A DNA stretch of 64,000 nt from Sulfurimonas sp. hsl 1-7 (GCF_030577135.1 NZ_JAUIRR010000002.1:326157-390156); one strand, 5' to 3'; counted from the first letter of the stretch, positions 1 to 64,000 are shown. Numbers and translations: made by a program. Notes: generated from the letters alone by a model not told the origin.

Positions 1-1
1 C

Positions 2-169
2 GGATATGTAAAAAACCGTACCAAGAACGGTGGCTTTTATTGGGTCTATGCAACTGTTTATCCACTATACGACGAGATTCAAAAGATAAGAACATATCTC
101 TCATGCAGACGTAAACCTTCCCCTGAAGAGATTACACAAGCTGAGCAGCTTTATCGTACATTTGTGTAA
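2..169 (+). CDS. PAS-domain protein, C-terminal fragment (CetB/Aer-like), cut by window edge
   Basis: Only the last 55 codons are in the window. They contain the end of a PAS fold with the FYWV strand and a following RRKPSP stretch, which align with the FYWVFANV and ARRSPKK parts of the complete PAS protein at 2475-2963. The stop lies 10 nt before the next chemoreceptor, so this is a PAS-then-receptor pair like the CetB/CetA energy-taxis system of Campylobacter. In that family a separate flavin-binding PAS protein senses redox or energy state and signals through a partner receptor. Flavin binding here is inferred; the N-terminal half with the binding pocket is not visible. Confidence 0.75.
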
Positions 170-179
170 GAGGTTTTAT

Positions 180-1295
180 ATGACTAACTTGCAAAAAAAC
201 ATCCTTATCTCTTTCTTCTTTCTCCTTATATTTTGTTCATTTTACTTCAGCGATTCAACACTTGTTTATACTCTAATCACTTTGATTACCTACCTTTTAG
301 TGATAGTTTTATTTAAAAACACTTCTACTCAAGCAAATGCAGAGATTCAAAAAAAACATTTAGAACTTATTGAGATGATGAATTTTAAAAGAAATCAGCT
401 TAACCATAATGAAAATGCAGCAAACGAAGTGGAAGAGAGTTTTAACCAGATTATTCACAGTTGCCAACAAGCTACACTAGAGGATACAAAAGTAGCAGGT
501 GAGATGGTACTCATAGCAGATAAAGTAGCCAAAGGACATTTCTCCTGTCGCATCTCAGCCGATACAAAAACACCCCATGTACATGTTTTAAGAAACAGTT
601 TGAATAAAATGTTAGATAATTCTGAGGAGAACCTTGATAATGCTATAAACACACTAAAACAGTTTTCAAACGGTCAATTTGAAGCTAGAAGTGAAGTCAA
701 AGTGGAAGCAAAAATGGCAGATCTTCTGAACAATATTAATGCTCTTGGTGAAGCCCTCAGCAGCATGCAACAACAAAATGAAGATTCAAATAAACAGATA
801 ATGGAGTCTTCACAAACATTAAATGATACAATCGAAGAGATAACAAATACAACAATAGTAGATTTTAAAAAGATGATCACAGATATTGTTGAACAGATTC
901 ATCATATTTCAGACAAAGAGAACGATATGGTGCATAAGCTCCAAACACTTGTAGAAAATGCGAATGAAACAAAAATCATCTTAGAGACCATAGGGGATAT
1001 TGCCGATCAAACAAATCTTTTAGCACTTAATGCAGCCATAGAAGCTGCACGTGCCGGTGATCACGGTCGTGGCTTTGCCGTTGTAGCCGATGAAGTAAGA
1101 AAACTTGCAGAGCGAACACAAGCAAGTCTTGCTGAGACATCAACTACTACAAACCTGCTTATTCAATCGATTGCAGAAAGTTCCGAATCGTTAAATAAAA
1201 ATGCTAAACATGTTAATGAAATATCCGGTGATGTTAGCAATGTTAGCAGTAAGATGGATGAGATTATAGATACACTGAACAACTTAACAAATTAA
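180..1295 (+). CDS. Methyl-accepting chemotaxis protein (CetA-like partner)
   Basis: A 371-residue chemoreceptor. Two hydrophobic stretches lie close together at about residues 8-48, leaving almost no periplasmic sensor loop. A HAMP-like/coiled-coil region follows, then the signalling hairpin at about 268-310 with the conserved [20 protein letters not shown] and [13 protein letters not shown] motifs that contact CheA and CheW. The start at the ATG at 180 is chosen because AGAGG precedes it; an upstream TTG at 162 lies inside the preceding gene. With no periplasmic domain, input probably comes from the cytoplasmic PAS protein encoded just upstream. It ends soon after the hairpin and lacks the CZB domain of its neighbour at 2938-4386. 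Confidence 0.9.
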
Positions 1296-1387
1296 GCTAA
1301 TTTATTATATAAATTTATAAATTGCTATATTATTGCTTCGTTTATATTCTACAATAATATATAAATTCTATTGTAAAAGGATATACA

Positions 1388-1729
1388 ATGTTACTAATAG
1401 AGATATTTACAGATTACATTCGTAATAAAAAAGATTTACGAGAATATGTAGAGCGTAGAAAAGATATCAATGAGCGTGGTGAATTTAATGATGCTAAACT
1501 GATCCAAATTCAGGAAAACCTTGAGCGACTCAAAAGCGAAAATCCTGAAATTTACAATAAAATGTATGACGTACTGGAAGAGATTATCGAACAAGACAAA
1601 GGGCAATTTGTAGACTACTCTTTAGACTTTGCACGAGAAGTACTAAAAATGTTTAAAAACCAATCATTAGAAAGTATTTATGAAGAGTATAGAGATACTT
1701 TAAAACATAAATATCAAACGCTTAATTAG
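1388..1729 (+). CDS. Small hypothetical helical protein
   Basis: A 113-residue charged protein rich in Glu, Lys and Arg, predicted almost entirely alpha-helical, without signal peptide, membrane segment or cysteine. AAAGGA lies 8 nt upstream of the ATG, and a very AT-rich 92-bp spacer separates it from the receptor gene. I do not recognise a family. It converges on the pseudopilin gene with a 20-nt gap. It is probably a real gene because of the ribosome site and codon use, but its function is unknown; a cytoplasmic partner or regulator is possible. Confidence 0.6.
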   Translation: MLLIEIFTDYIRNKKDLREYVERRKDINERGEFNDAKLIQIQENLERLKSENPEIYNKMYDVLEEIIEQDKGQFVDYSLDFAREVLKMFKNQSLESIYEEYRDTLKHKYQTLN

Positions 1730-1749
1730 AAGATTTTTTGAACTACAAG

Positions 1750-2226
1750 CTAATATTTCATGGAAGAGTTATTCACATCTGCTAATGTAGGTGTTGTTTT
1801 ACTACCGTATTCCCAGTACCAGAACCTTGGTGTAGTTGTACTATTTCCATCTCTACATATAATTTCATACTTGTTATCTGTAGTTCTTGCTGCATTAGAT
1901 GGAAATGTAGTAGCCGAAGTTGCATTAGCATCAATACATTTGGTCAAATCAACCGTAAAACTACTAAAAGATGGAGGAAAATCTATATCCCTATTTGTAA
2001 TATTGTAATTTCCATCTATAACACTACCTTTTTTTCCATCTTCTAGAGATGCATGCCATTTCACCGGACCAACTGTACGATTAAGTGTTCCGACAAATCC
2101 TTTCATTACGACTTCATTAGCTTGTTCACTCACCCCAAAAAATTTCGGCAAAGACACCGCTGATAAAACACCTACGATAATAATTACAAAGATCAACTCT
2201 ATCATGTTAAAAGCAGCTCTTTTCAT
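1750..2226 (-). CDS. Type II secretion/type IV pilin-like pseudopilin
   Basis: A 158-residue protein with a class III (prepilin) leader. A short basic stretch, MKRAA, is followed by FNMIELIFVIIIVGVLSAV. Cleavage would fall after Ala, leaving an N-terminal Phe to be methylated and the Glu at mature position 5 that is needed for assembly. The rest is a small globular domain with two Cys that could form a disulphide. The start at 2226 is chosen because AGGAG sits 7 nt upstream and the leader begins there; a longer reading to 2307 would add 27 unlikely residues. No pilus or secretion ATPase, platform or prepilin peptidase gene is nearby, so it must use machinery encoded elsewhere. Confidence 0.85.
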   Translation of the reverse strand: MKRAAFNMIELIFVIIIVGVLSAVSLPKFFGVSEQANEVVMKGFVGTLNRTVGPVKWHASLEDGKKGSVIDGNYNITNRDIDFPPSFSSFTVDLTKCIDANATSATTFPSNAARTTDNKYEIICRDGNSTTTPRFWYWEYGSKTTPTLADVNNSSMKY

Positions 2227-2403
2227 GTGAAACTCCTGAGATAACTTTAATATATATCCATTATTTCTAAAACTAACTTTAGTTTTTATTAACATATTAT
2301 GTTTCATATTGTACTACTGCATGCTTACTGCCTAAACAAAATTCAAGTTTCACCTCTCTTTGTGGGAATATTTTTCCATAAAAACAGACCGTTAGTGCAA
2401 AGA

Positions 2404-2423
2404 ATGCAACACAGATGCAACAC
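2404..2423. repeat. Tandem direct repeat ATGCAACAC, 11-bp period
   Basis: ATGCAACAC occurs at 2404-2412 and again at 2415-2423, one helical turn apart. A further TGCAA core lies at 2396-2400. The repeats fall in the 248-bp divergent region between the pseudopilin and the PAS gene, about 20 bp upstream of the -10 element at 2444. The layout suits a protein-binding site, but this is only inferred. Confidence 0.4.
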
Positions 2424-2443
2424 TAAGCCGACATACTTTTATC

Positions 2444-2449
2444 TATAAT
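2444..2449 (+). promoter_or_regulatory. Putative -10 element of the PAS/CZB-receptor pair
   Basis: TATAAT at 2444-2449, followed by a T-rich stretch, lies 25 bp before the GTG start at 2475. No good -35 hexamer is seen, as is common in Campylobacterota. The start itself is set by AAGGAAGG upstream of the GTG. Confidence 0.5.
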
Positions 2450-2474
2450 TTTTTTTAATAAAAAGGAAGGTGAC

Positions 2475-2963
2475 GTGGCAGGAAAAGAACTGACGTTTAG
2501 TGAAGATGAGTTTATTGTTTCAAAAACGGATACAAAAGGACGTATAACCTATGGAAATGACCTCTTTATAAAAATGAGCGGCTATTCAGAAAAGGAGCTT
2601 TTAGGTCAACCGCATAATATATTGCGACATCCGCAGATGCCCGCAGTGATTTTTGAGTATTTATGGAAAAACATTCAACAAAAAAAAGAGGTTTTTGCTT
2701 ATGTAATCAATCAAACAAAAGAGAAAGATTTTTATTGGGTTTTTGCAAATGTTACGGCAAGTATAGATGAACACGATACTATCATAGGGTACCACTCTGC
2801 ACGTAGAAGCCCAAAAAAAAGTTCCTTAGAGTTTATAAAACCGCTTTATCACAAACTGTTAATTGCCGAAAAATCAGGAGGTTTAAAGAGTTCAAGGAAG
2901 ATATTACAAACATTGTTAAAAGAAAAAGGAGTTTCGTATGATGAATTTATCTTCTCTTTCTAA
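2475..2963 (+). CDS. PAS-domain energy-taxis sensor (CetB/Aer-like)
   Basis: A 162-residue cytoplasmic protein that is essentially one PAS domain. It has the Aer/CetB-type motifs [28 protein letters not shown] and RHPQMP, then a terminal FYWVFANV strand. In Aer and CetB this type of PAS binds FAD and reports cellular redox or energy state; FAD binding here is inferred. GTG start with AAGGAAGG upstream. The gene overlaps the CZB chemoreceptor downstream by 26 nt, which suggests coupled translation and a two-protein receptor complex. It is a paralogue of the truncated PAS gene at the left edge. Confidence 0.85.
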
Positions 2964-4386
2964 AATTCAATATTTAAATATTGCCTCAATTGCTATTTTT
3001 TCACTGACACTTCTATATGCAATTATTTCTGACGGCTTTCATTGGATAGAGCTTTTTAATATTCTGAACTTTATCATTGCCTGGATCATTTTTACAAACA
3101 TTAGAAAAACGAAAAAAGTGATTGAAAATGTATCTGAAATGATGTGTGAAGTGGAACTCGGCAAGCTAGAATCCCGTCTTACATCTATTGATGCCAAGGG
3201 GGAGCTTAAAGCTTTGTGTACAAGTACAAACAATATGCTTGATCAGCTTGAGGTATATATGCGTGATACCTTTGCGGTAATTGATGCACTTTCTGAAGAT
3301 AAATACTACCGTTTGGTACAAACTTACGGATTGAAAGGTCTGTATAAAAAATCGGCTGAGAAGATCAATGGAAGTACGGTAAAAATGAAAGAGAATCATG
3401 AGGTTGTAAAATATTCTAAATTAGATACAACTCTTTCTGAAATCGGGCGTTCGACGGGCGGTTTGGATGTTATTCAAAAAAGTCTTTCAAACTCTATAGA
3501 AGAACTCTCCTATATCACCGACATATCTAAAGAGACGGCATCTAAATCGAGTCAAACAGTTGAGGGACTTAATAAAGTCACCCAAAATTTAAACGAACTT
3601 ACCGAACTTGTAAATACATCTAACGATGCGATCAATGCACTTGGTGTTCGTGCTAACGATATAAATTCTGTTGTTAATCTTATTAAAGATATTGCTGAAC
3701 AAACAAATCTCTTAGCACTCAATGCAGCCATAGAAGCAGCACGTGCAGGAGAACATGGAAGAGGTTTTGCAGTAGTAGCAGACAATGTACGAAAACTTGC
3801 AGAAAAAACACAGGCAGCTACTACAGAGATCTCTGTCGCTATTGGAGTGTTGCAACAAGAGACAGCTTCCATTTGTGATTATTCAGAATCTATGAGCGAA
3901 CTTTCAATAGAATCAAATTCGATGATTCAAGATTTTACGAAATCAATTTATGGTTTTAACGATGATTCAAAACGAACAGCGGAACTTGTACTAAGTATTG
4001 AAAAATCTTCTTTTGTAACGCTTGCAAAAATTGATCATATTCTCTTCAAAGATAAAGCATACAGTTCTATTTACCAAAGAAAAATTCTAGGGGAATTTAC
4101 AGACCATCACAATTGTCGTCTAGGAACTTGGTATGAACGGGGAAAAGGAAAAGAACAACTTGGAATGACGCAGGCATATAAACATCTGCCTCAACCGCAT
4201 AAAAAGGTGCATGAATCAGTAACATATGCGATGAAGCTATTTGATAATAAAGAGGAAAATCTCCTTAAGCATGCAGAGGTACTTTTCGAAACTTTTAGAG
4301 AGATGGAGAATGCTTCTAGTCAACTCTTTAACTTGCTGGATGATATGCTTCATGAAGCGATTTCACAAACATATAAAAGACCCTAA
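2938..4386 (+). CDS. Methyl-accepting chemotaxis protein with C-terminal CZB zinc-binding domain
   Basis: A 482-residue receptor. Two membrane helices (about 13-58) are separated by a very short loop, followed by a HAMP-like region (about 60-110), the signalling hairpin with [20 protein letters not shown] (about 250-290), and a chemoreceptor zinc-binding domain (about 360-470). The expected zinc ligands are visible: His367 in IDHILF, Cys393 in [10 protein letters not shown], His421 or His425 in PHKKVH, and His445. CZB domains bind zinc and have been linked to sensing of oxidants such as HOCl through the Cys. AAGGAG lies 6 nt before the ATG, inside the preceding PAS gene. The likely input is PAS plus zinc/thiol sensing in one complex. 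Confidence 0.9.
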
Positions 4387-4404
4387 TTGAATAACTAGAA
4401 TAAA

Positions 4405-4420
4405 TGCAACAAACTTGCCA
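4405..4420 (-). promoter_or_regulatory. Sigma-54-like promoter sequence pointing antisense to the CZB receptor gene
   Basis: Read on the minus strand, 4420-4405 is TGGCAAGTTTGTTGCA. This fits the sigma-54 consensus TGGCAC-N5-TTGCA with one mismatch and exact GG-to-GC spacing. Transcription would run left into the 3' end of the receptor gene, where no minus-strand gene is recognised. It may be an antisense RNA promoter or a chance match. Confidence 0.3.
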
Positions 4421-4463
4421 CACTACTATGCGATAATTTTCTGCTGAGAAGGGAGGTAGATTT

Positions 4464-6584
4464 ATGAAAGAGTTATCACTACATCTGTGTAGAAGTGTTG
4501 TTGCTTCTGCATATACCGGTAAGGCTTTTGTCATAATAGATTCTACACCTACATTCTATACTTATGATACAAATGCACTTTTTGAATCACATTCAAAGCT
4601 GCAGGGGTTTGCCACATACATTAATAGGTACAGCCACAATATCAGTGTATCACATGACGGTGCCCATGCACTTTTATGCGATACGAAAAAGAATAGAGTG
4701 CTTCTTATCGATATGGAAAATAAAAAGCTCAAAGCCAATATTCCATATGCAAAAGCACCTAGTTTTGCACTTTTTAATCATACATCGGAGTATTTTATTA
4801 TCTCTAACAGTATTGGAAATATGACTATCTACAATACAGATACATTGGATGTTATAGCACAACTAAATATGCCCGATGAGTTACGCACTGCTACTTTTTC
4901 TGACGACTTTTCAAAGATTGCTATAGCTGCACACAATAAAAAGGTATATATTTACTCTATAGCGACTCAGAAACTCTTAGAAACGATTACATTTGATGAG
5001 ATTGTAGAGGTCTTGAGTTTTTCAAAAAACAATACAACCTTACTTACATTTTCACGTAAAGGAAATGTAACACTCTACTCTCTTGTACACAAAAAAATGT
5101 ATCGGGCAGCTCCTCATTCACAATGGCCTAGTACCTTGGCTCATACTGAGAATAAAGAGGTTGTACTTGTCGGGACAAGAGGTTCTCAAGTGGATATATA
5201 TACCACTTCACGAGGGAATAAACTCGGTACGCTACATTTTGATTATTGGGGTGTTACCTCAATATATGTAACCAGTGAGCGTGTATTAGTCGGTTTCTCA
5301 GACGGCAACTGCATTATACTTGATATACAAGAGGAGGTTCAAAAGGCTCTAGAGGCACTGCAACAAAATCGTATTGAAATACTGGCAGAGCTTTGTTATA
5401 TGTACCCTCTTCTTTTTATTAATCCTCAAGTGTGTGCTTTGATTAATGAGAAATATAAAGAGATATTCTCTTTTGAAGCTAAAAGTGACGAGCAGATATT
5501 GGGGTACGATGCCCTTATCTCTTTTATTATTGAAAATGATGCAAAAAAGCAGGAGCTTCTGACATATATATATCAGTCAAACGAAATTGTTTCATTTATG
5601 CAAGAGGTGGAGTGCGGTAATTTTGACGGAGCATGTGAAAATACCTATAAGTTCCCGGTATTACGACAACTACGAGAATTTAGCGAGTTTCGAACGATCT
5701 GTCATCGCAACGTTAGTGAAGAGATAGAACTTTTGGAAAAAGACCCTAATAAATTTACAACTTACAGAGAGGAAAAGACACATAACTGTACAGCGTGTAT
5801 TTATAAAATATTGACCAATGAAGAGACTTTAAAACGGGTATATATGGATTTTAAAAAAGCGGTGCATGCAAAAAACTACACCACTATGCTAGATCTGGTA
5901 ACAAAGTTTCCATCCTTTAAACAGACACGTCTTTATAGACGTATAATGAGTTATGGAGAAGCACTCATAGATAAGATTTTACTGATGATGCAAAGTGATC
6001 ATATTGAAGAGGCCGCAAAGTATGCAGTAATGCTTTCAAAAATCAAACCATTTGAGAAAACAGGCTTAGATTTTAAAGAGCAGATCACCCATTTTGTAAC
6101 TCTTGAACAAGCATCAAAGAACAATGATGTGCTAAAAGTGTTTGATCTCGCTGAAAAAAATCCTGCATTTCGAACAACAAAAGCATTCAAGCAACAACTA
6201 CAAAACTACCAAGGTAAATACGGCTTGGCAAAAGTTCAAGCGATTAAAGGTGATGTAGCTGCCTGCAAAACAATTTTAGGAGATTATTTTAAAGTAGAAC
6301 ATTTTCAAGAAAAAAACTTAGAGATCTTAAAACTTGCGCTCCTTCATGAAATAAAACATTTCGCACCGAAAGAATCTGAAAAAAAATTTCTAGATAAATA
6401 TCATGAACATTTTGGTTGGGATGAAGCATATGAACAAGTTTGCACTCTTTTACAACATACAGCAAACACAATAAAAAAACTTACTCCGATCGAGACTGAT
6501 TATAGAGAGTTACAAACACTCATTGACGGAGAAAAAGTAAAAAACAAAGTAATTAAAAAAAAGGAAAACAAAAGTGAAGCGTGA
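4464..6584 (+). CDS. WD40-like beta-propeller protein with long helical C-terminal region
   Basis: A 706-residue cytoplasmic protein without signal peptide or membrane helix. Residues 1-285 contain six or seven divergent propeller repeats, each a turn (DGAHALL, TSEYFII, DFSKIAIAA, NNTTLLT) followed by a strand ending in a pattern such as VYIYS, VTLYS or VDIYT. Residues 290-700 are helical with several Cys, including CTAC near 450, and a Lys-rich tail. GGGAGG precedes the ATG. The stop overlaps the following response-regulator gene by 11 nt, so it belongs to the signalling block. The propeller may be a scaffold for the kinases and regulators encoded downstream; this is inference, and the exact family is not recognised. 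Confidence 0.75.
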   Translation: MKELSLHLCRSVVASAYTGKAFVIIDSTPTFYTYDTNALFESHSKLQGFATYINRYSHNISVSHDGAHALLCDTKKNRVLLIDMENKKLKANIPYAKAPSFALFNHTSEYFIISNSIGNMTIYNTDTLDVIAQLNMPDELRTATFSDDFSKIAIAAHNKKVYIYSIATQKLLETITFDEIVEVLSFSKNNTTLLTFSRKGNVTLYSLVHKKMYRAAPHSQWPSTLAHTENKEVVLVGTRGSQVDIYTTSRGNKLGTLHFDYWGVTSIYVTSERVLVGFSDGNCIILDIQEEVQKALEALQQNRIEILAELCYMYPLLFINPQVCALINEKYKEIFSFEAKSDEQILGYDALISFIIENDAKKQELLTYIYQSNEIVSFMQEVECGNFDGACENTYKFPVLRQLREFSEFRTICHRNVSEEIELLEKDPNKFTTYREEKTHNCTACIYKILTNEETLKRVYMDFKKAVHAKNYTTMLDLVTKFPSFKQTRLYRRIMSYGEALIDKILLMMQSDHIEEAAKYAVMLSKIKPFEKTGLDFKEQITHFVTLEQASKNNDVLKVFDLAEKNPAFRTTKAFKQQLQNYQGKYGLAKVQAIKGDVAACKTILGDYFKVEHFQEKNLEILKLALLHEIKHFAPKESEKKFLDKYHEHFGWDEAYEQVCTLLQHTANTIKKLTPIETDYRELQTLIDGEKVKNKVIKKKENKSEA

Positions 6585-7596
6585 CCAACAGGTACATATA
6601 AGAACAAAAAATCTAAAAGAGAAAGGGAGAGAAATAGATATTTTAGTTGTAGAGGATGATGAAGTTTTATTGTCACAACTTGTAAAGCTTCTAAAAAAGT
6701 TTTTTAATAGAGTAGATATCGCTTCTAACGGAATAGAAGCACTTAACCGTATTTCAGAGAGAGATTACGATTTAATTATTACCGATTTAGTTATGCCGCT
6801 TCTAGATGGTTTTTCACTTATAGAAAAAATAAGACAAAACAACTCTGAGCAACTTATTTTAGTACTCTCTGCATATTCAGATAACGAAAATCTTTTGCAG
6901 CTTATCGATATGGGGATTGACGGGTTCTTACTCAAACCGGTTAACATAGATGTTGTGATGGAAAAACTCTCTAAAACATCTGAAATAATCTATAACCGAA
7001 AAGCACTACAGCACTATATGAAGATGCTCGAAGAGAGTCACGCAGAATTACTTCAAAGAGATTCTGAACTTGAGGAGACACTCAATGAGATGAATCAGCT
7101 TAAATTAGAAGTCAAAGAACAAAATACTCCTAATGATACAACTCAAGAGTTTATGAGTGCAGAAGAGTTTGCTAAGCTTTATCTAGATGAGATCTCTTAC
7201 TTGAATGAAGAGTTTGAAATTCTTGAAGAACACTTTAATACCTTTTTACTCCAAGAGCATAAGAGTATTACCAATGAAAGCATAGACACTATTGCTCATC
7301 TGCTTAAGCAATACTGCAAGCATTTTGAAACGTATAATGAGTTTGCCTATTTACATGGTGAACTTTGCTCTTTGGCAGGAGAACTAGAAGAGCTACGTGC
7401 TTATCTAAACATCGAGATCTGCATCTCCTCTTTTATCTTGCTTTTTGATCATTTAGAACAATTAAGAAAAGGAGTTTTTGCATCTCAGAGTTTCCATGAT
7501 ATTCATAAACTAGACAAAGCATTTATAAAAGTTCTTGAAGATATATCTAATGAGATTAGTTCTTCATTAGAACTTGTAGATAGTTTAGTCTCGTAG
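6574..7596 (+). CDS. Response regulator: receiver domain plus coiled-coil/helical output domain
   Basis: A 340-residue protein. Residues 22-140 are a receiver domain with the acidic pair VVEDDE, the phospho-acceptor Asp71 in IITDLVMP, and the Lys in FLLKPVN. A coiled coil (about 145-190) and an unrecognised all-helical domain (about 195-335) follow, with no DNA-binding, GGDEF or EAL signature. GTG start with AAGGAA 7 nt upstream, overlapping the beta-propeller gene by 11 nt. Output is probably by protein contact. The helical domain resembles a four-helix bundle, but I could not assign it to Hpt or hemerythrin. Confidence 0.85.
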   Translation: MKRDQQVHIRTKNLKEKGREIDILVVEDDEVLLSQLVKLLKKFFNRVDIASNGIEALNRISERDYDLIITDLVMPLLDGFSLIEKIRQNNSEQLILVLSAYSDNENLLQLIDMGIDGFLLKPVNIDVVMEKLSKTSEIIYNRKALQHYMKMLEESHAELLQRDSELEETLNEMNQLKLEVKEQNTPNDTTQEFMSAEEFAKLYLDEISYLNEEFEILEEHFNTFLLQEHKSITNESIDTIAHLLKQYCKHFETYNEFAYLHGELCSLAGELEELRAYLNIEICISSFILLFDHLEQLRKGVFASQSFHDIHKLDKAFIKVLEDISNEISSSLELVDSLVS

Positions 7597-7610
7597 TGTG
7601 AAGAGATAAG

Positions 7611-8387
7611 ATGAAGCACCCTAAACTTTATGAGAATTTTGACCTTTTTTATAAAGAGAATAAAGATAATAATGCCCAATTGGTTCTTTTCCTCGCTGAG
7701 GAAAGCTCCCATGAAATCAAGAAGCTTCAAAATACGAAGCTCTCTATATACGGAGCCGTTCTTCCTGAAATTATTTTTGAATATATACATTACAAAAAAG
7801 GGATACTGGCTATCACATTAGAAGAACAAACTCAAATAACCATGATTGCTGCGATGCAAAAGCCATCTTTTAATGTTTTAAAAAGCTCTAATAATTCTTA
7901 TTCCCTATTTATGGATGGTATTTCAAGATATATTAACTCTTTTTTAGAGAAATTTTTTGTTGCAACAGATCACAATGTAACCATTTTTGGAGGAGGTACA
8001 GGGAAACTGAGCTTAGGACAAAAAAAAAGTATTTTTGAACTTCTAAAAACGTACCCTCTTGGTATTGAAAATTATGATAGTGATAAGGGCCTTCTTTTAG
8101 TGGGAGCTATTGAAGAGAATACTCTTATTTATCTTTTAAAAGATGAGAAGCAAATGTTCATTGAAACAGCACAGAATACTCTTCATAAGCCTAGGCACTT
8201 CTTTATTGTTGATTATATTTCAAAAGTATTATTTTTGGAAGATCATTTTACTCAAGACCTGCAAGCCGTTAAAAGAATGAGTGTTGCACATATTTTTTGT
8301 CGACTGCTTAGTTTAGGTGAACTTACAAATAACTCAAACCGCTATATTGAATTATGCAATAAAACTACTCTTTTGGAAGCACTTTAA
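7611..8387 (+). CDS. FIST-domain-like sensor protein
   Basis: A 258-residue soluble protein. The N-terminal half has the strand pattern of the FIST N domain (AQLVLFLAEES, LSIYGAVLPE, GILAITLEE), then a glycine-rich turn, TIFGGGTGKLS, at the place where FIST proteins have a GGxAGD-type loop. The shorter C-terminal half (LLLVGAIEENTLIYLL) could be a reduced FIST_C. FIST domains are small-ligand sensors usually found next to or fused with signalling domains, which fits here: the soluble histidine kinase follows 3 nt later. It is shorter than most FIST proteins. The assignment comes from the pattern and context only. Confidence 0.6.
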   Translation: MKHPKLYENFDLFYKENKDNNAQLVLFLAEESSHEIKKLQNTKLSIYGAVLPEIIFEYIHYKKGILAITLEEQTQITMIAAMQKPSFNVLKSSNNSYSLFMDGISRYINSFLEKFFVATDHNVTIFGGGTGKLSLGQKKSIFELLKTYPLGIENYDSDKGLLLVGAIEENTLIYLLKDEKQMFIETAQNTLHKPRHFFIVDYISKVLFLEDHFTQDLQAVKRMSVAHIFCRLLSLGELTNNSNRYIELCNKTTLLEAL

Positions 8388-8390
8388 CAT

Positions 8391-9575
8391 ATGACACAAA
8401 AACTTACTATAGCTTATGAATGTATTAACTCCATAGGAAATTCTCTTAATCTTGAAGAGATGCTTGAAGACATTATCGGGACTTTTGTTCGAGCAACAAA
8501 TGCTATTGGGGGAAAATATATCAGTACCCGCAGGATAGAACCTAAAAATATTATTCAAATTGGTCATGATTTTACAATGCCCCTAAAACTTACAAGTAAG
8601 AAAGATAGTTTTAGTGTTCATACTCTTGAAAACTCAATGGAACTACTTGATGTGTTTATCCATGAGGGTCATTTTCTTTTTGCTTTTGATCAAAAGAGCG
8701 ATCTTGAGCATCTGGGGAATATGTTTGTAAACTTTAGTACAAAGATCACCAATGCAATTGAAGCATGCTACAATGTAGAAAAGATCCACAAACTCAATCA
8801 AAATCTCAAACTACAAATTTCTGAAGAAAAAAATAAAAATGCTTTTAATGAGAAATTAATCATCTCTCAATCACGTATGGCGATTATGGGCGAGATGATT
8901 GGGATGATTGCACACCAATGGAGACAACCAATTACTATTATAGGGATGGTAACCAATAATATGGTTATAGACTTGCATCTTGATAATTTTGACAAAGAAA
9001 GAGCAATAAAAGAGCTTGAAACTGTCGATAAACAAGTCCATTATCTCTCACGCACTATTGATGACTTTAGAAACTTTTTTAAACCGAATAAACTTGCCCA
9101 AACAATCGATTTTCAAACAGTATGCAATGAACTCAAAACAATTTTAGGTAAAAGTTTTGAAACACATAATATTGAGCTTATTTTTGAAGGGGAGAAAACT
9201 ATCCAAATCACCACTTTTAAAAATGAGCTTATTCAAGTTCTTTTAAATGTACTTACCAACGCCAAAGATGCATTTTCTGAAAATACAACGGATAATGCTT
9301 TTATAAAGATAACTCTAAAACGGTTAGCCGGAGGAGATGTAAGTATTTTTGTCCAGGATAATGCCGGTGGAATTTCTCCTGATATTATCAATAAGATTTT
9401 CGAACCCTATTTTAGTACAAAACATGAAAAAAACGGGACAGGATTAGGTTTATACATGTCAGCAATGATCTTAGAAAAACATCTAGGAGGAAGCATACTC
9501 GTATGTAGTGATATGCAGGGAAGTACATTTCATATCCGTTTTAGTTCAATAAAGGAGGAGACGAGTGTCTATTAA
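8391..9575 (+). CDS. Soluble sensor histidine kinase (HQWRQP type)
   Basis: A 394-residue cytoplasmic kinase. Residues 1-135 form an unassigned, GAF-like input region, followed by a coiled coil (about 135-160). The H-box is IAHQWRQP with phospho-acceptor His175. The ATPase domain has N-box NVLTNAKDAF, G1 DNAGGIS, the F-box FEPYFSTK and G2 GTGLGLYM. No transmembrane helix is present, so input is internal, plausibly from the FIST-like protein just upstream. The last 11 nt overlap the receiver-GGDEF-EAL gene, a likely phosphotransfer partner. Confidence 0.9.
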   Translation: MTQKLTIAYECINSIGNSLNLEEMLEDIIGTFVRATNAIGGKYISTRRIEPKNIIQIGHDFTMPLKLTSKKDSFSVHTLENSMELLDVFIHEGHFLFAFDQKSDLEHLGNMFVNFSTKITNAIEACYNVEKIHKLNQNLKLQISEEKNKNAFNEKLIISQSRMAIMGEMIGMIAHQWRQPITIIGMVTNNMVIDLHLDNFDKERAIKELETVDKQVHYLSRTIDDFRNFFKPNKLAQTIDFQTVCNELKTILGKSFETHNIELIFEGEKTIQITTFKNELIQVLLNVLTNAKDAFSENTTDNAFIKITLKRLAGGDVSIFVQDNAGGISPDIINKIFEPYFSTKHEKNGTGLGLYMSAMILEKHLGGSILVCSDMQGSTFHIRFSSIKEETSVY

Positions 9576-11313
9576 TACAGTACCTTTAGCAGAAGCGATT
9601 GTACGTCTTCAACAAGAGGCAAAAGGTTTGAGTGTTTTATATGTAGAAGATGACCTAAATATACAAAAAGCATATGTACACTTTTTAGAACGATTTTTTG
9701 AAGATATGACTTACTGCAATAATGGAAAAGAGGGGCTGGAGGCTGCGTCGAAAAAAAAATTTGACCTCATTATCAGCGATGTAGAGATGCCTTATCTCAA
9801 CGGTATCGAGATGGTGCAGAAAATTAAAGAAATTTTTCCTGAGCAAAAAGTAATACTTGTTTCGGCACATAAGGGTTCTGAAATTCTGCATCAGTCCATA
9901 TCGTTACAGGTAGACGGTTATCTTTTTAAACCGCTCGATCGTACCATCGCCATAGATCTGCTTTATAAAGTAGTTTCAATACTAAAGACAGAGTATGAAA
10001 ACCGTAAATATAAAGAGAATTTAGAGAAAATTGTAACAGAGAAAACACAAGAGCTTATCCGCTCTTTTACAATCGATAAAGTAACACAGTTTTACTCTTT
10101 AGCGAAACTGCAACAAGAAAAATTTGATAACATGGATAGATCGCTTGCTATCGTAAAGGTAAGAAAATTTAAAAGCATTAATGATTTTTACGGCTATAAT
10201 GCAGGAGATTTCATACTGAAGCAGACAGCTCAGTTTTTACGTACAGAACTTCAAGAAAAATATCAAGAGTATGAGATAGAGATTTACCGTGTGTCAGGCT
10301 CCCATTTTGTTATTGCAAGCCAAGCAAATGTAAAAAAGCTCTACGAACTTATAGATGAGATGCAACATCTTTTTGAGATTACAAAAATAGATATCAAAGA
10401 GGAGAATCTTCTCTTGGAAATGGATGCGGCCGTATTGGATACCCATACAAAACCTTCATTATCAAATCTTGATAAAGCGCTGCGCAAAGCAGAAGCGATT
10501 AACGGCATTGTTTTATATGAAAATGATGAAAAAGAGGAACTCAATTACAAAAATAGGCTCCTGTGTAAAAATAAACTTATCAAAGCATATAAAGAAAACC
10601 GTATTATCAACTATTATCAACCGATAGTGGATAATAGAAATGGCACTGTTTATAAGTATGAGGCTCTTGTGAGAATGGTTTCAGAAGATGGAGAGGTGAT
10701 CTCTCCAGGTGTTTTCTTGCCTATAGCGAAAGAAACAAAGATGTATGCACTCATTACAAAAAGCGTGTTGCTATCCGCTTTATATGATTTTCGTGAATCT
10801 GAGTGCATGGTGAGCATCAATCTTTCATTAGAAGATATTAAAAGTAAAGAGATCCGCTCTTTAATTCGCGAGGGTTTAGAACAGTTTCCAGAACCTGATC
10901 GCATCGTATTTGAAATTTTAGAGAGTGATGAGATAGATTCTTATACAGTCTTGGTAGAGTTTATTCAAGAGATACATAATTTAGGTGCGAAAGTTGCCAT
11001 TGATGATTTTGGAAGCGGATATTCCAATTTCGAACATCTCACACGTTTGTATGTTGATTATATTAAAATCGACGGCTCTTTAATTAAAGATATTCATACA
11101 AATCACTATTCGCAGGCAGTTGTACAGATGCTTTACGATTTTGCTTCGAAAATGAATATAAAAACGATTGCGGAGTTTGTTTCTAAGTCAGAAATCAGTC
11201 ATTATATCAACGCTATCGGCATCGATGAATCACAGGGGTATTTCTTTAGCGAACCACTCCCTTTTCAAGACTCTATGAAACGAATTTACAAGATCGATGA
11301 AGATAAGATATAA
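9565..11313 (+). CDS. Receiver-GGDEF-EAL protein; EAL intact, GGDEF degenerate (probable c-di-GMP phosphodiesterase)
   Basis: A 582-residue protein. The receiver (about 18-135) has acidic VEDD, Asp in IISDVEMP and Lys in LFKPLD. A GGDEF fold (about 165-315) follows, but the signature loop reads RVSGSHF, so cyclase activity is not expected. The EAL domain (about 330-575) keeps the catalytic set: YEALVRM, the metal-binding Asn in SINLS, the Glu in FEILES, DDFGSGYS, the Lys in YIKIDG, AEFV and QGYFFSEPL. The expected reaction is hydrolysis of c-di-GMP to pGpG under receiver control. GTG start with AAAGGAGG upstream, overlapping the kinase gene. Confidence 0.9.
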   Translation: MSINTVPLAEAIVRLQQEAKGLSVLYVEDDLNIQKAYVHFLERFFEDMTYCNNGKEGLEAASKKKFDLIISDVEMPYLNGIEMVQKIKEIFPEQKVILVSAHKGSEILHQSISLQVDGYLFKPLDRTIAIDLLYKVVSILKTEYENRKYKENLEKIVTEKTQELIRSFTIDKVTQFYSLAKLQQEKFDNMDRSLAIVKVRKFKSINDFYGYNAGDFILKQTAQFLRTELQEKYQEYEIEIYRVSGSHFVIASQANVKKLYELIDEMQHLFEITKIDIKEENLLLEMDAAVLDTHTKPSLSNLDKALRKAEAINGIVLYENDEKEELNYKNRLLCKNKLIKAYKENRIINYYQPIVDNRNGTVYKYEALVRMVSEDGEVISPGVFLPIAKETKMYALITKSVLLSALYDFRESECMVSINLSLEDIKSKEIRSLIREGLEQFPEPDRIVFEILESDEIDSYTVLVEFIQEIHNLGAKVAIDDFGSGYSNFEHLTRLYVDYIKIDGSLIKDIHTNHYSQAVVQMLYDFASKMNIKTIAEFVSKSEISHYINAIGIDESQGYFFSEPLPFQDSMKRIYKIDEDKI

Positions 11314-11341
11314 TAAAAAAAAGAATCTAAAGCAGCAGCAT

Positions 11342-12514
11342 ATGAAACATACCTTAGAGCTTTTACAGAAACTTGCTTGTAACAAAAGTATTTTGATTGT
11401 AGAAGACGATTCTCTTATTATAGAAAGCCTCGAACGTTTGTTAAGTCATTTTTTTCAAAGTGTATTGAGTGCACAGAGAGTTGATGAAGCATTCGCTATT
11501 TTTGATCAACACAAGGAGAATGATCTTCTTATCATTACCGATATTAACCTCGGTGAAGAGAGCGGTGTTGAATTTGCTTGCAAGGTTAAAAAACAGAATC
11601 CTCAACAAAAAATTCTTGCAATCTCCGGAACTGAAAAACGGGAAGTATTTGTAGATTCTATTCGTTGTGGAATAGATAGATTTGTACTAAAACCATTGGA
11701 AGACAATGAACTTTTTGAAGCTCTCATAGCGTTGTTGCAGAAAATTGATTACGATAATGAGCTTAAGCATCAGAGCCAACTCTTAGAAGAATCTAGAGAG
11801 TATGCATTACAACTTTTAGAAGAACAAGATCAGTTTCTAAAAAATGCAATACACGAAATACATACCCCTTTAGCAGTTATTATTACAAACATTGATCTTT
11901 TACGTATGCAAAATATTGAAAACGAATCAATCGATGCAATTGAAGCGGGGAGTCGCATAATTCAAAACAGTTATGAGGACATGACCTACTTAATGAAAAA
12001 AGATCGCATGCAAGAGCTAAAAGAAAACATTGACCTTGTCTCTTTTATTACAGAACGTAAAAACTATTTCCAGTGTATTGCGGAAGTGAATAATTTACAG
12101 ATCTCTATGTTGTTAGGACAGAGAAATTTACCGAGTCTTTTCTTTTCAGAGCCTAAACTTGCACGTTTGATTGACAACACTCTTTCAAACGCCATTAAGT
12201 ACTCCTACAGACCTAGTGAAGTAACAATAACTGTTGGCTTAAGCAATTCAAAAATATTTTTTGAAGTACATAATGAAGGCCCTGTTATTCAAAACAAAGA
12301 GAAGATTTTTGAGCGTTTCCATCGCGAAAGTAAACATAACGGCGGCTATGGACTTGGACTTCATATTGTGGCGCAAATTTGCCAAGAGGAAAATGTAGAG
12401 GTTCAAATAAGTTCAACAAAAGAGAGAGGAACCTCTTTTCGATATATCTTTCACCATGCGACACAATTGCAACATAACTCTCCTAAAATACAAAAGATAA
12501 AGACGGAGAAATAA
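11342..12514 (+). CDS. Receiver-linked histidine kinase (reverse hybrid)
   Basis: A 390-residue cytoplasmic protein. The receiver (about 15-130) has the motifs IVEDD, an Asp in IITDINLG and a Lys in VLKPLE. A short coiled coil leads to HisKA with His171 in AIHEIHTPLAV, then an ATPase domain with the N-box NTLSNAIKYS and the G2 motif GYGLGLHIV. Having the receiver before the kinase suggests the kinase is itself controlled by phosphorylation. The start at 11342 is after the previous stop and directly before the receiver; an ATG at 11297 would overlap that gene and lacks a ribosome site. The OmpR-type regulator begins on the stop codon and is the probable target. Confidence 0.85.
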   Translation: MKHTLELLQKLACNKSILIVEDDSLIIESLERLLSHFFQSVLSAQRVDEAFAIFDQHKENDLLIITDINLGEESGVEFACKVKKQNPQQKILAISGTEKREVFVDSIRCGIDRFVLKPLEDNELFEALIALLQKIDYDNELKHQSQLLEESREYALQLLEEQDQFLKNAIHEIHTPLAVIITNIDLLRMQNIENESIDAIEAGSRIIQNSYEDMTYLMKKDRMQELKENIDLVSFITERKNYFQCIAEVNNLQISMLLGQRNLPSLFFSEPKLARLIDNTLSNAIKYSYRPSEVTITVGLSNSKIFFEVHNEGPVIQNKEKIFERFHRESKHNGGYGLGLHIVAQICQEENVEVQISSTKERGTSFRYIFHHATQLQHNSPKIQKIKTEK

Positions 12515-13194
12515 TGAAAATATTATTACTTGAAGATGAGTATATGCTCTCTCGATCAATTCGTACCTATCTTTTAAATAAAGGGTATTTTGTAGACCAT
12601 TTTGATAACGGTATAGATGTGATGAATGCGGTAAAATCCCAAAAATATGATTTTTACGTATTAGATATCAACACACCTCTTATGAGTGGGCTAGAGTGTC
12701 TTAAAGAGATTGTAAAACTTCATCCAGGTACACCAAAAATTATTATAAGTGCGTATCACGATATAGACTCTATTACCGAAGCGTTTGACTTGGGATGTAG
12801 TGATTATTTAAAAAAACCTTTTAATCTTAAAGAATTAGAACTGCGTATTGACCGCCTTACCTCTCAGGTATTGGCAAAACAAGAGGTAGAGGCGACAACA
12901 ATTGTAAAACTCTCTAAAGAGTACACTTTCGATACCCAGACAAATCTTTTATACTATAAAGATGAAGTACAAACATTTACAAAACGGGAATATGCGCTTT
13001 TAGTACTTTTTATCAGTAACAGAGGGCAGATTATTCCCGATGAGAGTATTCGCTCTTTTATATGGGACGGAGAGGATGTAGAGAACTCTACCATTCGTTC
13101 TTTGGTGAATCGTTTGCGTTCAAAACTGCATGTGGATCTTATTGAAAATGTACGAGGCTTTGGTTATATGATGAGAAAGGGTGATGATGTCTAA
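12514..13194 (+). CDS. OmpR/PhoB-family DNA-binding response regulator
   Basis: A 226-residue two-domain regulator. The receiver (1-115) has LLEDE, the phospho-acceptor Asp in VLDINTP and the Lys in YLKKPFN. The winged-helix domain (about 130-223) has FTKREYALL, the recognition helix region STIRSLVNRLRSKL and a terminal VRGFGYMM hairpin. It shares one base with the preceding hybrid-kinase gene (ATG on the TAA), indicating coupled translation. It is the only protein of the signalling block with an obvious DNA-binding domain and so the likely transcriptional output; its targets are not visible here. Confidence 0.92.
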   Translation: MKILLLEDEYMLSRSIRTYLLNKGYFVDHFDNGIDVMNAVKSQKYDFYVLDINTPLMSGLECLKEIVKLHPGTPKIIISAYHDIDSITEAFDLGCSDYLKKPFNLKELELRIDRLTSQVLAKQEVEATTIVKLSKEYTFDTQTNLLYYKDEVQTFTKREYALLVLFISNRGQIIPDESIRSFIWDGEDVENSTIRSLVNRLRSKLHVDLIENVRGFGYMMRKGDDV

Positions 13195-14848
13195 CTTGAT
13201 TCAGAAGCTCAAAGAGGGAAGTGAACAAAGATCCGTACTTATAGTTGATGATGATTATGAACTTGCCAGTTCTCTAGGTCGTATACTAAAGATGTTTTTT
13301 GAGCAGTGTGTTATCGCTCATGACGGAGAAGAAGCATTAATGCTCTATAAGGAGGCACTTGAAAGATCAGAACCTTTTACTCTGGTTGTCACTGATCTGG
13401 AGCTTCCAAAAAAAGGTGGTTTGACACTTATTAAAGAGCTTCGGGAACTTGAGAAAGAACAACCTATTTTAATTATCTCCGCACACGATGCATCTGAGTT
13501 TATAACCGAAGCTATCTCTTTGGATGTAAAGGGATATATTTTAAAACCTGTCGCTATGCCTAAATTATTTGAGCATCTTGAAAAGATTTTATTTGAAAAA
13601 AACAACTCCCCAGAGAAGACACAGACGGTTGATAGTGTAACACATTGGGGGACTAAAGAAAAGCTTGAAGAATTGTTAACACACAAGTTAAATACGCATA
13701 CTCTTCTATTGCGTATTAAAGTTAATTACCTCTCAAACATCTATCATCTAATTGGTAACGAATATGCAGATCAGTATCTTAAAGAGCTTGCTCTTTTATT
13801 AGAGAATATACAAGTTGACAGTGATGCACTGTTTTATCGTTTAAGTCTAGATGAGCTTGTAATTGTGTTAGAAAACAATACTTTAAACTATACAAAAAAA
13901 CTTGCACAAGAGATGGTCTCTATTGCACGTTATTTTCATATCTCCGAAAACGGAATTATTATTAATTCTACACTCAGTATAGGGATTGCACAAGGGGAGA
14001 AAAACCTTTTACAAAATGCCAAGCTGGCTCTTGAAAAATCAAGTGAAAGCGGTAACGGTTTCGTAGCGTCATACACACAAGAGGAGTACGATAAAGATCT
14101 AAGCATTACTCATGGTCGCGATATTATGAAAATGATCTATAGAGCGATTGAAGATGATGCAGTTATACCTTACATTCAACCTGTTGTAGATATAAAAACG
14201 CAGGAAGTAGAACTCTTTAGTAGCTATGTACGCATTATGCAGGAGGAAAAAGTCTACTCACCTGAGACCTTTTTAAATATTGCTCAAAATGCACATCAGA
14301 TGTCAATGATTACACGTTCAATGATTAAAAGTACTTTCGCTTTAAGTAGAAAAAATGAACATAATAAAGCACTTTTTACGATCTATCTTGCCAATGAAGA
14401 TTTTTATGATGAATCACTTTTACCTTATATTCTTTTTTGGTCCTCTAGATATAATATAGAACCATCGTGTATAGCCTTTGAGATTTCTCAGACAGATTTT
14501 ACAGAAGATGAGATAAATAAAAACTTCTCACTTTTAAATGAGCTCAAAAAGAACGGTTTTCAATTTGTTTTGAATAACTTTGGTTTAAATAACTATAATC
14601 TTGTAGCAGTTTTAGAATTTCAACCACAATATATTAAACTACATCCAAAGTTACTGAAAAAGGGTATGCTACATAATCGGCATCAAAATATAGAAAAAAT
14701 TATTGCAATTATTCATCTCATAGGTGCTAAAGCGATTGCAACACACATATCAGATAAAGAACTTTTAGATTTTATGGAAACAACATCGATTGATTATATT
14801 CAAGGATATCAAGTTTGTGCTCCATACAAGGTAGAAACATATGAATGA
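13187..14848 (+). CDS. Receiver with degenerate GGDEF and degenerate EAL domains
   Basis: A 553-residue protein. The receiver (about 14-135) looks functional (VDDDYE, VVTDLELP, ILKPVA). The GGDEF-like domain (about 150-290) has RLSLDEL in place of RxGGDEF. The EAL-like domain (about 310-550) has lost key residues: FSSYVRI replaces the EAL signature, LNNFGLNNYN replaces DDFGxGYS, and YIKLHP replaces YIKID. It keeps QGYQV near the end. It should neither make nor break c-di-GMP, so a role as effector or protein-interaction module is likely. Three start codons occur in a row (13181, 13184, 13187); 13187 fits best with GAAAGG 6 nt upstream. It overlaps genes on both sides. Confidence 0.85.
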   Translation: MSNLIQKLKEGSEQRSVLIVDDDYELASSLGRILKMFFEQCVIAHDGEEALMLYKEALERSEPFTLVVTDLELPKKGGLTLIKELRELEKEQPILIISAHDASEFITEAISLDVKGYILKPVAMPKLFEHLEKILFEKNNSPEKTQTVDSVTHWGTKEKLEELLTHKLNTHTLLLRIKVNYLSNIYHLIGNEYADQYLKELALLLENIQVDSDALFYRLSLDELVIVLENNTLNYTKKLAQEMVSIARYFHISENGIIINSTLSIGIAQGEKNLLQNAKLALEKSSESGNGFVASYTQEEYDKDLSITHGRDIMKMIYRAIEDDAVIPYIQPVVDIKTQEVELFSSYVRIMQEEKVYSPETFLNIAQNAHQMSMITRSMIKSTFALSRKNEHNKALFTIYLANEDFYDESLLPYILFWSSRYNIEPSCIAFEISQTDFTEDEINKNFSLLNELKKNGFQFVLNNFGLNNYNLVAVLEFQPQYIKLHPKLLKKGMLHNRHQNIEKIIAIIHLIGAKAIATHISDKELLDFMETTSIDYIQGYQVCAPYKVETYE

Positions 14849-15560
14849 AAAAAGATCACAAACAATAGAAACTTTAAAAGTTATTGCTCACCAATGGAGA
14901 CAGCCTCTAAATCTTATCAGTATGGAAGCGATCAATCTAAATGTGCAAGCAAACTTGAATGAGCAAGTTGATTCTAAACATCTACTAGAAAGCACAAAAC
15001 GCATAGAGGAACAAGTACAAAGAATGTCCGTGATTCTCAAGAGTATTTTGCACTTGGGAAGCTCAGAATCTTACAAACGCCTTTTCTCTTTAAATAAACT
15101 TTTTAATTCTATCTATGACGATTTCACAAAAGCAAGTAAAAATAAAACGATAGAGTTACAGATGAGTTCTATGGAAGATGATATACAAATATATGGATTT
15201 GCAAGTGATCTGCATGAAGTATTGCTCAATCTTTTAAATAATGCTGCAGATGCTTATAAAGAGCAAAGCAGAGATGAGAAAACTATTTTTTTAGAGAGTA
15301 GTTGTGATGATAAAAATTGTACTATAAAAGTAAGGGATAATGCCGGTGGAATTCCTGAAAGTATTGCAGATATGGTGTTTGAGCAAAATTTTTCTACTAA
15401 AATCACGGGAGAAGGATTTGGTATAGGTCTGTATATAGCCAAACTTCTTATAGAAACAGAGTTTGAAGGCTCCATAAATTTCAATACAACATCGCAAGGG
15501 ACGGAATTTATTATTACAATACCGCGCAAAGATATATGTACACTCAAGTTTATCCATTAA
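14841..15560 (+). CDS. Minimal histidine kinase core (HQWRQP type, no sensor domain)
   Basis: A 239-residue kinase in which the phospho-acceptor His17 (VIAHQWRQP) lies almost at the N-terminus, so only HisKA and ATPase domains are present. The N-box is NLLNNAADAY, G1 is DNAGGIP, followed by FEQNFSTK and GFGIGLYIA. It overlaps the preceding degenerate GGDEF-EAL gene by 8 nt. With no sensor of its own it must be controlled by a partner protein, perhaps that receiver protein. It is the last gene of the signalling block; the next features are tRNA genes on the other strand. Confidence 0.88.
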   Translation: MNEKRSQTIETLKVIAHQWRQPLNLISMEAINLNVQANLNEQVDSKHLLESTKRIEEQVQRMSVILKSILHLGSSESYKRLFSLNKLFNSIYDDFTKASKNKTIELQMSSMEDDIQIYGFASDLHEVLLNLLNNAADAYKEQSRDEKTIFLESSCDDKNCTIKVRDNAGGIPESIADMVFEQNFSTKITGEGFGIGLYIAKLLIETEFEGSINFNTTSQGTEFIITIPRKDICTLKFIH

Positions 15561-15626
15561 TATTTAATTGAATTAAGGTGACAAAAAAGTTGAAGTAAAA
15601 TTTTTAAAGTGATTTTTTAAAAGAAG

Positions 15627-15711
15627 TGGTGCGGACGAAAGGACTTGAACCTTCACACCTTGCGGCACCAGATCCTAAGTCTGGCGTGTCTACCAATTTC
15701 ACCACGTCCGC
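15627..15711 (-). tRNA. tRNA-Leu (anticodon TAG)
   Basis: The 85-nt minus-strand gene folds as a class II tRNA with a 7-bp acceptor stem (GCGGACG), a long variable arm, TTCAAGTC T loop and an encoded CCA. The anticodon loop CTTAGGA gives TAG, reading CUA. It is the last tRNA of the five-gene unit. Confidence 0.95.
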
Positions 15712-15753
15712 GTGGAATATGTGTTTAATGTCTCTTCAGACAACGAATATAAG

Positions 15754-15830
<77 letters not shown>

Positions 15831-15846
15831 ATAATATCAGACAAAA

Positions 15847-15923
15847 TGGTACGCCCGATAGGATTCGAACCTATAACCCTCGGAGCCGAAATCCGAAACT
15901 CTATCCAGTTGAGCCACGGACGC
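15847..15923 (-). tRNA. tRNA-Arg (anticodon TCG)
   Basis: A 77-nt minus-strand tRNA with encoded CCA. The anticodon stem TCGGA/TCCGA encloses loop TTTCGGC, giving TCG for CGA codons. Only 16 nt separate it from the Arg-TCT gene. Confidence 0.94.
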
Positions 15924-15963
15924 TACAATTTGTTATATCGTCTTAGTTCTAATAATTAATTAA

Positions 15964-16041
15964 TGGGGTGGAATATGGGATTCGAACCCACGGCCCCCAG
16001 TGCCACAAACTAGTGCTCTAACCAACTGAGCTAATCCCACC
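15964..16041 (-). tRNA. tRNA-His (anticodon GTG)
   Basis: A 78-nt minus-strand tRNA. The anticodon stem CTAGT/ACTGG encloses loop TTGTGGC, giving GTG. The extra 5' G opposite C73, the identity element for histidyl-tRNA synthetase, is present in the gene. Confidence 0.95.
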
Positions 16042-16071
16042 ATGTTTAATTATTAATTATTGTAAAAAAAA

Positions 16072-16149
16072 TGGTCGGGGTGAAAGGACTCGAACCTTCG
16101 GCCCCTTGGTCCCAAACCAAGTACTCTAACCATACTGAGCTACACCCCG
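16072..16149 (-). tRNA. tRNA-Pro (anticodon TGG)
   Basis: A 78-nt minus-strand tRNA with encoded CCA. Acceptor stem CGGGGTG, anticodon stem CTTGG/CCAAG and loop TTTGGGA give anticodon TGG. It is the first gene of the tRNA unit, 36 nt downstream of the predicted transcription start. Confidence 0.95.
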
Positions 16150-16192
16150 ACCTGAACATTAAAAAGCTTAGTTGCTGATTAATGAGGCTGAA

Positions 16193-16221
16193 ATTATAGT
16201 GATTTATTTTCTTTTTGTCAA
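16193..16221 (-). promoter_or_regulatory. Consensus sigma-70 promoter of the tRNA operon
   Basis: On the minus strand TTGACA (16221-16216) is followed by exactly 17 bp and then TATAAT (16198-16193). This is a perfect match, expected for a strongly expressed stable-RNA unit. Transcription would start near 16186 and read Pro, His, Arg, Arg, Leu. Confidence 0.85.
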
Positions 16222-16262
16222 GTGTTTTTCCAAAATAATTTTAAAAAAGTGAAATTTTTCTG

Positions 16263-16268
16263 TATAAT
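16263..16268 (+). promoter_or_regulatory. -10 element of the NSS transporter gene
   Basis: TATAAT preceded by TG lies 26 bp before the ATG at 16295, leaving room for a short leader with the ribosome site AAAGGAA. No clear -35 is present. This promoter also argues against the upstream ATG at 16271. Confidence 0.6.
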
Positions 16269-16294
16269 ACATGAAATTCAAAAGGAATTTCAAT

Positions 16295-17632
16295 ATGAAA
16301 ATAGCAAGGTTTAGTAGGATCGGATTTATTTTAGCAGCTGCAGGAAGCGCTGTAGGACTAGGGAATATATGGAAATTTCCATACATCACTGGTGAATACG
16401 GCGGAGGTGCTTTTGTTTTAGTTTATCTACTTACTGTTGTCCTTGTTGGATTTTCTATTATGATAGCAGAAATGCTCATTGGGTATCTTGGAAGACGCGA
16501 TACTGTGTCATCGTTTGAAGAACTTGCACCAAATTATAAAGACCTTTGGAAGCTTGGTGGTTTTCAAGCAATGGCAGGACTCTCTATTATGATCTTCTAT
16601 TCTGTCGTCATTGGATGGATCTTTAACTATATAATTACATCTTTAGAATATTTGCCTTCAAGTGTTAAAGAAGCTGAAACAACTTTTTCACTTATGTTAC
16701 ATACAGACTTCCTGACTCAGCTTCTCTACCATACACTTGCATTCGTTATGATCACTTATGTTTTAACAAAAGGGATCAAAGGGGGTATTGAGAGGATCAA
16801 TCTTATACTTATGCCTTCACTAATGCTTATTTTAGCGGGCATGTTTATTTATGCAGTATCATTAGACTCTTTTTCAAGAGCCGTAGAGTTTATGTTTGCA
16901 GCTGATTGGTCTAAACTCAATTCTGAAGCATTTGTTACTGCAGTTGGACACGGTTTCTTTACACTTAGTCTTGGTATGGGTGCGATTATGACTTATGCCG
17001 CTTCAATGGAAAAAGGCTCAAACATTATAAAGTCTGCTTTTTGGGTTGTATTTTTAGACACTACGATCGCAATTGTAGCAGGCCTTATGCTTTTTACTTT
17101 TCTCTATCAATACGGTTCGGGACCGGCAAAAGGTCCCGGTTTAGTTTTTATCTCTTTACCTGCTGCATTTTATGAGATGGGAGTTTTAGGAAATTTCTTC
17201 GCCGTCTTATTTTTCTTAGCTCTTGCATTTGCAGGTCTGACATCGGCTGTTTCACTGGTTGAGCCTATGGTACAGTACTTTATAGATAGATTCTCATTCT
17301 CAAGAGCAAAAGCTTCGATTTTAATGGGACTGTTTTTCTGGTTTTTTGGAATTTTTGCAATTCTGTCAAATATAGATGGAGCAAAAGAGTATCTGACATG
17401 GGGTGAAAAAAGCTTTTTTGACTGGGTAGATTACGTTACAGCTGCCATTATGCTTCCAATGGGCGGACTTATTATGTCGATATTTGTAGGTTATGTTATA
17501 GAGAAAAACCGTGTTGAGGCTGCTCTCAAACCATTTTTAAAATGGGCGTTTGAGCCTTGGTACTTTTCTCTTAAATACCTTATTCCGATAGCTATGTTTG
17601 TAGTTATGTTAAATTTAATGGGGCTAGTATAA
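16295..17632 (+). CDS. Sodium-dependent neurotransmitter:sodium symporter (NSS/SNF) family transporter
   Basis: A 445-residue inner-membrane protein with about 11 membrane helices. The first helix carries the family signature GSAVGLGNIWKFPY, which lines the sodium and substrate sites in LeuT-type transporters, and a glycine-rich GEYGGGAF turn follows. Bacterial members usually take up amino acids or related amines with sodium; the substrate here cannot be read from the sequence. AAAGGAA precedes the ATG at 16295. The stop shares one base with the start of the 90-residue protein gene downstream. Confidence 0.93.
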   Translation: MKIARFSRIGFILAAAGSAVGLGNIWKFPYITGEYGGGAFVLVYLLTVVLVGFSIMIAEMLIGYLGRRDTVSSFEELAPNYKDLWKLGGFQAMAGLSIMIFYSVVIGWIFNYIITSLEYLPSSVKEAETTFSLMLHTDFLTQLLYHTLAFVMITYVLTKGIKGGIERINLILMPSLMLILAGMFIYAVSLDSFSRAVEFMFAADWSKLNSEAFVTAVGHGFFTLSLGMGAIMTYAASMEKGSNIIKSAFWVVFLDTTIAIVAGLMLFTFLYQYGSGPAKGPGLVFISLPAAFYEMGVLGNFFAVLFFLALAFAGLTSAVSLVEPMVQYFIDRFSFSRAKASILMGLFFWFFGIFAILSNIDGAKEYLTWGEKSFFDWVDYVTAAIMLPMGGLIMSIFVGYVIEKNRVEAALKPFLKWAFEPWYFSLKYLIPIAMFVVMLNLMGLV

Positions 17633-17904
17633 TGGATATCACTCAAGAGTGCAAAGATATTTTAAAACAAGAGGGGATTAACTCTCAATCTACTATAGAC
17701 TTTGAAGTAAACGGTGAAGATATGTCACTTACGTTAGAGTATATTATAGATACATATATGTTAGCATCAGAGGAATCGCAACTTGTATTTTTAACTGCGA
17801 TGAAAAAATCGTTAGAAGCTGATGCTATAGGCTTAGAAAAATTCTTTGAAGGGATGGGACAGCTACTTCTAATGTCTCATTTATCGGATAAATTTGAAGG
17901 ATAG
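17632..17904 (+). CDS. Small acidic hypothetical protein, coupled to the NSS transporter
   Basis: A 90-residue acidic, mostly helical protein with one Cys, no signal peptide and no membrane helix. Its ATG overlaps the transporter stop by one base, so translation is probably coupled. I do not recognise the family. Position suggests a role linked to the transporter, or simply a shared operon, with the Cys-rich protein gene 3 nt downstream. Confidence 0.7.
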   Translation: MDITQECKDILKQEGINSQSTIDFEVNGEDMSLTLEYIIDTYMLASEESQLVFLTAMKKSLEADAIGLEKFFEGMGQLLLMSHLSDKFEG

Positions 17905-17907
17905 ATT

Positions 17908-18111
17908 ATGGGTTGGACATGTCAACACGATCATAAAGGTTTTTGCAAACTGTTAAATGTAACTTGTACACCAGGAATTAAAGGGTGTATATTAAACAAA
18001 GGGCAACACGAATACTTTTTTTCCAGTGGAGATTTTGAAAAAGACAAAGAGAGAGAAGAGTCCAAAAAAGAGGACTCTATAGATTTTGCAGCATTAGCAA
18101 GGTCTAACTAG
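17908..18111 (+). CDS. Small Cys/His-rich hypothetical protein (probable metal binder)
   Basis: A 67-residue protein. The first 27 residues contain four Cys and two His in the order C5-H7-H9-C13-C20-C27, a likely zinc or iron-sulphur site, and the C-terminal half is highly charged. ATG start 3 nt after the preceding stop. Its end overlaps the end of thiG on the other strand by 4 nt. No family recognised. Confidence 0.65.
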
Positions 18112-18887
18112 AACTGAATAAGTCCGTCAACCGGGCTAGATGCAGTCGCATAAGGTTTTTTCGGAATACGTCCCGCTAAATAACTCATACGTCCACCGAT
18201 AACCGCATGTTTCATAGCCTGAGCCATAGCGATAGGATCATTAGCTTGTGCGATCGCAGTGTTTGTAAGCACACCCTCAGCACCAAGTTCCATAGCATAC
18301 GCAGCATCACTTGCACACCCTATTCCCGCATCAACGATTACAGGTACACTTACCGCTTCACGAACGAAAACAACATTGTAAGGGTTTTGTACACCAAGTC
18401 CACTTCCAATAGGAGCAGCTAATGGCATAACAGCATCAGCACCCGCATCTTCAAGACGTTTAGCCATGATCGGGTCATCTGAAGTATAAGCCATAATAGT
18501 AAAGCCCTCTTTATGTAGTACTTCACACGCTTTAATTGTCTCAATTACATCCGGATATAAAGTTTTTTGTGTATCACCGATAACTTCCAGTTTAATTAGA
18601 TCGATTCCTGTCGCTTCACGAGTTAATCTAAAAGTAGTAATTGCCTCTTCAGCAGTTACACATCCCGCAGAGTTTGGTAAAAACTTTACGTTAGTTCCCG
18701 CAAAAGTATCACGAAGATTCTCTTTATCCGGGTCAGTAATGTTTAAACGACGAACCGCAACAGTGATAAGCTCACTTCCAGATGCTAAAGTCGCCTCTTT
18801 TGTCATATCAAAAGAGTCATATTTCCCACTTCCAACGATCAGACGAGATCCTAGTTCATATTTTCCGATTTTTAGTTTATTATCCAT
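18108..18887 (-). CDS. thiG: Thiazole synthase ThiG
   Basis: A 259-residue (beta/alpha)8 enzyme of thiamine synthesis. It forms the thiazole phosphate ring from 1-deoxy-D-xylulose 5-phosphate, a glycine- or tyrosine-derived imine and ThiS thiocarboxylate. Family motifs seen are RLIVGSGKY at the N-terminus, [10 protein letters not shown], the Lys in LIKLEVIGD that forms the Schiff base with the sugar phosphate, [12 protein letters not shown] and [21 protein letters not shown] lies just upstream of the ATG. No other thi gene is adjacent; the gene follows nnr and the ATPase gene on the same strand after a 157-bp gap with an inverted repeat. Confidence 0.96.
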
Positions 18888-18946
18888 TCTTCTTCCTAAT
18901 CTAATTTATTTTCGTTTTCGTTATTTGTTCAAGATTGTTTGGTTTG

Positions 18947-18989
18947 TTTTTAGAGGCTCAGACCAAAGAGAGGATTCCTCCTCTAAAAA
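18947..18989. repeat. Inverted repeat upstream of thiG
   Basis: TTTTTAGAGG (18947-18956) and CCTCTAAAAA (18980-18989) form a 10-bp stem with a 23-nt loop. The T and A runs are on the wrong sides for a classical intrinsic terminator. It lies in the nnr-thiG gap, so it may be an operator, an RNA processing site or a weak terminator. No TPP riboswitch core is seen. Confidence 0.45.
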
Positions 18990-19044
18990 TAAATCAAATA
19001 ATCGTTTATACTTTTTTATTGTTGAGTTTATAACAAAACAATTC

Positions 19045-20409
19045 TTACAGTTTACATATACCATCGATCAAATCGATCGGCGTAAGTGAAAAATCAGCAC
19101 CCTTGTAACTTTTTGCCAACTGCGTATGAGCAAGTGAACCGCTGATTGCAGCATCAAGCGGAGCATATCCCTGTGCTAAAAGCCCGGCAATAAGCCCTGC
19201 TAACACATCACCACTGCCACCTTTTGCTAAAACATTAGTCCCGTAAGGGTTTACAAATATCTGCTCACCTTGAGAGATAATCACATTTGTACCTTTGAGT
19301 ACAAGTGTAACTTGCGGGAAATGTTTGCTAAAGAGTTGTGCATACTCAAATCTGCTTTGTTGTAATTCCTCTACAGAGATCTCTACGAGATTACACTGTT
19401 TTAAAACCTCGCAAAACTCTTTTGGATGGGGAGTAATTACAACATTTTTTCTCCCTAATAAACTAGAGAGTAAAGGGTGGTAAAAAATATCTGCATCCAA
19501 AAGCAGCGGATGTCCATTGCTGACAAAACGCTCCAATTCACTTTGAGAAAACTCGACACCTAGCCCCATTCCCAGTGCTATTGCCGATGCACTGCTTGGT
19601 AATTGATGTGATTGCATAATCTCGTAAGGGGCATTAATGTTTTCATTACTTAAAAGTGTGACCAATGCTGTTCCAAAACGAAAAGCAGCCTGTGCACTCA
19701 TAACACTTGCTCCTGTTTTTTCTCCGCTTATCACTGCAAGATGCCCGTAAGAACCCTTATGAGTATTTTGCTTCTTTCTGTTTGGGAGCTGTAAATCACT
19801 CTCCTCAAGCAGTTTAATCTTCGAATCACTCTCATAAATTTCACGCGCTACGCCGAGATCTAAAACAGTTATTTCTCCGACGATATCTTTGACCTTATCT
19901 TCATAGAGAGATTTTTTTAAACCACCCATTGTAAGTGTATAATCGGCATTAAATTTATAGCCGCTTGGAATATCACACGCTATTTTCACAGCTTTGTAGT
20001 TATTTAGGGTCTCTAATGTTTGCGTTAACTCTGAGGAGAGTTCACCGCTAAAACCTGTTCCTAAAATAGCATCAACAATTATCTCGGTATTAAAAAGTTG
20101 ATCGACAAAAGATACACCCACTTTTTGCGAACGCAAAAGCTGTAGCTTTGCCATCTCGCTTTTTGCCTCTTTTGCCATAAAAACTTTTACCTCATAATCT
20201 TTATGGAGTATGCGAGCGAGTGCTAAACCGTCTGCACCGTTATTACCACCTCCACAAACAACTAAAACAGTTGCTCCGCGGGAATAGTTGTTTTTGATAA
20301 AATCAGCCATACCATCAGCTGCATGTTCCATTAAAAGGTCTTCGCTTAGAGCGAACTCTTCATAACATTTGCGATCGAGTGAACCTACTTCATCAAAAAT
20401 ATTTTGCAT
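19045..20409 (-). CDS. nnr: Bifunctional NAD(P)H-hydrate repair enzyme (epimerase plus dehydratase)
   Basis: A 454-residue fusion. The N-terminal YjeF_N domain (about 1-205, with VVCGGGNNGADGLALAR) epimerises R- and S-NAD(P)HX. The C-terminal ribokinase-like domain (about 215-450) is the ADP-dependent (S)-NAD(P)HX dehydratase, with KGSYGHLAV, VITPHPKEF, VLKGTNVII and the NVLAKGGSGDVLAG nucleotide-binding loop. Together they repair hydrated NADH and NADPH. The gene starts 2 nt after the ATPase gene on the same strand. Confidence 0.95.
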   Translation of the reverse strand: MQNIFDEVGSLDRKCYEEFALSEDLLMEHAADGMADFIKNNYSRGATVLVVCGGGNNGADGLALARILHKDYEVKVFMAKEAKSEMAKLQLLRSQKVGVSFVDQLFNTEIIVDAILGTGFSGELSSELTQTLETLNNYKAVKIACDIPSGYKFNADYTLTMGGLKKSLYEDKVKDIVGEITVLDLGVAREIYESDSKIKLLEESDLQLPNRKKQNTHKGSYGHLAVISGEKTGASVMSAQAAFRFGTALVTLLSNENINAPYEIMQSHQLPSSASAIALGMGLGVEFSQSELERFVSNGHPLLLDADIFYHPLLSSLLGRKNVVITPHPKEFCEVLKQCNLVEISVEELQQSRFEYAQLFSKHFPQVTLVLKGTNVIISQGEQIFVNPYGTNVLAKGGSGDVLAGLIAGLLAQGYAPLDAAISGSLAHTQLAKSYKGADFSLTPIDLIDGICKL

Positions 20410-20411
20410 CT

Positions 20412-21146
20412 CTACTCTTCTGGAATATACTCGTCAATTTGAACAACAGAGTTTTTAATCTCGTTAAACAGTAATGTTGGATACGCTGTTCTATATTGAT
20501 AGAAAAATCTATTTTTCTTCAAGTTTTTCAAGTTTGAAGTGTTGAAATAATCTACATTCGCACATCTACCTACATACAAGAAAGTAAATAGTAGTTTTAA
20601 ATGTGGATTCTCAAATGTTGAGTGTGGCTGTGCCAAGAAAGTAAAACCATATTTTTGTAAATTTGTAAAACTCAACATATAAAGTAAAAAGTCTTCAAAT
20701 TTTGTATAGAAACCGTTTAAATTTTCAATATCGTGGAAAAAGTAATAGTAATTTTCTAACAGATCTTTATTTGAGATTGTCTGTGTCAGTTTTGACTTTA
20801 CATCTCTTTTGTTTGAAAAAAAGTTAGGATTCACTGCCATATAGATATGTTTTCTTTGCGATACAAGTGCTTCAAATTCTTTATCAAACTCTTCTGTTTC
20901 ATCAAATCTAATATAGTTAAAATGTTCATCTTTATATCTTAGTTCAATGTTATCTTCATGTGAATCGTCAAAGTCCAGATATATTGTCGGTACATCTTTA
21001 TCAATAATGAAATTTCTTATTTTACAAGCTAAATTTGTTTTTCCCGACCCTTGTTCACCTAAGATCAGAGTGTTATAACAAAGGATTCTATCTTCTAATT
21101 TTAAAGTATCTATACTATCTAAGTATTTACCAATTACAGCTCTCAT
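20412..21146 (-). CDS. P-loop ATPase, HerA/VirB4-like, unknown role
   Basis: A 244-residue cytoplasmic protein with Walker A GEQGSGKT (about residues 28-35), a Walker B-like TIYLDFDDS and a polar TFLAQPHSTF segment where HerA/FtsK-type ATPases place a sensor Gln. It is shorter than a full HerA hexamer subunit. The start at 21146 has AAAGGGG upstream and a promoter -10 behind it; extending to 21239 would run into the kdsD gene and add an odd hydrophobic tail. It is followed 2 nt later by nnr. Function not assigned. Confidence 0.7.
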   Translation of the reverse strand: MRAVIGKYLDSIDTLKLEDRILCYNTLILGEQGSGKTNLACKIRNFIIDKDVPTIYLDFDDSHEDNIELRYKDEHFNYIRFDETEEFDKEFEALVSQRKHIYMAVNPNFFSNKRDVKSKLTQTISNKDLLENYYYFFHDIENLNGFYTKFEDFLLYMLSFTNLQKYGFTFLAQPHSTFENPHLKLLFTFLYVGRCANVDYFNTSNLKNLKKNRFFYQYRTAYPTLLFNEIKNSVVQIDEYIPEE

Positions 21147-21176
21147 AAAAGCCCCTTTTTCATCTTCATAATATGT

Positions 21177-21182
21177 ATTATA
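21177..21182 (-). promoter_or_regulatory. -10 element of the ATPase-nnr unit
   Basis: TATAAT on the minus strand (21182-21177), about 30 bp before the ATPase ATG. It is arranged back to back with the kdsD -10 only 22 bp away, so the two promoters probably compete or are regulated together. Confidence 0.5.
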
Positions 21183-21203
21183 TCTTATGAAGATAAAAAG
21201 AGA

Positions 21204-21209
21204 TATAAT
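21204..21209 (+). promoter_or_regulatory. -10 element of kdsD, placed for a leaderless transcript
   Basis: TATAAT ends 6 nt before the ATG at 21216. Normal start-site selection 6-7 nt downstream would make the A of the ATG the first transcribed base. AAGGG lies directly against the ATG, too close for a normal ribosome site. Confidence 0.5.
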
Positions 21210-21215
21210 AAGGGT

Positions 21216-22178
21216 ATGAATTATAAAACTATTGCACAAGAAACATTAAATATCGAAGCACAAACATTACTAAAAGCTGCGCAAAACATAGATGATGTAT
21301 TTGACAAAGCTGTTGAGATGATCCTTGGATGTAAAGGGAAGTTAATCGTAAGCGGTGTTGGGAAAAGTGGGCTTATCGGCGCAAAGATGGCTGCAACTTT
21401 TGCCTCTACCGGTACACCGAGTTTTTTCCTCCATCCGACAGAAGCACTTCACGGTGATCTTGGAATGATTGGAGCTGATGATGTAGTTTTAGCCATCAGT
21501 TACAGTGGTGAGAGTGAAGAGTTAAGCTCGATTCTCCCACATATCAAAAGGTTTGATGTCCCTTTAATCGGTATGACGAGAAATGAAAACTCAACACTTG
21601 GATCATACAGTGACCTTGTAATCAAAATTGATGTTGAAAAGGAAGCATGTCCGCTTAACACTGCTCCTACGAGTTCAACTACACTTACACTGGCACTCGG
21701 AGATGCACTTGCAGTATGTTTAATGAAAGCAAGAAATTTTCAAACAACTGACTTTGCCTCGTTTCATCCCGGCGGTGCACTTGGGAAAAAACTGTTTGTA
21801 AAAGTAAAAAACCTTATGCAGACACAAAACATTCCTGTTTTAGGTGAAGATGCACAGGTTAAAGATGCAATACTGAGTATTAGCCAAGGGCGTTTAGGAA
21901 CGGTACTTATCGCAGATAAAGAGGATCGTCTTGTAGCCCTAGTAAGTGACGGAGATGTACGTCGTGCCCTGCTTAGTGAAAACTTTTCACTAGAAGACAA
22001 TATTATGCAATATGCGACACTAAACCCTATGACTATAGATGACGAAGAGCTCTTAGCAAGTGATGCATTAGTGCTTATAGAAGAGAAAAAAATTCAACTG
22101 TTGGTTATCACAGATAAAGATAAAAAAATCAAAGGTGTATTACACATACACTCACTCATAGAAAAAGGGATCTCTTAA
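21216..22178 (+). CDS. kdsD: Arabinose-5-phosphate isomerase (KdsD/KpsF/GutQ family)
   Basis: A 320-residue enzyme with an N-terminal SIS sugar-isomerase domain (about 25-175; SGVGKSGLIGAKMAATFAST, SYSGESEEL, TSSTTLTLALGDALA) and a C-terminal pair of CBS domains (about 200-320). It interconverts ribulose 5-phosphate and arabinose 5-phosphate, the precursor of Kdo for lipopolysaccharide. It starts a four-gene run with rluB, rarA and malic enzyme, and overlaps rluB by one base. Confidence 0.94.
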   Translation: MNYKTIAQETLNIEAQTLLKAAQNIDDVFDKAVEMILGCKGKLIVSGVGKSGLIGAKMAATFASTGTPSFFLHPTEALHGDLGMIGADDVVLAISYSGESEELSSILPHIKRFDVPLIGMTRNENSTLGSYSDLVIKIDVEKEACPLNTAPTSSTTLTLALGDALAVCLMKARNFQTTDFASFHPGGALGKKLFVKVKNLMQTQNIPVLGEDAQVKDAILSISQGRLGTVLIADKEDRLVALVSDGDVRRALLSENFSLEDNIMQYATLNPMTIDDEELLASDALVLIEEKKIQLLVITDKDKKIKGVLHIHSLIEKGIS

Positions 22179-22963
22179 TGGCAATGAGACTAAATAAATA
22201 TATAGCACACTATTCAACTTACTCACGCAGAGAAGCTGACCGTGCAATTCAAGACGGTTATGTCCGTATCAACGGCGAAATCGAAATGAATCCTGCAACG
22301 CAGGTTGAAGAGGGGCGTGATATCGTTTATGTAAGCGGTAAACAGGTAAGCCCTAAAAACAAATACACAGTGATTGTGTATAACAAACCAAAAGGGGAAC
22401 TTGTAACAAAGTCTGATCCAAAAGGGCGTCGTACAATATATGACAGCTTAAGCAAAGAGTTTAGACACTTTATCCCAGTTGGACGTCTGGACTTTGCAAG
22501 TGAGGGTTTACTGCTCCTTACTGATGCTTCACACGTAGCGACTGCTTTAATGGAATCAGACTTAGAGCGTATCTACAAGATTAAGATCAAAGGTGAAGTA
22601 ACGCCAGAGATGGAAGATGCAATGATGAACGGTCTTTTCCTTGAAGATGCCAGTGCAGGTGCGCACTCTCACTCTAAGATCAAAGAGATGGAGTTTAAAC
22701 CGTTTTTAGGGTACAAAATCCAAAAAAACCAGCCAAACTACTCGATCTTAAAAGTGGCAATCGCTGAAGGAAAAAACCGTGAACTTCGTAGATTTTTCGC
22801 ACACTTCGGTGCTGAAGTAGTTGATCTAAAACGTCTTAGTTTTGCAGAGATCGAACTCAACAATCTTCCAACGGGAAAAACAAGATATTTAACAAGAAGT
22901 GAATATTCTGCACTTTACAAGTTTTTAAAAGAGGAAACTAAAAAACAAAAAGAGAGAGCCTAG
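22178..22963 (+). CDS. rluB: 23S rRNA pseudouridine synthase (RsuA/RluB family)
   Basis: A 261-residue protein with an N-terminal S4 RNA-binding domain (MRLNKYIAH, YSRREADRAI) and a catalytic domain with the family motif GRLDFASEGLLLLT, whose Asp makes the covalent attack on the target uridine. The later motif EGKNRELRRFF is also typical. Members modify the peptidyl-transferase region of 23S rRNA (U2605 for RluB); which uridine is used here is inferred from family. Confidence 0.92.
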   Translation: MAMRLNKYIAHYSTYSRREADRAIQDGYVRINGEIEMNPATQVEEGRDIVYVSGKQVSPKNKYTVIVYNKPKGELVTKSDPKGRRTIYDSLSKEFRHFIPVGRLDFASEGLLLLTDASHVATALMESDLERIYKIKIKGEVTPEMEDAMMNGLFLEDASAGAHSHSKIKEMEFKPFLGYKIQKNQPNYSILKVAIAEGKNRELRRFFAHFGAEVVDLKRLSFAEIELNNLPTGKTRYLTRSEYSALYKFLKEETKKQKERA

Positions 22964-22965
22964 AG

Positions 22966-24147
22966 TTGGACTTTGCATCACTTCTCCGTCCTAAAACCTT
23001 TGATGAGATCGTAGGACAAGAGCATTTAAGTTCTCTTGGTACCCCTTTAAGAACACTTTGTGAAAAAGGGGCATTGGGGCACAGTTTTTTTTACGGACCT
23101 GCAGGATGTGGAAAAACTTCCATCTCCAGAGTGATCGCAAATGTTATGGATCTCCCTTTTTATGAGCTTAATGCAACTTCACTCAAACTCGAAGAATTGC
23201 GAAAAATTTTTGCTCAATACAAAAATGCTTTACAAAAACCGCTTATTTTCATAGATGAAGTGCATCGTCTTTCCAAAAATCAACAAGAGGTACTTTTACC
23301 GATTATGGAGAGAAATGAAGCACTGATCATCGGAGCTTCAACTGAAAACCCTTTTTACTCTTTAACTTCAGCTATCCGTTCACGCTCGATGCTCTTTGAG
23401 ATTAAAGCAATTAACAATGAAGCACTTACCAAGCTTCTTCAAAGAGCCATAGAAAAGTATGACCTAGAACTTATAGATGATGCAAAAGAGTATCTTATTG
23501 CAAGTTCAGGCGGTGATGCTAGAGCTATGTTAAAGCTTTTAGAGTTCGCCACAAACATCTCTAACGTTATAACACTGGACACACTCAGATCACTTCGTCC
23601 CAATGCGCTTCAAGCAGGAAGCTCCGAGGCGGGTGTACACTATGATCTTGCCTCAGCCCTCATTAAATCGATCCGCGGAAGTGATGCCGATGCTGCTATC
23701 TATTATCTTGCACGTCTTATTGACGGAGGTGAGAGTGCAGATTTTATAGCACGCCGCTTGGTAATACTTGCAAGCGAAGATGTAGGCAATGCAAATCCTC
23801 AAGCACTAACACTCACAACATCTTGTTTAACTTCTGTTAGCAAGATAGGTTATCCCGAAGCACGTATAATTTTAGCCCAGGCGGTTATTTATCTCTGTGC
23901 CTCACCGAAATCAAATTCGGCATACAAAGCGATCAACGAGGCACTTAACAGTGTACAAAACGGCAATATTATGAATATTCCGAAAAATATCCAGCAAAAC
24001 AATGCTAACTATCTCTACCCACACGATTTTGGAGGCTATGTCCCTCAACAATACTTAGAGTATCCGCAACAATTTGTAGAGTTCAAAGAGATAGGATATG
24101 AGAAAAAAATGAAAGAGTGGCTCGAAGCGATTACAAAAAGTGTATAA
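22966..24147 (+). CDS. rarA: Replication-associated recombination protein A (RarA/MgsA AAA+ ATPase)
   Basis: A 393-residue clamp-loader-like AAA+ protein. N-terminal LLRPKTFDEIVGQEHL, Walker A GPAGCGKTS, Walker B LIFIDEVH, sensor 1 GASTENP and the C-terminal MgsA domain (AIKSIRGSDADAAIYYLARL, ASEDVGNANPQAL) are in the family order. RarA acts at stalled replication forks and single-strand/double-strand junctions. It begins at TTG 22966, 2 nt after rluB; length is slightly below the usual 420-450. Confidence 0.95.
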   Translation: MDFASLLRPKTFDEIVGQEHLSSLGTPLRTLCEKGALGHSFFYGPAGCGKTSISRVIANVMDLPFYELNATSLKLEELRKIFAQYKNALQKPLIFIDEVHRLSKNQQEVLLPIMERNEALIIGASTENPFYSLTSAIRSRSMLFEIKAINNEALTKLLQRAIEKYDLELIDDAKEYLIASSGGDARAMLKLLEFATNISNVITLDTLRSLRPNALQAGSSEAGVHYDLASALIKSIRGSDADAAIYYLARLIDGGESADFIARRLVILASEDVGNANPQALTLTTSCLTSVSKIGYPEARIILAQAVIYLCASPKSNSAYKAINEALNSVQNGNIMNIPKNIQQNNANYLYPHDFGGYVPQQYLEYPQQFVEFKEIGYEKKMKEWLEAITKSV

Positions 24148-24177
24148 TTAAAAAAACACACTTTTCAAGGATCTCGC

Positions 24178-25440
24178 ATGAGTAAAAAAAAGATAGATAA
24201 AGAAGCTCTTGATTATCACCAGTATCCACAACCTGGTAAAATCTCCGTAGAGGTAACCAAAGCGGTAGATACACAAAAAGATCTCTCCCTCGCCTACACT
24301 CCAGGTGTTGCCGTCCCCTGCTTGGAGATCGAAAAAGATCCGGCAAATGCATACAAATATACCGCTAAAAGTAATTTAGTCGGTGTTATCTCAAACGGTA
24401 CTGCAGTTCTGGGTCTTGGAGATATCGGAGCGCTTGCTTCTAAGCCCGTTATGGAAGGTAAAGGAGTTCTTTTTAAAAAGTTCTCGGGACTAGATGCTTA
24501 CGATATAGAGGTAGATACAAAAAGTGTTGACAGATTTTGTTCCGTGGTTTCTGCGATCGCACCTACATTCGGAGGAATTAACCTTGAAGATATCAAAGCG
24601 CCTGAGTGTTTTGAGATAGAGCGTCGTTTAGTAGATGAGCTTGATATCCCTGTAATGCATGACGATCAACACGGAACAGCCGTCATCTCGACTGCGGCTA
24701 TTTTAAATGCTTGTGAGATCGCAAACAAAGATATCGAAAAACTGAAAATCGTTGTAGTGGGTGCCGGAGCAGCAGCGATTTCATGTGCAAGACTTTACCG
24801 TGAAGTTGGCGTGCAAAACATCCTTATGCTTGATTCAAAAGGGCTAGTACACCAGGGAAGAAGCGATCTAAATGATTTTAAACGTGAATTTGCCGTACAT
24901 AACTACATGACACATGATGAGATCTTTACAAACTCTGATGTGATTGTCGGGCTTTCACGTCCGGGGACATTTCATATAGAAGATGTAAAAAAGATGTGTC
25001 ATAACCCAATCATCTTTACACTGGCAAACCCTACTCCCGAGATTTTTCCGGAAGAGACACGTGCAGCTCGTCCCGATGCTATCGTAGCTACAGGAAGAAG
25101 CGATTACCCTAACCAGGTAAACAATGTTTTAGGATTTCCTTTCATTTTTAGAGGGGCTATGGATGTGCGTGCAAAAAAGATAAATACACAGATGAAACTT
25201 GCAGCTTCTAAAGCGTTAGCAGAGTTGGCAAAAAAAGAGATTCCTGAATATCTTCACAAAATTCACGACAGAGAGCTTCAATACGGAAAAGAGTATATTA
25301 TCCCTTCCCCTTTTGATAAGAGACTTGTATTAGAGGTTTCAGCGGCTGTTGCCCAAGCAGCTATAGAAAGCGGTTCATCAACTCTAAAAGATTTTGATAT
25401 TGAAGAGTATAAAAGAGAGTTAGCGTCAAGAGTTAAATAA
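24178..25440 (+). CDS. Malic enzyme (short MaeB-like, NAD(P)-dependent)
   Basis: A 420-residue oxaloacetate-decarboxylating malate dehydrogenase converting malate to pyruvate and CO2. The N-terminal motifs [10 protein letters not shown] and [12 protein letters not shown], the metal-site [10 protein letters not shown] and the Rossmann loop [15 protein letters not shown] are visible. It lacks the C-terminal phosphotransacetylase-like domain of long MaeB. AAGGA precedes the ATG. Its end overlaps the end of mqnA on the other strand by 8 nt. Cofactor choice (NAD or NADP) is not decided. Confidence 0.94.
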
Positions 25441-26086
25441 CTTTTGATGCCTCTTTATAAAACTTTTGCAGTCCTCGTTCGGCTTTTTGATCGAGGTTAT
25501 AGGAGATAAGTTTTAAGTACTCTAATACTTCTGTTTTCTCCACTCCGACATTTTTTGCCGCTTTTTCTAAAAGATACTGTGGAATTCTCACTCTCTTTTG
25601 CCCAAATTTTTTTTCGATCTTCTTATAAATTTTTTTATCTTTGTGAAATGCAAGCACGGCAAATACGAATGGAAGGGAATAACGTTGATTCCAAAGTTGT
25701 GCAAGATCGATATAGTCATCGTTTTTGAGTGCATATCTAAGTGCTTTATCTCCGATAAGTACTTCACCTTCGAGACCCAAAACATTTACGAGTACGTTTG
25801 AAGTTGCAGATTCTACATCTTTTTTTGCACCTCTGCTTGGGATAACCAATACACTTTTTACATCTTTTCTTGCAATGATTCCAAGTTTTACTTTTTTGTA
25901 TTTTTTTGCTTCAATACTGGAGATAAAAGCTGCATCAACGCGTCTCTTTTTAAATGCATAGTTAATCTTGGCAGGGACATTCTTTTTATGCTCCATACCC
26001 ATCTTGATTTGTGAAGAGGATACAAAGCGTTTTATAAAGATATGAAACGGTAAAAGGTTGAGATATTCTATCTTTCCAAAAAGCAC
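25433..26086 (-). CDS. mqnA: Chorismate dehydratase MqnA (futalosine menaquinone pathway)
   Basis: A 217-residue periplasmic-binding-protein-fold enzyme that makes 3-enolpyruvylbenzoate from chorismate, the first step of the futalosine route to menaquinone used by Campylobacterota. The N-terminal FGKIEYLNLLPFH, the AAFISSIEA and VLVIPSRGAK segments and ALAQLWN-like DLAQLWNQRYSLPFVFA are typical of MqnA/MqnD proteins. GTG start with GGAG 5 nt upstream. It is a little shorter than most relatives. Confidence 0.85.
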   Translation of the reverse strand: MLFGKIEYLNLLPFHIFIKRFVSSSQIKMGMEHKKNVPAKINYAFKKRRVDAAFISSIEAKKYKKVKLGIIARKDVKSVLVIPSRGAKKDVESATSNVLVNVLGLEGEVLIGDKALRYALKNDDYIDLAQLWNQRYSLPFVFAVLAFHKDKKIYKKIEKKFGQKRVRIPQYLLEKAAKNVGVEKTEVLEYLKLISYNLDQKAERGLQKFYKEASKVI

Positions 26087-26138
26087 AAATACTCCAAAAC
26101 TAATTTTTGAAATTATACATCACTTAACTTATCTTAGA

Positions 26139-26144
26139 TATAAT
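26139..26144 (+). promoter_or_regulatory. -10 element of the moaD-moaE-moeA operon
   Basis: TATAAT at 26139-26144 lies about 110 bp before the moaD ATG, implying a leader of about 100 nt starting near 26151. That leader contains the strong fold listed next. Confidence 0.55.
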
Positions 26145-26159
26145 TTCAGGAAAAAATAT

Positions 26160-26228
26160 GGTTGTGAAAACTTTACAAGAGGACAAATCCTCCCTTGGTT
26201 CACGAGCCTCTTCTAAAGCTTTCAAACC
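26160..26228 (+). promoter_or_regulatory. Structured 5' leader of the molybdopterin operon, candidate riboswitch
   Basis: A closing stem pairs 26160-26174 with 26215-26228: 13 base pairs, one bulge and one A-C mismatch. Inside it, two folds exclude each other. Fold A pairs AAGAGG (26177-26182) with CCTCTT (26207-26212). Fold B makes a GAGGA-CAAA-TCCTC hairpin (26179-26192). A small CTTG/CGAG hairpin (26194-26206) fits both. Position before moaD-moaE-moeA suggests control by molybdenum cofactor or molybdate, as for the Moco RNA motif, but I could not match that consensus. Confidence 0.5.
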
Positions 26229-26251
26229 ATTTATAAAAAGGTCAAACTTAT

Positions 26252-26473
26252 ATGGTACGCGTAGAATTTTTAGGACCAATACAAAAAGATGCCATGGAAT
26301 TAGAGATCGCAAATCTAAGCGAACTGGCACCGATTTTACAAAAAGATGAAGAGCTAAAAGAGTGGTTAAGCAACTCGGCAGTTGCCGTAAATGACACACT
26401 TGTAGCTTCTCTTGAGCACCCTTTAAAAGATGGAGATAAAGTATCTCTTTTACCTCCAGTGTGTGGAGGCTGA
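26252..26473 (+). CDS. moaD: Molybdopterin synthase sulfur carrier subunit MoaD
   Basis: A 73-residue ubiquitin-like protein ending in the required Gly-Gly (LLPPVCGG), which is adenylated and thiocarboxylated to deliver sulphur to precursor Z. KDGDKVSLLPP is typical of the family C-terminus. AAAAGG lies 9 nt before the ATG. It is the first gene of moaD-moaE-moeA, behind a structured leader. Confidence 0.93.
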   Translation: MVRVEFLGPIQKDAMELEIANLSELAPILQKDEELKEWLSNSAVAVNDTLVASLEHPLKDGDKVSLLPPVCGG

Positions 26474-26474
26474 T

Positions 26475-26912
26475 TTGTTAGAACTGCATAACGGCGCTTT
26501 AGATGTTCCCGAGATTTTAAAAAGATGGTACGAGGATGAGTCTACAAGTAATTACGGAGCATACATCCCTTTTGTAGGAACTGTTCGTGATGAAAGCGGA
26601 ATAGACGGACTTAGTTTTGATGTATATGAACCGATACTTGAGTCTTGGTACAAAGCTTGGGAAGCAAAAGCTGCACAAAAAGGTGCAATCATAAAAATGG
26701 CACACTCTCGCGGTGATGTAATGCTGCACGAATCTTCTTACATTGCAGCTGTATTTTCTCCAAAACGTCGTGTAGCTTTAGAGTTTATAGATGAGTTTGT
26801 AGAGGATTTTAAAGCTTCTGCACCTATTTGGAAATATGATCTAATCGATGGCAAACGTGTCTATGCAAAAGATAGATCGACTGCTATTAGCGGCAGTGGT
26901 CTTTTAGCCTAA
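26475..26912 (+). CDS. moaE: Molybdopterin synthase catalytic subunit MoaE
   Basis: A 145-residue protein that combines with MoaD to convert cyclic pyranopterin monophosphate to molybdopterin. Motifs seen are FVGTVRDES, the basic AHSRGDVMLHE (usually HR.G.l..ge) and the APIWKYDL region (usually PIWKKE). A TTG at 26475 is the likely start because GGAGG ends 5 nt before it, just where moaD stops; earlier in-frame codons would run far into moaD. Confidence 0.93.
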   Translation: MLELHNGALDVPEILKRWYEDESTSNYGAYIPFVGTVRDESGIDGLSFDVYEPILESWYKAWEAKAAQKGAIIKMAHSRGDVMLHESSYIAAVFSPKRRVALEFIDEFVEDFKASAPIWKYDLIDGKRVYAKDRSTAISGSGLLA

Positions 26913-26924
26913 AAGGAGATGAAA

Positions 26925-28127
26925 TTGAACTTATTATCGTATGAAACAAGTCAAAATATGCTTGAACTGCTTCAGGTAAACACTTCAAAGTTTGAAAGAG
27001 TCCCTTTAAGTGATGCGCTGGATCGTATACTTGCTGAAGACATAGTTGCCAAATACAACGACCCCCAATTTCCTACCGCTTCAATGGACGGATATGCAGT
27101 AAAACATGCTGACTTAGAAAAAGGTGAGTTACTTGTTTTAGGTGACAACCCTGCTGGAAATGATGAGCAGCGTGAGATCAAAGAGGGTGAATCTATTAAA
27201 ACTTTTACAGGCTCAAAGATGCCTGCAGGTGCAGACACCCTAATCCAGATCGAAAATGTTACTTACGAAGATGGCAAAATCATTATTAATGAACCTGTAA
27301 ACCTTGGTTCATCAGTTCGCCCTATCGGTGAGAGTTATCAAGCAGGTGATGTACTCATTAAAAAAGGGACAAAGATAGGGTATGCTGAGATCGGAGTACT
27401 AGCCGGATTAAATCAAGTGATGGTAAAAGTTGCACTTCGTCCTAAAGTAGCTGTAGTTGCAACGGGAAGTGAAATCGTAGACCTCGGTGAGCATAGTGAC
27501 AACCCTGCACAGATCAGAAGCTCAAACAACTATACCCTAGAAGCACTTTTTAAACAAGCCGGAGCTGAAGTTATTCAGATAGGTACTGCACCTGATGACA
27601 AAGAGCAGCTCATGCAAACTTTTGAGTCTGCGATTAACTCAGCTGATATCGTTGTTAGTACTGGCGGTGTGAGTGTCGGTGATTATGACTTTGTAAAAGA
27701 TATAGTTCCTCGTCTTGGGGCTTCTGTAGTTTTTAAAGGGGTAGCTATCAAACCTGGCCGCCACGTAATGGTAGCTCAGCGTGAAGATAAGTTTGTACTT
27801 GCTCTTCCGGGATTCCCTTTTTCATCAACGGTAACGGCTATTCTTTACGCACTTCCATTAATAGCAAAAATGCTAGGACAAGCAAAACCTTACGAGATTG
27901 TTGCTGCAAAACTGCAAGAGGATTTTAATAAACGTAGTTCGTTTACTGAATTTACTACTTGTAATGTTGTTATTGAAGAGGGGGAATTTTTTGTGAACTT
28001 CCAAGATAAAAAACTTGGAAGTTCTGCAATCCTTACAAATATGCTTAATAACAGCGGGCTTATGATCTCTGGAGAGGATGACAAAAAACTTGAAGCCGGA
28101 ACTTCGGTTAATGTAATCTTACTTTAA
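26925..28127 (+). CDS. moeA: Molybdopterin molybdenumtransferase MoeA
   Basis: A 400-residue enzyme that inserts molybdenum into adenylated molybdopterin. The family motifs appear in order: MDGYAV near residue 45, TGSKMPAGADTLIQIE, GEDV-like GESYQAGDVLI, the MoCF-binding fold with VVATGSEIVD, STGGVSVGDYDF and the KPGRHVM loop, and LPGFPFSSTV. A TTG at 26925 is preferred as start because AGGAG sits 6 nt upstream; the ATG at 26919 directly abuts that ribosome site. Confidence 0.95.
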   Translation: MNLLSYETSQNMLELLQVNTSKFERVPLSDALDRILAEDIVAKYNDPQFPTASMDGYAVKHADLEKGELLVLGDNPAGNDEQREIKEGESIKTFTGSKMPAGADTLIQIENVTYEDGKIIINEPVNLGSSVRPIGESYQAGDVLIKKGTKIGYAEIGVLAGLNQVMVKVALRPKVAVVATGSEIVDLGEHSDNPAQIRSSNNYTLEALFKQAGAEVIQIGTAPDDKEQLMQTFESAINSADIVVSTGGVSVGDYDFVKDIVPRLGASVVFKGVAIKPGRHVMVAQREDKFVLALPGFPFSSTVTAILYALPLIAKMLGQAKPYEIVAAKLQEDFNKRSSFTEFTTCNVVIEEGEFFVNFQDKKLGSSAILTNMLNNSGLMISGEDDKKLEAGTSVNVILL

Positions 28128-28140
28128 ATTCATCTTATAA

Positions 28141-28170
28141 CCTGCCCACCCTCTTTTTTCACCGGGCAGG
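28141..28170 (+). terminator. Possible terminator hairpin after moeA
   Basis: CCTGCCC (28141-28147) pairs with GGGCAGG (28164-28170) over a 16-nt loop, 14 nt after the moeA stop. The T-rich stretch follows only after a few bases, and a second weak hairpin (CTCTTTT/AAAAGAG) comes right behind. Termination here is likely but not classical. Confidence 0.5.
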
Positions 28171-28286
28171 AGTTCTCTTTTACAAAAAAAAGAGTAAAAA
28201 ACACTTTTTCAACACTTTCCTCTTTTATAATTTTGTTTCTTAAAAATATTTTTATAATATTATATTTTATTACAATATATTTTTGG

Positions 28287-28292
28287 TATAAT
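28287..28292 (+). promoter_or_regulatory. Extended -10 promoter of the long pel operon
   Basis: TTGGTATAAT, an extended -10 (TGN before TATAAT), lies 34 bp before the ATG of the ComEA-like gene, which has its own GGAGG. No other convincing promoter was found before pelC, so this may drive the whole run to 48252. Confidence 0.6.
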
Positions 28293-28326
28293 GACTAATT
28301 GCTCAATTACCTTTTGGAGGTTCCAA

Positions 28327-28581
28327 ATGAAATTTTTCCTTCTTTTATCGTTGTTAACAAGCTTATTATTCGCAGTAGTAGATATCAATACTGCAACTGT
28401 AGAAGAACTGGCTTCACTTAAAGATATAGGTACTAAAAAAGCCAAAAAAATTATCAAATACAGAGAAGAACACGGTTGTTTTAAAGATCTCAAAGAGTTT
28501 AAAAAGGTAAAAGGGATCAAGAAAAAAACAATAAAGAAAAACAAAGGGAATATAGTTGTTAGTGAATGTAAAAAACAGTAA
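28327..28581 (+). CDS. ComEA-like helix-hairpin-helix protein with signal peptide
   Basis: An 84-residue protein with a signal peptide (MKFFLLLSLLTSLLFA) and one helix-hairpin-helix pair: VDINTATVEEL then DIGTKKAKKIIKYREE and VKGIKKKTIKK. ComEA-type proteins bind double-stranded DNA in the periplasm during natural transformation. GGAGG 6 nt before the ATG fixes the start. The 3' end overlaps the CotH lipoprotein gene by 26 nt, so it sits in the pel operon. DNA binding next to an exopolysaccharide that binds extracellular DNA is suggestive, but not proven to be related. Confidence 0.88.
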   Translation: MKFFLLLSLLTSLLFAVVDINTATVEELASLKDIGTKKAKKIIKYREEHGCFKDLKEFKKVKGIKKKTIKKNKGNIVVSECKKQ

Positions 28582-30244
28582 GTTTCTTATTACGAAACTT
28601 CTTTTCATCACTATTGTTTCAATTTTTCTATCTGCTTGTAAAAGTAGCAACAATGTAGATAAAACACCATCTTTTACAGGGAATATAGTAGACACACAAA
28701 GCTGGTATGCACTTCCTTTAGATTCACGTATGTCTATCACACAAAGTACTGCTCCCGTTTCAGGTATAAACTCTACACTTGTTGATATGGATGTATATAT
28801 CCCTATCCCAAATAGCAGTCTGTGTGTACCATGGGATGATCTAACTGCCCCTGCAAGACCGTGTACCCTTGATGATGTTGATCATGATATTGAAGGGGAT
28901 GATGCGTATGAACCTGTACTAAATGCAACTTTATCAACAGGTTCTTTTAGCGGTATCGGCGAATTTAAGATTCGCGGAAACTATTCAAGAACACTTGCTC
29001 AAAAATCTTATTCGATGAGATTAGATTCTGATACGGCTCTACTCGATTATCAAAGAAAATTTCAATTAAACAAACACCTCTCAGACTCTTCAAGAATTCG
29101 AAATAAACTCGCATACGATCTTATTCGCACTATTCCTAACTTAACAAGTTTAAAAACACAGTTTGTACACCTATCTGTAACTGACGATGTAAACGGTACT
29201 ATAGACTACGGTCTTTACACACACGTAGAAGCTTTAAGAGAAGAGTATTTAATCAACCGTGGATGGAATAAAGACGACAACCTTTATAATGCAAACAACT
29301 TTTTATTTGATGACTGGGCTTTGGAAAATCTCCAGACAGATGAAAACGGCAACCCTTTAAATGAAGCAAATTTCAATACTTTTTTAGAGATCAAAGCGGG
29401 TAAAGACCACCATATGGTTTCAGAGATGTTAGCAGCTGTCAACAGTAATCAAAATATTGACACTGTAGTTGCTACCTATTTTGATCGTGACAACTATATA
29501 ACTTGGATAGCACTTAACCTTGTTCTAGGAAATCAGGATGTCAGTTATCATAACTATTTTCTTTACAATCCTATATACGGTAAAAAATTCTATTTTGTCC
29601 CTTGGGATTATGACGGTGCCTGGTCATCAACACAATATTTGGGAAAAGCGGAATACGGTATAGCCGTTTTAATGGAAGTCCCTTTACACAGAAAATTTTT
29701 ACGTATACAAAAAAACAGAGATGATGTTTATGCTATGGCTGAGAAGCTAAGAACAGACTATATTACAAACACTAGAATGCAAGAACTAATCGATTCTTAC
29801 GAAAATTCTGTTTTACAGGCTGAGCCAACTATCTCTTCATGGAGAATAAAAGCTGAAGAGTTGATCCCGCAAGTTGATACAAACATTGCACTCTATAAGA
29901 GTGTTATAGGCCATCCAATGCCTTTTTATGAAAGAGCTTCATACAGTAATGGAGTTTTTAGTGCAGACTGGGACGTATCAGAAGACTTTGAAGGAGATGC
30001 AATAGTTTATGATCTTAATGTCTCAAGTGATTATGATTTCAATACAACTGTTCTTTCAGTTCAGGGTCTAAGCGGACTAAGTTACAGCAATGATACACTT
30101 GGACTTACTCCGGGAACATACTATATGAAAGTTATATCTAGAGAAGTGGGTGATTCTACACACTATCAAGAAGCATTTAACAGATTACGCGATCCTGCTG
30201 ATACTAAAACCATATATGGAACGGTGGCTTTCGATGTACAATAA
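28556..30244 (+). CDS. CotH-kinase-family lipoprotein
   Basis: A 562-residue lipoprotein. The signal sequence ends in the lipobox LSAC (about residue 28). A CotH-like domain spans about 95-440 with EFKIRGNYSR, QKSYSMRLD, the DxDG-like VPWDYDGAWSS and a LNLVLGNQDVSYHNYFLY segment. CotH proteins are atypical kinases known from spore coats and also found in secreted proteins of other bacteria. The last 100 residues look like a fibronectin-type domain. TTG start with AAAGGG 7 nt upstream. It overlaps both neighbours, tying it to the pel operon. The protein substrate is unknown. Confidence 0.85.
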   Translation: MLVNVKNSKFLITKLLFITIVSIFLSACKSSNNVDKTPSFTGNIVDTQSWYALPLDSRMSITQSTAPVSGINSTLVDMDVYIPIPNSSLCVPWDDLTAPARPCTLDDVDHDIEGDDAYEPVLNATLSTGSFSGIGEFKIRGNYSRTLAQKSYSMRLDSDTALLDYQRKFQLNKHLSDSSRIRNKLAYDLIRTIPNLTSLKTQFVHLSVTDDVNGTIDYGLYTHVEALREEYLINRGWNKDDNLYNANNFLFDDWALENLQTDENGNPLNEANFNTFLEIKAGKDHHMVSEMLAAVNSNQNIDTVVATYFDRDNYITWIALNLVLGNQDVSYHNYFLYNPIYGKKFYFVPWDYDGAWSSTQYLGKAEYGIAVLMEVPLHRKFLRIQKNRDDVYAMAEKLRTDYITNTRMQELIDSYENSVLQAEPTISSWRIKAEELIPQVDTNIALYKSVIGHPMPFYERASYSNGVFSADWDVSEDFEGDAIVYDLNVSSDYDFNTTVLSVQGLSGLSYSNDTLGLTPGTYYMKVISREVGDSTHYQEAFNRLRDPADTKTIYGTVAFDVQ

Positions 30245-31718
30245 TGAAGCGACTCAACAGAACGTTACCGCTAATGTAAAAGCTAAAAAGAGAAAAACAC
30301 CTAATTTAGTATCTACATTTTTTAGAAATGCACTGCGTTCAAATTTAGACCTTACATCTTTAGCGGATACAAAAGCGGGTATCTTGATCTCGCTTAACGG
30401 CTTTATCTTAACGGTCAGTGTAACGGCTTCAAGTTTTACCGTTCATTCAAAACTTATGACTTATGCGTTTATCTCAATCATCTTAACCTCTCTTGGCTCG
30501 ATCATCTTGGCTGTATTGTCTGTCAAACCAAGAACAAAAAACAAACTTGTAAATAAAGAGTTTCTAGAGGACTATCATAGTCTTTTATATTATCAAGATA
30601 TGGCGGATATGTCCCCTACAGAGTACCACTCTTCAATGAACAAAGCTTTAAAAAGTGCCAAAAGATCAAAAACCGAGATGATAAGCCATCTCCATATTTT
30701 AGGTGCTGAGATCAAAAAGAAATATTTTTGGCTGAAATACGCTTATACATTTTTTTCTACAGGGCTTATACTCACTGCGTCACTCATTGTTTACGCTCTA
30801 ATGAATGAGAGTAAAAGAGTTGCAAATACACAAAAAGAGAAAGAGTATTTTGTAGGAACATTTTATAATATTTTTGAGCCTTCCGGTGCAACAACCGTCG
30901 AGAAGAACAAAGTGCTTATTGTAGAAGATGAAAGCAGCAGCAGACCACTTAAACTGATCACATTCGATGAGAATAATCATGTAGTGGAGATAGGTGACCT
31001 GCATATCCCTAAAAAAATCAAAAAAAGTTTCAAAAAAGAGATAGAAGATCTTGAAGCGATCACGTCAGACGGCAATATTGTTTATGCAGCTACATCCCAT
31101 TCGCTTAACCGTTCAAATGAGCAAAAAAAAGCACGTGAAAAACTTCTTATGTTTCATTATGAGGATGAATCTATTATCGATATGGAAGTTTACAATCATC
31201 TAAAAGATGAGCTTATTGCTCTTGAACCAAATCTTTTTGGAGATAAACTACTTGGATACAATGCAATCAACATCGAGGGGTTAACAGTTGATACAACGGA
31301 CAACTCCCTCGTACTTGGTTTTAGAGCCCCTTTACATAATGCCAAAGCAATTATTTTAGCTATCAAAAATCCTAAAGAGCTTTTTACAAAGAATCCTCCA
31401 AAACCTCTTTTTAAAGAGCCTCTTTATGTTGATCTTAACGGACTTGGAATACGCGGTATCAAATATGACGAGCAAAAAAAAGGTTACTGGATAATAGCGG
31501 GGGATGCGGGTCAAAGAACCGCTAAGTTCCAACTCTACTTCCTTGATCAAACTACACAAAAAGCATCTTTAGTAAAAAAAGATTTGGATCTTGGGCATTC
31601 TGAAGGAATAACAATTGTAGAAAACGGTGCAGAGAGATTTATATTTTGTGTTGAAGACAATGGAGAACAGCCTAATAAAGCTGCCAATTATATTAAAATC
31701 GGGATGGATTCATTATGA
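30234..31718 (+). CDS. Three-helix membrane protein (Pycsar-TM/DUF5706-like) fused to DUF3616-like domain
   Basis: A 494-residue protein. Residues 30-195 hold three membrane helices with the motif LADTKAGILISLNGF, which resembles the DUF5706 membrane module of Pycsar effectors. With the N-terminus in the cytoplasm, the rest would face the periplasm. Residues 215-490 resemble DUF3616, a propeller-like domain (LEAITSDGNIVYAATSHS, NIEGLTVDTTDNSLVLGFR, GIRGIKYD, HSEGITI). Start at 30234 with GGTGG 6 nt upstream, overlapping the CotH gene by 11 nt and the porin gene by 4. No cyclase lies nearby, so a defence role is not indicated. Family names are from motif memory. Confidence 0.6.
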   Translation: MYNNEATQQNVTANVKAKKRKTPNLVSTFFRNALRSNLDLTSLADTKAGILISLNGFILTVSVTASSFTVHSKLMTYAFISIILTSLGSIILAVLSVKPRTKNKLVNKEFLEDYHSLLYYQDMADMSPTEYHSSMNKALKSAKRSKTEMISHLHILGAEIKKKYFWLKYAYTFFSTGLILTASLIVYALMNESKRVANTQKEKEYFVGTFYNIFEPSGATTVEKNKVLIVEDESSSRPLKLITFDENNHVVEIGDLHIPKKIKKSFKKEIEDLEAITSDGNIVYAATSHSLNRSNEQKKAREKLLMFHYEDESIIDMEVYNHLKDELIALEPNLFGDKLLGYNAINIEGLTVDTTDNSLVLGFRAPLHNAKAIILAIKNPKELFTKNPPKPLFKEPLYVDLNGLGIRGIKYDEQKKGYWIIAGDAGQRTAKFQLYFLDQTTQKASLVKKDLDLGHSEGITIVENGAERFIFCVEDNGEQPNKAANYIKIGMDSL

Positions 31719-32998
31719 GATACTTTATACTCTTACTTATCAGTTTCTCCCTGTTTGCATCCAATGACACAAACACAACTCTCGATCAAGATACAACAAT
31801 TCAAAAAGAGAAAAAGAAGAAAAAAGTCAAATATGTAAAAAAACGCCCGCAACAATATAAATATCGACAGTACATCTCAAACCTTTCAAACGATAAGAAA
31901 CCTATAGCACCGTATGACTACAGATATAGTTTTGGTGCACAGATAAGCTACGATATCGGCTATATCGATCAGGCGGAGGCCATCTCTTATGATAAGCCAA
32001 AACCGTTTTTTGACCACGATTTTAGAAGAGCAAGAATCAGTCATTCGGGAAGTTTTTTTGATAAAAAACTCTTCTATGAGATGGAATACAGTCTTATTGA
32101 AGATGAGGATCATTACAAAGACTTTTATGTTGGGTATAAAAACAAACTTCGACTAATAAACGGTGACTATAGAATAAAAGCCGGGAACTTGAAAGTCCCT
32201 TTTTCTCTTTATAGATATACAACTTCAAAAAACCTCTCATTTATGGAGAGACCTCTAGGGGACGATGCCTTTGCTATCCCTAGAAAGTTAGGTGTAGAGC
32301 TGTTTATTAACAGTAAACTTGATCGACATCTGTTTGGTTTATTCTTGTGTGGTTTTACAAACTCGATAGATGAAAGAAAAGATGATGAAGTAAACAAACC
32401 GGGAACGGCACTAAGAGCGACATATACATATAAAGCTTCTAAAAGGGAGCTCTTTCATGTTGGTTTTGGAGCCCTGCAGCAAGATTATAAAAATGAAGAC
32501 TTGCGTTATAGACAAGATTCGGAATCAAGCATCTTAGATGAGAAATATGTCTCTGTACGTATTAGAGATGTCAATGATATCTTAAATAAAAATCTAGATC
32601 TATTATATGTTAACAACAAGTACTCTTTACAGGCAGGATACACAACATCTGATATCTCTGCCGATAAGGATGACTACAACTTTTACAGTTACTTTATGGA
32701 GGGGAGTTATTTTTTACTAGGCAAAGGAAAACGGTTTGATTTTAAAGAATCAAAATTCTCAAAAATTAAACCGAAAAAGGATGGTGCTGTTGAGTTGGCA
32801 CTCAGATATTCTTATATCAATCTCAATGACAAGGATGAACATGGTGGTGAACAAACAAATTATGGTTTTGAAATTAACTGGTACATCAATGATGAAACCA
32901 AGGTAATGGCCAACTATATTATGGCATTGCCAAAGGATACCGATGATTATGACGGGTTGATAAATATCTACCAAATGAGAATACAATTTGCTTTTTAA
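31715..32998 (+). CDS. Outer-membrane beta-barrel porin, Porin_O_P-like
   Basis: A 427-residue protein with a signal peptide (about 16 residues), a very basic low-complexity segment (about 31-50) and then a barrel of alternating strands. FRRARISHSGSFF, YEMEYSL, GNLKVPFSLYR and PRKLGVELF are the pattern of phosphate-selective porins O and P, and the protein ends in Phe as outer-membrane barrels do. It is joined to the preceding gene by an ATGA overlap and lies 39 nt before pelC. The passage of phosphate or sugar is unknown; the long basic linker is unusual. Confidence 0.82.
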   Translation: MRYFILLLISFSLFASNDTNTTLDQDTTIQKEKKKKKVKYVKKRPQQYKYRQYISNLSNDKKPIAPYDYRYSFGAQISYDIGYIDQAEAISYDKPKPFFDHDFRRARISHSGSFFDKKLFYEMEYSLIEDEDHYKDFYVGYKNKLRLINGDYRIKAGNLKVPFSLYRYTTSKNLSFMERPLGDDAFAIPRKLGVELFINSKLDRHLFGLFLCGFTNSIDERKDDEVNKPGTALRATYTYKASKRELFHVGFGALQQDYKNEDLRYRQDSESSILDEKYVSVRIRDVNDILNKNLDLLYVNNKYSLQAGYTTSDISADKDDYNFYSYFMEGSYFLLGKGKRFDFKESKFSKIKPKKDGAVELALRYSYINLNDKDEHGGEQTNYGFEINWYINDETKVMANYIMALPKDTDDYDGLINIYQMRIQFAF

Positions 32999-33037
32999 TG
33001 TTTAAAGAGCTTTATCTAACTAAGAAAGGAATTTAGG

Positions 33038-33553
33038 ATGTTAAGAAATGTATTATTAGCAGCATTTGCAATGTTGTTTATAGGTTGTACAAGTAATGTG
33101 ATCGTAACGACACCAAAAAAGCTACCGGCTGTATATGAAGATGTAAATGAGACACATCAACAAAAAAACAGTGTTACTATCGCTTTATTTCGTTTAGAAA
33201 ACTATACGGATACTCCAAGAGCGGGTATGAGAGCTTCTAATATTTTAGAGGGGATTTTGAAGGCTAAAGGGTATAAAGTTGTTTCATATGTAAATGATAA
33301 AACTTACTCTTTGAAAAAAGCTGCTAAAAAAGCAAAAGATGATAATGCAAAATACTTTATCTACGGTGGTGTAAGTGAATGGAGATACAAAACAGGTATC
33401 GACGGTGAACCGGCTGTTAGTATCCAAGTAAGTTTATATAAAACAAAAAACAAAAAACTTGTTTGGAGTGCAACTGGTTCAGACAGTGACTGGGGTAACG
33501 GTTCTATAGGGACAACTGCCCAAGACTTACTAATGGAGATGGTTGAAAGATAA
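33038..33553 (+). CDS. pelC: Pel export outer-membrane lipoprotein PelC
   Basis: A 171-residue lipoprotein with lipobox IGCTS (about residue 18). PelC forms a dodecameric ring on the periplasmic side of the outer membrane and funnels positively charged Pel to PelB. The body has the PelC pattern VTIALFRLENYTDTPRAGMRASNILEGIL, and near the end WSATGSDSDWGN. AAAGGAATTTAGG precedes the ATG. The stop overlaps pelD. Length agrees with PelC of Pseudomonas (about 170). Confidence 0.88.
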   Translation: MLRNVLLAAFAMLFIGCTSNVIVTTPKKLPAVYEDVNETHQQKNSVTIALFRLENYTDTPRAGMRASNILEGILKAKGYKVVSYVNDKTYSLKKAAKKAKDDNAKYFIYGGVSEWRYKTGIDGEPAVSIQVSLYKTKNKKLVWSATGSDSDWGNGSIGTTAQDLLMEMVER

Positions 33554-34914
33554 TGGCAAAACATACACAAAGAGTACAGGAAAAATCAACAAAAGATCTT
33601 GTAAGAGAGTATATACACAAATACGCTTATATTGAGACATTAATACTTGTTACTCTTTATGTAGCTATTGGTTATTTAATCAACTCTGAAGATCCATGTT
33701 TACTAAGTTACAAAGTACCGTATCTTGTAATTTTACTGGCGGTCATCACCCTTTTTCACGGTTTTGAAAACGGTGTATTTGCAGTCAGTATTATCTCATT
33801 GACTATCTGGATATTTTATCCGTCATTCCAATATGTGGATTTCTTGATTGCATTACTTATGACTTTAATATTTAGTCAATTTCACTACTATTGGACCTCT
33901 CGTATCAAAGAGGCTGAAGTCGATTCAAGCTATAAATCCGAGAAACTCTCCGAGCTTTCCCGTGCTTTTTATACCCTGAAAATTTCGCACGATCAGTTAG
34001 AGAAAAACTATGTTATTAAGCCTATGAGTATTCGTAATTCAATTAACCATATTGTCAACACGAATGAGATGATATTACTTGATGAAACAGTCGAAAATAA
34101 AGCATATGAATATAATAACAACTTCCTAAAACTAATTGAGAAATCGTTTAGTATGCAAAGTGGTTTGATTCTCTATCTAAAAGATAATGCGATCGATAAA
34201 AAGTTCAACAAAGATACGGTAGAGCTGATAACTATTAATATAGAAGAGCATTTGGAAGTTGATAAGTTACTGAAAAACTATCTTGTAGATAAAGCAATCG
34301 CCAGAAAATCACCCGTATATGTAAGTGATGAAACCGGTGAACCGACTATATTTAGCGAAGAGATTGAAAATAAATATATTGGTGCTATACCGGCAGTGAT
34401 CAACGGAAAAGTTGTGTCAGTCCTTGTAATAGAGAAAATGCCTTTCATGTTTTTTAATAGAGAGAATCTTACATCGATCACTATTTTACATGAATACTTC
34501 TCTATTGAAAACAGAAAAGCTTCTCTTTCAAAATCACTTGACGGTTTTGAACTTTTAGAAGATAAAGATTTTAAATTTGAGATGGCAAGACTCCGAGATC
34601 TGAACAATAATTTCAAAGTGAATTCTGTCGTCTTAGTACTACGAATCGACAATGAACTGCAAACCGCAAGAGTGTACCAGAAAGTTGAACGTATGCTCCG
34701 TTCTCTTGATATGATTACATTAGTACAGAATGAAGGTTATTATTACATCACGTTACTGCTTCCTCTACACGATAAAGCAGCAGCACAAGGTTTCCTAAAA
34801 AGACTTCAATTTATGTTAGAAGACGAGAGGGATAAAAAGTTTGAATATATGAGTTTTGATATGAGTAAACTTTCCCTTCTCTCAAAATATTATCGGGAAG
34901 ATTATGGAAAATAA
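33553..34914 (+). CDS. pelD: c-di-GMP receptor and Pel synthase subunit PelD
   Basis: A 453-residue inner-membrane protein. Four membrane helices (about 28-115) are followed by a coiled coil, a GAF domain (about 160-325) and a degenerate GGDEF domain (about 330-450). The allosteric RxxD motif is present as RLRD at 346-349, with further Arg at 380 and 383 near the position of the second c-di-GMP-binding Arg in Pseudomonas PelD. Binding of c-di-GMP would switch on Pel polymerisation by PelF. Overlaps pelC (1 nt) and pelE (11 nt). Confidence 0.92.
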   Translation: MAKHTQRVQEKSTKDLVREYIHKYAYIETLILVTLYVAIGYLINSEDPCLLSYKVPYLVILLAVITLFHGFENGVFAVSIISLTIWIFYPSFQYVDFLIALLMTLIFSQFHYYWTSRIKEAEVDSSYKSEKLSELSRAFYTLKISHDQLEKNYVIKPMSIRNSINHIVNTNEMILLDETVENKAYEYNNNFLKLIEKSFSMQSGLILYLKDNAIDKKFNKDTVELITINIEEHLEVDKLLKNYLVDKAIARKSPVYVSDETGEPTIFSEEIENKYIGAIPAVINGKVVSVLVIEKMPFMFFNRENLTSITILHEYFSIENRKASLSKSLDGFELLEDKDFKFEMARLRDLNNNFKVNSVVLVLRIDNELQTARVYQKVERMLRSLDMITLVQNEGYYYITLLLPLHDKAAAQGFLKRLQFMLEDERDKKFEYMSFDMSKLSLLSKYYREDYGK

Positions 34915-36016
34915 ACTATTTGCCCAATTTGATCTATACTTTTTTTTGATATTAGCTATACACACGCTAATAAGCATTGTAATAGCTTTTTTTATTTCAA
35001 AATATGTAAAAAAAAGATTTATTCAAAGCTCTTATCAGGTAAATAAACAAGATCTCCATAGACTTCAGGCTATTATTGATGAGAACCAGTTTTACAAAAT
35101 GTTGTTTAGATTTTCATTGCATAAAAACAACTTCAGATCGAGTTTTCTTTATTTTTTTATATTTAACTTTTCTATGCCTGTTCTTGGCTATGTAACTTCT
35201 ATACTTTTAGCAAAACTAATGGTAGATATGGAATATACTGAAAAAGTTTCTAATACAAATATTTTAAATCTAGATGAGTTTGGTATATCGTTTTTAGAAG
35301 TTGAAAGAGTTTTTGGTGAAGGTTCACTCAATGATCTCATCCATAGTCAATACGCACCAAAATCAAAAAAATTAAGAGCATTAAACGTTCTCTCGACAAA
35401 TATCTCTCCGGCAAACCTAAGAATTATCAAACAAACACTCTCAAGTACGGATGATGAGATCAGGATGTTTGGATATGCCATTATCGATAAAGCTGAAAAA
35501 CGTCTGGCAAAAAATATCAATAAAGAGCTTGAAAGGCTCAAAGCTGCAGATAATGCACATAATCTTCATGATGCGGCCGAAGCATCAAAAGAGTTGGCAT
35601 TTTTATATTGGGAACTCCTTTATACAGAACTTTCACATGAAAGTCTTAATGAAGAGTTTTTAGATCAGGTTGAGACGTATGCATTAATCTCAAGACGCCA
35701 TTACCTTATATTGCTTGATGAGATAGTGGAAGAGAACTCTCAAGAGCATCTACAAATTATCAACACTTTATCAAAATTACACCTCTTACTTGGTCGTGTA
35801 TATATGAAAAATGAAGCCTTTGAACAAGCTCTTACAGAATTTACAGTTGCCCAAGAGCTTTTAGATAATGATGCAAACTTTGTATTACCGTATATGGCAG
35901 AGATCTATTTCTTAATGGGTAAATACAATATAGTTGCTTCGATTTTATCAAAATTACAAAGTCTGAGTATCAACTCGACAATTTACCCAATTTTAGAACA
36001 ATGGAAGAGAGCGTAA
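34904..36016 (+). CDS. pelE: Pel synthase complex membrane-TPR protein PelE
   Basis: A 370-residue protein. Two membrane helices (about 12-32 and 75-100) are followed by a helical, TPR-like cytoplasmic region (about 200-365; LHLLLGRVYMKNEAFEQALTEF is split over two helices). In other organisms PelE links PelD and PelF in the inner membrane. Overlaps pelD by 11 nt and precedes pelF by 1 nt. The TPR part is better preserved than the rest. Confidence 0.85.
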   Translation: MENKLFAQFDLYFFLILAIHTLISIVIAFFISKYVKKRFIQSSYQVNKQDLHRLQAIIDENQFYKMLFRFSLHKNNFRSSFLYFFIFNFSMPVLGYVTSILLAKLMVDMEYTEKVSNTNILNLDEFGISFLEVERVFGEGSLNDLIHSQYAPKSKKLRALNVLSTNISPANLRIIKQTLSSTDDEIRMFGYAIIDKAEKRLAKNINKELERLKAADNAHNLHDAAEASKELAFLYWELLYTELSHESLNEEFLDQVETYALISRRHYLILLDEIVEENSQEHLQIINTLSKLHLLLGRVYMKNEAFEQALTEFTVAQELLDNDANFVLPYMAEIYFLMGKYNIVASILSKLQSLSINSTIYPILEQWKRA

Positions 36017-36017
36017 A

Positions 36018-37736
36018 ATGCCACATAATATTAAATTTCCAAAAAGTGATAATGTTGATATCATGCTTTTTTCCGAGGGAACTTATCCATACATAAAAGG
36101 TGGCGTTTCTAGTTGGCTATTGCAACTTATGAAAGGTTTACCGCAATTTACTTTCGGTGTTTGTTTTATAGGTGCTCAAGATACCATAGACGGCAAAAAG
36201 ATGAAAATCAGCTATGAATTCCCACCGAATCTAAAACATCTTGAGGTACACTACCTTTTTGACAACGAAGATACACCTCCTCCAAAAAAAATTGAAGGGA
36301 ATGAAACAGGTTTTGAAGCTATTCGTGAACTTTATTCAAGTTTTAAAAGTGATAAGGTTCAAATGCCCAAAATGCTGCAAGACATCTCTTTTTATACAAA
36401 AGATGTAACATTTGAAGACTTTTTATTTTCAAAAAAAGCTTGGCAGTTTATAGATGAAACATATAGTAAAAACTGCCCGGATGTCCCGTTTGTAGACTAT
36501 TTTTGGACATTAAGAAATATCCATAAACCTATATGGATACTTGCTGATATTGTCGAAAAATTGCCTAAAGCGAAAATATTTCATTCACCTTCTACAGGGT
36601 ATGCCGGATTTTTAGGAGCACTCTCCTCTTACCAAACAAACAGACCGTTTTTATTAACGGAACACGGGATCTATACAAGAGAAAGAAAAATCGACATGTT
36701 CTCGGCTGATTGGATTGAGTTTAAAAAGCCTAGTTTATTACAACAACCCGAAGAGTATAACTACATCAAACGTATGTGGGTAAACTTTTTCGATAAGATT
36801 GGGATCTTTTGTTATGACCGTTCAAACTATACCCTCTCACTTTTTTCAGGTGCGCAAAAAATTCAAATAAGCTACGGTGCAAATGAAAATAAAACTCGGG
36901 TTATCCCTAACGGTGTTGACGTTGAAGGTCTCGGAGAAACAATGAAAGAGCGTCTTGAGACTCCAAGACCTATCATCACGCTTATTGGGAGAGTCGTACC
37001 TATTAAAGATATTAAAACCTTTATTCGTGCTATTAAAATAGCATCTATGACTATTCCAAATATCGAAGGGTGGATCGTCGGTCCCGTTGAAGAGGATCAG
37101 GAGTATTTTGATGAGTGTCAACAGATGGCGATATCTCTTGGTTTAAAACACAGAAAACAAAAATTTCAGAACAATAAAAGTGAAATGTCTCTTGAAGATA
37201 TTGTTGCACACAGAGATAAAATAAAGTTCTTTGGACATAGTAACATTAAAGATATTTTACCAAAGTCGGCAATCCAGACACTCTCTTCTATCAGTGAGGG
37301 GATGCCTTTAGTTATCTTAGAGGGTTTTGCTGCGGGCGTACCTTGTGTTGCAACAGATGTGGGAAGTTGCCGCGACCTAATAGAAGGTGGTATAGATGAA
37401 GAGGATAAAGCGATAGGTTTTGCAGGTGCAATTGCCGGTATCGCAAATCCGGATGAACTTGCATCTCAATATATCAAGTTTTTAAACTTTGAAAACGGCT
37501 TATGGAAAAGAGCTCACGAGGCTGGTTTAAAACGTGTAAGAAAATACTACTCTCAAGCATCTTTTTTACAACAATATGAAGATTTATACAACGAAGCAAA
37601 AGATCTTACCTGGGATGAATTGGCAGAGATAGTTTTCCCTTACTATATGCCAAAACCTCCACCATATCCTAGAGTGATGTTAAAAAGATTTACAATTACA
37701 AAATTCTTAACAAATCTACCACAGAGGGGTCTATAA
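36018..37736 (+). CDS. pelF: Pel glycosyltransferase PelF (GT4 family)
   Basis: A 572-residue cytosolic glycosyltransferase that polymerises Pel from UDP-sugars. The N-terminal MLFSEGTYPYIKGGVSSW motif is diagnostic of PelF. The GT4 nucleotide-sugar site is visible at about 420-450 as SISEGMPLVILEGFAAG (E-x7-E) and VPCVATDVGSC. Length agrees with PelF relatives (about 500-510) plus insertions. It shares one base with pelG. Confidence 0.95.
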   Translation: MPHNIKFPKSDNVDIMLFSEGTYPYIKGGVSSWLLQLMKGLPQFTFGVCFIGAQDTIDGKKMKISYEFPPNLKHLEVHYLFDNEDTPPPKKIEGNETGFEAIRELYSSFKSDKVQMPKMLQDISFYTKDVTFEDFLFSKKAWQFIDETYSKNCPDVPFVDYFWTLRNIHKPIWILADIVEKLPKAKIFHSPSTGYAGFLGALSSYQTNRPFLLTEHGIYTRERKIDMFSADWIEFKKPSLLQQPEEYNYIKRMWVNFFDKIGIFCYDRSNYTLSLFSGAQKIQISYGANENKTRVIPNGVDVEGLGETMKERLETPRPIITLIGRVVPIKDIKTFIRAIKIASMTIPNIEGWIVGPVEEDQEYFDECQQMAISLGLKHRKQKFQNNKSEMSLEDIVAHRDKIKFFGHSNIKDILPKSAIQTLSSISEGMPLVILEGFAAGVPCVATDVGSCRDLIEGGIDEEDKAIGFAGAIAGIANPDELASQYIKFLNFENGLWKRAHEAGLKRVRKYYSQASFLQQYEDLYNEAKDLTWDELAEIVFPYYMPKPPPYPRVMLKRFTITKFLTNLPQRGL

Positions 37737-39109
37737 TGGCGGGCATTGGATTTGAACTTAGAAAAATACTGCGTGAAGACAGACTTCTTTCACTCGGTAA
37801 AGTATATGGATATTCGGCAATACTCAGCTCAGGGCCTTGGGTTATATCGATTGTAGCGATTATTCTGGTAGGTTTTATCAATCTTTCACACTTTGGTGAA
37901 GTAAAAGATGCCTTTAGATTTCAAGTCGTTATCACCTATGCTATTGCTTTGGCATCAAGTTTAATAATTACGGGGATTTTACAGCTCCCTTTTACAAGGT
38001 ATATTGCCGATCTGATCTTTAGAAATAAAGATGATGAGATCTTACCATCTTACTTCGGTGCTATCTTTTTAGCGTGGGGGCTTGGTCTTATCTTTATAGT
38101 TCCGCTTTATATCTGGGTATTTAGCGATATGCCCCCTTCATTTATTGTCGGTACCGTACTTACTTTCTTAGTACTTTGCGGGGTCTGGATTTCAAGTATA
38201 TTGGCTGCGAGTTTAAAATACTATTCACAAGTTGTTTGGGCATACCTTCTTTCGTATACTTTTATCGTTGCAGTATCATATGCATACGGAAGCTCTATCG
38301 AGATGCTTGTATATATCTTTTTTACCGGGAATGCGATCCTTTTTACGATACTTATGAGCTTAATTATTAAGAGCTATCCATCTACAATCTTTATGAAACT
38401 AAACTTCTTTTTAGATCATAACTTTTACTGGACACTTGGAATTGCAGGTCTAAGTTACAACCTTGGTGCATGGATCGATAAATTTATCTTTTGGTACCAT
38501 CCTGCAACGGGACATGCTATTATCGGAAAACTTCACGCCTCTGTAGTTTACGATATGCCGATCTTCTTGGCATATTTATCTATCTTACCGGGTATGGCTA
38601 TCTTTTTCTTTAGACTCGAAGCCGATTTTGCAGAAAAGTATGATCTCTACTATGATGCGGTTAGAAGCGGCGGGACTTTAGGTCTTATCAAAAAATATAA
38701 AAACGATATGACCTCAATCGTAAGACATGCGATCCATGAGATTATTATGGTGCAGGGTATTGTTGATATTATCTTGTTTTTAACTGCAGATAAACTCTTT
38801 GCGGCACTAAATATCTCTACACTTTATCTTGGATTATTTTATATCTTAACAATTGGAGCTATGTTACAGTTGGCATTTATGTCTATTTTGGCTATATTGT
38901 ATTATCTTGATCGTAAAAAAGCTGCTATGTGGCTCTCTATCTCGTTTTTTGTTCTAAACGGGCTTTTGACATACTTATCGATCAACATGGGCACGACTAT
39001 GTTTGGATACGGATATACGATATCTCTTTTAATTGTCTTTACTCTCGGTGTATTAGTTATTCGAGAAGAGATGAATAGGTTGAATTATGAAACATTTATG
39101 TTACAGTAA
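37736..39109 (+). CDS. pelG: Pel inner-membrane transporter PelG
   Basis: A 457-residue protein with about 12 membrane helices and the PelG N-terminus AGIGFELRKILREDRL. PelG belongs to the MOP/Wzx-like superfamily and moves Pel through the inner membrane with PelD and PelE. The motif GLSYNLGAWIDKFIFWY is family-typical. It shares a base with pelF and overlaps the first pelA by 23 nt. Confidence 0.94.
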   Translation: MAGIGFELRKILREDRLLSLGKVYGYSAILSSGPWVISIVAIILVGFINLSHFGEVKDAFRFQVVITYAIALASSLIITGILQLPFTRYIADLIFRNKDDEILPSYFGAIFLAWGLGLIFIVPLYIWVFSDMPPSFIVGTVLTFLVLCGVWISSILAASLKYYSQVVWAYLLSYTFIVAVSYAYGSSIEMLVYIFFTGNAILFTILMSLIIKSYPSTIFMKLNFFLDHNFYWTLGIAGLSYNLGAWIDKFIFWYHPATGHAIIGKLHASVVYDMPIFLAYLSILPGMAIFFFRLEADFAEKYDLYYDAVRSGGTLGLIKKYKNDMTSIVRHAIHEIIMVQGIVDIILFLTADKLFAALNISTLYLGLFYILTIGAMLQLAFMSILAILYYLDRKKAAMWLSISFFVLNGLLTYLSINMGTTMFGYGYTISLLIVFTLGVLVIREEMNRLNYETFMLQ

Positions 39110-41648
39110 AATTATCCTTACTTTTTTCCTTTTTATAGCTACTGCCTATGGTTCGGTAAATGACAAAAGTGCCATAGTGTATCTTGGAAAAGATATCTCC
39201 TATCCTATGGTCGGTATCCATGACTATATCATCGTAGATCCTGTAAAAACTAATGTTTATACACATGGTTTTGAGGTATATAACAATAAAATCTATGCAA
39301 AAGTAAACATTAGTAATTCCAGTACCATTCAAGAGCTACTAGATCATGTTACACGTCTCTCAAAGAGTGGATATAAAAACTTCTTTTTTGACGTTCAAAA
39401 GCCGATTTATCAAAAAAATCTAACGCTGTTTTTAAACAAATTCAGATCGACAAAAACAGTTCAAGATGCACAGGTAATTATCCATTTAGATGATCAAGAG
39501 CTTCTTAGCTCTATCTCTAAGTATATTGATACTTTACTTGTATATAACGCTTCTAAAGACCCAAAACTTGAAAATAACATCAAGTTCTATAAAAACCTGA
39601 GTGATGACATTATTGATGTTGAGATTCTCTCATCGAATAATATAGAGCAACTCAAACATTTAGGGTTTATCCCCTATATTACAACACCAAGTATGGATAA
39701 CTACGGAAAATCATCGAAAAATGCGATTAAAAGAGAGATCTTGACGCTTGTAAATGAGAGTATTGAAGATCGTAAAGAGTTATCTGCAAGCCGTTACGGA
39801 GCTTTACCTTTAGAGTATAACGGGTATATTCAGAAGCTCTATAATATCCAAAATTCACTTCCGGATCCTGAGCATATGGGTCAATATGCAGGTGTAGTGA
39901 TTTGGTTAAGCATAGGATATAAAGACTCTGTAAAATTGGTAACTTGGATAAAAGAGATCCAGTCACAAAATATCCCTGTTGTATTTGCATACGATTTTGG
40001 TTTTAATTCATCAAATACATTCTTACAACAGCTAGGTATTAGTGCAATGGATGCAAAGGCGGATGCTACAAAAACTATAGTCCACAAAGATAAAATGATG
40101 GACTATGAGATAAAAGTACCGCTGAACCAAGATAGATTTTACATCAAACCGCCGGCAGGTTCTAAAGCACTTTTAACATATAAGGACAATTACGGACTCA
40201 CCTCAACACCTGCAGCGATTACGCCATGGGGCGGGTATGCACTCGGTGATTCATTTTTTATAGAGCTCGACGGAGAAAACCTATGGAGCATCGATCCATT
40301 TATGTTTTTTAAAGAGGCTCTGCGTTTAAAAGATTTACCCGTACCCGATACGACTACAGAAAACGGTAGCAGACTCTTTTTTACACATATGGACGGTGAC
40401 GGTATTTTAAACGGTGTTGAGTTTAATCCTGAGTTTATATCCGGTGATATTATCTATAGTGAGATACTCAAAAAATATAAATTCCCACACTCCGTATCTC
40501 TTATCGGTGCAGAGATTATGCCAGATGGTCTCTATCCAAAAGAATCAAAAAGGCTGTTACAACTAAGTAAAAAAATCTATGCCTTAGATAATGTCGAACC
40601 TGCGACACACACCTTTACTCACCCGTTTTTCTGGGGAAAAATAAAAGATGATCAACTCGATGAAAAATATAGACTTCAGGCACCTGGATATACTTTTTCA
40701 ACAGCGTATGAGACATTAGGAATGCTTGATTTTATTCAAGATAAACTGATTGGTAAAAATTCAGATAAAAAAGCAAATCTAGTATTTTGGAGTGGAGACT
40801 GTAATCCAAGAACCGATGCACTAGAGTATCTGGCTAAACACAATATTTTAAACATTAACGGCGGAGACACCACTATTAACAATGCAAATCCATGGTTAAC
40901 CAGAGTAGCCCCGCTTGGTCTTGAGAGAGATGGGTACTATCAAATCTATACAGGTGCAGAAAATGAAAATGTCTTTACAAAAGACTGGATGGGACCGTAC
41001 TGGGGATTTAAAAAAGTTGTACAAACGTTTGAGTTAACAAACTCTCCAAAAAGGTTAAAACCTATCGACGTCTATTACCACTTTTATTCAGCTTCAAAAA
41101 AAGCATCATTGAATGCTGTACGTTATGTTTTTGACTGGGTTATGCAACAAAAAGATATCATGCCTATCTACACTTCACAGTATATTCCAAAAGCGATGGA
41201 CTTCTGGACAGCTTCTATCGCGTATGAAGAGGGGGTTTGGCTTTATGACGGGATGAGGGACCTTAAAACACTTAGAGTAGAGAAAAAAGATGCCACGGTA
41301 GCACTTAATGACTCACAGACTATCTTAGGTGTAAAACATTTTGAGAATCACACCTATATCGCTTTAGATCCTCATATTAAACATAGTTTTAAACTCAATG
41401 GTGCAGCTGTAGATAACACTGCGTATCTTATTAGTTCGAACGGGGAAGTTACAGAGTACATAAATAATAAAAACTCGAAACGCTACAAATTCAATGCGAA
41501 TGTACCTCTTGAGATCAAACTGCATATTCCTAATAACTGTGTAGTAAATGCTATTCCAGAAAGCTCGGTTGAAAAGCTAGAGAACAAAGAGACAATTCTC
41601 AAATATAAATCTAACAAAAAGGCAACTATAGATGTACGATGTCAATAA
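39087..41648 (+). CDS. pelA: PelA paralogue 1: deacetylase with degenerate glycosidase domain
   Basis: An 853-residue secreted protein with a signal peptide (about 22 residues). The N-terminal GH114-like domain (about 25-225) is shortened compared with copy 2 and reads LLVYNAS at 150-156 where copy 2 has VLFES. The catalytic Glu (E218 in Pseudomonas PelA) is therefore Asn154 here; Asp102 in FFFD is kept. The deacetylase part retains the metal and catalytic residues THMDGDG (His434, Asp436, Asp438) and HTFTH (His508, His512). It should therefore deacetylate Pel but not cut it. ATG start with AGG upstream; overlaps pelG and the TPR gene. Confidence 0.88.
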   Translation: MKHLCYSKIILTFFLFIATAYGSVNDKSAIVYLGKDISYPMVGIHDYIIVDPVKTNVYTHGFEVYNNKIYAKVNISNSSTIQELLDHVTRLSKSGYKNFFFDVQKPIYQKNLTLFLNKFRSTKTVQDAQVIIHLDDQELLSSISKYIDTLLVYNASKDPKLENNIKFYKNLSDDIIDVEILSSNNIEQLKHLGFIPYITTPSMDNYGKSSKNAIKREILTLVNESIEDRKELSASRYGALPLEYNGYIQKLYNIQNSLPDPEHMGQYAGVVIWLSIGYKDSVKLVTWIKEIQSQNIPVVFAYDFGFNSSNTFLQQLGISAMDAKADATKTIVHKDKMMDYEIKVPLNQDRFYIKPPAGSKALLTYKDNYGLTSTPAAITPWGGYALGDSFFIELDGENLWSIDPFMFFKEALRLKDLPVPDTTTENGSRLFFTHMDGDGILNGVEFNPEFISGDIIYSEILKKYKFPHSVSLIGAEIMPDGLYPKESKRLLQLSKKIYALDNVEPATHTFTHPFFWGKIKDDQLDEKYRLQAPGYTFSTAYETLGMLDFIQDKLIGKNSDKKANLVFWSGDCNPRTDALEYLAKHNILNINGGDTTINNANPWLTRVAPLGLERDGYYQIYTGAENENVFTKDWMGPYWGFKKVVQTFELTNSPKRLKPIDVYYHFYSASKKASLNAVRYVFDWVMQQKDIMPIYTSQYIPKAMDFWTASIAYEEGVWLYDGMRDLKTLRVEKKDATVALNDSQTILGVKHFENHTYIALDPHIKHSFKLNGAAVDNTAYLISSNGEVTEYINNKNSKRYKFNANVPLEIKLHIPNNCVVNAIPESSVEKLENKETILKYKSNKKATIDVRCQ

Positions 41649-42687
41649 CGAAAAGACTGTTTATGTTGTAACATATAAAGAACTTTTGTTCACTGTTGTA
41701 ATCTTTATAATTATCCTTTTTGCACTCTATCCAAAAGGGATCTTAAAAGATCAAATATCTGCAGATCAGTCTAATTATGATCTCAGTATGATCTACTTAA
41801 AAGACCTTTTAGAACACAGTCCTAACGATGATTCACTAAAGTTGATACTGTTGGAAAAATATGTACAAGCAGGAGAGATTGAGCACTCTCTTGAACTCTC
41901 TAAAAGTTTACTTCAAAGTAAGAACAAATATATACGTAATAAAGCGATAGTGTTAACTTACCAAACAAAAAAAATAAAGTATTTTGCTACCAACGATGAA
42001 AAACAACAAAAAGTTCTTCACAATGATCTCAAAAAACTTTTTGCAACTATATATGCAGAGAAACTTTACGATGACAATACGAAAAAATGGCATAACGAAG
42101 CAGTATTTTCCCATAATCCTCAAGCTGCCTATTATTTCTTGCAAATAATGTTAAAAGAGGATCCTACAAACGTAAATCTCTTAAGAGAGGGGTATTATCT
42201 TTCTCTAAACCTTTACAAAAAGTCAGATTCAATGGAGTTCATCAACTCTTTAGAGAAGTATGATACGAGCAACTCGACAAAATGGGCTATGGATAAATAT
42301 GATATATTTATCCGTTATAAAGACTATAAAAGTGCCGAAAATATTTTACAAAGATATGCTAATGATTCGATCGAAATTCAAGAAAAACTGGCAAATTTCT
42401 ATCTTATGATAAAAAAATACGAAGCAGCATCAGATACATATCTAAAACTCTATTATGTTTCTAAAGATGAAGATGTACGAGAGGGTTATCTTGTTAAAGC
42501 TGTCAAAGCATTACAAGCCGGCAACCTTTTAAAACAAGCGGCCAACTTGGTACATCAATATGAATCAAAATATATAGGCAATATAAAGATGAGAAAATTT
42601 TTCTTGCGAATCTACCTTGCGGCAGGTGAGCTGGAATATGCATCGCAATTGTCTAAAAAAATCCTAAAATACGAGAATAAGTTATGA
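41632..42687 (+). CDS. Inner-membrane-anchored TPR protein, probable N-terminal half of a split PelB
   Basis: A 351-residue protein with one membrane helix near the N-terminus (about 16-36; LLFTVVIFIIILFALYP) and a periplasmic helical-repeat region of TPR type (about 45-350). Pseudomonas PelB is one chain of about 1190 residues with an N-terminal membrane anchor, TPRs and a C-terminal barrel. Here the anchor plus TPRs and the TPRs plus barrel are two genes (351 and 947 residues) overlapping by 4 nt. It would tie the inner-membrane complex to the outer-membrane exporter. Assignment is by position and architecture. Confidence 0.7.
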   Translation: MYDVNNEKTVYVVTYKELLFTVVIFIIILFALYPKGILKDQISADQSNYDLSMIYLKDLLEHSPNDDSLKLILLEKYVQAGEIEHSLELSKSLLQSKNKYIRNKAIVLTYQTKKIKYFATNDEKQQKVLHNDLKKLFATIYAEKLYDDNTKKWHNEAVFSHNPQAAYYFLQIMLKEDPTNVNLLREGYYLSLNLYKKSDSMEFINSLEKYDTSNSTKWAMDKYDIFIRYKDYKSAENILQRYANDSIEIQEKLANFYLMIKKYEAASDTYLKLYYVSKDEDVREGYLVKAVKALQAGNLLKQAANLVHQYESKYIGNIKMRKFFLRIYLAAGELEYASQLSKKILKYENKL

Positions 42688-45527
42688 TAAGAATAGTTCT
42701 AGTATTACTTTTTATTTTTATATCCGTAGTTGCACAAGCGAACCTTCCGGTTACGCAACAAACACCGCTTGCAAAGAAAAAGCAATTACAAACACCGGCT
42801 TCGGAGGAGGAAGAACTTCGTTTAATGGTGCAAGTATTTTTATACAAAGGTGATGTGGAGAGTGCATTTCAAGTTGCACAAATCGGCTACAACCAACATC
42901 CAAATTCCTACTATTGGAATGAGAAAATGGCTACTATTTCACAATGGACAGGTCGTTCTGCACGCTCTATGAAGCACCTCAAAAAGATGTATCAGCTCAA
43001 ATACGATCCTAAGATTGAGAAACAACTCATCGAGTATGGAAAAGCAACCTTTCAATATGAAAGTATAGAACCGCTAGTAAGAAACAGGGTAAGAAAAAAT
43101 CCTAGTGAAGAGAACATCGATCTACTGATCACCATCTATAAACAAACGGGTTTTCCGGAAAAAGTTATAACAATCTTGGATAAAGAGTATAAAAAAACAA
43201 AAAAACCTTTATTGCTTACAAAAGCACTTGAACTCTCTTTAGAGTTAGGTGATCTTGATCTAGCAAAAAAATATGTAGATATTCTCAGCAAAGAGAGACC
43301 TTATTCAAAACAAAACAGTGCCCTTATAGCAAAATACTACTATATTTTAAGAGATATTAACACTGCTTATAACGCTCTTACATATGCAGACAATCCTGAT
43401 ATTATTGAAGATAATAACGATACTTCGGAACTACAGTATTTTGAACTAAAAAGTGATCTGGGATGGTATCTGCAAAAAAATCTTCCTGCCGCACAAGCAT
43501 CAAAAATGTTGATTGATGCAGATAAGGGAAGATTGTCCGATTATGAAAGGGTTGCTGTTGTTTATCAGGATATTGATCCAGAAATTGCGGCACAAGCAGT
43601 AAAAGAGGGGTATATGAAATATCAACTTTCATATATGTTTTTCGGTTATGCTAATGATGCCATCAACAAAAACAAGTTTGATGAGCTCAACAAACTCTTA
43701 AAGACAATCGATGAAGAGAACTCACCCCTTACACAAGAGGCTATGTACTGGATCATAAAATCAAAAGTTTATAACCACTATGAAAAGTACGATCTCGAAG
43801 AGATGGCTTTACAAAAAGCACTTTTGTTATCCCCATACGATATAGAGATCAAAACAGCTCTTTTATGGCACTTTATGGATCTGCATGATGTTAAAAATAC
43901 AAAACTGATCCTTCTGGAGATTGAAGAGAAAAACAATATTTCTTCATCACTTTACTTCACTTTAGCATCTGCATATTTCTATATCAACAATATCGACAGA
44001 GCCTCTTACTATACGAGTCTCCTTGATTTTGAAAAGAATATCATTACACAAAGTGTTGACTATAAATTTTTACAAGCATATATCTATCAAATGCAAAATA
44101 GAGATGAAGCTTTTAAATTAAGAATGAGAGAGGTCTTGAACCTTTTAAAAGAACAAAGAGAAAAAACTCCTAGCCTTAAAAAAGACAATGATCATCTTAC
44201 AAACTATCTCAGTGCGGCAATGTATGTTATGCGTGCAGATAAGTTTGAGAAAAACTTCAAAAAAGCAAAACCATATCTCAAACCGAAAAATTATAACGAG
44301 TTAGCGTACTCTTGGGCATTGCAAAAAGATGCGCTTGAAAAAAGTCATGAGATTTATACACAAACACCGACTCCGGAACTATGGATGCAGTTCTCAAATG
44401 CTATTGTTGTTCAGCACCATACAAATATAGAGAACCTGCTTGATCAATACCTCTATGAGCTCTCTGCCTCAGATGCATCTTTCCAAGCAAAAGAGGATGG
44501 GCAGATTGCATTGGCACAAGCAATAAACTATAACTTCTTTGATCATAACCACTATAATAAAAACAACTATATACAACAGATAGAGCTCAGCAAACTTAGA
44601 AGTGACACACTTGATATCAGACTTTCCAGATATATCAGAGATCCACTTGAACAGCACTACGTTACACTGAAAAACAGCTCTTATATAGGGGACAGCTGGT
44701 ATGTTTTAACCGGTTTTGGATATTACGACAACAAATCATCTGATCCGGATATTTTAGTAGATGTTCCAAAAAGTACTTATGATGCTACACTCGGCATTAA
44801 AAAGGTAACTGAGAGAGCTTCTATTGAACTTGATCTTCTCTATAACCATAATATGAGGAACTATCTCTCAGTTCTTTTAAATACAACTTATCAATTCAGT
44901 ACTGACTTTAGAGGTGCATTAGAGATAGCAAAAAACAAAAGGGCTGAGGAGAGTACACAGCTTTATCTCGGCGGTAAAAAAGATCTTATTGCTCCGTCAA
45001 TAACATACCAGATCCTCGATTCTACTTCTGTTGAACTGAGATATGAATTGAGTGATTTTTACTCCCAAGATAATGTACATCTTGGAAACGGAAGATATTT
45101 TAGTGCAAATGTTTCACAACAATTGAGAAACGGTTATCCGGATCTTCGCTTTGGAATGTTTTACGATAATGGAATCTATAGTGAAAGTTCAGGTTCCAAA
45201 GGTGTTATCGATCAACTCCAAGTAGATCAATATCAAGTTTTACCGAGCCAGTTTTATAACATAGGAATTAATTTCTCATATGGTTATGTGAATAAAAACC
45301 TCTACACTAGAGTTTGGAGACCTTACATTGAATTTTCCCCTTATTATAGCTCTGATATCGGTGATTATACATTTGGTGTCAATGGCGGTATCGGCGGAAA
45401 AGTATTTGAACAAGATCATATGAGTATCGGTGCTTCATATACCGACTCTGTCAACGGTATAGGTGGAAAAGTATTTCAGTTCTATATAGATTATCAATTT
45501 ATGTACACACTCTCAAAGGAGTTCTAG
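42684..45527 (+). CDS. pelB: Pel outer-membrane exporter PelB (TPR plus beta-barrel)
   Basis: A 947-residue protein with a cleavable signal peptide (about 20 residues, ending VVAQA), TPR-like helical repeats (about 45-600) and a C-terminal barrel (about 650-947) with alternating strands, ending in aromatic YTLSKEF with a terminal Phe. The barrel is the channel through which Pel leaves, and the TPRs bind PelA in Pseudomonas. The membrane anchor normally found at the N-terminus is instead encoded by the upstream gene. It ends 1 nt before the second pelA. Confidence 0.88.
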   Translation: MIRIVLVLLFIFISVVAQANLPVTQQTPLAKKKQLQTPASEEEELRLMVQVFLYKGDVESAFQVAQIGYNQHPNSYYWNEKMATISQWTGRSARSMKHLKKMYQLKYDPKIEKQLIEYGKATFQYESIEPLVRNRVRKNPSEENIDLLITIYKQTGFPEKVITILDKEYKKTKKPLLLTKALELSLELGDLDLAKKYVDILSKERPYSKQNSALIAKYYYILRDINTAYNALTYADNPDIIEDNNDTSELQYFELKSDLGWYLQKNLPAAQASKMLIDADKGRLSDYERVAVVYQDIDPEIAAQAVKEGYMKYQLSYMFFGYANDAINKNKFDELNKLLKTIDEENSPLTQEAMYWIIKSKVYNHYEKYDLEEMALQKALLLSPYDIEIKTALLWHFMDLHDVKNTKLILLEIEEKNNISSSLYFTLASAYFYINNIDRASYYTSLLDFEKNIITQSVDYKFLQAYIYQMQNRDEAFKLRMREVLNLLKEQREKTPSLKKDNDHLTNYLSAAMYVMRADKFEKNFKKAKPYLKPKNYNELAYSWALQKDALEKSHEIYTQTPTPELWMQFSNAIVVQHHTNIENLLDQYLYELSASDASFQAKEDGQIALAQAINYNFFDHNHYNKNNYIQQIELSKLRSDTLDIRLSRYIRDPLEQHYVTLKNSSYIGDSWYVLTGFGYYDNKSSDPDILVDVPKSTYDATLGIKKVTERASIELDLLYNHNMRNYLSVLLNTTYQFSTDFRGALEIAKNKRAEESTQLYLGGKKDLIAPSITYQILDSTSVELRYELSDFYSQDNVHLGNGRYFSANVSQQLRNGYPDLRFGMFYDNGIYSESSGSKGVIDQLQVDQYQVLPSQFYNIGINFSYGYVNKNLYTRVWRPYIEFSPYYSSDIGDYTFGVNGGIGGKVFEQDHMSIGASYTDSVNGIGGKVFQFYIDYQFMYTLSKEF

Positions 45528-45528
45528 G

Positions 45529-48252
45529 TTGAAAAAACACCTGCTTCTTGTGTGGATTTTTAGTGCACTTTTATTTGGCTCTTTGCAAGATAAAAGTGCG
45601 GTAGTTTATTATGGTGATGAGCTCTCTTATCCGATGGTCGGTATCCATGACTATATTATTGTACAACCCAACCATACAAACACCGCTACACATGGATTTT
45701 CTCTTTATAAAAAAAATATTTATGCATATATAAGTATCGGAGAAACTGACACTAACAGTAGTGAGTTTAGTGATATCAATAGTTCTTGGATCGTTGCAAA
45801 AAATGAAGCTTGGAGGAGTGATGTTCTCGATATCAACAATAAAGAGTATCAAGAGTTTATCTTTACACATCAAATAGAACCTCTTTTAAAGCAAGGATTT
45901 AAAAACTTCTTCTTTGATACTTTAGACTCATACTATTTTTACTCAAAAACACCCGAAGAGATTCAAAAGAGTCAACAATCTTTAGCTAGTTTTATTCTTG
46001 AGTTTCATAAAAGATATCCCGACTCAAAACTGATAATCAATCGTGGTTTTGGAATTATAGACAATGTTCATAACGCGGTTAATGCGGTTTTATTTGAATC
46101 CTATTATCGAGGCTTAAAAGGGAAAAATTTAGCCTATCAAACAGTAGATGAAGCAGACCGTATATGGCTTGATCATAATCTTGAAAAGGTTAAAAAATAT
46201 AATCTCGACATTATTGCCGTTGATTATCTCTTTGATATGAAACAAGCTGATGAGCTTGTAGAAAAACTTCAAGCAAAAGGTTTCATCCCTTATGTAGCAA
46301 ATAAAGCGCTGGATATCTACGGAAAGAGTTCTAAAAACAGTGTTAAAAGAGAGATTCTGACTCTTATAGATGAAAGTAGACTCGATCGAATGCTTCAAGG
46401 TGCACATTTTGAGGGTGGACTTATCTTTGAATATCTCGGATATATACAAAAACTTTACGATATCAACAAAGGATTACCAAATCCCGATAAGTTAGATCAT
46501 TATGCAGGGATAGTTATTTGGCTAGAAAAATACTATAACGATCCAAATAAACTCTTAAAGTGGGTTACAGAGGTAAAGAAACGCAATATTCCTATTGTTT
46601 TTGTCAACACCTTTGGTATTGATGTAAAAGAGGATGAACTTGCATCCCTTGGCATTACAATCCAACAGACGAACCTACCAAAACAATCTATCCTTTATAA
46701 AGATGAAATGGTTGGTTTTGAGATTGAACCTCCTATGTCTAGAAACCCTATGCTCATTCATGTCAAAGATGCAAAAGAGTTACTTACCTATCAATATGCA
46801 GACAAAAAAACATCCACCCCTGCAGCGATCACTTCATGGGGCGGATATCTTCAAAATGGAGCTTTTATTACATCTATTAATGGTGAAGATATATGGGTCA
46901 CTAACCCTTTTAAATTTTTTGCGCAGGCGTTAAGACTCCAAAAACTGCCAGTGCCAGATCCAACTACCGAAAATGGGAAACGTCTCCTTTTCACGCACAT
47001 TGACGGTGACGGTATTATGAATAAAGTAGAGGGGGATTTTGGAGAGTTTTCAGGTGATGTTATTCTTAATAAAATTCTAAAAAAATATAAAATTCCCCAT
47101 TCGGTTTCTGTTATTGGAGCCGAGATAGATCCAAACGGCCTTTATCCAAAGCTCTCAGAAAAACTAATAGATATAACAAAAAAAATGTTTGCACTTGAGA
47201 ATGTAGAAGCGGCAAGCCATACATTTACACACCCGTTTTTTTGGGAGAAAATAGTTGATGACAATCTAAGTGAGGAGTATAGACTCAAAGTACCAGAGTA
47301 TCAGTTTTCACTTGAAAGAGAACTCAAAACCACCCTTGATAATATCAATGAAAAATACTCACCGAAAAACAAATCTAAAAAAGCAGAGACTATCTTTTGG
47401 AGTGGAGACTGTGCCCCAAGAAAAAATGCTTTAGAGTATATCTACAAAGATCATATTTTGGCAATCAACGGTGGTGATACCACTATTGTAAAAACCCATC
47501 CCTGGCTTACACGTGTCTCCCCTTTTGGATTAAAACGTTCAGAGTACTACCAAGTCTATACAGGTGCACAAAATGAAAATGTATATACAAACAACTGGCT
47601 TGGACCGTTTTGGGGATTTAAACGCGTAACACAAACTTTTGAACTGACAAACTCACCCAGACGTCTAAAACCTATAGATATCTATTATCACCTATACTCA
47701 GGTTCTAAACGTGCATCGTTAGAGGCGTTGAAATATGTATTTAACTGGGCTCTCAAACAAGATGTCATGCCAATCTTTACCTCTGAATATATCCCCAAAG
47801 TTATGGATATGTATGAGGTCTCTATGGCAAAAGATGAAAATAGTTGGCTCATTACAGGAATGAATGACCTAAAAACCATCAGATTTGAGGATTTTGATAC
47901 AAATGTAGACCTTAATAACTCAAAAGGTGTCGTAGGTCTTAGCCAATTTGAAAACCATACCTATTTGAGTCTCGATCAAAGAGGAAAACATCTTATAGAG
48001 CTCTCTCCTAAAAACAACAATAAAATCTATATGGTTTCAAGTAATGGAAAACTTACTGATTATAAAGAGAGTAATACAACCAAGAGTTATAGTTTTAGCT
48101 CTTATGTAGATCTTGAATTGAGTATGTATGTTGATAAAGAGTGTAGTATATCTTCCACTCCAAAGGCACGCAAGCTCTTAGAGGAAGAGAATATTGTTAC
48201 ACTCAAATATAAAGATACAAAAGCGGTAACAATAACACTAGAGTGTGAATAA
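45529..48252 (+). CDS. pelA: PelA paralogue 2: bifunctional glycoside hydrolase/deacetylase
   Basis: A 907-residue secreted protein with a signal peptide. The GH114 domain (about 20-285) keeps both acidic residues, Asp130 in FFFDTLD and Glu190 in VLFESYY. A deacetylase region follows, with THIDGDG (His490, Asp492, Asp494) and SHTFTHPFFW (His564, His568). Both activities known for PelA are thus expected: endo-alpha-1,4-GalNAc hydrolysis and partial de-N-acetylation of Pel. TTG start with AAAGGAG 7 nt upstream. The stop lies 2 nt from the end of galE on the other strand. It is clearly homologous to copy 1 along most of its length. Confidence 0.92.
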   Translation: MKKHLLLVWIFSALLFGSLQDKSAVVYYGDELSYPMVGIHDYIIVQPNHTNTATHGFSLYKKNIYAYISIGETDTNSSEFSDINSSWIVAKNEAWRSDVLDINNKEYQEFIFTHQIEPLLKQGFKNFFFDTLDSYYFYSKTPEEIQKSQQSLASFILEFHKRYPDSKLIINRGFGIIDNVHNAVNAVLFESYYRGLKGKNLAYQTVDEADRIWLDHNLEKVKKYNLDIIAVDYLFDMKQADELVEKLQAKGFIPYVANKALDIYGKSSKNSVKREILTLIDESRLDRMLQGAHFEGGLIFEYLGYIQKLYDINKGLPNPDKLDHYAGIVIWLEKYYNDPNKLLKWVTEVKKRNIPIVFVNTFGIDVKEDELASLGITIQQTNLPKQSILYKDEMVGFEIEPPMSRNPMLIHVKDAKELLTYQYADKKTSTPAAITSWGGYLQNGAFITSINGEDIWVTNPFKFFAQALRLQKLPVPDPTTENGKRLLFTHIDGDGIMNKVEGDFGEFSGDVILNKILKKYKIPHSVSVIGAEIDPNGLYPKLSEKLIDITKKMFALENVEAASHTFTHPFFWEKIVDDNLSEEYRLKVPEYQFSLERELKTTLDNINEKYSPKNKSKKAETIFWSGDCAPRKNALEYIYKDHILAINGGDTTIVKTHPWLTRVSPFGLKRSEYYQVYTGAQNENVYTNNWLGPFWGFKRVTQTFELTNSPRRLKPIDIYYHLYSGSKRASLEALKYVFNWALKQDVMPIFTSEYIPKVMDMYEVSMAKDENSWLITGMNDLKTIRFEDFDTNVDLNNSKGVVGLSQFENHTYLSLDQRGKHLIELSPKNNNKIYMVSSNGKLTDYKESNTTKSYSFSSYVDLELSMYVDKECSISSTPKARKLLEEENIVTLKYKDTKAVTITLECE

Positions 48253-48254
48253 CT

Positions 48255-49268
48255 CTAGTTGTTTTTATATCCGTTAGGATTCTTTGACTGCCATCGCCAA
48301 CTATCTTCACACATCTCATCAATTGAGCGCTTTGCTTCCCAGCCTAAAACAGATTTAGCATAACTAGGATCGGCAAAACATTTTGCTATATCACCGTTGC
48401 GTCTTGCTGTGATCTTGTATGGGATCTTTTTTTCTGATACTTTTTCAAATGCCTTTACAATATCTAAAACAGAATACCCTTTCCCCGTTCCTAGATTAAC
48501 CGTCAGTACATTCTCTAAACTATCAATCTTTTCAATCGCTTTTACGTGTCCCTCCGCTAAATCGACAACATGTATATAATCTCTTACACCTGTACCGTCA
48601 TGCGTGTCGTAATCATCTCCAAATACACTTAATTGCTCCAATTTACCAACAGCAGTTTGTGATATATAAGGCATAAGGTTATTTGGTATTCCGTTTGGAT
48701 CTTCACCTATTAAACCTGATTTATGTGCACCGATAGGATTAAAATAGCGAAGAAGTATAACTTTCCATTCATGATCTGAAGTAAACAGATCTTTAAGTAT
48801 ATCCTCTATAAAAAGTTTTGTTCTTCCATAAGGGTTTGTAGTTGAGAGTGGAAAATCTTCTGTAATTGGTGTCGTATGAGGATCTCCGTAGACAGTTGCC
48901 GAAGAGCTAAAAACAATCTTTTTACAGTTGTTTTGCGCCATCACTTCACAAAGTTTTATAGTCCCTATTACATTATTATCATAGTATGCTAACGGTTTCT
49001 CAATAGATTCTCCGACAGCTTTAAGTCCTGCAAAATGGATTACGGAGTCTATATCATAAAGATCAAATATTTTTTGCAGGTCAGTTTCATTTCTGATGTC
49101 ACCCTCTATAAACTTCACATCTTTACCTATAATTTGTGATACTCTTTTTAAACTCTCTTTTGAAGAGTTACAAAGATTATCAAATACTACAAAATCAAGT
49201 CCTTCATTATCTAACTCTATACATGTATGTGAACCTATATATCCCGCTCCGCCGGTGACTAATATCAT
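48255..49268 (-). CDS. galE: UDP-hexose 4-epimerase GalE with Cys gatekeeper (UDP-GlcNAc/UDP-GalNAc capable)
   Basis: A 337-residue short-chain-dehydrogenase-type epimerase with NAD-binding [20 protein letters not shown] and catalytic Tyr147-xxx-Lys151 (YGRTK). Next to Arg290-Asp293 the position equal to Tyr299 of E. coli GalE is Cys297 (GDIAKCFAD). A small residue there is known to admit N-acetylated sugars, as in human GALE. UDP-GalNAc is a Pel precursor, so this gene likely plays the role of PelX. It is convergent with pelA copy 2 with a 2-nt gap. AAGAAGG precedes the ATG; a -10 TATAAT lies at 49306-49301. Confidence 0.92.
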
Positions 49269-49300
49269 CTATGTAAAACCTTCTTTTTAATATAGTATTT

Positions 49301-49306
49301 ATTATA
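49301..49306 (-). promoter_or_regulatory. -10 element of galE
   Basis: TGTATAAT on the minus strand ends about 32 bp before the galE ATG. The 56-bp divergent region also holds TATACT at 49314-49319 on the plus strand for the PpiC-like gene. Confidence 0.5.
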
Positions 49307-49324
49307 CACTTTATATACTTATAT

Positions 49325-50083
49325 ATGATAAATATAACAAAAAAAATTCTTTATGAACCATTATTGCACTTTTTAGTTTTAGGAGGATTGGCTTATTACT
49401 ACTTTGATTATGCCAAAGAGAAAGAGTCAAGCATCTCAAAACCAACTCTTGTCATTGCAAACTATGAGCTAAAAAACTTACAAAATGAAACACAGCTACA
49501 AGCTCCAAAACTAGTTTTAGCGTATCTTACATATCAAAAAATACTTTTGGAAGAAGCCTATTCCCTAGGACTTTATAGGGATGATCCAAAAATAGATGAA
49601 CATCTACTAAAAAAAATGGAGTACCTCTTTAAAAATGATATAGAATTTCAAGAACCTTCTGAAGAACAACTTCATCAGTTTTATCAAGCACATCTTAGTG
49701 ACTACAGCAAAGTGAACTCTTTGAACCTTTATCTCTTAAGAGTTGATCAAAATACAGAAAAAAATGTGATACAGAAACTCTCAACTATAACCGACCTTCG
49801 CCCTTTTGCCAAAAAGTATGAGCAACTTACTCCAGATGCAATCAAAGAAAAATTCGGTAGTTATACCGCTCTGAAAATCTCCACATTACAAGAAGGATTT
49901 TGGAGTGAAGTGATTGATAACAAACTGTTTTATATAACAAACAAACAGGTATCTGAGCCCTACTCTTTTGAAGAGGTTGAAGGGATTGTATATGAGCACT
50001 ATAAAAAGAGTTTTAGAGTACTCAACGAACAACAGGCATATGCCAAAATTTATAGCAAATATATTATCAAAGAACAAAAATAG
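49325..50083 (+). CDS. PpiC/SurA-like peptidyl-prolyl isomerase homologue, membrane anchored
   Basis: A 252-residue protein with one N-terminal membrane segment in the family-typical context YEPLLHFLVLGGLAYY and a periplasmic region resembling PpiC/SurA chaperones. The parvulin core itself is weak, so isomerase activity is uncertain. Proteins of this kind are commonly encoded next to HupE-type membrane proteins, as here (stop and start adjacent). There is no ribosome site; TATACT ends 5 nt before the ATG, so the transcript may be leaderless. Confidence 0.75.
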   Translation: MINITKKILYEPLLHFLVLGGLAYYYFDYAKEKESSISKPTLVIANYELKNLQNETQLQAPKLVLAYLTYQKILLEEAYSLGLYRDDPKIDEHLLKKMEYLFKNDIEFQEPSEEQLHQFYQAHLSDYSKVNSLNLYLLRVDQNTEKNVIQKLSTITDLRPFAKKYEQLTPDAIKEKFGSYTALKISTLQEGFWSEVIDNKLFYITNKQVSEPYSFEEVEGIVYEHYKKSFRVLNEQQAYAKIYSKYIIKEQK

Positions 50084-51046
50084 ATGCCTTTATTTCGTAT
50101 AGTTTTTCTTCTGACTCTTTTCTCTGTTTTTTCACAAGCACACCAGACGGGGCTATCGTTTATCGATCTTAAAAAAAACAGTGATGCCACAATAGATGTA
50201 GTGTATAAAAAACCCCTTTCAGATACAAGGGATGAAGATATCACGATCAACTACCCTTCACGATGCATTCAGGACACGCCCACTCTAAAAAAAATAGAAA
50301 ACGGCTTTATTCTCAGAAAATATCAACTTAACTGTGGAGAAAACGGTTTAAAACAGAGTAGAATCTGGGTAGAGGGTCTTGTTTCAAGTGATCGGGGTGT
50401 AGTTGTACGTTATGAGAGTGATGATACTATCTATAAATCTCTGCTAAGAGCTACTACACCTTTTATGGAGTTCAACAAACAAAGCTCAAAACTAAAACTT
50501 TTTATGGAGTATCTCCAATTAGGAATTTTACATATCTTAACCGGCTTTGATCACCTCTCGTTTGTGATGGGACTTCTCATTTTATCTGTAAGTTTACGTA
50601 AACTGCTTTATACAATTTCGGCATTTACCCTTTCCCATTCTATCACTTTGGTATTTGGTATTTTAGGTACAGCAACAATTAACATTGCGTATGTAGAAGC
50701 GATGATAGCACTAAGCATCCTCTTCTTGGCAAAAGAGATAATGTTAAAACGTCAAACATTTACAAAGAGGCACTTAGGGATCGTAGCATTTTTATTTGGC
50801 CTGATTCACGGTTTCGGGTTCTCATCAAACCTTTCTCAGATCGGCTTGCCCCATAATGAGATCCCCCTTTCACTCTTTTCGTTTAATCTTGGAATAGAGC
50901 TTGGGCAAATTATTTTTATTTTGCTTGCTGCATTACTTTTAAAAATAGTGCATAAGTTTATTAGTGAGAAGAGAATAGATATAGCCGTGGCCTATACCAT
51001 AGGCTCTGTATCTTCCTTTTGGCTCTTAGAGAGAATACCTTTTTAA
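50084..51046 (+). CDS. HupE/UreJ-family membrane protein
   Basis: A 320-residue protein with a signal peptide (about 19 residues), a periplasmic beta-rich domain (about 20-130) and about six membrane helices. His-containing motifs ILTGFDHLSFV, FTLSHSITLVFG and LIHGFGFSS are diagnostic of the HupE_UreJ_2 family. Relatives are proposed nickel or cobalt permeases, but direct evidence is limited for this subgroup. It starts right after the PpiC-like gene and overlaps the end of the convergent transporter gene by 4 nt. Confidence 0.85.
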   Translation: MPLFRIVFLLTLFSVFSQAHQTGLSFIDLKKNSDATIDVVYKKPLSDTRDEDITINYPSRCIQDTPTLKKIENGFILRKYQLNCGENGLKQSRIWVEGLVSSDRGVVVRYESDDTIYKSLLRATTPFMEFNKQSSKLKLFMEYLQLGILHILTGFDHLSFVMGLLILSVSLRKLLYTISAFTLSHSITLVFGILGTATINIAYVEAMIALSILFLAKEIMLKRQTFTKRHLGIVAFLFGLIHGFGFSSNLSQIGLPHNEIPLSLFSFNLGIELGQIIFILLAALLLKIVHKFISEKRIDIAVAYTIGSVSSFWLLERIPF

Positions 51047-52278
51047 TCTTTCCCTATTCTATGCCCTTTAAGTGCGTAAAATAGGATAAAAAGATAACTT
51101 ACAATCCCTAAGAGGTAACTCATCTGCATATCGTTTGTATAGAGTGAGATACGCCCAAAAAGAAGCGGCAGTAAAGCTCCCCCTGCAATCGACATAATTA
51201 GAAGTGCACTCGCTTTAGGAGTATGTCGCCCTAATCCCTCTAGTACCAAAGGCCAGATGGTCGGCCATACCAAAGCGTTTGAAAGACCAAGCAGTGCTAC
51301 AAACAATACAGTATCAGGGATTGTTTCCATAAATATATGGCTCTCTTTTGGAGTAAAAACAATCAAAAAGACAAACACTATCCCTAGAAGTGATGAGAGT
51401 GCAAGTGCGCTTTTTTGTGATAAAAGTTTTGGGATTGCAAGGATACCGATAAAATATGCCAACACCATACATGCCATTGTGTAAGAGGTAAGAATAGTGA
51501 CATCTTTTACCCCTAGACTTTGAGCGTATAACCCGATGGTATCCCCTGCCATCACTTCAATACCTACATAAAAGAACAGTGCGATTGCACCTAAAATTAC
51601 ATGGGGGAATCTAAAAATACTTACATGATCGTAAGTATCATCTTCCTCATATTCAACATCTTTTAAAGGGGAGAAATGTACAAATAAAATCAGTGCCAAT
51701 AAAATAGAGGCCATAACAAGATAAGGTGTAACTAATGTCTGCGATAACAGATCCAAATTACTCTCTTGCAACTCTTCAAGTACCGGAATATCCGATAAAA
51801 TTAATGCAGTAAATACAATAGGTGCGAGAACTCCTGCAGATTTATTTATAAGCCCCATAATACTGATACGACGCGCCGCACTCTCAATAGGTCCGAGTAA
51901 AACGATATAAGGATTTGAAGCACTCTGTAAAATTGTAAGCCCTGTCCCCAAAACAAAAAGAGCAAGTAAAAAGATCCCAAACTCTCTCATAAAAGCAGCA
52001 GGAATAAAAAGCAGACTTCCAACCGCCATCACAAATAAACCTAAACTCATCCCCTTTTTATATCCGGTGAGTTCCAAAAGATACGACATCGGATATGCCA
52101 TAACCGTATAAGAGATATAAAATGCAAAAGTGACAAACAATGCTTCAAACTCATTGAGATCACATAACACTTTTAAAAACGGGATTAATGAACCGTTTAG
52201 CCACGTCACAAACCCAAATATAAAAAATAAAACCGCTATGATACTCATAGAGAGAATTGTTGCACTTCTATCCATCAT
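51043..52278 (-). CDS. Sugar MFS transporter (FucP/GluP, FHS family)
   Basis: A 411-residue protein with 12 membrane helices. The first helix carries FFIFGFVTWLNGSLIPFLK, the signature of fucose/glucose-galactose:proton or sodium symporters, and the helix-5 region LQSASNPYIVLLGP is also typical. The exact sugar cannot be read. It lies downstream of, and overlaps by 11 nt, the HAD phosphatase gene, so uptake and dephosphorylation may be linked. Confidence 0.9.
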   Translation of the reverse strand: MMDRSATILSMSIIAVLFFIFGFVTWLNGSLIPFLKVLCDLNEFEALFVTFAFYISYTVMAYPMSYLLELTGYKKGMSLGLFVMAVGSLLFIPAAFMREFGIFLLALFVLGTGLTILQSASNPYIVLLGPIESAARRISIMGLINKSAGVLAPIVFTALILSDIPVLEELQESNLDLLSQTLVTPYLVMASILLALILFVHFSPLKDVEYEEDDTYDHVSIFRFPHVILGAIALFFYVGIEVMAGDTIGLYAQSLGVKDVTILTSYTMACMVLAYFIGILAIPKLLSQKSALALSSLLGIVFVFLIVFTPKESHIFMETIPDTVLFVALLGLSNALVWPTIWPLVLEGLGRHTPKASALLIMSIAGGALLPLLFGRISLYTNDMQMSYLLGIVSYLFILFYALKGHRIGKD

Positions 52279-53098
52279 TTTTCAATTCCTCCAGATATTT
52301 TGCCACGCCGTCTTCATCGTTACTGTGCTTTAAAACAATATCTGCCATCTTTTTCACATCGTCATGAGCATTTGCAACTGCCACAGAAGTGTTTGCCAGA
52401 TTAAACATCCCGATATCGTTGAGATTGTCCCCAAATACACTTAAACGGTTAAGATCAAATCCCGCTGCTTCGCTCACACTTGTAATACCGTGGGCTTTAT
52501 CAGCATCTTTATGCAAGATAGTTAAAAAATAGCATCCCATATACGCTTCAGGTGCTAAGATATATTTTAATTCATCTCCGAATATCTTCTTTATTCTTTG
52601 TTCTAGTTCAATAAGTATCGCTTCATCAGCCATATAAACAATTTTAAAATTATCATCCATTGCACGCAAGTTTTTAAAACCTTGTGTGTGGTCGTCGTTA
52701 GCATAACGTTTTAATATCTCTGTTTGATAGTTATTAAGCGTAGTAGAGTAGGTAAACGCTTCATTGAGTTCTTGATCGACCAATGAAAGAACAAAAGGAT
52801 AGATTCCAAGCTTACCACCTTCATCGATGATCTCATCCGCAACATTTTTGGAGATAAATTTCGTATCTACTATCTTTTTTTCGGTTGTTGCTATAAGTGC
52901 TCCATCAAGAAGTATCATCGGTGCATTTATGCTTACACCCTTTAAAAACTGCATTGTTTTTTTATAAGTTCTCGCCGTTGCTATCGAGATAATGGCATCT
53001 TTTTCATAAGAGTTCCATATTTTTTTAGTATAATCACTTACAGATAAATCTGTTCGTAAAAATGTATGATCAAGGTCAGTTATATATATATTTTTCAT
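52268..53098 (-). CDS. HAD-superfamily (Cof/SPP-type) phosphatase
   Basis: A 276-residue hydrolase with the nucleophile motif ITDLDHTFL near the N-terminus, the Thr motif SIATAR, a C2 cap of alternating strands and helices, and the acidic VFGDNLNDIGMF at the C-terminal side. Cof-type enzymes remove phosphate from sugar phosphates or cofactors; the substrate is not evident. It overlaps the sugar transporter gene by 11 nt. Confidence 0.9.
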   Translation of the reverse strand: MKNIYITDLDHTFLRTDLSVSDYTKKIWNSYEKDAIISIATARTYKKTMQFLKGVSINAPMILLDGALIATTEKKIVDTKFISKNVADEIIDEGGKLGIYPFVLSLVDQELNEAFTYSTTLNNYQTEILKRYANDDHTQGFKNLRAMDDNFKIVYMADEAILIELEQRIKKIFGDELKYILAPEAYMGCYFLTILHKDADKAHGITSVSEAAGFDLNRLSVFGDNLNDIGMFNLANTSVAVANAHDDVKKMADIVLKHSNDEDGVAKYLEELKNDG

Positions 53099-53121
53099 AG
53101 TTAATAGTATAGGGAGTTTTC

Positions 53122-53820
53122 ATGAAAAACGCAATAGTCACGGGTGCAAGCAGCGGGATAGGTTATGCACTAACAAAACGGTTGTTAGCATTGGGTTATA
53201 GTGTTATCGGTGTTAGCCGAAGTATTGATGAGGCTCTTTTTGACAATGATAATTTTAAAGCTATACAATGTGATTTAAGTGATGAGAAACAAACATTGCA
53301 ACTTATAGAAAAAGTGAAAAAAGAGGAGATCTTTATACTGATCAATTGTGCAGGGTTTGGAAAGTTTGCCCCACATGAAGAGTTAAATTCTAAAACAATT
53401 ACACAGATGACTTTTTTAAATCTTACCGCTCCGATGCTCCTTACAAATGCGACTCTTCGATCACTAAAACAAAACAAGGGCTACCTCATCAACATCAACT
53501 CTATCGAAGCACTCCGTTCAAGTAAATTTGCCGGCGTATACAGTGCTACGAAAGCTGGGCTCAAAGCATTCAGTGATGCCCTTTTTGAAGAGACGAGAAA
53601 ATCTGAACTCAGCATCACCAATATCAATCCGGATATGACAGAGAGTAATTTTTATGATGATTTACACTTTAATGTAAGTGATGATGAAAACTCGAGGCTT
53701 TTAGCTGAGGATATCGCAGATGCCTTAGAACATATCCTTAGTATGAGAAAAGGGGCAGTTGTTAGTGAATATACTATTAGAAGTTTACACTTTGGGATAA
53801 ATAAAAAGCCTAAGAGGTAA
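53122..53820 (+). CDS. Short-chain dehydrogenase/reductase
   Basis: A 232-residue classical SDR with the cofactor loop VTGASSGIGYAL, the NAG-like INCAGFG, the catalytic Ser in ININSIEAL and the YSATKAG active-site motif (Tyr-x3-Lys). The substrate is unknown. The gene stands alone, divergent from the HAD gene, and overlaps the 3' end of the FliT-like gene by 11 nt. Confidence 0.9.
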   Translation: MKNAIVTGASSGIGYALTKRLLALGYSVIGVSRSIDEALFDNDNFKAIQCDLSDEKQTLQLIEKVKKEEIFILINCAGFGKFAPHEELNSKTITQMTFLNLTAPMLLTNATLRSLKQNKGYLININSIEALRSSKFAGVYSATKAGLKAFSDALFEETRKSELSITNINPDMTESNFYDDLHFNVSDDENSRLLAEDIADALEHILSMRKGAVVSEYTIRSLHFGINKKPKR

Positions 53821-54064
53821 TATCTAGGCTATTAATTGAATCTCTTTTAGTAGAGTTTAGAAAATCTATATTCTTTTTTATCTGTTTCATAGAAGTTGCT
53901 GTTTCAGATTTGAGTGTCTCTAAAAGCTCTATAGCAGCCTTAAAAAGGTAAATAGCACTTTCTATATCCTCTTTTTTTTCGAGTTGAGGGGTCTCGTCTA
54001 AAAGCTTTTCAAGTTGCGCAACATCCTTTTGGATGATAGCAACTTTAAGCTCATTAAGCCACAT
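53810..54064 (-). CDS. Small helical protein downstream of fliS (FliT-like position)
   Basis: An 84-residue helical protein, acidic in the middle and rich in Lys and Glu. It starts within the last codons of fliS (ATG at 54064, GGAG 11 nt upstream) and follows fliD-fliS. The same slot holds FliT or HP0754-like proteins in other flagellated bacteria. FliT is an export chaperone for FliD, so this is a reasonable but unproven idea. An upstream ATG at 54073 is less likely because its ribosome site is too close. Confidence 0.6.
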   Translation of the reverse strand: MWLNELKVAIIQKDVAQLEKLLDETPQLEKKEDIESAIYLFKAAIELLETLKSETATSMKQIKKNIDFLNSTKRDSINSLDITS

Positions 54065-54425
54065 GTGTAGCATCTCTCCATGCTTCAAGCAACTCTTTAA
54101 ATACGTTTGTACACTCTTCAAGTTTTTTTGCATCATTGTGCATATTCACATCTAAAAGTAGCGTAATTTGGTAATTGTATAAACCTTTTAAGTAGTGTGC
54201 AACAGCCCCACCTTCAAAGTTTAAGATAGCTACTAATTCATCTATCACAGCTATAGAACGGTTAATCCAATATACCTTTTTTTCAATGATTCCTGCATCC
54301 ATAGCTTTTTTTGCCAACATATTAAATCTAAGTACACCTTCATACATAAGCTCTACTAATTTTTCTGATGATTCTATTGATACATTATTTTCTGAATAAA
54401 TATTATGTGCTGTATTTGCGTACAT
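54054..54425 (-). CDS. fliS: Flagellin export chaperone FliS
   Basis: A 123-residue helical protein with the family motifs LVELMYEGVLRF, WINRSIAVIDEL and VAHYLKGLYNYQITLL. FliS binds the C-terminus of flagellin in the cytoplasm and keeps it unpolymerised until export. It follows fliD but has its own sigma-28-like promoter and an AAAGGA ribosome site. Confidence 0.95.
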   Translation of the reverse strand: MYANTAHNIYSENNVSIESSEKLVELMYEGVLRFNMLAKKAMDAGIIEKKVYWINRSIAVIDELVAILNFEGGAVAHYLKGLYNYQITLLLDVNMHNDAKKLEECTNVFKELLEAWRDATHVA

Positions 54426-54451
54426 TTCAAATCCTTTTGTTAATTATATAT

Positions 54452-54479
54452 ATATCGGTCAATTTCACTAAAAACTTTA
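54452..54479 (-). promoter_or_regulatory. Sigma-28 (FliA) promoter of fliS
   Basis: On the minus strand TAAAGTTT begins at 54479 (TAAA at 54479-54476), followed by a 16-bp spacer from the TAAA and ACCGATAT (54459-54452). The consensus is TAAA-N15-GCCGATAA. It overlaps the last codon of fliD. Confidence 0.65.
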
Positions 54480-55856
54480 GTTACTACTTGAAGCACTTTG
54501 CGCATTTACCATCATAATAAATGCATTCGCAGAACTCGTAAATCTTGCTATAAGAGAATCGTAAGCACCCCATTGCTGAGCCATTGTGTCATACTTATTA
54601 TTCAATCTTTCAATTGCAGTAGCTTTTCTCTCTTCTAAAGATGAGATAGAGTCACTGATACTCGTTTTTAGATTATCTAAGCTTTTCCCAAGACCTGTAT
54701 AAGTTTCCACTACATTATATAACTCAGTAAATGCTCCATCGATCGCCGTTGTTGTACCATCACCGTTATCATAGTTACCACCCGAGAAAAAGACCTCTAC
54801 ATTACCTGCATTTGTATCAAGTTTGTCATTCAATACCGTTTTATCAACTGTTAATTTTCCGTCTTTATCGATATCAAAACCATATTCATAAAGGTTACTA
54901 ACACCACCCCCGATAGTATCCATTGCATTTCTAATCGCATTTTGCATATTTCTAATAGTACTATCAGAAGAGAAAAGACCACGTTCATCTGATTCTATAC
55001 TATTTTTTGTTACCTTGTTTAAATAAGTCATCGCAGAATTATACTTTTCTACAAAACTATCAATTCTCATCATAATCTCATCACGATTTTGCGTAACGTC
55101 TACCGTTGAACTGCCAACCTCTTTTAAAGTGATATCGTAACCTGTTATAAGGTCAGTTACATTATTTGAAGTTCTTGTTACCAATTGTCCGTTAAACTCA
55201 AACTGCGCATCACTCCCTGTTTGTACAGCTGTCATACCTGTAGTTAACTGTGTCCCTGCAAGATTTCCCGTTGTATCTGTTATAGTAATATCTTGAGTAG
55301 TTCCCGTATTTACAGAGTTTAAAAATAAACGGAAGTCACCGCTTGCAACCTGTACAACTGTCGCGTTTACATCTGCTCCTGCAACGTTATTGATCTCTGC
55401 TTTTATATCATCTAAAGTCATTGTTTGATCATAGTTGATTGTATAATCAGTCCCGTTTACATTTAAATTCATACTCCCTGCAGCAGTTGCTACAAGACCT
55501 GCAGTTGTTGCACTCGTAAATGAACCAGACTGCTCAATCTGAGTTGTAGCTAATGAGAGAACATTTAACGTAAAACTTTGAATATCACTGTTTGCAGAAG
55601 CCGTTACCTCTACTGATGTACCACTAACACTTGTAGAACGCCCGTCATACAGAGTTGGTGATTTTAGTTCCCAAATACTATCGAATAAGTTTGTCATCGT
55701 CGCATCTAGAACATTGAATTCAGCTTGTTTATCTTGTATAGTTAATAATTGTCTTTCTAGCGGATTAATCCTTGCAGCTTCATCTGCAGCTTTTAGTTGG
55801 TCTAGTACATCCATCGTTAAAACACCCGATCCTAAACCTAATGAACTAATTGCCAT
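54477..55856 (-). CDS. fliD: Flagellar hook-associated protein 2 (filament cap) FliD
   Basis: A 459-residue secreted protein, the cap under which flagellin polymerises. N-terminal SLGLGSGVLTMDVLDQLKAAD and C-terminal coiled coil (LSNLKTSISDSI-like and RKATAIERLNNKYDTMAQQW) are the conserved ends that contact the filament; the middle is variable and Thr/Asn/Asp rich, with no Cys. AAAGGATC lies before the ATG. A sigma-28-type promoter sits 42 bp upstream. Confidence 0.95.
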   Translation of the reverse strand: MAISSLGLGSGVLTMDVLDQLKAADEAARINPLERQLLTIQDKQAEFNVLDATMTNLFDSIWELKSPTLYDGRSTSVSGTSVEVTASANSDIQSFTLNVLSLATTQIEQSGSFTSATTAGLVATAAGSMNLNVNGTDYTINYDQTMTLDDIKAEINNVAGADVNATVVQVASGDFRLFLNSVNTGTTQDITITDTTGNLAGTQLTTGMTAVQTGSDAQFEFNGQLVTRTSNNVTDLITGYDITLKEVGSSTVDVTQNRDEIMMRIDSFVEKYNSAMTYLNKVTKNSIESDERGLFSSDSTIRNMQNAIRNAMDTIGGGVSNLYEYGFDIDKDGKLTVDKTVLNDKLDTNAGNVEVFFSGGNYDNGDGTTTAIDGAFTELYNVVETYTGLGKSLDNLKTSISDSISSLEERKATAIERLNNKYDTMAQQWGAYDSLIARFTSSANAFIMMVNAQSASSSN

Positions 55857-55897
55857 GATAGATCCTTTTCTTATATATATATTATTCTTTAGGGATC

Positions 55898-55924
55898 ATA
55901 TCGACACTTTTATTAAATTCTTTA
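55898..55924 (-). promoter_or_regulatory. Sigma-28 (FliA) promoter of fliD
   Basis: On the minus strand TAAA (55924-55921), exactly 15 bp, then GTCGATAT (55905-55898), close to the consensus TAAA-N15-GCCGATAA. This fits late-class flagellar expression. Confidence 0.7.
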
Positions 55925-55950
55925 ACAAAATATTGTGGTATCTTTTTTGC

Positions 55951-55956
55951 TATAAT
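55951..55956 (+). promoter_or_regulatory. -10 element of the legionaminic-acid operon, placed for a leaderless transcript
   Basis: TATAAT ends 6 nt before the ATG at 55963, the same spacing as at kdsD. No ribosome site precedes this ATG, so the mRNA may start at the initiation codon. Confidence 0.5.
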
Positions 55957-55962
55957 CTTTGC

Positions 55963-57150
55963 ATGAATGCATTACGATTAATCGGTAGAAATAAAGAGCT
56001 TTTTCAACACGACATAGTTACACACGAGACACAACTCTCTAAAATTGTATCGGATAGTTCTTTTTTAGTTTTAGGTGGAGCCGGTTCTATCGGTCAGGCT
56101 GTTACAAAAGAGATCTTTAAACGCAATCCTAAAAAACTTCATGTAGTTGATATTTCCGAGAACAATTTAGTTGAACTCGTTCGTGATATTCGAAGTTCAT
56201 ATGGTTATATCGACGGAGAGTTTGCAACATTCGCTTTAGATATAGGTTCACGGGAGTATGATGCTTTTATAGCCCAAGACGGAAAATATGATTATGTTTT
56301 AAACCTCTCGGCACTCAAACATGTAAGAAGTGAAAAAGACCCTTTTACCCTAATGCGGATGATAGAAACAAATATCTTTAACACCGACAAAACACTCAAA
56401 CAATCAATTGACAAGGGTGTCAAAAAGTATTTTTGCGTTTCAACGGATAAAGCAGCGAATCCGGTAAACATGATGGGTGCGAGCAAACGTATTATGGAGA
56501 TGTTTGTTCACAGAAACTCTCTTAATATCGATGTCTCGATGGCACGCTTTGCCAATGTCGCCTTCTCTGACGGTTCACTTCTACACGGTTTTAATCAAAG
56601 AATTGAAAAGCAGCAGCCTTTAGTTGCTCCAAATGATATAAAACGCTATTTTGTAACCCCTAAAGAGAGTGGAGAATTATGTTTAATGTCTTGTATATTT
56701 GGACAAAATCGTGATATATTTTTCCCTAAACTCTCTGAAGCACTCCACCTGATCACCTTTTCAGAAATTGCAGTAAAATATTTAAAAGAAAAAGGGTATG
56801 AACCCTATCTGTGTAAAGATGAACAAGAAGCCAGAGAGCTTGCACATACTCTACCAAAAGCAGGAAAATGGCCTTGTCTTTTCACCCCGAGTGATACAAC
56901 CGGTGAAAAAGATTTCGAGGAGTTTTTCACAGAGAATGAAATACTCGATATGCAGCGGTTTGAAAATCTTGGAATTATCAAAAATGAACTCAACTTCGAT
57001 CCCGTGCTCCTTGGAAAATTCGAGCACGATATAGATATGATGCTCCAAGCACAGCAATGGAATAAAGAGCATATCGTAGCACTCTTTTTAGAGCTGCTGC
57101 CAAACTTTGAGTATGAAGACAAACATAAATATCTTGATGGAAAAATGTAA
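55963..57150 (+). CDS. legB: NDP-GlcNAc 4,6-dehydratase LegB-like (CapD/FlaA1 family)
   Basis: A 395-residue extended SDR with LVLGGAGSIGQAV, NLSALKHVRSEKDP and the active-site region STDKAANPVNMMGASK (Met-x3-Lys, as usual in this dehydratase family). In the legionaminic acid route LegB removes water from GDP-GlcNAc to give the 4-keto-6-deoxy sugar. It begins the leg operon, overlapping legC by one base. An ATG at 55714 would run antisense into fliD and is rejected. Substrate nucleotide (GDP rather than UDP) is inferred from ptmE. Confidence 0.85.
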   Translation: MNALRLIGRNKELFQHDIVTHETQLSKIVSDSSFLVLGGAGSIGQAVTKEIFKRNPKKLHVVDISENNLVELVRDIRSSYGYIDGEFATFALDIGSREYDAFIAQDGKYDYVLNLSALKHVRSEKDPFTLMRMIETNIFNTDKTLKQSIDKGVKKYFCVSTDKAANPVNMMGASKRIMEMFVHRNSLNIDVSMARFANVAFSDGSLLHGFNQRIEKQQPLVAPNDIKRYFVTPKESGELCLMSCIFGQNRDIFFPKLSEALHLITFSEIAVKYLKEKGYEPYLCKDEQEARELAHTLPKAGKWPCLFTPSDTTGEKDFEEFFTENEILDMQRFENLGIIKNELNFDPVLLGKFEHDIDMMLQAQQWNKEHIVALFLELLPNFEYEDKHKYLDGKM

Positions 57151-58286
57151 TGGAAACGATTGTAAAATTTATCCAAGAACTCTACAAAACAAAAGAGTTT
57201 ATACCACTGCATGAACCCCGTTTTCGTGGTAATGAGAAAAAATACCTCAACGAATGTATCGATTCCACTTTTGTCTCAAGTGTCGGTGCTTTTGTAGATA
57301 AATTTGAAAAAGATTTTGCTGCGTACGTAGGGAGTAAATATGCCGTAGCTACCGTTAACGGTACATCAGCTCTTCATATCTCGCTTCTTTTAGCAGGTGT
57401 AGAAGATAATGATGAAGTACTCACACAGCCTTTAACTTTTATTGCAACCTGTAATGCCATCAGCTATTGCGGTGCAAAGCCTATATTTATCGATGTAGAG
57501 CAGGAGAGCCTAGGGATGAGTCCTACTCATCTCAAAGAGTTTTTAGAGCAAAACTGTGTTGTAGAGGATGGAGTGTGCCGCAACAAAACAACAAACAAAG
57601 TGATCAAGGCGTGCGTGCCGATGCACACTTTCGGACATTCGTGCCAAATAGATACAATTGCCGAAATTTGTAAAGAGTGGCATATAACCCTCGTTGAGGA
57701 TGCTGCTGAGAGTTTAGGCTCTTTTTACAAACAAAAACATACCGGAACATTCGGAAAAATAGGTGCTTTTAGTTTTAACGGCAATAAAATTATCACTTCC
57801 GGCGGAGGTGGCGTAATAGTCACAGATGATGAAGCCTTGGCAAAAAAAGCAAAACATCTTACTACAACGGCGAAAGTGCCTCATAAATGGGAATATGTCC
57901 ACGATATGATCGCCTATAACTACCGTATGCCAAATCTCAATGCCGCCCTTCTTGTAGCGCAACTCGAACAACTCGATGATTTTTTACAATCTAAAAAAGA
58001 GATCGCAAAAAAATATGAAGAGTTTTTTTCACAATATGATGATATAAAGTTTATAAAAGCACCAAAAGGTGCCGATTCAAACTACTGGCTCAATGGAGTG
58101 CTTTTAAAAGATGAGAAAGAAAGAGATCAATTTTTGGCTTTTACAAATGAACACGGAGTGATGACTCGTCCTATCTGGAAACTTATGAATGAGTTAGAGA
58201 TGTTTAAAGATGCCCAAAAAACCAACCTTGATAATGCGAAATCTCTTGCACAGAGAGTAGTAAATATCCCAAGTAGCGCCCTATGA
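57150..58286 (+). CDS. legC: LegC-family PLP aminotransferase
   Basis: A 378-residue DegT/DnrJ/EryC1-type enzyme that aminates carbon 4 of the keto sugar. The N-terminal FIPLHEPRFRGNEKKYL and STFVSSVGAFVDKFE are diagnostic of LegC. The PLP Lys lies in FSFNGNKIITSGGGG. It overlaps its neighbours by 1 and 4 nt. Confidence 0.92.
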   Translation: METIVKFIQELYKTKEFIPLHEPRFRGNEKKYLNECIDSTFVSSVGAFVDKFEKDFAAYVGSKYAVATVNGTSALHISLLLAGVEDNDEVLTQPLTFIATCNAISYCGAKPIFIDVEQESLGMSPTHLKEFLEQNCVVEDGVCRNKTTNKVIKACVPMHTFGHSCQIDTIAEICKEWHITLVEDAAESLGSFYKQKHTGTFGKIGAFSFNGNKIITSGGGGVIVTDDEALAKKAKHLTTTAKVPHKWEYVHDMIAYNYRMPNLNAALLVAQLEQLDDFLQSKKEIAKKYEEFFSQYDDIKFIKAPKGADSNYWLNGVLLKDEKERDQFLAFTNEHGVMTRPIWKLMNELEMFKDAQKTNLDNAKSLAQRVVNIPSSAL

Positions 58287-58861
58287 AAAAAGATCGTATA
58301 CTTCTCATCGGCGGCGGCGGACACTGCAAAAGTGTTATAGATGTTATAGAGCAAGAGAATAAGTTTGAGATCGCCGGTATCATTGATGTAGCTGAAAAAA
58401 TCGGAACAAAAGTTCTTGGTTATAAGGTGATTGCTTCTGATGATGCACTTGAACAACTCTTTAAAGACTACAAGTATGCACTTGTAACCGTCGGTCAAAT
58501 CCGCTCAAATACCCTTCGTATAAAACTATTTGATAAACTAAAGTCGATCGGCTTTACACTCCCAACCATCCAGTCACCCCTTGCGTACGTCTCTAGCCAT
58601 GCTTCTGTCGCAGAGGGAAGTGTCATTATGCATCATGCTTTAATAAATGCCGATGCAAAAGTTGGAAAAAACTGCATTATCAACACAAAAGCTTTAGTTG
58701 AACATGATGCACAAGTAGAAGACCATTGCCATATATCCACCGGTGCCATTATAAACGGGGGTGTTGTAGTGAAAGAGGGAACCTTCGTCGGTAGTCAGAG
58801 TACAACAAAAGAGTACCGAGAGATCAACGGTTTTATCAAAGCCGGGAGCATTGCAAAATGA
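58283..58861 (+). CDS. NeuD/PglD-family sugar O- or N-acetyltransferase
   Basis: A 192-residue enzyme with an N-terminal Rossmann-like PglD domain (LLIGGGGHCKSVIDVI) and a C-terminal left-handed beta-helix of hexapeptide repeats. Acetyl-CoA is the likely donor; in this operon it would N-acetylate the 4-amino sugar (LegH role). ATGA overlap with legC. Confidence 0.88.
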   Translation: MKKDRILLIGGGGHCKSVIDVIEQENKFEIAGIIDVAEKIGTKVLGYKVIASDDALEQLFKDYKYALVTVGQIRSNTLRIKLFDKLKSIGFTLPTIQSPLAYVSSHASVAEGSVIMHHALINADAKVGKNCIINTKALVEHDAQVEDHCHISTGAIINGGVVVKEGTFVGSQSTTKEYREINGFIKAGSIAK

Positions 58862-59853
58862 GTGTTTTTATCATCGCTGAAGCGGGAGTGAACCATAACG
58901 GCTCTATTGAACTGGCAAAAAAACTGATCGATGTAGCAAGTAAGGCGGGAGCCGATGCGGTAAAGTTTCAAACTTTCAAAGCTGAAAAACTCGTAAGTAA
59001 AAATGCCGACAAAGCCGCTTACCAAAAAGAGACAACCGATTCAGAAGAATCGCAGTTTGACATGATCAAAAAACTTGAGCTTGATCTGCAAACACATCAA
59101 GAACTCTTAGCCTACTGTAAAACAAAAAACATTATGTTCCTCTCAACTCCCTTTGATCATGAAAGTATTGAACTTTTAGACAATCTTGGATTAAAAATCT
59201 TTAAAATCCCGAGCGGTGAGATAACAAACCTCCCATATCTAAGAAAGATAGGCGAGCTTAACAAACAAGTGATTCTCTCTACGGGAATGGCTGATATGGG
59301 TGAGATTGAAGATGCTTTAAATATTTTAATAAATGCAGGTACTTCTAAAAACAATATCACCATCCTCCATGCAAACACAATGTACCCTACCCCTATGGAA
59401 GATGTAAATTTAAAAGCGATGAATACCATAGGAGACAGTTTCGATATAGCCTATGGATACAGTGATCACACGTTGGGTATAGAGGTAGATATCGCGGCAG
59501 TCGCGATGGGAGCGAGTGTGATTGAGAAACATTTTACACTCGATAAAACGATGGAAGGCCCAGATCACAAAGCGTCACTAGAACCACATGAATTAATTGC
59601 AATGGTAAAGGCTATACGCAATATTGAACTAGCACTCGGTGACGGAATTAAAAAACCCTCTCCAAGTGAAACACCTAATATCGTAGTTGCGAGAAAATCA
59701 ATTGTAGCGGCACAAGATATACAAAAAGGGGAGCTTTTCACTGGGGAGAACCTTACCATCAAACGTCCTGGAAACGGTATAAACCCTATGCAATGGGATA
59801 AAATAATCGGTACTCAAGCTCAAAAAGATTACACAAAAGATGAACTGATATGA
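58858..59853 (+). CDS. legI: Legionaminic acid synthase LegI (NeuB family)
   Basis: A 331-residue enzyme that condenses the 6-deoxy di-N-acetylated hexose with phosphoenolpyruvate. The TIM barrel (about 1-265) shows AEAGVNHNGS, AVKFQTF, STPFDHESI, KIPSGEITN and YSDHT. A C-terminal SAF antifreeze-like domain (about 275-331) starts at ARKSIVA. Legionaminate versus pseudaminate or neuraminate preference is inferred from the LegB, LegC and PtmE context. Confidence 0.92.
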   Translation: MSVFIIAEAGVNHNGSIELAKKLIDVASKAGADAVKFQTFKAEKLVSKNADKAAYQKETTDSEESQFDMIKKLELDLQTHQELLAYCKTKNIMFLSTPFDHESIELLDNLGLKIFKIPSGEITNLPYLRKIGELNKQVILSTGMADMGEIEDALNILINAGTSKNNITILHANTMYPTPMEDVNLKAMNTIGDSFDIAYGYSDHTLGIEVDIAAVAMGASVIEKHFTLDKTMEGPDHKASLEPHELIAMVKAIRNIELALGDGIKKPSPSETPNIVVARKSIVAAQDIQKGELFTGENLTIKRPGNGINPMQWDKIIGTQAQKDYTKDELI

Positions 59854-61019
59854 GAAAAATCTGTGTAGTAACGACAACCCGGGCAGAATATGGACTTTTA
59901 AAACCTCTTATGGAGGAGATCAAAAGTGATTCTCTATTGGAATTACAAACGCTTATTACAGGGACACATTTAGAAGCAGAATTTGGTGAGACATATAAAG
60001 AGATAGAAAAAGATTTCGATATCACTGCCAAAGTGCCCATGGAACTCTCTAGTGATACAGCAAAAGATCTATCGTGTTCTATGGCAAAACTTCAATGCGA
60101 TATAACAAAAACACTCCAACAACTTAAACCAGATATAGTAGTAATTTTAGGGGATCGTTATGAGATACTCAGCGTTGCTACGGCTGCATTTATGCTCCAT
60201 ATCCCTATTACCCATATTCATGGTGGAGAGGTAACCGAGGGGGCTATTGATGATTCGATCAGACATGCTGTTACAAAACTTTCTCACCTCCATTTTACAT
60301 CTACAGAGATCTATAAACAAAGGGTTATTCAACTCGGAGAAGATCCAAAAAGAGTGTTTAATGTCGGAGCATTAGGAGTTGAAAACTCTAAAAAAGTTCA
60401 ACGTTTAAGTAAGAAAGATTTTGAAGACTCTATCGGTTGTGAACTTGGAGAAAAGAATCTCCTTCTTACCTACCATCCGCAGACGATCTCTGAATTAACA
60501 CCCAAAGAGCAATTTCAGGCACTTTTAGATGCTCTTGACCAGTTTGAAGATATAAAGATCATTTTTACTAAAGCAAATGCCGATGAGGGTGGAAAAATAA
60601 TCAATACGATGATCGATGAGTATGTTAGTAATAATTTACACAGGGCAGTCTCGTTTACCTCTTTAGGGCAACTGCGTTACTTTAATGCCATTAGATATGT
60701 TGATGCCGTTATAGGCAACAGTTCAAGCGGGATTTTAGAGGTACCGAGTTTTAATAAACCTACGATCAACATAGGGGATCGTCAAAAAGGGAGAGTCATG
60801 GCCAAGAGTGTCATCAACTGCTCTGTCAATAAAAACGAGATAGTTAAAGCTATCGAAAATGTATATAAAAGCAAAGAAAAAACTTTCACAACAACAAAAA
60901 ACCCGTATGAGGGAATAAAAACTGCTCACACTATCAAAGAAGAGTTAAAAAACGTTTCATTACAAACAATTTTTCAAAAAAGTTTTTATGATTTAGGAGG
61001 GGATGATGCAAAAATATAA
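59850..61019 (+). CDS. legG: Hydrolysing NDP-sugar 2-epimerase LegG (NeuC family)
   Basis: A 389-residue enzyme with the UDP-GlcNAc 2-epimerase fold: VTTTRAEYGLL, VILGDRYEIL, THIHGGEVTEGAIDD (hydrolysing group) and NSSSGILEVPSF. It epimerises carbon 2 and releases the nucleotide, giving the free 2,4-diacetamido-mannose-type sugar for LegI. It overlaps legI by 4 nt and ptmE by 14. Confidence 0.92.
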   Translation: MRKICVVTTTRAEYGLLKPLMEEIKSDSLLELQTLITGTHLEAEFGETYKEIEKDFDITAKVPMELSSDTAKDLSCSMAKLQCDITKTLQQLKPDIVVILGDRYEILSVATAAFMLHIPITHIHGGEVTEGAIDDSIRHAVTKLSHLHFTSTEIYKQRVIQLGEDPKRVFNVGALGVENSKKVQRLSKKDFEDSIGCELGEKNLLLTYHPQTISELTPKEQFQALLDALDQFEDIKIIFTKANADEGGKIINTMIDEYVSNNLHRAVSFTSLGQLRYFNAIRYVDAVIGNSSSGILEVPSFNKPTINIGDRQKGRVMAKSVINCSVNKNEIVKAIENVYKSKEKTFTTTKNPYEGIKTAHTIKEELKNVSLQTIFQKSFYDLGGDDAKI

Positions 61020-62052
61020 AGAGATACTGTTACATAAACAAGCAACTATCAAAAAAGCCCTGGAAGTTATCGATAAAGGGGCAATGAGAATTGCTATTGT
61101 TTTAGATGACAATGAAAGAGTTGTAGGGACACTTACCGATGGAGATATTCGCAGGGGTCTGCTTCACGGTCTTACACTCGATTCTTCTATAGAAGATCTT
61201 TATTTTAAAGAACCAACCTTAGCAACTATCAACGATTCTAAAGAACTTATAGTTCAAAAAGCTATTCGTAAACAGATCTATCAAATCCCGATTATCGACA
61301 ATGACGGCAAACTCGTAAAGATCGAAGACCTCGCAAACCTCTTAAAAACCAATGCGAAAAAAAATCATGTAATACTTATGGCCGGCGGTCTGGGTACACG
61401 TCTAAGACCTTTAACACATGATGTTCCAAAACCCCTTCTAAAAGTGGGAAATAAACCGATACTTGAAACTATTATTGAAAACTTTGCAAAATACGGTTTT
61501 GTAAATATCACTATCAGTGTGAACTACAAAGCGGATATGATAAAAGAGCATTTTGGTGACGGAAGTGCTTTAGGGGTGAACATTGACTATATCCAAGAGA
61601 CTCAAAGACTCGGTACTGCAGGGGCACTCAGCCTTATAAAAGATAGACCGCAAGAGCCGTTTTTTGTCATGAATGCAGATCTGCTTACAAATGTTAATTT
61701 TGAACATCTTCTTGATTTTCACTCATTTGAGCATTCTGTAGCGACCATGTGTGTACGAGAGTATGATTATCAGGTTCCTTATGGAGTGATCCAGACTGAT
61801 GGAAGCCGCATCACTGCCATAGAGGAGAAACCTGTTCATAAGTTTTTTGTCAATGCCGGTATCTATGTACTTTCACCTCAAGTTTTCGAGTATATTCCAA
61901 AAGAAGAGTTTTATGACATGCCGACACTTTTCGAAGATATCATTAAAGATGATCTAAAAACCATCTCTTTTCCGATCCATGAGTATTGGCTGGATATCGG
62001 TCGTATGAGTGACTTTGAACAGGCACAAACTGAATATGGTGAGATATTTTAA
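61006..62052 (+). CDS. ptmE: CBS-domain sugar-1-phosphate nucleotidyltransferase PtmE
   Basis: A 348-residue fusion of two N-terminal CBS repeats (about 1-120; GTLTDGDIRRGLL) and a sugar nucleotidyltransferase (about 122-348; LMAGGLGTRLRPLT, then VPKPLLKVGNKPIL). PtmE makes GDP-GlcN from GlcN-1-phosphate and GTP in Campylobacter legionaminic acid synthesis, and its presence marks the GDP route. Start at 61006: AGGAGG lies 5 nt upstream; the ATG at 61003 is too close. Confidence 0.9.
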   Translation: MQKYKEILLHKQATIKKALEVIDKGAMRIAIVLDDNERVVGTLTDGDIRRGLLHGLTLDSSIEDLYFKEPTLATINDSKELIVQKAIRKQIYQIPIIDNDGKLVKIEDLANLLKTNAKKNHVILMAGGLGTRLRPLTHDVPKPLLKVGNKPILETIIENFAKYGFVNITISVNYKADMIKEHFGDGSALGVNIDYIQETQRLGTAGALSLIKDRPQEPFFVMNADLLTNVNFEHLLDFHSFEHSVATMCVREYDYQVPYGVIQTDGSRITAIEEKPVHKFFVNAGIYVLSPQVFEYIPKEEFYDMPTLFEDIIKDDLKTISFPIHEYWLDIGRMSDFEQAQTEYGEIF

Positions 62053-62744
62053 TGCTTAACGGGAAAACTTTTTTAGCTGTTATTCCTGCACGAGGCGGCA
62101 GTAAACGCTTGCCCCGAAAAAATGTTTTAGATTTGGCAGGCAAACCGCTGATAGGATGGAGCATTGAAGCAGCGCAAAAAAGTAAGTATCTAGATGCTCT
62201 TGTAGTCTCCAGCGATGATAGTGAGATCTTAGAGCTTTCCAAAAACTACGGAGCTGAAACACTACTGCGTCCGCAGGAATTAGCAAGTGATACGGCAACT
62301 ACCTTTGATACACTAAAACATGTAATAGAGAACTCAAAAGAATATGACTACATTGTTTTACTCCAGCCTACAAGTCCTTTAAGAACGGCTCAGGATATAG
62401 ATGAGGCGATAAAGTTTCTCATTAACAAAGACGCTGAGGGCATAATTTCTGTTTGTGAGATGGAGCATAGTCCTCTTTGGAGCAATACACTATCTGAAGA
62501 TAAGTCAATGGAGCATTTTTTAAAAGAGGAAGTGCTCAACAAGCGAAGTCAAGATTTAGAAACATATTACAGGCTCAACGGTGCAATATATATTGCCAAA
62601 ATAGATAAATTTTTAGAAAACGGTAGCTTTTTTCTGAAAAATAATATTTTCGCTTACGAGATGCCGCAACAACACTCGATCGATATAGATACAAAGATCG
62701 ACTTTTTATTTGCAGAACTTCTACTAAAGGAACAGAATGGATAA
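62052..62744 (+). CDS. legF: CMP-legionaminic acid synthetase LegF/PtmB (NeuA family)
   Basis: A 230-residue cytidylyltransferase with FLAVIPARGGSKRLPRKN at the N-terminus, VVSSDDSEIL, LQPTSPLRTAQDID and a terminal SIDIDTKIDF segment. It activates the nonulosonic acid with CTP for transfer by Maf. It shares one base with ptmE and overlaps the Maf gene by 8 nt. Confidence 0.92.
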   Translation: MLNGKTFLAVIPARGGSKRLPRKNVLDLAGKPLIGWSIEAAQKSKYLDALVVSSDDSEILELSKNYGAETLLRPQELASDTATTFDTLKHVIENSKEYDYIVLLQPTSPLRTAQDIDEAIKFLINKDAEGIISVCEMEHSPLWSNTLSEDKSMEHFLKEEVLNKRSQDLETYYRLNGAIYIAKIDKFLENGSFFLKNNIFAYEMPQQHSIDIDTKIDFLFAELLLKEQNG

Positions 62745-64000
62745 TCAACGCATAGAGCAAGAAGCACAAGAGAAATTTCAAAAAAACTTACTATTTTTTC
62801 AAAAAGAAGTACCCGTTCTATATGAAAAATTAATGGCTTTTGAAAATGCAATCGCCAATGGTTACTACACACAAAAGTATAATTTAGAGTATACAAAAGA
62901 GGGATATTTTGATGTCCAAGAGATAGAGAGTGGAAAATGGCTTTACGGTGTTAATAGTGACAAACATGCCGAAATAATTGCTAAAAATATAGATTATTCA
63001 AAACAAGACAACCTCTTTGAAACTTTTAGAGACTTAACATTTTCAGAGGAAAGTTTAAAGCAGTATGAAGAGATGGATATCGTAGATTCTTCACTCTCAA
63101 CTATTGCTCCGATCGTACATTATACGAATCAGTATGCTTCAAAAGAAACAACAACTATGAAAAAGATTTACAAGTTTATTTTTATGGGTGTTGGACTTGG
63201 ACTACATCTTATAAAAGTGCATGAAAAAATCCATGCTACTACATATTTTATAGTAGAAGATGACCTTGAACTATTTTATCTATCACTCTATGTTACTGAC
63301 TATCAACTTCTTAAAGATGATGGCGTAACAATCATCTTTTCTATCTTTGACGATGAAGAAGCATTTAGATATAAAGTATATTCATTCTTACGTACAATGC
63401 CTGTATATAACCACTATCTAAAATACTTCCCTCTTCTAAGCCATTCAACAGAAAAACTAAAGATTATGCATAGTGCTATCATCTCTCAAGATTACCTGAA
63501 GTTCCCTCATTCAGCAGTAATGCAGGTATATCTAAGACCATTGGAATATCTCAAAGAACAATACAAGTTTGTCAGTATTAACGGATTAAAAAAAGCTTCA
63601 ATTTTCCATACAAATCCTATCTTAGTTCTTGGGGCAGGTCCCTCTTTACAAAAAGATATAGAATGGGTTAAAAACAACAAAGGACACTTCATTATTATTG
63701 CCGTAAGTGCTGCTTTAGGCTTATTGGAGAAAAATAATATAAAGCCTGACATCATTATCCATGTTGATGGATTTGAAGCGAGTATGAAACACCTTGAAAA
63801 GGTCTCTTCTATGGAGTTCTTTGATGACAGTATTACTCTTTTTGCCTCTTTTACATACCCTGAATTTGCACAAGCTTTCAAAAAAGAGAATATGTACATC
63901 TTCCAAGCGGCAGCTTCAATCAAAAAAGATTATGGACATATTACGGCTTCAAATGTTGGTATTATGAGTTATGTGTTATCTATATATTTCGGAGCAAAAC
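62737..64000 (+). CDS. Motility accessory factor Maf (flagellin glycosyltransferase), 3' end outside window
   Basis: The first 421 codons. An N-terminal region with IFMGVGLGLHLIKV (split over two sequence lines) and YFIVEDDLELFYLSLY, followed by the DUF115 core with NPILVLGAGPSLQKDI and the acidic PDIIIHVDGF. Maf proteins transfer pseudaminic or legionaminic acid from CMP to flagellin, with a GT-A/sialyltransferase-like core. ATG 62737 lies within legF; AAAGGA is upstream. Read directly from the plus strand to the edge without a stop. Confidence 0.9.
   Translation, partial: MDNQRIEQEAQEKFQKNLLFFQKEVPVLYEKLMAFENAIANGYYTQKYNLEYTKEGYFDVQEIESGKWLYGVNSDKHAEIIAKNIDYSKQDNLFETFRDLTFSEESLKQYEEMDIVDSSLSTIAPIVHYTNQYASKETTTMKKIYKFIFMGVGLGLHLIKVHEKIHATTYFIVEDDLELFYLSLYVTDYQLLKDDGVTIIFSIFDDEEAFRYKVYSFLRTMPVYNHYLKYFPLLSHSTEKLKIMHSAIISQDYLKFPHSAVMQVYLRPLEYLKEQYKFVSINGLKKASIFHTNPILVLGAGPSLQKDIEWVKNNKGHFIIIAVSAALGLLEKNNIKPDIIIHVDGFEASMKHLEKVSSMEFFDDSITLFASFTYPEFAQAFKKENMYIFQAAASIKKDYGHITASNVGIMSYVLSIYFGAK

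Follow-up and report, generated by a model that had tools for sequence, protein, structure and literature searches.

The window analysed here, a stretch of 64,000 nt from Sulfurimonas sp. hsl 1-7, carries on its plus strand a pel operon of the Sulfurimonas type, in which the genes follow the order pelC-D-E-F-G-A1-(split pelB)-A2 (Table 1). From pelC onward, neighbouring genes overlap or lie 1–2 bases apart, and are therefore probably co-transcribed. Support for assigning two consecutive reading frames to one split pelB comes from L098, which has a single ORF of 1204 aa matching both parts. The TTG start of pelA2 is preceded by AAGGAG, and PelD, PelF, PelG and PelB are all identified around this gene, which places it within a pel operon. 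The original prediction had described two PelA reading frames in this region, and the coordinates it gave for both were correct.

Table 1. Genes and functional sites of the pel operon, numbered from the first base of the window
Feature	Position	Strand	Evidence or remark
pelC-like outer-membrane lipoprotein gene, 171 aa	33038..33553	+	weak LpoB/DUF4823 Pfam matches; conserved first operon gene in relatives
pelD, c-di-GMP receptor of the Pel synthase	33553..34914	+	PF16963 PelD_GGDEF 6.6e-14
pelE, TPR inner-membrane protein	34904..36016	+	position, weak TPR matches, conserved synteny
pelF, glycosyltransferase	36018..37736	+	NF038011 PelF 1e-174
pelG	37736..39109	+	PF16933 5e-127; overlaps pelA1 start
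pelA1, 853 aa, PelA with a dead hydrolase, predicted to be a dedicated CE21 deacetylase	39087..41648	+	46% identity to PelA2
Hollowed GH166 barrel of PelA1 (predicted), approximately residues 28–219	39168..39743	+	AF2 model; eight strands kept, three loops gone
PelA1 Asp102 codon, catalytic Asp, corresponding to D149 of PtPelA	39390..39392	+	kept in PelA1
PelA1 Tyr153-Asn154 codons, where the catalytic Glu-Ser would be	39543..39548	+	gapless local alignment
PelA1 CE21 catalytic residues H434, D436, D438, H508, H512, E627, H665	40386..41081	+	
Split pelB, N-terminal half, TM helix and TPRs, 351 aa	41632..42687	+	TPR matches
Split pelB, C-terminal half, TPRs and beta barrel, 947 aa	42684..45527	+	PF24604 PelB barrel 4e-38; TPR_15 1.9e-29
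pelA2, full PelA, hydrolase and CE21 sites intact, 907 aa, TTG start	45529..48252	+	GH114 7e-14; 9cgy phmmer E 5.6e-137
PelA2 Asp130 codon, catalytic Asp of the hydrolase	45916..45918	+	aligns with PtPelA D149
PelA2 Glu190 codon, catalytic Glu of the hydrolase	46096..46098	+	aligns with PtPelA E207
PelA2 CE21 catalytic residues H490, D492, D494, H564, H568, E683, H721	46996..47691	+	

Active sites of the two PelA copies

The reference for both proteins was Pseudomonas thermotolerans PelA (PtPelA; PDB 9CGY), with D149 and E207 in its hydrolase domain and D517, D519, H589, H593 and H750 in its CE21 deacetylase domain (PMC12022489). The PelA hydrolase is now assigned to CAZy family GH166, GH114 being only the Pfam name (PMC12022489). 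PelA2 has the features of a bifunctional PelA, namely a GH166 barrel with the catalytic Asp and Glu, and a CE21 domain with metal triad, base and acid. As originally predicted, Asp130 and Glu190 are the retained catalytic pair, and the Pfam match in this protein is the only GH114/GH166 match in the whole genome from which the window comes. The full CE21 residue set (His-x-Asp-Gly-Asp, HTFTH, Glu and the catalytic His) is kept in both copies, in agreement with the HxDGDG and HTFTH motifs that had been noted in each. PelA1 thus holds the metal triad, the catalytic base and acid, and the HxDGD and HTFTH motifs, and each of the two window proteins has lost 0 of 41 near-invariant CE21 sites.

PelA1 and PelA2 are 46% identical over their full length, and it is in the hydrolase domain that PelA1 departs from its paralogue. 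This domain, correctly predicted to be shortened, spans 161 residues in PelA1 compared to 224 in PelA2, i.e. ~60 fewer, and the alignment reveals the absence of three active-site loops: a loop and helix following the strand YAxVSI (~40 residues), a loop following FFFD (~10 residues), and a loop following the position of the catalytic Glu (~20 residues). PelA1 has lost 16 of the 19 near-invariant hydrolase sites, a Pfam search returned no match of any kind for it, GH114 included, and the GH166 combination of catalytic Asp and Glu with the active-site loops is not found in it. The original prediction had placed Asn154 at the position of the catalytic Glu. While the loss of the acid stands, the residue is probably off by one, with Tyr153 occupying this position both in the gapless strand alignment (NAVLFES/DTLLVYN) and in a 66-row comparison ('E207Y'); under either alignment, the residue is not an acid. 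In PelA1 proteins generally, the E207 position holds Y, D, P, K, F or N, and 11 of 16 aligned remnants retain the equivalent of Asp102, which is replaced in the other five. The possibility that another Glu of PelA1 stands in for the catalytic one, raised with the original prediction, was rejected, as the same 16 remnants have no conserved Glu near the active site and no conserved acid replacement.

Structure prediction and alignment with Pseudomonas PelA, likewise proposed at the outset, agree in retaining the PelA1 barrel with its loops and catalytic Glu gone. The AF2 models were built from six sequences and have low overall confidence (mean pLDDT 58 and 60), being reliable only for parts of the hydrolase region, to which all model-based statements are confined. 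In the model of PelA1, the remnant folds into eight alternating strands with short connections, and its superposition on 5tcb, the PelA hydrolase of P. aeruginosa, gives Z 17.7 over 182 aligned residues at 2.6 Å; the corresponding values for the PelA2 hydrolase domain are Z 26.4, 229 of 253 residues and 2.1 Å. Since the eight strands and the alignment to 5tcb are preserved in the model, the predicted PelA1 barrel is hollowed rather than missing. In PelA1 remnants, the conserved residues are concentrated in the N-terminal strands and where the barrel meets the following domain.

PelA copies in relatives of the window

Searches of 228 genomes of the family and 399 genomes of the order recovered PelA in 53 and 43 genomes, respectively. 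A broader search of named genomes, whose reach is limited to close relatives, yielded four loci only. In single-copy operons, pelG is followed by a full PelA and then by the split pelB. In ~18 genomes, including that of the window and some that are incomplete, a short hydrolase-dead PelA1 follows pelG and a full PelA2 follows pelB. All 14 PelA1 proteins compared site by site have lost 11–17 of the 19 hydrolase sites and 0–1 of the 41 CE21 sites. Because loss limited to the hydrolase is seen in at least 15 PelA1 orthologues, chance can be ruled out as its cause. Besides Sulfurimonas, throughout which it is retained, PelA1 occurs in Sulfurospirillum sp. Kmv13. Within the family of the genome taken to be this strain, G163, only 2 of 44 genomes gave a match, G163 included, which suggests horizontal transfer.

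Across 13 genomes, the mean pairwise identity of the hydrolase domain is 0.325 in PelA1 compared to 0.602 in PelA2, that of the CE21 domain 0.701 compared to 0.714, and that of the mixed alpha/beta domain, which together with the CE domain serves PelA for docking on the TPRs of PelB and is conserved in both copies, 0.549 compared to 0.497. For PelA1, dN/dS (omega) between the window and G031 is ~0.05 in the CE21 domain and 0.14–0.21 in the hydrolase remnant, and for the PelA2 CE21 domain of the same pair it is 0.05, indicative of purifying selection; dN/dS is saturated for distant pairs, and the argument draws on the window–G031 pair only. By these measures, PelA1 is almost free to diverge in its hydrolase domain, while constraint on the CE21 domain is equally strong in the two copies.

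The loss is not confined to the copy behind pelG. In a second lineage, represented by G487 and G445, it is the copy after pelB that has lost the same three loops as PelA1, with the reservation that G445 is a mixed bin and that the dead copy of G487 carries a frameshift. In a tree of the non-hydrolase part of PelA, computed, like the other trees, by a quick method, the 15 dead copies of the first slot group in a single clade (SH-aLRT 99) next to the full copies of the second slot, the two together forming a joint clade with SH-aLRT 81. The dead second-slot copies of G445 and G487 fall elsewhere, in a clade whose sister group consists of the full copies of the lineage to which these two genomes belong. 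A single origin of all hydrolase-dead copies was rejected (delta lnL 135, AU p 1.5e-93). In a PelF+PelG tree, the operons of G445 and G487 likewise stand beside that of the single-copy G472 (L145), away from the clade of the window. Gene conversion between copies was considered as the cause of the G487/G445 arrangement and rejected, as the remnants of these two genomes resemble the live hydrolases of single-copy relatives and not the PelA1 remnants, a result that also agrees with separate origins. Taken from sequence comparison, the picture is one of two independent pelA duplications, with the hydrolase lost twice, once per slot.

A reciprocal loss is known from one metagenome-assembled genome, G023, which is 94% complete and belongs to the clade of the window. 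Its PelA2 keeps 19 of the 19 near-invariant hydrolase sites, and the three of 41 CE21 sites that are changed are exactly the metal ligands (D519N, H589N and H593D, with the codons AAT, AAT and GAT); three sites drawn at random from 41 would yield the metal triad with a probability of 9e-5. The PelA1 of G023, which is cut by a contig end and was joined over an exact 127-base overlap, is hydrolase-dead and keeps 41 of 41 CE21 sites. With PelA2 devoid of its CE21 metal ligands and the CE21 domain of PelA1 intact, the two activities should reside in different proteins in this genome.

A probable division of labour and its alternatives

In P. aeruginosa, Pel export requires deacetylation, and the hydrolase generates secreted Pel of low mass; docking to PelB raises deacetylation, and the hydrolase domain on its own fails to bind PelB (PMC12022489, PMC9894940). 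PelA normally both strips acetyl groups from a biofilm sugar and cleaves it, and in this marine sulfur bacterium and its relatives these two jobs seem to be coming apart in the course of evolution. The original prediction, that copy 1 is a dedicated deacetylase, copy 2 is bifunctional and their jobs are separated, is favoured by the domain identities, the two hydrolase losses and G023. We consider it likely that PelA1 is a dedicated deacetylase that uses its barrel as a scaffold, and that PelA2 does the cutting and, here, probably deacetylates as well. Following this scenario, pelA would have been duplicated inside the pel operon, and the copy in the ancestral slot, PelA1, would have lost the three loops and the catalytic Glu to become a CE21 enzyme dedicated to deacetylating the exported GalNAc polymer, its barrel being kept as a scaffold. 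The copy placed after pelB, PelA2, would have kept the hydrolase, the sole one of its kind in the genome, and its deacetylase job could in turn be lost, as in G023. PelA1 docked on PelB would deacetylate without cutting and so give long, cell-associated Pel, PelA2 would release secreted Pel by cutting part of the polymer, and the ratio of cell-associated to secreted polymer would follow from the balance of the two copies. The separation might also be one of timing, with deacetylation during export and cutting afterwards, or involve a hetero-complex, as the original prediction suggested. Since the CE21 domain of PelA2 is constrained in the window species, this protein is probably bifunctional and the division of jobs partial, to be complete only in G023. 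More tentatively, the two proteins may act on a single PelB exporter as a processing switch with two components, a deacetylase that does not cut and an enzyme that does, which would compete for the pore or pair there and whose balance would set the proportion of cell-anchored and secreted Pel. Lineages would then drift towards full specialization, completed in G023 with PelA2 as a pure hydrolase and PelA1 as a pure deacetylase.

An explanation by dosage would do without any real division of labour: PelA1 would simply add deacetylase capacity, and the loss of its hydrolase would be tolerated because PelA2 covers that function. The constraint on the CE21 domain of PelA2 in all two-copy genomes but one, including the low omega of the window pair, fits this explanation, as does the fact that hydrolase loss struck either slot. 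However, the removal of the same three loops on two occasions and the retention of the resulting copy in ~18 genomes suggest that a non-cutting copy is favoured, and the second copy of G023 gave up deacetylation, a step that selection for dosage would oppose. On balance, we regard dosage as rather unlikely. It is unlikely, in our view, that the hollowed barrel has taken on a new task beyond that of a scaffold, such as guiding the polymer, pairing PelA1 with PelA2 or regulation. Some purifying selection does remain on the remnant, and the clustering of its conserved residues would suit such a task, but these residues are mostly shared with PelA2 and are compatible with packing against other domains, the barrel core is variable (33% identity), and the loops removed are, judging from the hydrolase fold, those that shape the substrate groove.

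Two further explanations concern PelA1 itself. That it is still a glycosidase, acting through other residues, is very improbable: although the majority of PelA1 proteins keep Asp102, a second conserved acid is absent, the Asp itself is replaced in the remainder, the three loops are gone, and the position of E207 is highly variable. A decaying pseudogene might be expected from the fast divergence of one domain and from the frameshifted operon of G502. Nevertheless, the intact ORF, the low omega of its CE21 domain with every CE21 site in place, and its retention in Sulfurimonas as well as in Sulfurospirillum sp. Kmv13 make decay scarcely credible. The preferred reading remains that of a deacetylase relieved of cutting.

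Relation to known Pel systems

The closest known counterparts are the PelA proteins of P. aeruginosa and P. thermotolerans (GH166 and CE21; PDB 9CGY, 5TCB; PMC12022489), which belong to the same four-domain family and have the same operon role. All CE21 residues of Pseudomonas PelA recur in both window copies, and its GH166 Asp and Glu recur in PelA2; Pseudomonas, however, has one bifunctional copy, whereas the window has two, one of which is without the hydrolase site. In the PelA homologues of the structural study both active sites are conserved (PMC12022489), a rule to which PelA1 is an exception. How PelA coordinates deacetylation with hydrolysis on a single polymer, and when hydrolysis is turned on, was posed as a question by the authors of the structure (PMC12022489). 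The proteins described here appear to be natural separation-of-function variants, comprising hydrolase-dead PelA from two independent events and one deacetylase-dead PelA, all in their own operons, and they represent ready reagents for testing which activity export needs.

Searches of the open-licence literature for Pel in Sulfurimonas and Campylobacterota and for pelA paralogues yielded no earlier description of a hydrolase-dead PelA paired with a full one. A survey of EPS operons that includes Nitrosospira and Leptospirillum reports changes of pelA position, divergent pelA, pelB fission, and pel duplications and rearrangements (PMC7112194); its passages on duplication describe whole operons, and in them a hydrolase-dead and a full pelA paired in one operon are not found. 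The two activities are likewise in separate proteins in Gram-positive bacteria such as Bacillus cereus and Streptococcus intermedius, where Pel requires a deacetylase-only PelADA and a separate hydrolase is present (PMC13254593, PMC12345266). PelADA has no hydrolase domain, and its CE domain shares only ~20% identity with PaPelA. Unlike in these Gram-positive clusters, in the window a bifunctional Gram-negative PelA has been duplicated, a remnant of the barrel is kept, and a full PelA stands alongside.

Orphan, tandem and disrupted pelA loci in relatives

The active sites are intact in both tandem PelA copies of the relative G047, and this pair constitutes a third duplication, separate from those of the window-type clade and the G487/G445 lineage. 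The PelA of a second relative, G478, which groups with the copies located after pelB (the slot-2 clade), is an orphan, either remaining after operon loss or relocated. In G502 (locus L124), the two-copy pel operon contains many disrupted frames (pelD, pelE, pelG, pelA1, pelB and pelA2), reflecting either decay or poor assembly.

Features around the pel operon and pelA loci of relatives
Feature	Position	Strand	Remark
Signalling gene run	162-15560	+	about a dozen genes, judged by eye
CotH kinase family protein	28556-30244	+	Pfam 4.6e-50
PycTM domain–DUF3616 fusion, membrane protein	30150-31715	+	PycTM Pfam 5e-17
galE-like epimerase gene	48255-49268	-	convergent to pelA2
Full PelA, slot-2 clade	L135:7187-9889 (G478)	-	other pel genes absent around it
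Two full-length PelA genes, tandem	L053:10918-16311 (G047)	+	away from other pel genes

Genes flanking the operon

Many relatives retain the galE-like gene beside their pel operon, whether or not a second pelA is present, and its product may supply UDP-GalNAc to PelF. Immediately upstream of the pel region lies the PycTM–DUF3616 gene; the CotH kinase family protein, also encoded upstream, has an apparent lipoprotein signal. By eye, the signalling run at the window start includes methyl-accepting proteins, response regulators, and GGDEF/EAL-like and histidine-kinase-like proteins.
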